From: a virus
IMG/VR virus record: IMGVR_UViG_3300020459_000046
Coordinates: 1-30,740 of that record
Direction: 5' to 3' (one strand)
DNA length: 30,740 nt
Shown here: positions 1-30,740 of the stretch, piece by piece
Position numbering within the stretch: the first letter of the stretch is position 1
Layout of the letters: each line of letters opens with the position of its first letter
Program-made: the position numbers and the translations under genes
The notes under the pieces: model-generated
The model's database searches: none
Seen by the model: only the letters and a program-made list of their open reading frames with translations
Told to the model about the DNA's origin: nothing

Positions 1-2837
1 CCTTTATCTAAAGTATAATTTTTAGTTCTATTTGTATAATTTCCTGAAGTTATCTTTTGTATAGTTGCTTCTATATTAGATTCACTAAAATTAACTAATT
101 CTCCTTGAGAGAAATTATTAGCATTGAGATATACAAATCCAATTTCAGTAGACGTTCTACTAACAACTTGAGCGATTGCTCTACTTGTCTTTCCTGTAAT
201 TTTTTCGCCTATTAATGCATTTGTATCTAAAGCAAGACCAGAAACAAAGGTTAATTTATCTAATGTAGCATCACTTGAATCCTTTGATTCATATACTGCC
301 AATATATTAACAGCATCTGGTACATTTAGAGAAATTTCTTCATCTTCAACTCTTATACCATAAACATCACTAGGACTTAAATTAGTTGATAATGTTGATA
401 TACCTGCAGTTCTTGTTACCTGTACTTGTGAACTTCTTACAAAATCTTTAGACTTACTAGTAAGTCCAATCTTTTTCATTGTAACGTTAACAGTACAATT
501 ACTATTCTGTGCTAATCCACTAAACTGTACATCATTACCATTATTAGTAATAGTAACTTGATCTCCTGTTAAAGGTTCTGTTGTACCATCTGCATATGCA
601 ATAGAATACTTTTCAGCATCAAATGGTTCAAAGAAAGCACTGGCAATTCCAGAAGAAACATCTAAACCATCTTCAGATGTTATAGTTAATGCTTTACCTG
701 AAACTGATTTACCTGTGATTTGGCGACTTATTACTAAATTAGAATTTGAAAGATCTACAGCAGAAATATTTTTCTTGGGCAATCTACTATAAAGACTTGC
801 ACCAGATAGATTAGTAATCTTTGGTGATTTAATTCTAAATGCAGAAGTTGTACTCACACCAGCATTTAAAACTGATCCATTATTAACATCTACAACATCA
901 GATACACTTGCAAGTGTTAATGTTGAACCATCTGCTGAAATTTCTGTTACTCTATTAAAAATTGGATCAGCAACATCTCCTCTATTATATGAAATTATTG
1001 CATCTGTTTTTATACCAACTACTCCAGCAAATCTTCTTCCAGGTGCTGAAGCACTAGTAGCAGTAACATTTAATTGATCTGTTATTGAGAAATTAGGTAA
1101 AATACGATCATAAAGAACAGCATCTGCACTAAAATTAGATACTAAACCATTACCAGAAGCTTGGAATACTGATTTAATATCTTCAGTTGTATAACTATTA
1201 ATTTTTATAATTGATGATGAAGTAGCATTTCCTGAAGTATCACTATTTCTTTCATTAAATATTAAAACTTCTCCAGCAACAAATGTTCCTGTAGTTTGAG
1301 ATAGACTTATCTCACCAGTATTTGGAGTGTCTGCAATATATCCAATAGCACCACTAGTTAATCCTCTAACTTTAGTACCATTTGAATGTGATCCTGGATT
1401 TGAAATACTTAAAGTTGTATATGTTTGAACGTCCCAAAGATGTAAATCAAATTCAGTCGATGCTGCTGTATAAGGTGCATCAGAAACACTGAATGAATAT
1501 ACACGAGCATCACCAATCTTTATACCATTATTTGTATTACTTACCTTTCTCTGATTATATAATCCAATAGTATTAGCAGTACTACCCCCAATATTAATCC
1601 AAGGAGTTCCAGCAACATTATTAACTTTTAGCAAACTACCCATTTTAAATGGAATAGATGATGATTTAATCGTTTTCGTATCTCTTGGTTTCTCTACATC
1701 TAAAACTGTTGTTCCTGATAAAGAAACATCAAATCCTCTAACATATGCCTTTCCTGGAGAAAGTTTAACACACATTAAATCTTCTGATGGTGTATTACCT
1801 TCATCAGTTTTTTGTTCTTCTGTATATAATCCATTAGAACCTACTTCATCATTTAATGAATTTTGTACTTCTACTTTAAATGGATTTACTGAATAATCCC
1901 CAGATTCATCAAAAGTTCTTGCTGCAAAATACTTTTTAATTTCAGAATATACTGAAGTATTCTGAACTTTTTTAATTTGACCGTCTCTAACTCTTAATAA
2001 TTCAACAAAATTAGTATCTTCATAATCAGTTAATGCTTTCTTTGTTAATTTAACACTGATTTTAAATCTATCAGCACCTGGTGCAGCATAGTTTGTAAAT
2101 CCCTTTGCATTATCAAATAGACTAGGATCGTCATTAGCATTAATAATTTGCTCCAATACTTCAAATCCAACCCTATATGATGGAATATTATTATATGGTT
2201 CTAATACTAATGTTGATTTAGTTACATCTACAAATGTACCCCTAATGAAATATACACCATTTTCAACATTAAATGAAGATCCAATATGAGATGCATTTTC
2301 TGGTTCTAAAGTTAAAACAGTTTCACCTGCTAATAAAGTGGTATTTCCATAAGTAACGTTCTCTTCTAATACTAATATTTCGCCATTTGGAAATAATTCA
2401 CTTGTTGCATTACTTCCAGATTCAACATATTTGACAAAAATTGTTGTTGAATCAACACCTTCAGTTGGAGGTACAATATAATTTTTAATAGTCGCAACTA
2501 TCTGAGAATTTTGTCCCCGAACTCTTGTACCTTTACCACCATTATTAGCAGTAATAGCATCCAAATATACTGTAACATCAACTCCTAAATGCTCTGGATT
2601 AATCTTTGAAGAAAAATACGTTGAATCATACTCAATATTACCAGGAATCACCATTGATCCCTCTTTAAACATATGAGAACCGAAAGATTCTACCTGATTC
2701 TGAAGTATTGATTGTAGACCTGATAATTCTCTTGCTTGAACTGGATATCCAGGTTTAAACAATACCTTATAAAAATTATCTGCCTTATCAAAATCATCAT
2801 AATAAGGACTTATATTTAAGTTAGTCTTTTGTGGCAT
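1..2837 (-). CDS. DUF4815-type virion structural (tail) protein, C-terminus outside window
   Basis: The reading frame is open from ATG at 2835-2837 to the left edge, about 945 residues, with no stop seen, so the gene is partial at its 3' end. The N-terminus (ISPYYDDFDKADNFYKVLF, then FKPGYPVQARELSGLQSIL, then FGSHMFKEGSMVIPG) matches what I know of DUF4815 proteins, which are virion components in T4-like cyanophages. The rest is beta-rich with many Ser, Thr, Gly and Asn residues, as in tail fibres and baseplate-attached structures. The start lies 6 bp after the gp8 stop, with an AAAGAAA ribosome-binding-like stretch, so it is probably co-transcribed from the late promoter before gp8. In T4 the genes after gp8 are gp9 and gp10, so a role in linking fibres to the baseplate is plausible, but this is inferred from position only. 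Confidence 0.85.
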   Translation of the reverse strand, partial: MPQKTNLNISPYYDDFDKADNFYKVLFKPGYPVQARELSGLQSILQNQVESFGSHMFKEGSMVIPGNIEYDSTYFSSKINPEHLGVDVTVYLDAITANNGGKGTRVRGQNSQIVATIKNYIVPPTEGVDSTTIFVKYVESGSNATSELFPNGEILVLEENVTYGNTTLLAGETVLTLEPENASHIGSSFNVENGVYFIRGTFVDVTKSTLVLEPYNNIPSYRVGFEVLEQIINANDDPSLFDNAKGFTNYAAPGADRFKISVKLTKKALTDYEDTNFVELLRVRDGQIKKVQNTSVYSEIKKYFAARTFDESGDYSVNPFKVEVQNSLNDEVGSNGLYTEEQKTDEGNTPSEDLMCVKLSPGKAYVRGFDVSLSGTTVLDVEKPRDTKTIKSSSIPFKMGSLLKVNNVAGTPWINIGGSTANTIGLYNQRKVSNTNNGIKIGDARVYSFSVSDAPYTAASTEFDLHLWDVQTYTTLSISNPGSHSNGTKVRGLTSGAIGYIADTPNTGEISLSQTTGTFVAGEVLIFNERNSDTSGNATSSSIIKINSYTTEDIKSVFQASGNGLVSNFSADAVLYDRILPNFSITDQLNVTATSASAPGRRFAGVVGIKTDAIISYNRGDVADPIFNRVTEISADGSTLTLASVSDVVDVNNGSVLNAGVSTTSAFRIKSPKITNLSGASLYSRLPKKNISAVDLSNSNLVISRQITGKSVSGKALTITSEDGLDVSSGIASAFFEPFDAEKYSIAYADGTTEPLTGDQVTITNNGNDVQFSGLAQNSNCTVNVTMKKIGLTSKSKDFVRSSQVQVTRTAGISTLSTNLSPSDVYGIRVEDEEISLNVPDAVNILAVYESKDSSDATLDKLTFVSGLALDTNALIGEKITGKTSRAIAQVVSRTSTEIGFVYLNANNFSQGELVNFSESNIEATIQKITSGNYTNRTKNYTLDK

Positions 2838-2843
2838 TTTTCT

Positions 2844-4448
2844 TTAGAATTCCAGGATGATTTTAATGTCTTCTTTTTGTCTCTCATTACGAGCAATCAA
2901 AGGTCTATTGTCTAGATAAACAACTTCCCCTGATCCTTTATTTATCTCGGAATTAGATAACCCTGCTGAGAAGGAAACTCCTAAGTTAATTAATTTAACT
3001 CCAGATGGATTTGTACTTATTCCTGTAAAATTATTATTAATTGTTCCTTTAAAAGAACCACCTTCAACTTGATTTATCTGGTCATTTCCCTGTGATGGGC
3101 CAGTTTCAAACTGGTATATCTGACCTTGAGTTGATATGCCAGAATAATCAGTCTGATCTCTTGTTGTAGTATAATTTAATGATCTATCTCTAAAATATTT
3201 TAATACTTTAGTATCTTTATCATAAGATGCAACATATCCTGTTGCTATCTTTCCAGCATTTGGTGAAATAGTCAATGTTTGTGAAATTTTTTCACCAACT
3301 ACAGGTGTATCAGTTACATCAGAGAATAAAAATGCCTGTAATGAAGAATAACTATTATCTGTATAAGTAACAGAAGTCCCCACTTTGGTTGGATTTTTTA
3401 CAATACCAACTTGTGCAAATTTAGTATCTGTTGGAAAATCTTTTGTAGAATCATCAAATCTTGCATAAATTAAAACTTTATCAGTTCCTAATTCAGTATA
3501 AAGATCATATCCATGACCAAGTGATGGTGGGATTATTGGAACAAGTTTTGCCCTATCTGTTGTAGCAACATTACTACTCAATGTTCCTAAATCAACAAGA
3601 GCATAAGAATAACCTTTACCTCCAGCACTTACAGTAACATTAGTAATTACACTATTAACTACATCAACTCTAGCTTCTGCACCAGTACCATCACCTATAA
3701 TAGGAACTTTTTGTCCTAATCCATCAGCATACCCTTTACCTGCCTTTTCAATATAAACATGTTTAATTTGATTTTCATTTATAGAAGAATCACCATTCTC
3801 TCTAACAGATCTAATCTGCGAATCGGTAGATGATCCCCAATTATTTGGAACTGTTATGTATTCCGTAGAATCAAATTTTATAATATCAGTAGGAGATACA
3901 GTAAACAAATATTTCCAAATATAACCATCACCACTAGTACCAGCTCTAGATGGTTCTAAGTCAGTAAAAGTTGGTTCATCCTGTGAAGGATTTCCTTTAG
4001 CAGTAGTAGAATCCGAACCGTATCCACCATTACTAATACAAATATAAACTTTAAATTCTGAGGTAATTACATAATAATTTGCACTATACAATCTAGTAGA
4101 TTGTGTTATTGGACTTTTATTGGTAATAGAATAATCATCTCTGTAGATCTCATACCTATTTCCTGCAGTCCATTCTACTTTTCTAATAACTCTTCTAATA
4201 TTTGCTGAACCTATCTTTTTACCAAACATCATAGTGTCACCAACATGTGACAAATATGAATAATTATCTTCTGGATTAGGTGTGTTAGCAGTCCAATTTG
4301 CAGATCTACCATAACCAACAAGACCAGTAGTTCCTTTAGGGTTTGGTAAACCAATAAATGCATAATATGAATTGTTATCAGATTCAACTGATTCTACAAA
4401 ATTACTTGCATTCAGGATTCTAAATTGATCAGTAACAATTGCGGACAT
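2844..4448 (-). CDS. gp8: gp8 baseplate wedge subunit, enlarged
   Basis: Recognised as T4 gp8 by conserved islands in the right order. The N-terminus has AIVTDQFRILNASNF, followed by a GRSANW segment (T4 has GRSEPW), then DTMMFGKKIG and the central GDGYIWKYLFTVSP with EYITVPNNWG (T4: GDGYVWEYLFEIPP and EYIVVP). The C-terminus is SGEVVYLDNRPLIARNERQ followed by an acidic, beta-like tail, as in T4. T4 gp8 has 334 residues and this one has 534. The extra part lies between about residues 235 and 480 and carries beta-repeat motifs such as AGKGYADG and AGGKGYSYA, which also occur in the neighbouring gp7. The protein forms part of the baseplate wedge with gp6, gp7, gp10, gp25 and gp53. A TATAAATA late promoter lies 22 bp upstream of the start. 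No clear Shine-Dalgarno sequence is visible. Confidence 0.92.
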   Translation of the reverse strand: MSAIVTDQFRILNASNFVESVESDNNSYYAFIGLPNPKGTTGLVGYGRSANWTANTPNPEDNYSYLSHVGDTMMFGKKIGSANIRRVIRKVEWTAGNRYEIYRDDYSITNKSPITQSTRLYSANYYVITSEFKVYICISNGGYGSDSTTAKGNPSQDEPTFTDLEPSRAGTSGDGYIWKYLFTVSPTDIIKFDSTEYITVPNNWGSSTDSQIRSVRENGDSSINENQIKHVYIEKAGKGYADGLGQKVPIIGDGTGAEARVDVVNSVITNVTVSAGGKGYSYALVDLGTLSSNVATTDRAKLVPIIPPSLGHGYDLYTELGTDKVLIYARFDDSTKDFPTDTKFAQVGIVKNPTKVGTSVTYTDNSYSSLQAFLFSDVTDTPVVGEKISQTLTISPNAGKIATGYVASYDKDTKVLKYFRDRSLNYTTTRDQTDYSGISTQGQIYQFETGPSQGNDQINQVEGGSFKGTINNNFTGISTNPSGVKLINLGVSFSAGLSNSEINKGSGEVVYLDNRPLIARNERQKEDIKIILEF

Positions 4449-4469
4449 TGTAATTTAACTTTTTTTCTC

Positions 4470-4477
4470 TATTTATA
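4470..4477 (-). promoter_or_regulatory. T4-type late promoter TATAAATA before gp8
   Basis: Read on the minus strand, the 46-bp gap between the gp7 stop and the gp8 start contains TATAAATA, an exact match to the T4 late promoter octamer that is read by the gp55 sigma factor with the sliding clamp. It is 22 bp from the gp8 ATG, the normal distance. It would give gp8 and the DUF4815 gene their own late start in addition to read-through from gp25-gp6-gp7. Confidence 0.85.
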
Positions 4478-4494
4478 GTGATTTTATTTGGTTT

Positions 4495-7400
4495 TTAATT
4501 TGTAAGACCAAATGCTCTGATTGCACCCGTAGATCGCAATCCTTTTATTGAAGTCTGAGTATAACTTCTTCTTTGAATTGTTGGGAATGTACTCAACCCA
4601 GAATCAACAGTTAATCCTGTTACTCCAATAGAAATTGGAGAATCTGATCTGGTAGCATCATATATTCTACCCCAAGTAATTTTTCCAAGAGATGTAGTAA
4701 CTCCTACACCACCTGCACCTGCTGGATTATAATATCCAGTTGTCACCAATCCAACAATACCAGAACTACTCAATACGTTACACGTAATGATTCCTGCTTG
4801 TCCACTTGTCCATATTGCATGAACCTTGTAGATATTATCTAAGAAAGTTGATCCAATTGAAACTATATCATTATCTGTATATTCAACAGAAGTAATTGCT
4901 GATGAAACTTTAGTGTCAGATACAAAAATTGAATATCCAACTTTTAATTTATCTGCTTCTTTATCTGCAACAAATCCAAATTCAAGTGCTCTTGAATGTC
5001 CGTCAATACCAGATACTTGTTTTATACTAGTAATAACTCCAGTATAACCTTCAACCTTACCAGCAGAAACTATTCTTTCATTCTTAAATAATGGATTATC
5101 AACTGTAATTTGAGGTGGATTAGATTGACTATATCCTAAACCTTCATTTGTTATATCATAAGAATCAATACTTCCATCTGTTATAGTTACAGTTGCAGTT
5201 GCAAAAGTTGAAACTCCTGCTACAGCAAACTGATCTCTAGTCTCAGTACCAACACCAACACCAATTGGAGCACCGATTGTAATCGTTGGTGCAGCAGTAT
5301 ATCCACTACCACCATCAACTACAGTTAATGATTGTATGGTTCCTGCAGCAGATACCACAGCATTAATAGAAGCAGTTGATTTAGGTGCTCCCTCTATAAT
5401 TAGAGTGTCAACAGAGTTGATAGTTACATTGTACCTATCACCACCTTCTAGTGCTGGATTTGAAGAATCTTCATAATAGAATGACTCTGCATCATCAACA
5501 AATATACCACCATTAACACCAATACCAGTATTAGTCTCTACATCACCAATAACTCTTGCAGTTGGATATATTTGAGGTTCAATAGAAGATCTAGATTTTG
5601 AAATAAGTTCACCTTTAATAGATAAATCTTCTTTTTGTTTTGTCCATCTTAGTGGTTTAGGATCATTTTCATTAATACCAACTCCAGTATAGATATTAGT
5701 TTCAATAATATCAGAACCCTGAATTGATTTTATAACTCTTTCATCATCTTGAGTAAGGCTATCTTTAAATAGTGGAGATTTATAAACTCTTACATCATCA
5801 CCAACCTTAAGAGTTTCTTGTATATCTACAATCTCAACATCAACATTCCTATCACCAATATAGAAGAATACATCAACAATATCTGAAGCATCAGGTGGTT
5901 CAGTAAATTTAAATGTAGTTCCTCCATTGAATTGGTATGCAACTTTAGGTGTTTGTAAAACTCCATTTATGAATATTATTAAAACTGCATCCAAATCAAT
6001 TTGCTCTGATACTGTATCTCCAGGATCAGTCATGAAACTTAATAATTGACCATTAAAGAATAATGGGAATCTGGTTCTAGTACCATTTTGATAACCCCTA
6101 ATACTATCAATGAAATCTATCTCACCAAATTGCCAAGAAGCAAAGTAATCATTAAATATTGAATTAACTTCTAATTCAAATTCTTGTATTGGTTTTTGCA
6201 ATCTCTTATCATGAACCAATCCTATTGGTCTAACCTTATCTCCTATCTTAAATGAATGTCCATGTCTAGAAACTTGGAAATTAGATATTTCAAAGAATGT
6301 AGAACCAATACCAACTGAAGTCTTAGCAGAACCTACTTCTAAATCTACTAATAAATTACTACCAGTTGCTTTTGTTAATCCTCTACCCAATCTAGAAATA
6401 CCTTCAACGGGAACATCATCATAACTTGGGCTAGGAATTTCAATAACTGGATTAACATAATGTCCACCAACCTCATTTATCTTAAGATCTAAAGCACCAC
6501 CAGTTCCAGCAGGTGATTTTCCAACATTTATTCTAAACCAATTAGTAGCAGTTTTACCTACAGGAACTCCTGCATTGTAAATTGGATCAGTTACACGAGG
6601 ATAATTGTGTAATGATTGATGATGATCATGCTCACAAGTAAATGTTAGAGAATTTGCTGCTATTTCAATAAGTTGATTTGCTTTTGAAATGCATCCATTA
6701 ACTGTTCTTGCAGGAACAAATGTATGATCATACTGTTCTGAAGATGGATTTGGGTTAACATTAACTTTAAAGGTATTAACAGTCTTATTTGTAATCTGCA
6801 ACCACTTACCACTAGCATAATCTGTAGATCTTGGATATGAATGCTCAGTAACATTACCATCCTTTGTACAAGTAAATGTTAGTGAGTTATCTTCAATTAA
6901 AATATAATCTCCAACATTAAATCCATGTCCATTCTTAGTAAGAGTTAAAACACCAGTTGTTTTTGCATAATTGGCATTGGTTGGTGTAATAGTAGAACAA
7001 CCAACAAAACCATGTGAATTACTTGTTACCTGCATCCATCCTGTTGATGGATTATAATCTGCATCAGTAACATTTTTCTGAGTAGATCCAGTAAATGCAG
7101 CACCTGCTGTTGCAGTTACAAACTTATGCTTATTACCAGCAACTTTAGCAGTCACTACACCACCATATCCACCGCCTCCACCAGCACCAACATTAATACG
7201 AATTAAATTATCTGAAATTTCATCTATACCTAATTCCTTTCCAGATGCTGGATCTGTAGAACGTGGATATGTATGTTCTCCAAGATGATTATCTCTAGAA
7301 CATGTAAATGTTAATGAATTATTCGCTATGTCTACTGTATTATTTGCTTTCTTAAGGCAATCTACAGCAACAGATTGATTTGTTTGGAATGCGTGAGTAT

Positions 7401-10400
7401 AATTTCCACCAGAAATTACAGCATTAGGATTAGCAGATACAAATGTATGTTGTGTTGTATTTGTAGAAGGTATTGTAGTTAATACTTGTAATGTAATAGT
7501 TGTATCAGTTACAGATTCAATATTAATAGCAGTATCATAGAATGGATCTGTAGAACGTGGATAGAACTTAGTTGTTGCATTATTATCTACATCACAACTA
7601 AATCCAATAGATTCATTAGCAAGTTTAACACTAGTACCTGGTTTTAATGAATGAGATCCAATAGTCAATTCCATTAGACCTGTAACAGGATCATAATCTG
7701 CATCTGTTACATTAAAGTTTACTATAGGTGATGATCCAACATCAATAGTAAATGTATCAGTAGCAACGTTGGATATTTCCATCCACTTATTACTAATTGG
7801 ATCATTTGGTCTTGGATAGGTTTTATTTACAGTACTTCCATCCATTGCACACTTGAATGTTAAGGAATTGTCCTTAATTTTAACATAGTTGCCATTAGAG
7901 AAATTATGACCAGTAATAGTAATCGTTAAAATACCAGTAGAAGCAACATAAGATGCATTTTCTACAGTATGTGTAGTTGCTGCTTGTAAATTATGAGTAC
8001 CAATTGTTAATAATAAATCACCAGTTGAAGAACTATAAACTGCTTTTGATGGTGTAAATTGTGTACCTGTATTTGCAGTAATAGAATTATTTGTTGAACC
8101 TACAAACTTATGAATATATTCAGTATCACTAACACCTATGGACACTGGTTCACGATAACCAGAACCTGTATTTAAATCGTTGTAGAATTCAAATAAATCA
8201 CCACCACCTTGATAAACGTGTGGAATAGTACATACACCAGCCTTAACTTCAACAGATCTTTCTGATATTATTCCAACTAAAGATAATGCACGATCATCAT
8301 CATTGAATATAGTCGTTGTTACACCTGCATGCTCTGTAGAACATTTAAATTCTAAATTCTCCAACTTAACAGTTTTTGGTTCACCGAGAGATAACCCATG
8401 AACTTCATTAGTTGTAACTGTAATAATACCAGTTATATGACTGTATGAAGCAGTTTGAATACCTAAACTTACACCTGAAGAAGTTCCAATACCAACTATT
8501 GAATCAAGGCTATTATCAGCAGTATCTTTAAATGCTTGAACTAATGATCCCTTAAGTGGTGCATACCCTAAACCTGAAGTTGATCCTAGAGATACAATGA
8601 TACCACCTCTTGGTAACTGGTTTTGATTGATATCAAACTCAGATTGCATCATAGTTCCATTTTCAGAACTAATTCCAGTAAATACTACACTAGAAATACC
8701 TACGCTTGTACTATCAAATTCATAATTATTTCCCGTATTATTAACAGTTAATGGTGTTTGGAATACTCCATTAATGAATAATATACCATTTCCAATACCA
8801 ACACCAGTTTCTGTATTAGCACCACCAACACTTAAAGTATATGTTCTTCCAATACCAGTGAAACTATCTGAAATATCATCAAATACCATATTGGTATCAT
8901 AATTACTTCTAGTAAACGTTCTTCCGTTAAATTCTGCCTTAACATATGGAAGATTAGTTAAACTCCTTCTTTCTCTAGTATTTCCTTTAGGAGGATCTAA
9001 GAACCAAACTGTACTACCAACAATATTAAATGATCCTCTATGAACTCTAGCAATATCACCATTTTGGTGAGTTGTTGCACCTATTCCCAATGATCCCCTA
9101 GCAACACTAACAACAGGAATAGTTGAAATTCCTAAAGCAGTATTTTCTGCATCATCAATGATTCCATCAAAAACACTAGCAAATCCAACTTGCTCAACCT
9201 TCATATATTCAGATCCAACTTTTAATACGTCTCTTGGTTGAACAGAACTAATTCCACTAAGAGCAAATTGTGTTATTCCTATACCAATAGCACCATCTAA
9301 GGTATGTTCTATAGTTGTATAGGTAACTGGTTGTTGGATAATACCATCAAGACCAATAACAGTTTTACTTAACTTCTTGGTCATTTCCAATCTATGAGCG
9401 TTTCCTTCTCCAATTCCTGTAAAGGTTATTGGGGATCCACTAGATACATATGATTTTTGACTGTATAATTGTATTCTATCCTCATCCACAACCTTAGCAT
9501 ATACTGTAGATGGCATTAATGTTGTTACAATACCAGCATTATTTGCAGTAGATCCAATTGATACTGGAGTTGCACCTATACCAATAAATGTTGAATTTGC
9601 AGTATATGTTAATTCTTCACCAGTATTAAAGAAATGATTTGGAATAGTACATATACCTGAAGAATTTGGAAGAACACCTATAGCATTTGTATCTGAAGGA
9701 TTAAAGGTCTTACTATAAATTGGTACACCTTCATGCTTAAGATCAAAATTAACTTTATTTGCTCTTGATCCATTCATTCCATCATATGATGATAAGAATA
9801 GTTTCTCAGTAACTGCACCAATACCAAGAACTGGTGGGGTATTTTCAAAATCACTAGCAGTATAGAATATCTTACTATATGCTTGTATTTCTATTAAGGA
9901 ATCAAATTCAGAATCTGGGTAGAATTTAAGATTAATATCATCTCCTGAGATTTCTCCACCAAATGTGCCTAATCCTGTTGTAGAACCAGCAGATACAAAT
10001 GGATACTGTACTGTAACTACATCATCAATATCTCGTAATGCAATTAATTGATGAATAGCAGATGTCTCTCCACAAGAAACTCTAATAAGAGACTTAGAAC
10101 TACTATCAATAGTTTTATCGAGAGTTGAGAATGTTATTCCTATTCCTGGATTATGATCACTTGCCAAAGTTGATTCATATCTTGCACTTCTTTCAGCACC
10201 TGCAGGTTGTCCAGGAAGACTGTACCTATAAACACTTGTTCCTGCTGTAGTTGTTCCTAAACCAACTATATTTGCTTGAAGTGTGAGTTTTGTATCTCTT
10301 TCATTCTCAAAATCAAGTTTTATATTTCCTGACTCATATCTTGCAGTAATAATACCCAATCTACTTGAACTGTAATTTATTGATACAGTATCTACATAAT

Positions 10401-13400
10401 TCTCTGCTATGTAAGTATTTGTTCCGTCAAAATCAACAATAACTTCACTATAATTAACTTCCCTTGTAATATCATCTTGAACTAAAATATTAGCTTGTAA
10501 TGCATTAAAATCATTTTCAGAGAATTGTGCTATTGTTGTTGTATTAAATCCAACAGTTGTACTAGCAATACCAACATTAGAGGATTTTAGATCAATATGT
10601 CCTATTGATTGAGTTTCGCTAGTTTCTAGATACGTGTTAAAATCAATCTTAAGAACTTTAATATCATGATCTTTTTCATATTTTTCTGTTGGTTCAAATC
10701 TTAAAGTCTTTCTATTAGTAAAATCACAATCAGCAACAAAATCACCCAACTTAATATTTGTAAAATCTGTTGTTTTTTCAAATAAAATTGCATCAGAAGT
10801 TTTAGTTAATACGACAACTTCGCTAAGTTGTGTATCAAAAGTATCTGGATCAACTATTTGAACAATGTAATTTGCAAATAAATCATCAACCTCTTCAATT
10901 TCTGTAAATGTATCCTGCAATCCTTTACTTGAGAATTTACCACTAATATCATCATGTTGTAATGCTCTATTTGATTTACACTTAGTATAATCTGTTAATA
11001 TTAAATTTTCAAATTGCAAATACTTTGATCTTACAGGATTAGTTCTTGAATCATAATCAGTTGTTAGATCAAGATTATTAATAGTATCAACTCTATTCGC
11101 ATCATTTATTATATCCAATATTAAAATTGGAGAAGAACTATGAGTAGATGATATTCCCGCAGAGACGCTAGAAGATATTCCAACATCAGAGAAATTCTTA
11201 AGACCTGCTGGATGAATTAAACGATTTAATGGATCTACAGATTTTTCCCACTCTATAGAACTCTTAACGGAGTAAGAAAGACTTTGATAATAATCATTAT
11301 CGGGTATAACTTGATAATCATTATTTAATTTTCCAATATTATCCAACCAACCATAATCTTGACGATTTGAGTATGATATATTGTATTTTGCTTTATTTTC
11401 TATAAAACTAGTTACATTAGCAGAAACATCAGTAACTTGACCCTTAATTATATCATTCTTATCTAATTCATATAATCCATCAACTCTAATATAATCATCT
11501 CTAGAATCAATAACAGATAAATCAGTTTCTTCAAATCTAACTCCACTATTAACTAGTAATTTCTCACCATTTTGAAACTTACCTCTTTCTTGAATTGGTT
11601 CAAGAATTGGATAATTTTTTTTGTTTACTATTGTTGCATAACCAGATTGGAACGTTTTTGCAAATCCTGGATTTGTCGTTAATCCAGCGACACTATATTT
11701 TAATACTGCTGGATTTGAATTTATAAAACTTTCAACCTTAAAGAAACGGAATTCATAATCCTTAGAATTAAATCCAGTTCCTTCACTTGAAAGTCCAGCA
11801 TTTGTATTTCCTTGCGTTCCTATTCCAGATTCTCCAACAAGTTGTATACCTTCTACAAATATTTCATCACCTGCTGTGAAAGGTGGTATTGAAAATCCTA
11901 TAATAGGTGTCTCCAATACACAAGTTACTATACCCGAACCACTCTGCATAGAGTTAATTCCTACTCCATTAGAGTTATTAACAGCGAGTAATTTGTGAGT
12001 TACTGATTCTAATCCTCTAATTGGAGCAAATAATTCAACTTCTGATATACTTTGATTTGGAACTTTAGCAATTAAAGATACTTCATCAACAATTTCTTTT
12101 TTCTCTGGATTATAAAGAACTAAATCAGGAGAACCCAAATATTCGGATCCACCATTAACAATATTAACCTCTTTAATAACGTCCAGATTATCAAGATTGA
12201 TAATAGGTGATACAAATGCCTCTGGACTTAATGTTTTATCTGAAGCATATTCATATCCAATATCAACAATACGAACATCTTTAATTCTACCGATTGATGT
12301 AGAAATTGCTACTATGTTAGCATTTTGACCATTTGCACTATTAACAGATACAAACTTAGGTAATTTCTTATAATTGTATCCCTTTGATATTACTTTAAGA
12401 TCTTTAATAGGACCTGTAACTGAAGTAGATCTAGTTGAATATTCAAGTTTACTGCAATCATCTTCAGTATATGATAAAAACTCTGGGGTTTTATATGGAG
12501 AAATCTTAAATGTATCCGAACTTATATCAAAGATTTTAAATTCACCACTATATGCACTATCAACAAAGGTTATTTCTGAATAATTTTTTACTCCAGTATC
12601 AGATGTACTAATATATCCATTTCTTTCTAAAGCATAATAAAGTTTTAATGGTGAAGATTGTGAATAAGAAACATTTAAAGATGCACCAACAACAGGTAAA
12701 TCTGGTGATGTTCCGATACCAATAGTACCAAGACCTACAACATTAAAGTCTGTATTATCTGCAGAACTATAATATTCATTTTTAAATTCATTATCGTAAA
12801 ATACTTTAAATGAGAAATTAGATAAAGTACTGCTTGATAATCCAAATTTTACTTTTGAATTTTTAACAACTGTTATTGGTGGATTTATTAAGGACAATCT
12901 TTGATTATTACCACCAGTATTTTGAGTAATTTCTAAAGTATTTACAGGATTTACTGTTACATCAGCATAAGTTTCTCCCAATTCAACAAAATTATCATTA
13001 ACTTTATATGCATAATATGATCCAGTTGATAATCCTGTAGCAGAACCTTCATAAAAAACTTTATCACCAGTTTTTAATTTATGATCTACTAAATTTAATT
13101 GATTTGCTATTACAGAAGTATTTGTGAATTGTATAGGATTAAGTAATAATTTTTGATATTGTTCATTCCAATTAACAGAAATTGCATTTGTTGACCCTAT
13201 ACCAACACTAATTGATGGGACAACATCCATTTTAACAACATCATCATTCTTCAATCCATGTGTAGTTGTCTGAGCTAGTCCAATCTTAGTAGTAACTGTA
13301 GAAACTATTCTATCAATATCACCAGTTATTTTTGTATAATTGGATGAAATTAAATATTCAGATTCAGTAAACTTATAAGATGTTAATGCATTAACGCCGT

Positions 13401-16400
13401 TAGAAAAGAAATATAAACCTTCACTTGTATTTGCTAAACCTGCTCTAGTAGTAACTAAACCAATATGATCCTCATCTTTATTAATTACAAATAAAGTATC
13501 AGTATATGGTGAACCAGATTGTGGTATTGCGAATTGATTTCCTGTAGGACTATTTCCAACATTTATTTGAGAAGCATTTGGATGCTTACTCAATTTAACT
13601 TCTTGTCCAGTTTTAAATGGATGATTAGGTAGGAATATAGTTCTAGTAGGTGCAAATATCGTTCTTTCAATCTCGCCTATAGGATGATCAATATATACGC
13701 CCCCACCAACAGTTGTACCAATACCAATCGATTTTGGCCCATTGAAATATACTAAATTATCATTTTTAGAATCAAACTTTTCAGTTTTTACTGGTATTGA
13801 AACTGTGGTATTCAATACATCAATATTTGTTCCAAATGTATGTGCTATTCCTGCAGCGAATCTTTTAACTGTAATTGCAGAATTTAATTTATGAATATTA
13901 AGAACTTTAACAACTTCATCAGCAATTCTTAAAGATCCACCAATAGAAACTGTATTTGGAATTGTAGTGACAAATATATCTTCTATTGCACCAAGTGCAT
14001 TAGAATTAACTGCCATAGTCTTTGCTAATCCAATATTATCAGTCTTAATTCCAATACTAAATGAATTTGTAAGATTAATAACAACAGTACTTAAACCAGA
14101 AACAGAAACAGTATCCTGATTATTCAATTCTATATTTGGAAGACGATGTGCAATAACTTCATCTGGACTATTCCAAACAAATGTTGCATCCTCAAATCTA
14201 TCTAACTGAGTATCAATTCTAGAAACACCAATACCAACTATCTCATCAACTTGTGCTCTTAATCCACTACCATTAGTATCAGTATTATCAAATTCGGTAA
14301 AATCACCAACTTTATAACCAAATCCACCATCTAAAACAGTAATATTAGTAACATCACCTGTAGATACAGATTCAACACTTGATAACTGACGTAAAGACTC
14401 ATTAGATTCGACAATAAAATCGTTATTTGCAAATTTATCACCAACTTTATAAGGTTTAGTATTTCTCAATAAATTTGTATTATTAAAATCAAAACTATGA
14501 TCAAGTGAATGATTGTCTCTAATCAATGGTGATTTATAGGTTTTACCAACAAAATATGGATATGCTGGTTTAATAGTACCACTAGAAGTTTCTATACTTG
14601 CAAAGTATGCATAAACTCCATTAGGAAATTCTGGTGTTTTAGAAAATCTTCCATTATGCTCATCCAAATCACCATTACCATCATAAAAATAATCTTGAAT
14701 GAAGAAACCATTATCAAATTCTAATGTGCCAGTTGCAGCAACTGGTCTATTGATAACTTTTGAAGAATTAGCAACATAACCACTTGTAATAATACCTACA
14801 GGTGAATTAATGTCGTCTGGATCAGTATATCCAAAAGGTCCATAAATTGGATTTCCATCATATGCCCATCCAATTATAGGAGAATGATTTGTAGGTTCCT
14901 TAAAATTCCCATTTTGTTCAACAATAAAAGATTCTCCATAATGATCTGCTAGTTGTTGATTATATCCAACAATATTAAATCCTAATGAAGTATCTCCTTG
15001 AGGATTTAAATAATAATCACCAAATCTCTTTGTACTGTTAATTGTTAAATTTCTTACTCTTGGTTCATATAATCCGTTAATGCCTCTTGAATCAGCGTAT
15101 ACGTTAGTATTAGAAGCATCATAACCAATACCACCATTAATTACTAATACACTTTGTAATTTTCCATCGCCAATTACAGGTTTTAGAACAGCTCCATTAC
15201 CAGATCCACTTATAACCAATTTTGGTAAAGAATAATATTCCTTACCTTTAGCCATAACAACAACATCAACAATTTTACCCGCACTTACAACTACTTTTAA
15301 TTCAGCATCTCTACCATTCTGTATAGTTACTAATGGATCTTTTTGATGATTTACTGTGATTGATCCATATTTTGAACCATTCTCATAAACATAAGATCCA
15401 GTAAGTTTACCTGTAATAACTGGAGTAAACGTAAAATCACCAGTAATACTAGATGCATATGAAACCTTTGCTGTTACATTTACTTCAGGATATGTAAATG
15501 TTTGATATCCTGTTCCTGTTGTCTGTAAACCAACAAATTTACCTCTATTAAAATCAATGATTGATGTTCCACCAATACCTGCATCAGCAAGTCTGAATGA
15601 ATTATCATCCACCTTCATAACATAATATGATTTTTGGGAATCTAATCCACCTATTGCTTTAGGATATGTACTACCAATACCAACAGTTGGACTATAATTG
15701 ATTAATTCGCCATCTTTAAATCCATGATCTTCATAGTTAATTGTATCAAATGCTGTAGATATTCCAGATGGTTTTATATGTAATTTTCTATATTGATAAC
15801 CAAATCCAGGATCTACAACTTTTACTGCTTTTATAGTGTTTTTAGAAACAGTCCTAAACTTGTGAACACCACTAGCATTAGTATCTGTAGATAATCCAAC
15901 AGTATTGATACCAGATAATGCATCACTTTGGTTATTATATAATTGAACAGTAGTACTATTGATTATACCAACAAAATATGGTGCACCATTTGCTAATGTT
16001 CCTGTAATAGTATTACCAGCATCTTTATATTCACCAATTCCAATATTAGTATTGCCATTACTGTTATAGAAGACTTTTTCACCATTTGCAAAATTATGAG
16101 GTGTTTTAAATGTTATAGTTTCATCTTCAATTGATATACCACCGTTAAAGAATATATCTCTACTATCAAATTCTAATTCCCTAAATCTAGGTCCTGTAAT
16201 TGCCTCCAAAACACAACCACTACCATTACCACCAGTAAGACTAATATCAGTTACTTCATCAATATCAAAATCTTGAGGATCTACAAAAACTTCTTCAACA
16301 GATCCTTCTAAAATTGGTTCAACTAAAGCAGTTTCTCCTATTCCAATCCTTAAACCATTACTATCCCTAACTATAGGATCTTCAATTATAATTTTAGGTG

Positions 16401-18735
16401 GATTTACTACATCATAACCAGATCCACTATTAAATAAATCTAATTTTGTTAATGGTCCATAGTAAATATTATCATCAGATACTGAACCTCTTACCTCAAC
16501 ACCATCAATTAAAACACCAATAGTATTTGTTGGAACTTCTCCTTTACCAACTATAAATTGATTTTGTTTTAATGGGAACTTTCTTAAAACTGATGAAGAA
16601 TCTATTGTTCTATTATAATGTCTCTCTAAAGTAAATGTATGAGTTTGACCAGCACCAACTGTTTGTAAAACAATAGCATCTTCACTTTCTTGCTGACCTC
16701 TCGAATTGTATAATTTAATATCGGAAGTTGAATTACCAGAATTATCTAAAACATCAACATAATACCTATTACCAGATACTAATCCAAGTATAGGTTCAGG
16801 TAGACCTAAAGTTCCAATACCTGCAGTGTATATAATCGAATCACCTTTAACAAATTTAATAGAAGAGTTTGTATTAGCAGTTACTTGTGTAAATGATATT
16901 GTATCGTATTTTCCAGGACTAACTTCATTTACTAACGTTGGATAACTACCATCAGTACTAATCCCATTAATTGCTTCTTTTATTACATCAGTTACAATAG
17001 TATAACTTGGTAATGAATTGGATACTACATATCCTTCACTATCTTTATCATTATAAACATTTAATACATCACTAAGAATACTATTATCACCAGTTTTTAT
17101 ATCAGCACCAGTACTTAATGCTTTTCTAAGATTTCTTCTTATATCATATAACTTTCCAGTTACTGGAGCAAAAGATGAATTACTAATCTTTACTGTATTT
17201 GGTTTTAATGTCGTATTAACATTAGATATAGTTCCAGTAGATTCAACTGTTTGAGAATCTCTTCCAAGAATAGAAACTGTATCACCCTTTTTTAAACTAG
17301 ATGATTCAATAACACTTGGTAATGTAAAGGTAGATCCATTAATTCCATCTCGCTCAACTTGATATCTACTAGAAGTATTATAAATCCATGAATTTGCAAA
17401 TATTTCTTTATAAGTTGCAGTACCATCAGTAGGATTTCCAATCTTTTCACCTACATTTTTAACATAAATGTTTTCTTTTTCTGTTACTAAAGAAATATCA
17501 GAAATAGTTTCTAAACTTGAAAGAACTCCAGTAATCCTAAGTTCAACTTTTTTATTTAAATCCCCGTTCTCATATCCAAAAATAACCTCATTGGATCTAA
17601 TATTATCAGCAGTATCAATGCCTGTAACAATTCCATCACAACCAAAAAACTGATTTATAGTTTTTGATGTGTAAGTTATTGTATTACTTCCACTTATTAA
17701 AACACCAGTTTCACCAAAACCAACAGTAGAATCAACCAAAATAGTTGATCCATTCTCAGGCACTTGCTCTAAAACTTTAGTATTTCCTGGTATTGTAAAA
17801 GTACCTTCAATTAAATCTCTATCACTATATCCAACAAATAAGGATAATTTATAATATAGTTTATTATCTCTTGTTAATGGTTCTACTTCAGAAACTGATG
17901 CTTGAGTTCTCGTATCTGTTGATTTATAAACAGTTTGCCCAACTAAATTGGAAGGATCTCCAGTTAAACTAGTTTGTTCAACAACTATTACTTCTCTACG
18001 AATGAATTCTGCACCAGATGGTTTTATTAAATTTTCTTCTAAATCTAATACTTTTGCTTCTACACCAAACAATACTTTATAAAGAATAGCAATAGATTCT
18101 TCAATACCCTTTGATTGATAAAAAGTTCTAGCAATCTTTATAAAATTACCTACATCAAGTTTATTGGAGAAAGATACATCCTCAAATCCAGGTAAAAATG
18201 TTCTTTTTAATTTCTTAAAAAATTCTTGTAAAAATAATACACTAAGGTTAGTAACAACAGCGTTTTCTTTATGTTCTTCTGAAATAGTATCTTTAAAAAC
18301 TAAAGATTCTCTATTAACATCTAATAATGATGATGAAATTCCAACATTATATCCAGTAATACCACTAAAACCACGAACACATCCTAAAAATGTAGTATCA
18401 TTTTTACTAGTATAAGTGATAATCTCATTATCAATCTTTAGAAGACCATACTCGTCAGGAAATCCCTTTGTTGAAGAAACAGCAATATCCCTATCTTCTA
18501 GATCAACAGAATATGAAAGTGTTGTTTTTCCAACGATAACTTCAGGTACTAAGTTATCTACCTTTAAATATTGATCAAAATTACTTACTAAATCAGTAGG
18601 ACCACCTTGAAATTCTTGTGAAATATAATATTGTTTAAAAAATTCTACCGCATTCGGAAAATCTGATACCACAAAATCAGGTAACTGATTCTTTATTACA
18701 GTATTAACCTGTATACTCTTATCAATTTTTGCCAT
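4495..18735 (-). CDS. gp7: giant gp7 baseplate wedge protein (4746 aa)
   Basis: It sits between gp6 and gp8, the place of gp7 in T4. Two separated blocks resemble T4 gp7. Residues 198-270 (IKIARTFYQSKGIEESIAIL, then LYKVLFG, then DPSNLVGQTVYKST) match the gp7 segment with FYSTKGIEASYKFLFKVLY and EDLVGQTIYTATG. About residue 2505, SYSVKSS...NRLIHPAGL matches the T4 segment with RSYYVMK...VIRFVHPVGF. T4 gp7 has 1032 residues; here the first ~620 appear absent, and about 2200 residues lie between two blocks that are close together in T4. The insertions hold GxGY beta repeats (GGSGY, GGFGY, GGIGY), a YHYH-like motif near residues 1287-1302 (GWAYDGNPIYGPFGY), five copies of a SLTFxC...YPRxxDP repeat (about residues 3560-4080) and FINGVxQTP segments near 3320 and 4270. 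The start is supported by GAGAGGAAA inside the last gp6 codons, 3 bp after the gp6 stop. Confidence 0.88.
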   Translation of the reverse strand: MAKIDKSIQVNTVIKNQLPDFVVSDFPNAVEFFKQYYISQEFQGGPTDLVSNFDQYLKVDNLVPEVIVGKTTLSYSVDLEDRDIAVSSTKGFPDEYGLLKIDNEIITYTSKNDTTFLGCVRGFSGITGYNVGISSSLLDVNRESLVFKDTISEEHKENAVVTNLSVLFLQEFFKKLKRTFLPGFEDVSFSNKLDVGNFIKIARTFYQSKGIEESIAILYKVLFGVEAKVLDLEENLIKPSGAEFIRREVIVVEQTSLTGDPSNLVGQTVYKSTDTRTQASVSEVEPLTRDNKLYYKLSLFVGYSDRDLIEGTFTIPGNTKVLEQVPENGSTILVDSTVGFGETGVLISGSNTITYTSKTINQFFGCDGIVTGIDTADNIRSNEVIFGYENGDLNKKVELRITGVLSSLETISDISLVTEKENIYVKNVGEKIGNPTDGTATYKEIFANSWIYNTSSRYQVERDGINGSTFTLPSVIESSSLKKGDTVSILGRDSQTVESTGTISNVNTTLKPNTVKISNSSFAPVTGKLYDIRRNLRKALSTGADIKTGDNSILSDVLNVYNDKDSEGYVVSNSLPSYTIVTDVIKEAINGISTDGSYPTLVNEVSPGKYDTISFTQVTANTNSSIKFVKGDSIIYTAGIGTLGLPEPILGLVSGNRYYVDVLDNSGNSTSDIKLYNSRGQQESEDAIVLQTVGAGQTHTFTLERHYNRTIDSSSVLRKFPLKQNQFIVGKGEVPTNTIGVLIDGVEVRGSVSDDNIYYGPLTKLDLFNSGSGYDVVNPPKIIIEDPIVRDSNGLRIGIGETALVEPILEGSVEEVFVDPQDFDIDEVTDISLTGGNGSGCVLEAITGPRFRELEFDSRDIFFNGGISIEDETITFKTPHNFANGEKVFYNSNGNTNIGIGEYKDAGNTITGTLANGAPYFVGIINSTTVQLYNNQSDALSGINTVGLSTDTNASGVHKFRTVSKNTIKAVKVVDPGFGYQYRKLHIKPSGISTAFDTINYEDHGFKDGELINYSPTVGIGSTYPKAIGGLDSQKSYYVMKVDDNSFRLADAGIGGTSIIDFNRGKFVGLQTTGTGYQTFTYPEVNVTAKVSYASSITGDFTFTPVITGKLTGSYVYENGSKYGSITVNHQKDPLVTIQNGRDAELKVVVSAGKIVDVVVMAKGKEYYSLPKLVISGSGNGAVLKPVIGDGKLQSVLVINGGIGYDASNTNVYADSRGINGLYEPRVRNLTINSTKRFGDYYLNPQGDTSLGFNIVGYNQQLADHYGESFIVEQNGNFKEPTNHSPIIGWAYDGNPIYGPFGYTDPDDINSPVGIITSGYVANSSKVINRPVAATGTLEFDNGFFIQDYFYDGNGDLDEHNGRFSKTPEFPNGVYAYFASIETSSGTIKPAYPYFVGKTYKSPLIRDNHSLDHSFDFNNTNLLRNTKPYKVGDKFANNDFIVESNESLRQLSSVESVSTGDVTNITVLDGGFGYKVGDFTEFDNTDTNGSGLRAQVDEIVGIGVSRIDTQLDRFEDATFVWNSPDEVIAHRLPNIELNNQDTVSVSGLSTVVINLTNSFSIGIKTDNIGLAKTMAVNSNALGAIEDIFVTTIPNTVSIGGSLRIADEVVKVLNIHKLNSAITVKRFAAGIAHTFGTNIDVLNTTVSIPVKTEKFDSKNDNLVYFNGPKSIGIGTTVGGGVYIDHPIGEIERTIFAPTRTIFLPNHPFKTGQEVKLSKHPNASQINVGNSPTGNQFAIPQSGSPYTDTLFVINKDEDHIGLVTTRAGLANTSEGLYFFSNGVNALTSYKFTESEYLISSNYTKITGDIDRIVSTVTTKIGLAQTTTHGLKNDDVVKMDVVPSISVGIGSTNAISVNWNEQYQKLLLNPIQFTNTSVIANQLNLVDHKLKTGDKVFYEGSATGLSTGSYYAYKVNDNFVELGETYADVTVNPVNTLEITQNTGGNNQRLSLINPPITVVKNSKVKFGLSSSTLSNFSFKVFYDNEFKNEYYSSADNTDFNVVGLGTIGIGTSPDLPVVGASLNVSYSQSSPLKLYYALERNGYISTSDTGVKNYSEITFVDSAYSGEFKIFDISSDTFKISPYKTPEFLSYTEDDCSKLEYSTRSTSVTGPIKDLKVISKGYNYKKLPKFVSVNSANGQNANIVAISTSIGRIKDVRIVDIGYEYASDKTLSPEAFVSPIINLDNLDVIKEVNIVNGGSEYLGSPDLVLYNPEKKEIVDEVSLIAKVPNQSISEVELFAPIRGLESVTHKLLAVNNSNGVGINSMQSGSGIVTCVLETPIIGFSIPPFTAGDEIFVEGIQLVGESGIGTQGNTNAGLSSEGTGFNSKDYEFRFFKVESFINSNPAVLKYSVAGLTTNPGFAKTFQSGYATIVNKKNYPILEPIQERGKFQNGEKLLVNSGVRFEETDLSVIDSRDDYIRVDGLYELDKNDIIKGQVTDVSANVTSFIENKAKYNISYSNRQDYGWLDNIGKLNNDYQVIPDNDYYQSLSYSVKSSIEWEKSVDPLNRLIHPAGLKNFSDVGISSSVSAGISSTHSSSPILILDIINDANRVDTINNLDLTTDYDSRTNPVRSKYLQFENLILTDYTKCKSNRALQHDDISGKFSSKGLQDTFTEIEEVDDLFANYIVQIVDPDTFDTQLSEVVVLTKTSDAILFEKTTDFTNIKLGDFVADCDFTNRKTLRFEPTEKYEKDHDIKVLKIDFNTYLETSETQSIGHIDLKSSNVGIASTTVGFNTTTIAQFSENDFNALQANILVQDDITREVNYSEVIVDFDGTNTYIAENYVDTVSINYSSSRLGIITARYESGNIKLDFENERDTKLTLQANIVGLGTTTAGTSVYRYSLPGQPAGAERSARYESTLASDHNPGIGITFSTLDKTIDSSSKSLIRVSCGETSAIHQLIALRDIDDVVTVQYPFVSAGSTTGLGTFGGEISGDDINLKFYPDSEFDSLIEIQAYSKIFYTASDFENTPPVLGIGAVTEKLFLSSYDGMNGSRANKVNFDLKHEGVPIYSKTFNPSDTNAIGVLPNSSGICTIPNHFFNTGEELTYTANSTFIGIGATPVSIGSTANNAGIVTTLMPSTVYAKVVDEDRIQLYSQKSYVSSGSPITFTGIGEGNAHRLEMTKKLSKTVIGLDGIIQQPVTYTTIEHTLDGAIGIGITQFALSGISSVQPRDVLKVGSEYMKVEQVGFASVFDGIIDDAENTALGISTIPVVSVARGSLGIGATTHQNGDIARVHRGSFNIVGSTVWFLDPPKGNTRERRSLTNLPYVKAEFNGRTFTRSNYDTNMVFDDISDSFTGIGRTYTLSVGGANTETGVGIGNGILFINGVFQTPLTVNNTGNNYEFDSTSVGISSVVFTGISSENGTMMQSEFDINQNQLPRGGIIVSLGSTSGLGYAPLKGSLVQAFKDTADNSLDSIVGIGTSSGVSLGIQTASYSHITGIITVTTNEVHGLSLGEPKTVKLENLEFKCSTEHAGVTTTIFNDDDRALSLVGIISERSVEVKAGVCTIPHVYQGGGDLFEFYNDLNTGSGYREPVSIGVSDTEYIHKFVGSTNNSITANTGTQFTPSKAVYSSSTGDLLLTIGTHNLQAATTHTVENASYVASTGILTITITGHNFSNGNYVKIKDNSLTFKCAMDGSTVNKTYPRPNDPISNKWMEISNVATDTFTIDVGSSPIVNFNVTDADYDPVTGLMELTIGSHSLKPGTSVKLANESIGFSCDVDNNATTKFYPRSTDPFYDTAINIESVTDTTITLQVLTTIPSTNTTQHTFVSANPNAVISGGNYTHAFQTNQSVAVDCLKKANNTVDIANNSLTFTCSRDNHLGEHTYPRSTDPASGKELGIDEISDNLIRINVGAGGGGGYGGVVTAKVAGNKHKFVTATAGAAFTGSTQKNVTDADYNPSTGWMQVTSNSHGFVGCSTITPTNANYAKTTGVLTLTKNGHGFNVGDYILIEDNSLTFTCTKDGNVTEHSYPRSTDYASGKWLQITNKTVNTFKVNVNPNPSSEQYDHTFVPARTVNGCISKANQLIEIAANSLTFTCEHDHHQSLHNYPRVTDPIYNAGVPVGKTATNWFRINVGKSPAGTGGALDLKINEVGGHYVNPVIEIPSPSYDDVPVEGISRLGRGLTKATGSNLLVDLEVGSAKTSVGIGSTFFEISNFQVSRHGHSFKIGDKVRPIGLVHDKRLQKPIQEFELEVNSIFNDYFASWQFGEIDFIDSIRGYQNGTRTRFPLFFNGQLLSFMTDPGDTVSEQIDLDAVLIIFINGVLQTPKVAYQFNGGTTFKFTEPPDASDIVDVFFYIGDRNVDVEIVDIQETLKVGDDVRVYKSPLFKDSLTQDDERVIKSIQGSDIIETNIYTGVGINENDPKPLRWTKQKEDLSIKGELISKSRSSIEPQIYPTARVIGDVETNTGIGVNGGIFVDDAESFYYEDSSNPALEGGDRYNVTINSVDTLIIEGAPKSTASINAVVSAAGTIQSLTVVDGGSGYTAAPTITIGAPIGVGVGTETRDQFAVAGVSTFATATVTITDGSIDSYDITNEGLGYSQSNPPQITVDNPLFKNERIVSAGKVEGYTGVITSIKQVSGIDGHSRALEFGFVADKEADKLKVGYSIFVSDTKVSSAITSVEYTDNDIVSIGSTFLDNIYKVHAIWTSGQAGIITCNVLSSSGIVGLVTTGYYNPAGAGGVGVTTSLGKITWGRIYDATRSDSPISIGVTGLTVDSGLSTFPTIQRRSYTQTSIKGLRSTGAIRAFGLTN
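6480..8060 (-). repeat. five tandem SLTFxC-YPRxxDP protein repeats inside gp7
   Basis: Within the giant gp7 frame the motif [S]LTFxC, then 5-8 residues rich in D, N and H, then YPRxxDP, occurs five times, typically followed by an aliphatic strand ending in NVG. The core copies translate as SLTFKCAMDG..YPRPNDP, SIGFSCDVDN..YPRSTDP, SLTFTCSRDN..YPRSTDP, SLTFTCTKDG..YPRSTDY and SLTFTCEHDH..YPRVTDP. Between copies are segments such as NVTDADYDPVTGLMELTIGSH, which repeat with DADYNPSTGWMQVT. The copies have diverged in DNA, so this is an old protein-level repeat, probably a row of small beta domains on the virion surface. Confidence 0.85.
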
Positions 18736-18738
18736 ATT

Positions 18739-20700
18739 TTATTTCCTCTCTAGTACTCCGTTAGAGTAACTTGATGTGTAATAATCTCGTGTAAATACAA
18801 CACCTGATACATCTTCTCCTGAAGCGATTACGTCCTTAACCGTATTTATCTTACTATTTGAAACATCAAAACTAAGATAGAGATCCTTTAATCCAACAAC
18901 ATCATTTGATTCAGGGAATGCTTGAATCTCAATTAAATTATTTGGAGAAACTGTTGATGTAATATTAATTGTATTAAGAATAATTTCACCCTTCTTATAA
19001 TCAACAATTCCAGCATCTTTTACAACAACCTTTGAATCTCCTTTAGTGTTTTGGTATACAATACTTAGAGATCCTTTATTAGATTTGTCTAAATTACCAT
19101 TTGCATCCTTATTTGGAACATCTGTAAGATAAACAGTATTAGTTTCTCCTGAAACTGTAAATCCAGTACTCTTAATATTAAACCCTGCAGAATTGATATT
19201 AAACTTATTACCAAAACATAATTCATATTGTGCAAATTGATTTAATAATGCCTTTAAATCTCTTCTTATTATCACCTTAGTAATATTAGAAGTAATTGCA
19301 TTATCTACTCTATCAATTAATTGATTTATTTTACTATATTTGAATCTACCACCAAACTTATTAATTTCAACATTATTTGCATATTGTTGTAATGTATTAA
19401 TAACGGTAGTTCTTAATGTAGATGCATCTGCAACTTGAGGTGAATTGTAATAAACCGTTGAATCGAGTTCAACAAAAAGAATTTTAAGATCTACAATTTC
19501 TGAATTAATTCCAGCAATTGCATAATTTTTTAATTTATTTTTAATCTGTTGTTTATCAAAATCAGATACATATGTACCATTTTTTGGTTTGATACTAATT
19601 TGAACTTTACCAAACTGTGGTGGATCTAATTCTTCACCACCAACAACAGCAACAGATTCGGTTTTAGGATAAATTGTTTCAATTATTGCCTCATAATCTC
19701 TTGGTGTAACCGCCCTGTATTGAGCCGAATACAATCTAGGTGCAAAATACTTAATAGATGATAAATCCTCTACTTCAGCACCGTTAGAGGCACGTTGAAT
19801 AGTTGTTACGGTAACATTATCACTTGGTTGTAATAATACACCATTATGATCCATAAATGTTCCTTGGAAACTAAACTCAGAAGGTCCATTTCCAGTTTCA
19901 CCATCAGTGACAATATAACTTACCACTATATCAGAATTATTCTTTAACTCCTTACCAAATAATCCATCACCAAATAACAATTCATATTTTTCATCTTGTA
20001 CTTCTTGAATTAAATAAATTTCGGAATCTTTATCTAACTTAAGAATATTATCAACTACAGAATACTTTCTACCTTTACCAGCATCACCAGCACCAGATAC
20101 ATAGGTTCTAATCGTTGAACTGTCTATATTTGGTGAATCTATAATGAATCTTTGATCTTTACTAGTATCAACTTTAAACAGTCTTTGTAATAAAGTTCCC
20201 TCATAGATTGAAATATTATCATCAAACTGAGCAAACCGCTTCTTTACACCATTAACTTCTTTTGTAACTATTCTAGATGAAGTCACTTCATCTGGAATTG
20301 AAAATCTATATGTTGTATTGTTTATAGATCCTACACATACTAAACCTGGCCTTAATTCAATAAATGGTACGCTAGGAGTAACAACATTATCATTTATTTC
20401 TACATCACCCAATTTAATTGTTGCTATTGCAGAAGTTTTTGATCTTGGAACATATCCAATATTACGTGCAAGTGATACTACATTTTCTCTTATAGTTGCA
20501 GAATCTAGGAAAGATTCATTTGCAAGTAAATTTGCATTAAACGAGTTAATGTAAGTATTGTATGCTAACAGATCAATAATAACCGCCAAATTAGAACCTT
20601 CATAATCAAAATCCTTAAAATTGGAATTTGCTCGAAGATGATCTTTAATCTGTACTTTTATTTGATCAAAGTCTAGATTTGTAAACTGTGTAAAGGGCAT
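18739..20700 (-). CDS. gp6: gp6 baseplate wedge protein
   Basis: It has 653 residues against 660 in T4 gp6. The N-terminal signature FKDFDYEGSNLAVIIDLLAY matches T4 (LDYDFEGSRLNVLCDLLAYN), and IRENVVSLARNIGYVPRSKT matches the T4 stretch SSVVQAAQDNGYLPTSKSA. The mid-protein TPRDYEAIIETIYPK is the baseplate-J-like core (T4 TATDYDTFVSERFG), followed by KVQISIKPKNGTYVS as in T4 AAKPKSGLYLT. Gp6 dimers form the inner ring of the baseplate and clamp gp7 and gp53 in each wedge. The gene starts 1 bp after the gp25 stop and ends 3 bp before gp7, and its last codons carry the gp7 ribosome-binding site, so translation is probably coupled. Confidence 0.95.
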   Translation of the reverse strand: MPFTQFTNLDFDQIKVQIKDHLRANSNFKDFDYEGSNLAVIIDLLAYNTYINSFNANLLANESFLDSATIRENVVSLARNIGYVPRSKTSAIATIKLGDVEINDNVVTPSVPFIELRPGLVCVGSINNTTYRFSIPDEVTSSRIVTKEVNGVKKRFAQFDDNISIYEGTLLQRLFKVDTSKDQRFIIDSPNIDSSTIRTYVSGAGDAGKGRKYSVVDNILKLDKDSEIYLIQEVQDEKYELLFGDGLFGKELKNNSDIVVSYIVTDGETGNGPSEFSFQGTFMDHNGVLLQPSDNVTVTTIQRASNGAEVEDLSSIKYFAPRLYSAQYRAVTPRDYEAIIETIYPKTESVAVVGGEELDPPQFGKVQISIKPKNGTYVSDFDKQQIKNKLKNYAIAGINSEIVDLKILFVELDSTVYYNSPQVADASTLRTTVINTLQQYANNVEINKFGGRFKYSKINQLIDRVDNAITSNITKVIIRRDLKALLNQFAQYELCFGNKFNINSAGFNIKSTGFTVSGETNTVYLTDVPNKDANGNLDKSNKGSLSIVYQNTKGDSKVVVKDAGIVDYKKGEIILNTINITSTVSPNNLIEIQAFPESNDVVGLKDLYLSFDVSNSKINTVKDVIASGEDVSGVVFTRDYYTSSYSNGVLERK

Positions 20701-20701
20701 A

Positions 20702-21103
20702 TTACCTAGTGGGTTCTAACAAGAAAGTAAATGATTGTGTAGGAAACTCTTCACCTACAATATCAAACAGAACCGTTACCTCAAGAGTATTTAAGTCTGG
20801 TGTTGAATTTACTTCAACTTCAACATTATCAACTCTTGGTTCGTAATTTGATATTGATTCTTTTATTTGATCTGAAATAATAACATTTATTGCTGGCGAA
20901 AAGTTTTCAAATAAACTGCCACGAATATCACTACCTATAAGAGAATCAAAAAATCTTTCTGATGGAATAGTCTCCACCAAATTTCTTACAGATCTTGTTA
21001 TAGCACGTTCATTCAGCAAGACAGGAAGATCTTTTGTCACTGGATGTGCTCCAAAAGATAGACTTATGTCTTTAAATCCTCTTGATAAACGATTTTGTGC
21101 CAT
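20702..21103 (-). CDS. gp25: gp25 baseplate wedge subunit
   Basis: It has 133 residues against 132 in T4 gp25, a member of the GPW/gp25 family (lysozyme-like fold, no enzyme activity needed). The signature features are present: FKDISLSFGAHPVTKDLPVL near the N-terminus, ERAITRSVRNLVET and PSERFFDSLIGSDIRGSLFE in the middle, and a C-terminal strand pair ending in the LEPTR segment. The protein joins the sheath-initiating part of the baseplate to the wedge. It is the first gene of the late structural operon, with a CATAAATA late promoter 33 bp upstream of its ATG. Confidence 0.96.
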   Translation of the reverse strand: MAQNRLSRGFKDISLSFGAHPVTKDLPVLLNERAITRSVRNLVETIPSERFFDSLIGSDIRGSLFENFSPAINVIISDQIKESISNYEPRVDNVEVEVNSTPDLNTLEVTVLFDIVGEEFPTQSFTFLLEPTR

Positions 21104-21136
21104 TGAATAGGTATTTGCTATACTATTTCCTTTTTT

Positions 21137-21144
21137 TATTTATG
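21137..21144 (-). promoter_or_regulatory. T4-type late promoter CATAAATA before gp25
   Basis: Read on the minus strand, CATAAATA followed by an A-rich stretch lies 33 bp upstream of the gp25 start and just after the terminator that closes the previous operon. It differs from the TATAAATA before gp8 by one base. This is where the structural operon should begin. Confidence 0.75.
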
Positions 21145-21166
21145 AGGGTTTTTTTATATTTACATT

Positions 21167-21191
21167 AAAAAACGCCCTAGTGGGCGTTTTT
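21167..21191 (-). terminator. strong intrinsic terminator (bidirectional)
   Basis: A perfect 10-bp stem, AAAAACGCCC pairing with GGGCGTTTTT around a 4-base loop, follows the stop of the 49-residue gene by 3 bp. Read on the minus strand it ends in a T run. It separates the carbohydrate module from the late structural operon. The symmetry of the T and A runs means it could work on both strands. Confidence 0.92.
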
Positions 21192-21194
21192 GAG

Positions 21195-21344
21195 TTATTT
21201 ACCTTGTCCTCTGTACCGTTTTTTAGCACGATTACGTGAACTAGCAGAATATTTGGTATGCTTACCCATACCTTGACTGGTTTTTTTAGGTGTTGCTTCA
21301 ATATAATCAGCAGTTCCCAATGCACCTGCTTTTACTTTAGCCAT
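21195..21344 (-). CDS. conserved small basic protein (49 aa)
   Basis: ATG at 21342-21344 gives MAKVKAGALGTADYI at the N-terminus and a very basic C-terminus, KYSASSRNRAKKRYRGQGK. I recognise this type as a small hypothetical protein found in many T4-like cyanophages; no function is known to me. The start overlaps the end of the HAD gene by 8 bp, and GAGGGA lies just upstream as a ribosome-binding site. The terminator lies 3 bp beyond the stop. The basic tail suggests binding to nucleic acid or to an acidic protein surface, but that is only an inference. Confidence 0.8.
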   Translation of the reverse strand: MAKVKAGALGTADYIEATPKKTSQGMGKHTKYSASSRNRAKKRYRGQGK

Positions 21345-21723
21345 TCATTCCCTCCGTTAAAAATTGATTAATAGTTGATTCTTTAATTTTATACGAATTA
21401 AGTGCCTTATCATCAATTAAAAGATCATAATGCGTCTTTCCCATAATAAGTTGGTGAAACTTTACACCCCAAGAATCTAATTGTTTTATAGTTTTATTAT
21501 ACAACATATCGTAGATTTTTTCAACATCACCATTAAATTGCGACATTCCTCTTGCTGTATAGATTTTGATGTAATTATTCTCATAAAGAGAATTTACTAA
21601 ATCAATTACTTTTGGATATGGTTTACAGTAATCATACTTATCAGGACCATAATGCTCATATCCAGTAGGACGATAGCAAATTACATCATCCAAATCAAAT
21701 GCAATAACTTTTTGTTTGCTCAT
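21337..21723 (-). CDS. HAD-superfamily phosphatase (capsule-biosynthesis type)
   Basis: It has 128 residues and is a cap-less HAD hydrolase. Motif I is FDLDDVIC, with D10 as the likely nucleophile and D12 as the acid/base. Motif II is YTARG, with T56. Motif III lysine is probably K96, and the metal-binding IDDKA contains D104 and D105. All catalytic elements are in place. Small HAD proteins of this kind sit in sugar and capsule clusters and remove phosphate from sugar or polyol phosphates. The first 29 bp overlap the end of the upstream aldolase-like gene, so the first residues share DNA with the C-terminus of that protein. The neighbours (nucleotidyltransferase-kinase, cupin, aldolase-like) point to sugar phosphate metabolism. 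The substrate is unknown. Confidence 0.82.
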   Translation of the reverse strand: MSKQKVIAFDLDDVICYRPTGYEHYGPDKYDYCKPYPKVIDLVNSLYENNYIKIYTARGMSQFNGDVEKIYDMLYNKTIKQLDSWGVKFHQLIMGKTHYDLLIDDKALNSYKIKESTINQFLTEGMNG

Positions 21724-22687
21724 GTAACAACTTTAACTGTGATTTGATTCTTTTCTTGATTACTCTATCAGAATCTGGAAACTGTGTCTTAATTTCATTA
21801 ATAAAATCTGGATTAGATAGCACATAATGACAAGAAGTCATAATTAACTGATCTTTTGAAATCCTATTGATATTTGAAATCCACTTCTTCCATTTACCTG
21901 AATTATAGCATATATCATATAACCTATCAAATAGATGATTATCTTTCCTACATTGCTCCAAATAGTATTCTGATTCTATTTGACCGAACTCTGGTGCAAT
22001 ATTAATAGCATCCAATCCACTCTCAAACCTTACTTCAACATCAAATGAGTCTATTAGATAATCACCATTATGTTCTTTACTCATTAACCCATACTTTTTA
22101 ACAACCTTAATAAACTTCTTCAATCTTCTCTTATTAAAGTTACCAGTATTAGTTCTAGTTGATAGATCTAAACCTGTACCAGACTGTACAACTGCATATT
22201 TTATCTTATTAAATTGTTCTTTAGGTAAAGAATTATAGAGGTGATTGAGAAATCTATCCAAATCTTCTGGTTGATACTTAAATATTGCTTCTTCAGTACC
22301 AACTTCATATATTATATTCGGATTCTTACTCCAAATATGTTTAATCATATTATCAGTGATTGCTGCAGCAGATATAATATTAGTTGCAACTCTGAACGGA
22401 TCAATATGGATTAGATCAAAGTGTTGAGCATCATTGTAAAAAGACTCCATTCCGTCGTCTTCAACCTGTCCTTGCCTTTCACCACCGTGATCCCTACAAA
22501 TAAGTACAGATGGATTCTTATCTTTAACGTATTTGGTGAATGATTCTGTGTTCCAATCGTTTACATACCCACCAGAGAAATCAATTTGCCGTCTGGAAGG
22601 TATAAAACCAATAGAATGTTTGTGGTTAATAATACAATCAACCACATTTTTACTCATTGGACCAATATAATACTTTGGAAACCTCAT
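21695..22687 (-). CDS. GatZ/KbaZ-like TIM-barrel protein (tagatose-bisphosphate aldolase-like)
   Basis: It has 330 residues. Motifs seen are IGFIPSRRQIDFSGGYV at 26-42, CRDHGGERQGQ at 64-74, FDLIHIDPF at 90-98 and IIYEVGTEEAI at 125-135. Their order and spacing resemble the GatZ/KbaZ family, which are the so-called non-catalytic subunits of class II D-tagatose-1,6-bisphosphate aldolase. In many capsule clusters related proteins appear without a catalytic GatY partner, so a different reaction is possible. No GatY-like gene is in this window. The start overlaps the nucleotidyltransferase-kinase stop as ATGA, and the end overlaps the HAD gene. The family assignment is from memory of motifs and is moderately sure; the reaction is not known. 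Confidence 0.65.
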   Translation of the reverse strand: MRFPKYYIGPMSKNVVDCIINHKHSIGFIPSRRQIDFSGGYVNDWNTESFTKYVKDKNPSVLICRDHGGERQGQVEDDGMESFYNDAQHFDLIHIDPFRVATNIISAAAITDNMIKHIWSKNPNIIYEVGTEEAIFKYQPEDLDRFLNHLYNSLPKEQFNKIKYAVVQSGTGLDLSTRTNTGNFNKRRLKKFIKVVKKYGLMSKEHNGDYLIDSFDVEVRFESGLDAINIAPEFGQIESEYYLEQCRKDNHLFDRLYDICYNSGKWKKWISNINRISKDQLIMTSCHYVLSNPDFINEIKTQFPDSDRVIKKRIKSQLKLLHEQTKSYCI

Positions 22688-24237
22688 TTATTAAGACTTA
22701 AGAATAAATTATACTTACCAAAGTAGTATAAGAACATATCAAGTGGGTATTCATGCAATGGAGACATGTTAATCCATATAATAGCAGTTAATATTTCAAT
22801 GTTTTTAAAGTCTATATCCCAATATACTTCACAAAAATTACGTAAAACCTCCTTACAATCTAAAAATGACTTCTTAACGAACACATCACAACTGATGGTG
22901 TCGGAAGTATTGATTGAATATAGTTCCTTTGCCAAGACTTGATGGTTTAGTACTAAATTATGGTTTAATTTTGCAATATCATACCTCATATCACCTGCAT
23001 CAATACTTCCATTGAAGTCTTGTCGCCAATCAATGAGTGTAAATTCATCATCTTTGAGTAAAATGTTGTCTAAAATAAAATCTCCATGAAATCCAGTGGG
23101 TTCTGAACCCATAATTTTATTGAAATCTACTAATTCAAGCATAGAATTGATAGGAGGAACCGTAATTCCGTTAATATCATCCGTCTTATCAATGAGATTG
23201 TACTTATCAAGGAATTTATCCACTCTTAAAACTGTTTTGTCCCTATAAAAGGACAGTGCGTTATTTTTAAATGATGCATCCTGCTTGTTTTTCCATAGAT
23301 GATCAGTTGCCCAGTCCAATAAATGCCTAAAATCCTCTAAACTAATGCCATCAGCAAGTAAATGACCCTCAACATACTTGTATTTGTAGAAGTTTTCAGA
23401 ACTTTCTACGATTGGAGGTACTAAATGCTTTAAATTTTGGGTTCTTGAGATTCTGTCGGAGCAAATCTTCTTATTTTCAAAGAATTTGATTACATGATTG
23501 TTGACAATAAAGATATTTTCATTATCCTTATCCAATACATTGATCGTTCCTTTTAGGACTGAACGTGTTTTCTTTAAAGAATCCATATTTCCCATATCAT
23601 ACCACTCATCAGTAGTAAAAACCCTGAAATTATCCATTTTACGGATGATATGACAGTCACTTAAATCGCTAGTTTTAACTGTATTGAGTATATTTCTACA
23701 ATTTTGCCAAAATATTTGGTAATCTTTGATGCCAGATACCCCAACATACACATAATCAAAGTTCTGTTCACCCTTTTCATTGATAGAAACGATCCATCCA
23801 TTCACACAGTTCACTGTTCTGTATGCCTGACTATTATCGCCTATACCGCCTATAGACCAGTTCGTAGTAAAATCTACCTTATCAATATAATTGCTGCCTA
23901 GAATGGTATCACAAGCGTGAAAGATGAAAGGACACTGTAGTTCCTCCTCACAATGAGAGATAGAATAGAGTAAACTACTTCCTTCACCCATATAATTATC
24001 AACTTCTACAAATTTTATTGATCTTTCTGGATGTGCAAGTGTTAAATACTGCTTCACATGCGATCCATAATGCCCCAGAGTCACGATAAACTCAACCTCT
24101 GAGGGGTAAGATTCAATTATATGTGAAATTGCAGGTTTATCACCAATACGAACAAGACTTTTATTGGTAAACTTTGTTAGATTTCCTAATCTAGAACCTA
24201 ATCCACTTGTAGTAAGTAATACTTTATACTCTTCCAT
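22684..24237 (-). CDS. bifunctional nucleotidyltransferase-kinase
   Basis: It has 517 residues in two domains. Residues 1-230 form a GT-A-type nucleotidyltransferase: LLTTSGLGSRLGNLTKFTNK (7-26) is the glycine-rich nucleotide-binding loop with the downstream lysine, and HACDTI holds the metal-binding aspartate. Residues 240-517 form an aminoglycoside/choline-kinase-like domain: FHGDFILDN near 382-390 is the catalytic loop (HGDxxxxN) and TLIDWR near 400 the metal-binding aspartate. The family logic is that the kinase phosphorylates an alcohol and the transferase then activates it with NTP, as LicA and LicC do for choline in separate proteins. The real substrate is unknown. The gene overlaps the cupin gene by 14 bp upstream and the aldolase-like gene by 4 bp downstream. 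Confidence 0.82.
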   Translation of the reverse strand: MEEYKVLLTTSGLGSRLGNLTKFTNKSLVRIGDKPAISHIIESYPSEVEFIVTLGHYGSHVKQYLTLAHPERSIKFVEVDNYMGEGSSLLYSISHCEEELQCPFIFHACDTILGSNYIDKVDFTTNWSIGGIGDNSQAYRTVNCVNGWIVSINEKGEQNFDYVYVGVSGIKDYQIFWQNCRNILNTVKTSDLSDCHIIRKMDNFRVFTTDEWYDMGNMDSLKKTRSVLKGTINVLDKDNENIFIVNNHVIKFFENKKICSDRISRTQNLKHLVPPIVESSENFYKYKYVEGHLLADGISLEDFRHLLDWATDHLWKNKQDASFKNNALSFYRDKTVLRVDKFLDKYNLIDKTDDINGITVPPINSMLELVDFNKIMGSEPTGFHGDFILDNILLKDDEFTLIDWRQDFNGSIDAGDMRYDIAKLNHNLVLNHQVLAKELYSINTSDTISCDVFVKKSFLDCKEVLRNFCEVYWDIDFKNIEILTAIIWINMSPLHEYPLDMFLYYFGKYNLFLSLNK

Positions 24238-24565
24238 ACTTATCTTCCAACCTCACAATGTCATCTTCACCAAAATAAGTACCTAATTGCACTTCAATAA
24301 ACACTACATCTTCAGTTCCATTGTTTATTGGTTGATGTTTACCTAATCTAGAGATGTTTATGGTATCTCCAACTCCATAATCCTTTAAAATATCATTATA
24401 ACGCACAGTACAAACGCCCTTTACGATAATCCATACCTCACTTCTTTTATAATGATACTGATAACTAGGGGATTGACCAGGTTTAACTACAATCTTTTTA
24501 ACCTTAGTATAATCTTCATCTAAAAGATTAGTATAAGATCCCCACGGTTTTGTAACTTCTTCCAT
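24224..24565 (-). CDS. cupin, mannose-6-phosphate isomerase type II-like
   Basis: It has 113 residues and is a stand-alone single cupin like the C-terminal domain of ManC-type enzymes. The signatures are KPWGSYTNLL at 6-15, KIVVKPGQSPSYQY at 24-37, SEVWIIVKG at 42-50 and QLGTYFGEDDIVRLEDKYGR at 93-112. Such domains interconvert mannose-6-phosphate and fructose-6-phosphate, or act on nucleotide sugars. Metal ligands H38, E43 and H77 are present, but the expected second histidine of the HxH motif is K40 here, so activity is uncertain. The start has AAGAAG just upstream and its own -10 box at 24587-24592. The end overlaps the nucleotidyltransferase-kinase start. Confidence 0.82.
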   Translation of the reverse strand: MEEVTKPWGSYTNLLDEDYTKVKKIVVKPGQSPSYQYHYKRSEVWIIVKGVCTVRYNDILKDYGVGDTINISRLGKHQPINNGTEDVVFIEVQLGTYFGEDDIVRLEDKYGRV

Positions 24566-24586
24566 ATCTTCTTAGAGTTATAAACT

Positions 24587-24592
24587 ATTATA
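24587..24592 (-). promoter_or_regulatory. possible -10 box for the cupin gene
   Basis: TATAAT on the minus strand lies 22 bp upstream of the cupin ATG, in the 33-bp gap after the 206-residue gene. No good -35 match is seen. It may provide a second start for the lower half of the carbohydrate operon. Confidence 0.45.
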
Positions 24593-24598
24593 TCATAT

Positions 24599-25219
24599 TC
24601 ATAAGTATTTGCACATCGTAAAGATCGATTGCCCCAAATTAGAATTAGTATGGAATGTAGATTCATCATACTCTTGCATATAATGAATTGGAACACCATT
24701 CTCAATCAAACGATGATTCAATGCGTGTGTAATACCACCACTATCCTTCAGTTCATTTATACTCTTTACAAACCCATCCAAGTAATTCTGAGGGAATACA
24801 AAGAGATTATCATCACAATTACCTGATTGATGTTGAATAGGTATATTAAACTTCGATTTATCAATGTTTACCACATTAAAAGACCTCAACCAACGTAAAT
24901 CAGGTCGAGTAATTACGATCAAATCATATCGAGTTTCACGGTTGCTGATCATCCGAGCGAGGTTCCCGTGGTGCTCAAACTGTGCCTCCCAAGTCGAACG
25001 AGTTAGAAAACTTCCATCAATATAACCCCACTCTATCTTACCTAAATGCTTCCCATAAAGATCTCTAAGTTCCGTATCACAAATATTATAGGTACTAAAA
25101 AAGAAATCAATGTCCTCGAAGTAATCCAAAAACATTGATTTATGATTCTTTATGGTGCTCTCTACGAGACTTAGCGGTGAACTAAAACTGCCCTTATAAG
25201 CAATTGCTACTTTACTCAT
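24599..25219 (-). CDS. glycosyltransferase-like protein (206 aa)
   Basis: Seen features are an N-terminal beta strand KVAIAYKG, a middle strand followed by the motif YDLIVITRPDLRW (98-110) and a later CDDNLFVFPQNYLDG (135-149). The combination of R-P-D-hydrophobic-R and D-N-hydrophobic-F is typical of a set of poorly studied proteins next to glycosyltransferases in marine phages and capsule clusters, possibly with a nucleotide-sugar-binding fold. There is no classical DxD motif. The start overlaps the 53-residue gene by 8 bp (ATGAGTAA). The operon context supports work on glycans. Function is only an inference, and an unrelated fold cannot be excluded. Confidence 0.55.
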   Translation of the reverse strand: MSKVAIAYKGSFSSPLSLVESTIKNHKSMFLDYFEDIDFFFSTYNICDTELRDLYGKHLGKIEWGYIDGSFLTRSTWEAQFEHHGNLARMISNRETRYDLIVITRPDLRWLRSFNVVNIDKSKFNIPIQHQSGNCDDNLFVFPQNYLDGFVKSINELKDSGGITHALNHRLIENGVPIHYMQEYDESTFHTNSNLGQSIFTMCKYL

Positions 25220-25373
25220 CTTCTAGTATCTCAAAACTAATTTCATTGGGGTGCGGAGTACCTGTCTGATAGTACTCCAATGCAAAATCCTCCATTAAAT
25301 CAAAGTATTCCATTTGACTTATATTCGTAAAGATTACTTTACCATCACGGAGGACGTTATACCGACTCGTCAT
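25212..25373 (-). CDS. conserved small cyanophage protein (53 aa)
   Basis: The frame runs from ATG at 25371-25373 to TAA at 25212-25214. It begins MTSRYNVLRDGKVIFTNI, continues with MEYFDLMEDFALEYYQTGTP and ends in an acidic tail EILEDE. I recognise the DLMEDxAxEYYQTGxPHP core as a recurrent small hypothetical protein of T4-like cyanophages; I know no function. The N-terminus overlaps the previous gene by 17 bp and the C-terminus overlaps the next by 8 bp, so all three are probably translated together. Confidence 0.78.
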   Translation of the reverse strand: MTSRYNVLRDGKVIFTNISQMEYFDLMEDFALEYYQTGTPHPNEISFEILEDE

Positions 25374-25551
25374 CTCTATCTAAAAAAACATTTAAAGGAT
25401 GATCAAAACTTAAACCAATCGATGTATCTGAATCTCTACGCTCAAGTTCTAATAAACATTGCATAGACAAATACCAGAGTTCCGCATTGGATTTCTCTGG
25501 CATATGTAACTTAACCCACCTTTTGATTGCTTGTGAGGATTTGCTAGCCAT
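25357..25551 (-). CDS. small hypothetical protein (64 aa)
   Basis: I place the start at ATG 25549-25551, 1 bp after the stop of the glycosyltransferase gene. A longer start at 25629 would lie inside that gene. The product begins MASKSSQAIKRWVKLHMPEK, has a helical middle (NAELWYLSMQCLLELERR) and ends acidic (DRDDESV). I do not recognise a family. The tight spacing on both sides makes it part of the same operon. Confidence 0.7.
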   Translation of the reverse strand: MASKSSQAIKRWVKLHMPEKSNAELWYLSMQCLLELERRDSDTSIGLSFDHPLNVFLDRDDESV

Positions 25552-25552
25552 C

Positions 25553-26308
25553 TTAGATAACTCTTGTTTTCTCGTGACCAACTCTAATACGTGGATCGCA
25601 CCATATTTCAAAACCTGCTTCCTTTGCATCTAAGCAGAATGACACATCTTCTCCACACATATCTTGTACTTCACCCGATTCAAATACCTGCATCTTTGGA
25701 GCAAACCAAGGATAAGGTAGACCCTCGTGTTCAAATACACCATTCTTAATCAGTAACCAACCAAAACCAGTATAATCAACTGTAAATGGTTTTGTACGCT
25801 TTGTAATTGTATCACCTGTTTCGTGATTCATTACTCCACCATTTGTTCTGAAATCATCTTCCTCTAACCAATGTGCAACTGATGTTGTCTTACCATCTTC
25901 AGTCATATACCAACCAGCAGCAATATCTTGATCCATTAGAACCAACTGCCAGAACTTCTCACTATTAAAAACAATATCTGAATCAATCCATAATTGCCAA
26001 TCATAATTTAACTGACCATCCCAAGGTTTCTGATTCGGACCTCTGAGAACATTCGCTCCTAAGCACTTACATCTTGCGAAGTTAACCATTGACGAATAAT
26101 CTTGAGAGATCTGTATCGAAGCACCCGCTTGGACAAGATCAAAGCATAACTGTACAAAACTCTTCAAAAATGCATATGAAACACCACGACCAGGTAAACA
26201 GAATACTACTGTCTTACCCTTCACCATCTCCCTTGCTTTATCAAAATCCCATTCGGGTTCTTTCTTGACAATTGGAGATTTTGCTTTTACTGTAAAACCT
26301 TTTGCCAT
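25553..26308 (-). CDS. GT-A glycosyltransferase
   Basis: It has 251 residues. Seen motifs are TVVFCLPGRGVSYAFLKS at 33-50, the metal-binding DSD at 109-111 in LWIDSDIVF, FTVDYTGFGWLLIKNGVFE at 175-193 and GEDVSFCLDAKEAGFEIWCD at 219-238 followed by HEK at 245-247. This is the layout of an inverting-like GT-A enzyme: nucleotide-binding strand, DxD, acceptor loop, general-base ED and a C-terminal histidine for metal. Similar proteins are common in T4-like cyanophages. The acceptor could be a virion protein or host glycan. It is the first gene of the carbohydrate operon and follows a strong sigma70-type promoter. Confidence 0.82.
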   Translation of the reverse strand: MAKGFTVKAKSPIVKKEPEWDFDKAREMVKGKTVVFCLPGRGVSYAFLKSFVQLCFDLVQAGASIQISQDYSSMVNFARCKCLGANVLRGPNQKPWDGQLNYDWQLWIDSDIVFNSEKFWQLVLMDQDIAAGWYMTEDGKTTSVAHWLEEDDFRTNGGVMNHETGDTITKRTKPFTVDYTGFGWLLIKNGVFEHEGLPYPWFAPKMQVFESGEVQDMCGEDVSFCLDAKEAGFEIWCDPRIRVGHEKTRVI

Positions 26309-26330
26309 AACGTTGTGTAATTACTCACTT

Positions 26331-26359
26331 ATCATACATCAATATAGTTATATTGTCAA
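26331..26359 (-). promoter_or_regulatory. strong sigma70-type promoter for the carbohydrate operon
   Basis: On the minus strand a perfect -35 TTGACA (26354-26359), a 17-bp spacer and a -10 TATGAT (26331-26336) lie 22 bp from the glycosyltransferase start. The upstream gene's TGA stop is inside the -35 box. This looks like a host-polymerase (early) promoter, in contrast to the T4-type late promoters of the structural operon. Confidence 0.8.
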
Positions 26360-26526
26360 TATGATGAATCAATATATTGTTCATTGGGGATATCCGTAAC
26401 TTCTGTATATGATACCTCTTCCTTATAATATGACTTGTATAATCTTCCCCATATAACATCAAACTCCTCTTCATTCAAATCCTTAAACAAACAACGATCA
26501 TTTAAGTATATGTGAAAAGTACTCAT
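26356..26526 (-). CDS. small conserved hypothetical protein (56 aa)
   Basis: The frame runs from ATG at 26524-26526 to TGA at 26356-26358. The product begins MSTFHIYLNDRCLFKDLN, continues EEEFDVIWGRLYKSYYKEE and ends in a polar tail. The YLNDxCLFxxLxEEEF start resembles small proteins I have seen in cyanomyovirus genomes; the function is unknown to me. The start overlaps the stop of the AbrB-like gene as ATGA, so translation is probably coupled. Its stop codon is built into the -35 box of the next promoter. Confidence 0.7.
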   Translation of the reverse strand: MSTFHIYLNDRCLFKDLNEEEFDVIWGRLYKSYYKEEVSYTEVTDIPNEQYIDSSY

Positions 26527-26693
26527 TCTGCCTCTTCAATACAAACAATATCTGAATCTTGTATCCAGTTTAATTCCATACCTTCATACCATCCCATATC
26601 ATTAATCAACCACTCAGGTATCGTTATCTTATATTCATCTGTAACTGGATCGATCTCTATAGGGCAAATATTTTGGTCGGGATTTTTTCTCAT
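26523..26693 (-). CDS. small AbrB/MazE-like protein (56 aa)
   Basis: The frame runs from ATG at 26691-26693 to TGA at 26523-26525. The core reads DEYKITIPEWLINDMGWYEG, then MELNWIQDSDIVCIEEA, which is the pattern of the swapped-hairpin AbrB/MazE fold (strand, PxxLxxxLGxxxGxxL, strand). Such proteins are dimeric DNA-binding regulators or antitoxins, but short phage versions may have lost DNA binding. No toxin gene partner is recognisable: the downstream overlapping gene is not a known toxin family. A good promoter lies directly upstream. Confidence 0.65.
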   Translation of the reverse strand: MRKNPDQNICPIEIDPVTDEYKITIPEWLINDMGWYEGMELNWIQDSDIVCIEEAE

Positions 26694-26713
26694 TACAAGT
26701 ATTCTCTTTTTGA

Positions 26714-26742
26714 ATTATATATCATTTACGGTTTTCTCGCAA
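26714..26742 (-). promoter_or_regulatory. sigma70-type promoter for the AbrB-like gene
   Basis: On the minus strand TTGCGA (26737-26742), a 17-bp spacer and TATAAT (26714-26719) lie 20 bp upstream of the ATG at 26693. No palindromic element of the kind found further right accompanies it. Confidence 0.75.
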
Positions 26743-26857
26743 GTCGACTCTGTGGGCATTTTTATACTAGGAAAAAAAATTTGAGTTCCATTGTGATATT
26801 GTTCTCGCTTCCGTAACACTTTGTAGGTTAGGGTAGTTAGGCGTTTTTATATCGGGC

Positions 26858-26885
26858 GGGGGCGGCGAACCCCCACGGACGGGGG
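26858..26885. repeat. GC-rich block with alternative G5/C5 hairpins
   Basis: In an otherwise AT-rich sequence, three 5-base arms follow one another: GGGGG at 26858-26862, CCCCC at 26870-26874 and GGGGG at 26881-26885. The middle arm can pair with either neighbour, with loops of 7 and 6 bases. It lies in the 222-bp gap between the 72-residue gene and the AbrB-like gene. It may serve as a terminator or attenuator for the minus-strand transcript, although no T run follows. Nothing else in this gap looks like a gene. Confidence 0.5.
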
Positions 26886-26908
26886 CACTGCCAATACACG
26901 AACCCACT

Positions 26909-26930
26909 GTGCCAGTTAGGTCGCTGACCC
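26909..26930. repeat. degenerate copy of the 22-bp palindrome
   Basis: The left arm GTGCCAGTT is intact but the right arm is poorly kept. The element overlaps the stop codon of the 72-residue gene, as several good copies do. No -10 box lies at the expected distance on the minus strand. It is probably a decayed member of the family. Confidence 0.4.
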
Positions 26931-27134
26931 CTGTCTCACCATTGCTCTGCGGTCTGCCTTATACTGTCTCTTTGCCCTTGCGATTACACCGTCAAGGTCT
27001 TTGACCATACATTTGCCCAGACCCCGTGCCTTTGTGAAAGTCATACCGCCGCCTGATGATGCTCTCAGAACTGCTCCCTTCACATTAGTGTCAGTTGCTC
27101 TTACTGTTCCGATTGCTTTTGCCATAGAGTTCAT
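26916..27134 (-). CDS. small basic hypothetical protein (72 aa)
   Basis: I chose ATG 27132-27134 because the promoter -10 box lies at 27150-27155; the longer start at 27200 would lie upstream of the promoter. ATG 27123-27125 (MAKAIGTVRAT) is an alternative. The product is basic, with about 15 K or R against 4 D or E, and ends in KRQYKADRRAMVRQGSAT. Its middle has an SSGGGMTFTKARGLGKCM segment. I do not recognise a family. It follows the acidic ArdA-like gene. Its stop overlaps a degenerate palindrome. GC content is higher than in the structural genes. Confidence 0.65.
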   Translation of the reverse strand: MNSMAKAIGTVRATDTNVKGAVLRASSGGGMTFTKARGLGKCMVKDLDGVIARAKRQYKADRRAMVRQGSAT

Positions 27135-27149
27135 TGCTTTAATACTCTT

Positions 27150-27155
27150 ATTATA
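27150..27155 (-). promoter_or_regulatory. -10 box TATAAT for the 72-aa gene
   Basis: Minus-strand TATAAT followed by AAG lies 30 bp downstream of the palindrome at 27186-27207 and 15 bp before the chosen ATG. No convincing -35 box is present, so activation by a factor at the palindrome would make sense. Confidence 0.6.
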
Positions 27156-27185
27156 AGGGGATAGGGGAACGAATGGGGGAAGCGT

Positions 27186-27207
27186 GTGCCACTTCCCCAA
27201 CTGTCAC
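27186..27207. promoter_or_regulatory. 22-bp palindromic element, copy 1
   Basis: GTGCCACTT and AACTGTCAC flank four C residues. It lies 2 bp after the stop of the ArdA-like gene, and AGCGTG/CACGCT arms extend the symmetry. A minus-strand -10 box is 30 bp away. Confidence 0.75.
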
Positions 27208-27209
27208 GC

Positions 27210-27788
27210 TTAGAAGTTGTTACAGAATACGTACCCGTCGTCCGTGATGCTGTAGTCGTATGATAGAGCATAGTCCCAAGATGCTTGCCAGTCGATTTGC
27301 ACCCAAGTTGGAAAGTCTCTCATACCATAGCAGTCGTCGACCAACTGTTCAGCGAAGTCAGCACCACTGTCATAAATGCCCTGATACGCCTCCTCAAAGT
27401 GCTCAACTGAGTCGATGTAGAAGTCTTCGCAAAATGCGTCGACTGCGTCCTGATCGTACTCGTCACAGACTCTGCGGTACTCTCTGAAGTGCTCAAGGTC
27501 AGAAGTTGAGTAGTTACCAGAGTCAAGGAATTCTATTATCTGGTCTTTTGTGAAGTCGCCGTCCATAAGTCCAGAGACAAGGTCTTCTATCTCTTCCTGA
27601 TAGTCCTCTGCATCCTCTTCCCATTCGTTGAGGGTGTCTTCCATCCATGCACGTAGTTCAAGGTCTGTGATGAATAGGGCGTTCTCTTTGCCTACCTGTG
27701 TGATTCTATAAGGTAGCATTTTGTGCTCTTCAAGTGATAGGTGGTCACCGTTAGAGAATGATTTGATGTTGAGGAAAGTTTGAGTCAT
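27210..27788 (-). CDS. ArdA-like antirestriction protein (acidic DNA mimic)
   Basis: It has 192 residues. The C-terminal third reads FEEAYQGIYDSGADFAEQLV (131-150) and IDWQASWDYALSYDYS (165-180) with GYVF near the end. This matches the ArdA pattern AYxGxYxSxxDFA, followed by a tyrosine- and aspartate-rich segment with a (D/E)YDxDNGHVF-like end. ArdA proteins mimic bent B-DNA and block type I restriction and some other DNA-binding enzymes. The charge fits: 48 D or E against 10 K or R, with a run of acidic residues at 48-69. The first 120 residues are not clearly ArdA-like. A -10 box at 27815-27820 precedes it. No element of the palindrome family lies upstream. Confidence 0.72.
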   Translation of the reverse strand: MTQTFLNIKSFSNGDHLSLEEHKMLPYRITQVGKENALFITDLELRAWMEDTLNEWEEDAEDYQEEIEDLVSGLMDGDFTKDQIIEFLDSGNYSTSDLEHFREYRRVCDEYDQDAVDAFCEDFYIDSVEHFEEAYQGIYDSGADFAEQLVDDCYGMRDFPTWVQIDWQASWDYALSYDYSITDDGYVFCNNF

Positions 27789-27814
27789 TGCTGCTCTTTG
27801 TTTGGGATGTCTTT

Positions 27815-27820
27815 AGTATA
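27815..27820 (-). promoter_or_regulatory. -10 box TATACT for the ArdA-like gene
   Basis: Minus-strand TATACT lies 26 bp upstream of the ATG at 27788, just after the terminator hairpin of the previous gene. No -35 box and no 22-bp palindrome are seen at the expected distance, so this unit may be controlled differently from its neighbours. Confidence 0.55.
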
Positions 27821-27821
27821 A

Positions 27822-27846
27822 TGGAAAAGGGGCAGTTGCCTACCCC
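27822..27846 (-). terminator. intrinsic terminator after the 60-aa gene
   Basis: Minus-strand AGGGG-T-AG pairs with CT-G-CCCCT around GCAA, followed by TTTTCC. It lies 16 bp beyond the stop of the 60-residue gene and directly before the next -10 box. Confidence 0.7.
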
Positions 27847-27862
27847 TGAAATGTTAAGAAAA

Positions 27863-28045
27863 TCAGTCTTTGTCGCTGATGTTCCAATGTCCTGCAGGAT
27901 GGGACTTGAATTCCCAGTTCTGCTCTTGTAAACTTCTTAATGCTGCCATAACTGCTTTATCCTTCTTTGCTGTTTCATTCATTAGAACAGCACCGCCAAA
28001 TTCAGGAGTGAGGTCAGATTTAAAAGTCATTTGTTTCTTATTCAT
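27863..28045 (-). CDS. small hypothetical protein (60 aa)
   Basis: The frame starts at ATG 28043-28045 with MNKKQMTFKSDLTPEFGGAV and ends in SHPAGHWNISDKD. I do not recognise a family. The -10 box TATAAT ends only 6 bp before this ATG, so the mRNA would be leaderless. The internal ATG at 28028-28030 (MTFKSDLT, 55 residues), preceded by AAGAAA, is an equally good start with a short leader. The gene is closed by an intrinsic terminator. Confidence 0.65.
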   Translation of the reverse strand: MNKKQMTFKSDLTPEFGGAVLMNETAKKDKAVMAALRSLQEQNWEFKSHPAGHWNISDKD

Positions 28046-28051
28046 ATTCTT

Positions 28052-28057
28052 ATTATA
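28052..28057 (-). promoter_or_regulatory. -10 box TATAAT for the 60-aa gene
   Basis: Minus-strand TATAAT followed by AAG lies 31 bp from the palindrome at 28089-28110. No clear -35 box is visible. Confidence 0.65.
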
Positions 28058-28088
28058 AGCACAGATATTTGATAGTGGTGTGTCAGTT

Positions 28089-28110
28089 GTGCCAGTTCAT
28101 AAAGTGGCAT
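28089..28110. promoter_or_regulatory. 22-bp palindromic element, copy 2 (divergent)
   Basis: GTGCCAGTT, CATA, AAGTGGCAT. A TGTCAGTT half site lies directly to its left. It stands between a minus-strand -10 box 31 bp away (28052-28057) and a plus-strand -10 box TAGAAT 30 bp away (28141-28146). Confidence 0.8.
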
Positions 28111-28133
28111 AGTGTCTCTCTATTTCAAATTTT

Positions 28134-28162
28134 AATAGGTTAGAATGAAGATAGAACCTATT
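28134..28162. repeat. 8-bp inverted repeat
   Basis: AATAGGTT at 28134-28141 and AACCTATT at 28155-28162 can pair across 13 bases. It overlaps the proposed plus-strand -10 box and start site and may affect that transcript. Confidence 0.5.
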
Positions 28163-28211
28163 TTAGGGAATGAGTAGACAAAAAAAAGAGGGTTTAAAAC
28201 CCTGCTTTTTT
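28141..28211 (+). ncRNA. candidate plus-strand short RNA A (promoter to terminator)
   Basis: A plus-strand -10 TAGAAT at 28141-28146 would start transcription near 28153 and reach the terminator at 28189-28211, giving about 55-60 nt. The RNA would begin with a small hairpin (CCTA-TTT-TAGG), pass through an A-rich linker with GTAGACAAAAA and end in the terminator. There is no start codon with a useful frame. The same order of parts is seen in candidates B and C. The -35 region is weak. It is also antisense to the last codons of the 90-residue gene. Confidence 0.45.
28180..28211. terminator. bidirectional terminator with a stop codon in the stem
   Basis: AGGGTTT pairs with AAACCCT at 28189-28203. 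On the minus strand it is followed by a run of T, and on the plus strand by TGCTTTTTT. The TAA stop of the 90-residue minus-strand gene (28194-28196) is inside the hairpin, so no spare bases are used. Confidence 0.85.
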
Positions 28212-28466
28212 AATGATGTTTAAAAACCTTTGCCTTTTTGTTTGGCGGGTTGCAACATATTTGTAAGTTCTTTTGTTGAACTTAACCTCTTTAACCTTTC
28301 CAGTTTTTACAAGGTTTTCTCTTATCATTGCTCTGTGACCATCCTTTCTATACTCTAAGTAATTGAATGATGGATGAGTTCTGTCAATGATCTCAGTTAA
28401 TGTGAGTCCTCCAGCGTGTGACTCAATTGCTTTAAGAATTGTTCTACTTGTTGGGAAGTTTTTCAT
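28194..28466 (-). CDS. possible winged-helix small protein (90 aa)
   Basis: I start at ATG 28464-28466 (MKNFPTSRTILKAIES); an earlier ATG pair at 28500-28505 lies within or upstream of the -10 box at 28494-28499 and cannot be used by that promoter. The sequence SRTILKAIESHAGGLTLTEI, then HRAMIRENLVKTGKVKEVKF and a final strand RTYKYVATRQ looks like helix-turn-helix followed by a wing, ending in a basic tail. It is the best candidate in the block for a DNA-binding regulator. No named family is recognised. Confidence 0.6.
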   Translation of the reverse strand: MKNFPTSRTILKAIESHAGGLTLTEIIDRTHPSFNYLEYRKDGHRAMIRENLVKTGKVKEVKFNKRTYKYVATRQTKRQRFLNIIKKAGF

Positions 28467-28493
28467 TTGGGAGTTATGTAACTTGTTATTAAT

Positions 28494-28499
28494 ATAATA
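28494..28499 (-). promoter_or_regulatory. -10 box TATTAT for the 90-aa gene
   Basis: Minus-strand TATTAT, overlapped by TATATT, lies 30 bp from the palindrome at 28530-28551 and 27 bp before the chosen ATG. It decides the start of the gene. Confidence 0.6.
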
Positions 28500-28529
28500 C
28501 ATCATTGACTGTGCTTGTCTGTGTCAGTT

Positions 28530-28551
28530 GTGCCAGTTTAATAAGTGGCAC
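28530..28551. promoter_or_regulatory. 22-bp palindromic element, copy 3 (divergent)
   Basis: GTGCCAGTT, TAAT, AAGTGGCAC. A TGTCAGTT half site lies directly to its left, as in copy 2. A minus-strand -10 is 30 bp to the left and a plus-strand TATAAT is 30 bp to the right. Confidence 0.85.
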
Positions 28552-28559
28552 AAGATAGG

Positions 28560-28587
28560 ATGACTTTGGTTGCTGCTCCATTATAAT
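28560..28587 (+). promoter_or_regulatory. plus-strand promoter of short RNA B
   Basis: ATGACT (28560-28565), a 16-bp spacer and TATAAT (28582-28587), starting 8 bp after palindrome copy 3. There is no plus-strand protein gene downstream, but a terminator follows about 50 bp later. Confidence 0.65.
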
Positions 28588-28593
28588 AAGAGT

Positions 28594-28664
28594 AACAAAT
28601 CAAAGAGGTGCGGGGTAGCACTGATGACAAAAATCTTCGACACTCAGGGAGTCGTCTTTTTTTT
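28594..28664 (+). ncRNA. candidate plus-strand short RNA B (~70 nt)
   Basis: The segment lies between a good plus-strand promoter and an intrinsic terminator in a gap free of minus-strand genes. The predicted RNA has a 5' hairpin (GTGC-GGGGTA-GCAC), a linker TGATGACAAAAATC, the motif TTCGACACTC at 28636-28645 and the terminator. The motif recurs as ATTCGACACTC in candidate C. An ATG at 28624 opens a 14-codon frame running into the terminator T run; it has no good ribosome-binding site, so I prefer a non-coding RNA. Targets are unknown. Confidence 0.6.
28638..28664 (+). terminator. intrinsic terminator of short RNA B
   Basis: GACACTC pairs with GAGT-C-GTC, with one bulged C and loop AGG, followed by eight T residues on the plus strand. 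Confidence 0.75.
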
Positions 28665-28674
28665 ATAAAAGACC

Positions 28675-28700
28675 AAAAAAAGAGAGTCTTATGACTCTCT
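28675..28700 (-). terminator. intrinsic terminator of the 81-aa gene
   Basis: On the minus strand AGAGAGTC, loop ATAA, GACTCTCT, then seven T residues. The TAA stop of the 81-residue gene lies in the loop. It faces the terminator of RNA B, so the two transcripts converge and stop almost back to back. Confidence 0.9.
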
Positions 28701-28934
28701 TATATAAAAGGCGTCTTCGTAACACTGCGTCTGATGTAAGTCATTTAATGTTGCGATGCAGTTGTTCACTATGCGTCGTATGACTTGCCTGGTAGGCGTT
28801 GAGGCATAGTCCTCAGTAAATGGTGCATACTCCTTAATGATTCGGTTGACGCAAATGCTAACGTCGCTGGTTCCGATCTCTTCAACATCCGTGAACATAA
28901 AGTCAACATTGTCGGAGATGATTTCAAAAAGCAT
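28689..28934 (-). CDS. small hypothetical protein (81 aa)
   Basis: ATG at 28932-28934 gives MLFEIISDNVDFMFTDVEEI, then a helical part with TPTRQVIRRIVNNCIATLND and an end CYEDAFYIRES. I do not recognise a family. The stop is placed in the loop of its own terminator. A -10 TATAAT lies 22 bp upstream, 30 bp from palindrome copy 4. The leader is rich in AAC and AAA and lacks a Shine-Dalgarno sequence. Confidence 0.7.
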   Translation of the reverse strand: MLFEIISDNVDFMFTDVEEIGTSDVSICVNRIIKEYAPFTEDYASTPTRQVIRRIVNNCIATLNDLHQTQCYEDAFYIRES

Positions 28935-28956
28935 AACTGTTTTTGTTGTTGTTTTT

Positions 28957-28962
28957 ATTATA
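28957..28962 (-). promoter_or_regulatory. -10 box TATAAT for the 81-aa gene
   Basis: Minus-strand TATAAT followed by AAAAAC lies 30 bp from palindrome copy 4, with a terminator hairpin filling the interval. Confidence 0.65.
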
Positions 28963-28967
28963 GGAAA

Positions 28968-28992
28968 GTAAAGGGAGATTTAAACCTCCCTT
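28968..28992 (-). terminator. hairpin terminator between palindrome and -10
   Basis: AAGGGAG pairs with CTCCCTT at 28971-28992, followed on the minus strand by TTACTTTCC. It touches the palindrome on one side and the -10 box region on the other. It would end the 50-residue gene's transcript. Confidence 0.65.
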
Positions 28993-29014
28993 GTGACACT
29001 TTGTTTACTGGCAC
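28993..29014. promoter_or_regulatory. 22-bp palindromic element, copy 4
   Basis: Plus-strand GTGACACTT, TGTT, TACTGGCAC. On the minus strand it encodes the last two codons and the stop (CQ then TAA) of the 50-residue gene. The minus-strand -10 is 30 bp away. Confidence 0.8.
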
Positions 29015-29157
29015 ATTGCAAGGAATTTATCCATTGCTTGCTGCTTTGCTATTTGAACAGCATCACCATAAAAAGGTGAGTCGCCTTTAATGCCTATTTC
29101 CTCCAATGCCTCCTCAAATAAGTTTTCAAGGATTTCGGTGTTTACTGGGTGGGACAT
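29005..29157 (-). CDS. small hypothetical protein (50 aa)
   Basis: ATG at 29155-29157 to TAA at 29005-29007. The product begins MSHPVNTEILENLFEEALEE, has GDSPFYGDAVQIAKQQAM and ends KFLAMCQ. The acidic N-terminal helix pattern (ExLFEEALEEIG) resembles small cyanophage proteins I have seen, without known function. Its final codons and stop are made from palindrome copy 4. A -10 TACAAT lies 42 bp upstream of the start, giving a leader of about 35 nt. Confidence 0.68.
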   Translation of the reverse strand: MSHPVNTEILENLFEEALEEIGIKGDSPFYGDAVQIAKQQAMDKFLAMCQ

Positions 29158-29199
29158 AATTAAAAATCGGTTAGGGCGTTTCTTCGCCTTGTTGTCCTT

Positions 29200-29205
29200 A
29201 TTGTA
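29200..29205 (-). promoter_or_regulatory. -10 box TACAAT for the 50-aa gene
   Basis: Minus-strand TACAAT followed by AAGG lies 31 bp from palindrome copy 5. A weak hairpin (AAACCAC/GTGG-G-TTT) fills the interval at about 29206-29225 and may end the upstream transcript. Confidence 0.55.
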
Positions 29206-29236
29206 AACCCACTTTTAGTGGTTTGGGGTGTAGGTT

Positions 29237-29258
29237 GTGCCACTTTATGAACTGGACT
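29237..29258. promoter_or_regulatory. 22-bp palindromic element, copy 5 (divergent)
   Basis: GTGCCACTT, TATG, AACTGGACT. A minus-strand -10 lies 31 bp to the left and a plus-strand TATACT 31 bp to the right. Confidence 0.75.
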
Positions 29259-29267
29259 AATGTCCTG

Positions 29268-29295
29268 TTCATATTGTAAGATGGCATCGTATACT
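29268..29295 (+). promoter_or_regulatory. plus-strand promoter, antisense to two small genes
   Basis: TTCATA (29268-29273), a 16-bp spacer and TATACT (29290-29295). A transcript from here would begin near 29302 and run antisense to the 38- and 76-residue genes. No terminator was seen close downstream. Confidence 0.5.
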
Positions 29296-29314
29296 ATAGG
29301 GTCAAGGGACTGCA

Positions 29315-29431
29315 TTAGTAGTCTGTTGATGATTTTAAAAAGGTGTCGAAGTCTGTCTCTTGATCTTCTTGGATGCCCTCGTTAATGAGAGCATCTAAAG
29401 CAGAGTCAGCGTCAAATAAGAAGTCGTCCAT
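29315..29431 (-). CDS. very small acidic protein (38 aa)
   Basis: The ATG at 29429-29431 overlaps the stop of the 76-residue gene as TAATG, a classic re-initiation arrangement, and this decides the start. The product begins MDDFLFDADSALDALINEGI and ends TFLKSSTDY; it is strongly acidic. The longer frame opened at 29500 would run through the upstream gene in another frame. No family is recognised. Confidence 0.65.
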   Translation of the reverse strand: MDDFLFDADSALDALINEGIQEDQETDFDTFLKSSTDY

Positions 29432-29661
29432 TAGTTTGTAAGAATAAGACCGTCGAAGTATGCTTGTGGTTGCTCTTTGGCAAGGACACCGTCTAACCAC
29501 TTGTTAATATGGCGACTAGTGGTTGCTGACCACTTCTTAGAAGTTTTGTAGTAACCATTTTCGGTTAATGATGCCACGGGTGTCTCATAACTGAAAAGAA
29601 CTGACGTCCCGTTAGCGTAATCAATTTGGGTTTGATTGTTACCAAGTTTGCGGAGTTGCAT
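29431..29661 (-). CDS. DUF8033-like small protein (76 aa)
   Basis: I start at ATG 29659-29661 because AAAGGA lies at ribosome-binding distance before it; the longer start at 29715 lies upstream of the -10 box. The product begins MQLRKLGNNQTQIDYANGTS, continues VLFSYETPVAS and ends with a TTSRHINKWL segment and a polar tail. The pattern LRKLGNNQT, FSYxTPVA, GYYKT and TTxxHINKWL matches small cyanophage proteins I associate with DUF8033; the function is unknown. Its stop is coupled to the 38-residue gene. Confidence 0.75.
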   Translation of the reverse strand: MQLRKLGNNQTQIDYANGTSVLFSYETPVASLTENGYYKTSKKWSATTSRHINKWLDGVLAKEQPQAYFDGLILTN

Positions 29662-29676
29662 AAATGAATTCCTTTG

Positions 29677-29694
29677 AACTGATTTAATAATAAA
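29677..29694. repeat. 18-bp promoter-core direct repeat, copy 1
   Basis: The stretch AACTGATTTAATAATAAA (plus-strand reading) is identical to 29918-29935. It contains the minus-strand -10 TATTAT at 29687-29692 and the start-site region, and lies directly after a terminator hairpin. The -10 is 31 bp from palindrome copy 6. Confidence 0.75.
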
Positions 29695-29696
29695 AT

Positions 29697-29720
29697 GGAA
29701 AGGGGTATTTTTCAACCCCT
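29697..29720 (-). terminator. terminator between palindrome copy 6 and the next -10
   Basis: AGGGGT pairs with ACCCCT around 8 bases (29701-29720), followed on the minus strand by TTTCC. It begins 3 bp after palindrome copy 6 and ends just before the -10 region. Confidence 0.7.
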
Positions 29721-29723
29721 AGT

Positions 29724-29745
29724 GTGCCAGTTTAGATACTGGCAC
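29724..29745. promoter_or_regulatory. 22-bp palindromic element, copy 6
   Basis: GTGCCAGTT, TAGA, TACTGGCAC. On the minus strand it encodes the end of the 57-residue gene (S-A-S-I then TAA). The minus-strand -10 box is 31 bp away. Confidence 0.85.
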
Positions 29746-29905
29746 TTATTCGATCCCAAACTTCAGAGAATCGTGTAGAGTTGAAATTCTCATTCATTTC
29801 AGGATCTTCTTCAAAATCCTCATCCCATTTCTCTGGGAGATCGAATGTGTAAGCAATGCAAAAAACTTCATTGATTACTCTTAAATCTTCTTTGCTGAGA
29901 TTCAT
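29732..29905 (-). CDS. small acidic hypothetical protein (57 aa)
   Basis: ATG at 29903-29905 to TAA at 29732-29734. It begins MNLSKEDLRVINEVFCIAY and has an acidic centre (WDEDFEEDPEMNENF), ending RFSEVWDRISASI. I do not recognise a family. The last four residues and the stop are encoded by palindrome copy 6. The promoter -10 TATTAT lies at 29928-29933. Confidence 0.68.
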   Translation of the reverse strand: MNLSKEDLRVINEVFCIAYTFDLPEKWDEDFEEDPEMNENFNSTRFSEVWDRISASI

Positions 29906-29917
29906 TGGTTTGTTTGT

Positions 29918-29935
29918 AACTGATTTAATAATAAA
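29918..29935. repeat. 18-bp promoter-core direct repeat, copy 2
   Basis: Identical to 29677-29694. It contains minus-strand TATTAT at 29928-29933, 30 bp from palindrome copy 7, and serves the 57-residue gene. The repetition of palindrome, hairpin and this core at both places suggests a duplicated intergenic cassette. Confidence 0.75.
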
Positions 29936-29959
29936 CCCCCATCAGATGAAATGGGGGTT
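29934..29959 (-). terminator. strong hairpin terminator
   Basis: AACCCCCAT pairs with ATGGGGGTT over 9 bp with an 8-base loop, followed on the minus strand by TTATTATT. It ends the 80-residue gene and fills the space between palindrome copy 7 and the next -10. Confidence 0.8.
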
Positions 29960-29963
29960 ATGT

Positions 29964-29985
29964 GTGCCAGTTCTTAAACTGTCAC
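29964..29985. promoter_or_regulatory. 22-bp palindromic element, copy 7
   Basis: GTGCCAGTT, CTTA, AACTGTCAC. On the minus strand it encodes the last three codons (V-T-V) and TAA stop of the 80-residue gene. The minus-strand -10 box is 30 bp away. Confidence 0.85.
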
Positions 29986-30216
29986 CCAATCGGGTAATCC
30001 CCACCCTCCTAATGCCTCTTCTTTGCGATACATTAGGCGTTGATAGATTTTAATAATCTCTCTAAACTCTTCTATCGTTAAATCATCACCCTCCCAACTC
30101 TCAAGATAATCAATATTATCTGAATCAGGTGTGCCATCTATAAAAGTTGGGCAACTGCAAAAATCTCCATCAGGTGAGATCCAAAAAGTTCTTCCTAATA
30201 GTTCCGATTGAATCAT
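29974..30216 (-). CDS. small hypothetical protein (80 aa)
   Basis: ATG at 30214-30216 gives MIQSELLGRTFWISPDGDFC, then SCPTFIDGTPDSDNI, an acidic segment and LMYRKEEALGGWGLPDWVTV. No family is recognised; the first half is compatible with a short beta hairpin domain. The stop is contained in palindrome copy 7. The likely -10 (AATAAT) is 26 bp upstream. No Shine-Dalgarno sequence is seen. Confidence 0.65.
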   Translation of the reverse strand: MIQSELLGRTFWISPDGDFCSCPTFIDGTPDSDNIDYLESWEGDDLTIEEFREIIKIYQRLMYRKEEALGGWGLPDWVTV

Positions 30217-30242
30217 TTTTCAAGATTGCTTTGGTATGCCCT

Positions 30243-30248
30243 ATTATT
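30243..30248 (-). promoter_or_regulatory. -10-like AATAAT for the 80-aa gene
   Basis: Minus-strand AATAAT followed by AGGG is a weak -10, but it sits 31 bp from palindrome copy 8, the same distance as at the other copies. Confidence 0.45.
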
Positions 30249-30279
30249 GCTCATATTTCAGGGCAGTGCAATACTCAGT

Positions 30280-30301
30280 GTGCCAGTTTAAAAAGTGTCA
30301 C
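30280..30301. promoter_or_regulatory. 22-bp palindromic element, copy 8 (divergent)
   Basis: GTGCCAGTT, TAAA, AAGTGTCAC. A minus-strand -10-like box lies 31 bp to the left and a plus-strand TATAAT 30 bp to the right. Confidence 0.85.
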
Positions 30302-30309
30302 AAGGTCTG

Positions 30310-30337
30310 TTGATTTCCGTGTTGGTTGGACTATAAT
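30310..30337 (+). promoter_or_regulatory. plus-strand promoter of candidate RNA C
   Basis: TTGATT (30310-30315), a 16-bp spacer and TATAAT (30332-30337), starting 8 bp after palindrome copy 8. The same layout occurs after copies 3 and 9. Confidence 0.7.
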
Positions 30338-30343
30338 ATGTGT

Positions 30344-30410
30344 ATAAGAGGAAAGGAGCAGTGATGTAACTGCTAGATCAATATTCGACACTCCCCCTGC
30401 GATGAATTAT
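30344..30410 (+). ncRNA. candidate plus-strand short RNA C
   Basis: Downstream of a good plus-strand promoter the sequence can fold a 5' hairpin (GCAGT-GATGTA-ACTGC at 30358-30373) and then carries ATTCGACACTC at 30383-30393, which is shared with RNA B. An AAAGGAG ribosome-binding-like stretch precedes ATG TAA, a start immediately followed by a stop, so no protein is made there. No clear terminator was found and the 3' end is a guess. Confidence 0.45.
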
Positions 30411-30446
30411 TATTAGTAACAAACTGAAACAAATATTAATGCCTAT

Positions 30447-30468
30447 GTGACAGTCGACAAACTGGCAC
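30447..30468. promoter_or_regulatory. 22-bp palindromic element, copy 9
   Basis: GTGACAGTC, GACA, AACTGGCAC. A plus-strand TATTAT is 30 bp to the right. The minus-strand match at the expected place is too weak to claim. Confidence 0.8.
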
Positions 30469-30476
30469 AAGGTGGG

Positions 30477-30504
30477 TTGCTTTTTCTTTGGTTTCTGTTA
30501 TTAT
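30477..30504 (+). promoter_or_regulatory. plus-strand promoter after copy 9
   Basis: TTGCTT (30477-30482), a 16-bp spacer and TATTAT (30499-30504), starting 8 bp after the palindrome. The minus-strand TATAAT at 30500-30505 overlaps it, 31 bp from copy 10, so the two promoters would compete. Confidence 0.55.
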
Positions 30505-30505
30505 A
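30500..30505 (-). promoter_or_regulatory. minus-strand -10 TATAAT facing copy 10
   Basis: It lies 31 bp from palindrome copy 10 (30537-30558). No minus-strand protein gene starts directly downstream; a transcript would cross copies 9 and 8 toward the 80-residue gene. Confidence 0.45.
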
Positions 30506-30536
30506 TAAGTATCTGATTTAATTCGGAGACCCTGTT

Positions 30537-30558
30537 GTGCCAATTCATAAAGTGGCAC
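30537..30558. promoter_or_regulatory. 22-bp palindromic element, copy 10
   Basis: GTGCCAATT, CATA, AAGTGGCAC. It is followed only 13 bp later by copy 11. Confidence 0.85.
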
Positions 30559-30571
30559 ACAGTCTCTTGCT

Positions 30572-30593
30572 GTGCCAGTTCGCAAACCTGCAC
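30572..30593. promoter_or_regulatory. 22-bp palindromic element, copy 11
   Basis: GTGCCAGTT, CGCA, AACCTGCAC, with one changed position in the right arm. A plus-strand TATAAT is 31 bp to the right. Confidence 0.75.
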
Positions 30594-30601
30594 ATCAGGC
30601 G

Positions 30602-30630
30602 TTGCGTATGATATGCACATGTGTTATAAT
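30602..30630 (+). promoter_or_regulatory. plus-strand promoter at right edge
   Basis: TTGCGT (30602-30607), a 17-bp spacer and TATAAT (30625-30630), 8 bp after copy 11. It reads rightward out of the window into the short-repeat stretch. Confidence 0.65.
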
Positions 30631-30633
30631 GTA

Positions 30634-30697
30634 TGTGCGTATCTAGATGTGCCTGTGCATACTTGTGCGTATCTAGTGCATGTATATGTGCATCTAG
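30634..30697. repeat. short TGTGCGTATCTAG repeats
   Basis: TGTGCGTATCTAG occurs at 30634-30646 and 30664-30676, with a shortened TGTGCATCTAG at 30687-30697 and a final ATCTAG near 30732. The spacing is 30 and 23 bp. They begin immediately after the -10 box of the right-edge promoter, in the transcribed leader. Confidence 0.7.
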
Positions 30698-30740
30698 TTT
30701 GCAGTATATGAGAGAACAATCTCGAACTTAAATCTAGTTG

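Follow-up and report, generated by a model that had tools for sequence, protein, structure and literature searches.

A palindromic element of about two dozen base pairs, held at a fixed distance from sigma70-type -10 boxes, is, as judged from its sequence context, a genuine promoter module at the head of short transcription units of small genes in T4-like cyanomyoviruses. We assign it this role because its phasing to the -10 box, its matches in cultured phages, and its spacing to start codons all exceed chance. Its conservation extends over T4-like cyanophages and marine metagenomes. It was noticed in a 30,740-base stretch of a virus record (here, the window), where an earlier note had proposed a palindrome-linked promoter family, a proposal that our analysis bears out.

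RESULTS

A phased palindrome in a small-gene array

The window originates from a T4-like cyanomyovirus. Among the matches listed, the nearest relatives of its baseplate wedge gene gp25 are those of Marine virus AG-345-F15 and Synechococcus phage ACG-2014f. Its small-gene array (26.9-30.7 kb) is in part 71% identical at the DNA level to P-SSM2/P-SSM5 and, as in P-SSM2 and ACG-2014f, is found on the gp25/gp6 side of the genome. With up to three mismatches allowed, ten copies of the element between positions 27186 and 30593 fit GTGCCAGTT-N4-AACTGGCAC, compared with 0.00 expected from shuffled sequence; copy 5, in which the arm on one side is degraded, was accepted as real on the strength of its flanks (Table 1). 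At an offset of 30 or 31 bases, 15 of the 22 element sides carry a hexamer with at most one mismatch to TATAAT. These are the same 15 boxes that had been listed in the earlier note, on the minus strand from copies 1-8 and 10 and on the plus strand from copies 2, 3, 5, 8, 9, and 11. Shuffling of the flanks in 20,000 trials produced a mean of 0.58 such boxes and a maximum of 5. A matrix trained without the window recovered 15 promoter-type matches in the window and 0 in shuffles. At copy 9, the aligned homologous stretch of P-SSM2 has an element at 66431-66452 in the identical orientation.

The genes of the array are all on the minus strand; good plus-strand -10 boxes are nonetheless found at copies 3, 8, 9, and 11. 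No clear gene or product was found downstream of the minus-strand box of copy 10 or the plus-strand box of copy 9. The earlier description of the copies as lying almost entirely in gaps between genes holds loosely, given that copies 4, 6, and 7 each extend into the end of the gene before them, whose stop codon they provide.

Table 1. Element copies, associated -10 boxes, and neighboring features in the window
Feature	Position	Strand	Minus-strand -10 and start codon	Plus-strand -10	Remarks
Copy 1	27186..27207		TATAAT 27155-27150, offset 30; probable ATG 27126		
Copy 2	28089..28110		TATAAT from 28057, offset 31; probable ATG 28030	TAGAAT 28141, offset 30	
Copy 3	28530..28551		TATTAT from 28499; probable ATG 28466	TATAAT 28582	Divergent; candidate small RNA on plus side
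Copy 4	28993..29014		TATAAT from 28962; ATG 28934		7-bp terminator-like stem in spacer; overlaps preceding gene's stop
Copy 5	29237..29258		TACAAT from 29205; ATG 29157 (48 nt)	TATACT 29290	One arm degraded
Copy 6	29724..29745		TATTAT from 29692; probable ATG 29661		Terminator-like stem within spacer
Copy 7	29964..29985		TATTAT from 29933; ATG 29905		9-bp terminator stem within spacer; holds preceding gene's stop codon
Copy 8	30280..30301		AATAAT from 30248; ATG 30216	TATAAT 30332	Divergent; candidate small RNA on plus side
Copy 9	30447..30468			TATTAT 30499	
Copy 10	30537..30558		TATAAT from 30505		
Copy 11	30572..30593			TATAAT 30625	
ArdA-like antirestriction gene	27210..27788	minus	Own -10 TATACT 32 nt before ATG		Inside array
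Candidate small RNA 1 (copy 3)	28594..28665	plus			Stem with loop GGGGUA, linker, UUCGACACUC, terminator GGGAGTCGTCTTTTTTTT; ends predicted
Candidate small RNA 2 (copy 8)	30344..30405	plus			Stem with loop GAUGUA, linker, UUCGACACUC, CCCCUGC; ends predicted

Spacing and distribution in other phages

Our search of IMG/VR used the perfect palindrome only, so that the -10 box was not selected for. Across the resulting 270 unique element sides, TATAAT-like hexamers occurred 50 times at offset 30, 50 times at 31, 14 times at 29, and 8 times at 32, against a mean of 2.0 at each remaining offset. In sets not selected for a -10 box, 164 of 223 elements were accompanied on one or both sides by such a box at 29-32. 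We then applied a matrix trained on the IMG/VR loci to held-out genomes. Promoter matches were recovered from seven isolates (P-SSM2, 21; ACG-2014f, 31; S-PM2, 14; P-HM2, 12; P-SSM4, 11; S-RSM4, 8; Syn9, 5), compared with 0 in T4 and approximately none in shuffles. All 17 P-SSM2 elements with at most three mismatches have a -10 box at 30 or 31. The comparison of this spacing with shuffled sequence had been set beforehand as a test that could refute the promoter family, and the spacing withstood it both at the palindrome-only loci and in the held-out cultured phages.

In a simple pattern scan, T4, Ma-LMM01, P-SSP7, and PSS2 showed nothing over the reversed control, and S-TIM5 had one site. Syn9 was poor in the first scan and became clear once scanning was anchored on gene starts: six gene heads between 43193 and 51292 scored 1.9-18.0, while the other genes tested all fell below -14 and the control reached a maximum of 1.7.

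Anatomy of the element and its spacer

The 438 one-sided cases yield the consensus GTGNCANTT-N4-AANTGNCAC with a trailing A; of the two arms, the one that adjoins the -10 box is the better conserved. The palindrome described earlier is thus real, and its length is slightly above the 22 bp originally given: with an A directly after the -10-side arm in 90-95% of cases, the element measures about 24 bp. If the -10 box is taken to start at -12, the offsets of 30 and 31 place the element from -43/-44 to -64/-65, centered at -53.5 or -54.5, in agreement with the earlier estimate of about -43 to -64.

The promoters have the TATAAT-type -10 box of sigma70 promoters. A -35 box (TTGACA-type, at 16-18 bp) matching in at least five of six positions is present in 76 of the 438 spacers, a minority that is above chance (approximately 6 expected); at least four of six positions match in 158 (approximately 47 expected). 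Dependence on an activator would consequently not be needed for every member. Stems of at least 6 bp, often with T-rich sequence after them, are found in 93 of 438 spacers (6.6 expected), and the minus-strand spacers of window copies 4-7 contain stems of 5-9 bp. The latter suggest that the termination of one unit and the initiation of the next share one cassette, of roughly 80 bp, in which the intrinsic terminator of the upstream unit would often lie inside the 30-bp spacer.

Genes at the head of element-driven units

In four annotated genomes, the annotated start codon falls 27-35 nt past the start of the -10 box at 38 of 49 promoters, compared with 2-3% of random positions. Similarly, an ATG-initiated open reading frame begins 22-44 nt downstream of 442 of 650 IMG/VR promoters, with a peak at 27-34; among random places the count was 99 of 650. 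From this spacing we propose revised start codons in the window, at 27126, 28030, 28466, and 29661.

The downstream genes mostly encode short proteins without known function, along with helicase and ArdA-like homologs. In P-SSM2 and ACG-2014f, the element also precedes helicase and cobS genes, and in P-SSM2 a peptidase gene as well. ArdA-like homologs occur in 36 of the retrieved loci; no element was detected for the -10 box of the ArdA-like gene in the window. An ArdA protein is expected to be at work as soon as the DNA has entered, in keeping with early expression of the element-headed genes, and we infer that these units are expressed early.

A candidate small RNA

Downstream of copies 3 and 8, the plus-strand promoters lead to an invariant decamer, TTCGACACTC, with a short stem-loop ahead of it. 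The same arrangement occurs in approximately 20 more unique loci, P-SSM2 (near 66.5 kb) included, and the element stands at 30 or 31 in 14 places; since the loose pattern TATAAT-N30-58-TTCGACACTC returned many chance matches, those lacking both the element and CCCTGC were discarded. In an 18-column alignment hand-trimmed to the stem, which favors structure, 98.8% of cells pair compared with 61.8% after shuffling, two-sided changes are found in five of five pairs, and covariation exceeds that of 500 of 500 shuffles. An untrimmed MAFFT alignment recovered the same columns in most members. Single-sequence folding gave z scores of -1.9 to +0.4, and no Rfam family reached its gathering score. The plus-strand product of copies 3 and 8 is probably a new small RNA, apparently undescribed.

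DISCUSSION

Relation to known promoter systems

Although the earlier note knew of no description of this element, one probably exists. Doron et al. (2016, ISME J, doi 10.1038/ismej.2015.210) reportedly found that a novel regulatory element controls early-gene transcription in Syn9, with similar results in P-TIM40, and that the element is abundant and conserved among T4-like cyanophages and in metagenomes. The likeness is considerable. Our element heads units in the 43-53 kb small-gene cluster of Syn9, which we take to be early, and it is present in each of the seven cyanomyovirus isolates that were scanned in detail as well as in many metagenome contigs. It is probably the early-gene element of that study; papers citing the study, in the portions available, describe expression classes and do not give the motif. 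We found no other description in the literature. The tight phasing, the terminator-in-spacer cassette, the host-genome test, and the small RNA come from the present analysis and may add to that description.

The middle promoters of T4, which use the MotA box and AsiA, likewise have a phage-specific site ahead of a sigma70 -10 box and often lack a -35 box. However, the MotA box lies near -30, where it replaces the -35 box, and is not a 22-bp palindrome, whereas 30-31 bases separate our element from the -10 box; the distinction drawn in the earlier note stands. In addition, motA and asiA are absent from cyanomyoviruses (PMC2984593). Class I and II activator sites, such as those of CRP and NtcA, resemble the element in being palindromic dimer sites phased to a promoter, but they differ in sequence and are located at -41.5 or -61.5.

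An activator site and its alternatives

With moderate confidence, we view the palindrome as the site of a homodimeric, most likely phage-encoded activator that fixes sigma70-type polymerase at promoters poor in -35 boxes. Bound to the double-stranded palindrome, in constant helical phase with the -10 box, the homodimer would recruit or stabilize the sigma70-type RNA polymerase of the host at promoters whose -10 box is good but which often have no useful -35. Each site would then switch on one short transcription unit, whose small phage genes follow a leader of approximately 15-23 nt. Being symmetric, a site could serve promoters on both sides, so that a second one may fire in the opposite direction, as at copies 3 and 8, where the product would be the small RNA. 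Where the spacer holds a terminator, the cassette would end one unit and start the next. A site centered at -53.5 could, on position alone, serve either activation or repression. The location upstream of the core promoter favors an activator, and so does the weak or absent -35 box of many members, as the earlier note had argued. Were the genes immediate-early, an activator encoded by the phage would have to arrive inside the virion or be synthesized first from plain sigma70 promoters. A fuller version, in which such a virion-borne or first-made dimeric activator works through a bidirectional, -35-replacing, terminator-interleaved cassette to control takeover genes and the new covarying small RNA, we put forward only tentatively.

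An argument can be made that the element is instead the operator of a phage repressor that closes the small-gene units after the early phase. A palindromic dimer site tied to sigma70-type -10 boxes would suit a repressor, and the members with a usable -35 box make basal activity plausible. Yet simple repressors rarely sit upstream of the -35 box, many of the promoters would be very weak unaided, and exclusion of polymerase would not require a spacing as strictly held as the one observed. We regard this reading as rather unlikely. A host cyanobacterial regulator exploited by the phage would account for activity right after infection without virion cargo, and NtcA-type promoters have been reported in cyanophages (PMC3037559). 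However, 300 host-family genomes contained 2 exact elements and 0 instances of the element with TATAAT, a scan across GTDB returned 32 matches scattered over unrelated bacteria, and the consensus is unlike the GTA-N8-TAC of NtcA. Near-absence from the host family argues against a host factor that governs a regulon of its own, a reading that we consider quite unlikely, and favors a phage-encoded factor.

Two further explanations appear highly improbable. As an inverted repeat with a 4-base center at gene ends, supplying a stop codon at three copies, the element could be an RNA hairpin that acts as a terminator or 3'-end stabilizer. We rejected this reading on the behavior of arm position 7, where G or C predominates and the two arms tend to carry different bases (195 matched, compared with 286 expected under independence). 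No RNA stem would do so, which indicates a DNA site; moreover, distinct true terminators lie just downstream of the element, and a hairpin leaves the fixed spacing to the -10 box unexplained. It is just as doubtful that these are repeats for replication, packaging, or recombination with an incidental promoter spacing. Clustering of palindromes in small-gene arrays would be expected of such repeats, but copies are also found ahead of solitary genes elsewhere (cobS, peptidase, and helicase), and the spacing to both the -10 box and the start codon is exact.

As for the protein that would bind the element, no convincing DNA-binding match was found among the scanned P-SSM2 proteins that are conserved and absent from T4. 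We considered a winged-helix-like protein encoded behind copy 3 (28194-28466), which has a weak Pfam match, relatives in 5 retrieved loci only, and none in the phage collection; with so restricted a spread, it cannot be the general binder.

Implications

The rigidity of the site makes transcription units, leaders, and start codons predictable from sequence. At 22-24 bp, it also offers a defined bait for its putative binder, and the companion candidate small RNA is a second concrete target. More generally, cyanomyoviruses, which rank as major among the viruses that infect ocean picocyanobacteria, lack the MotA/AsiA and Alt/Mod proteins of T4. The element may bear on how these phages take over the polymerase of their hosts.

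Results

The candidate small RNAs, whose ends are predicted, share a layout in which a covarying stem with a GGGGUA, AGGGUA or GAUGUA loop is followed by a linker and then by the invariant UUCGACACUC. CCCCUGC and a terminator are frequent but not constant parts of this family, for which Rfam has no entry. At some of its loci (L060 and L140, both fetched), a TTGACA -35 promoter stands in place of the element.

Coordinates of candidate small RNAs and genes
Feature	Record	Position	Strand
Candidate small RNA	window	28594-28665	plus
Candidate small RNA	window	30344-30405	plus
Candidate small RNA	L145 (fetched locus)	6502-6575	
Candidate small RNA	L159 (P-SSM2)	6605-6661	
ArdA-like antirestriction gene	window	27210-27788	
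Single ORF, 4746 aa	window	4495-18735	minus

Within the array, a third half-site, GTGTCAGTT, abuts the left side of the palindrome in copies 2 and 3 (28080-28110 and 28521-28551), and at 29974-29985, 29732-29745 and 29005-29014 the element provides the stop codon and 3' end of the preceding gene. Downstream of copy 11, a repeated stretch rich in TATCTAG/GTGC (30625-30740) contains no convincing gene. The 4746-aa ORF presumably encodes a giant structural protein.

Homologues of the ArdA-like gene were found in 36 fetched loci, many with the element. Several element promoters also lie on L285, a GTDB contig filed as Flavobacteriales TMED113 that looks like a misbinned cyanophage. In ACG-2014f (NC_047713), the -10 box of an element at 169158-169179 starts 164 nt upstream of psbA.
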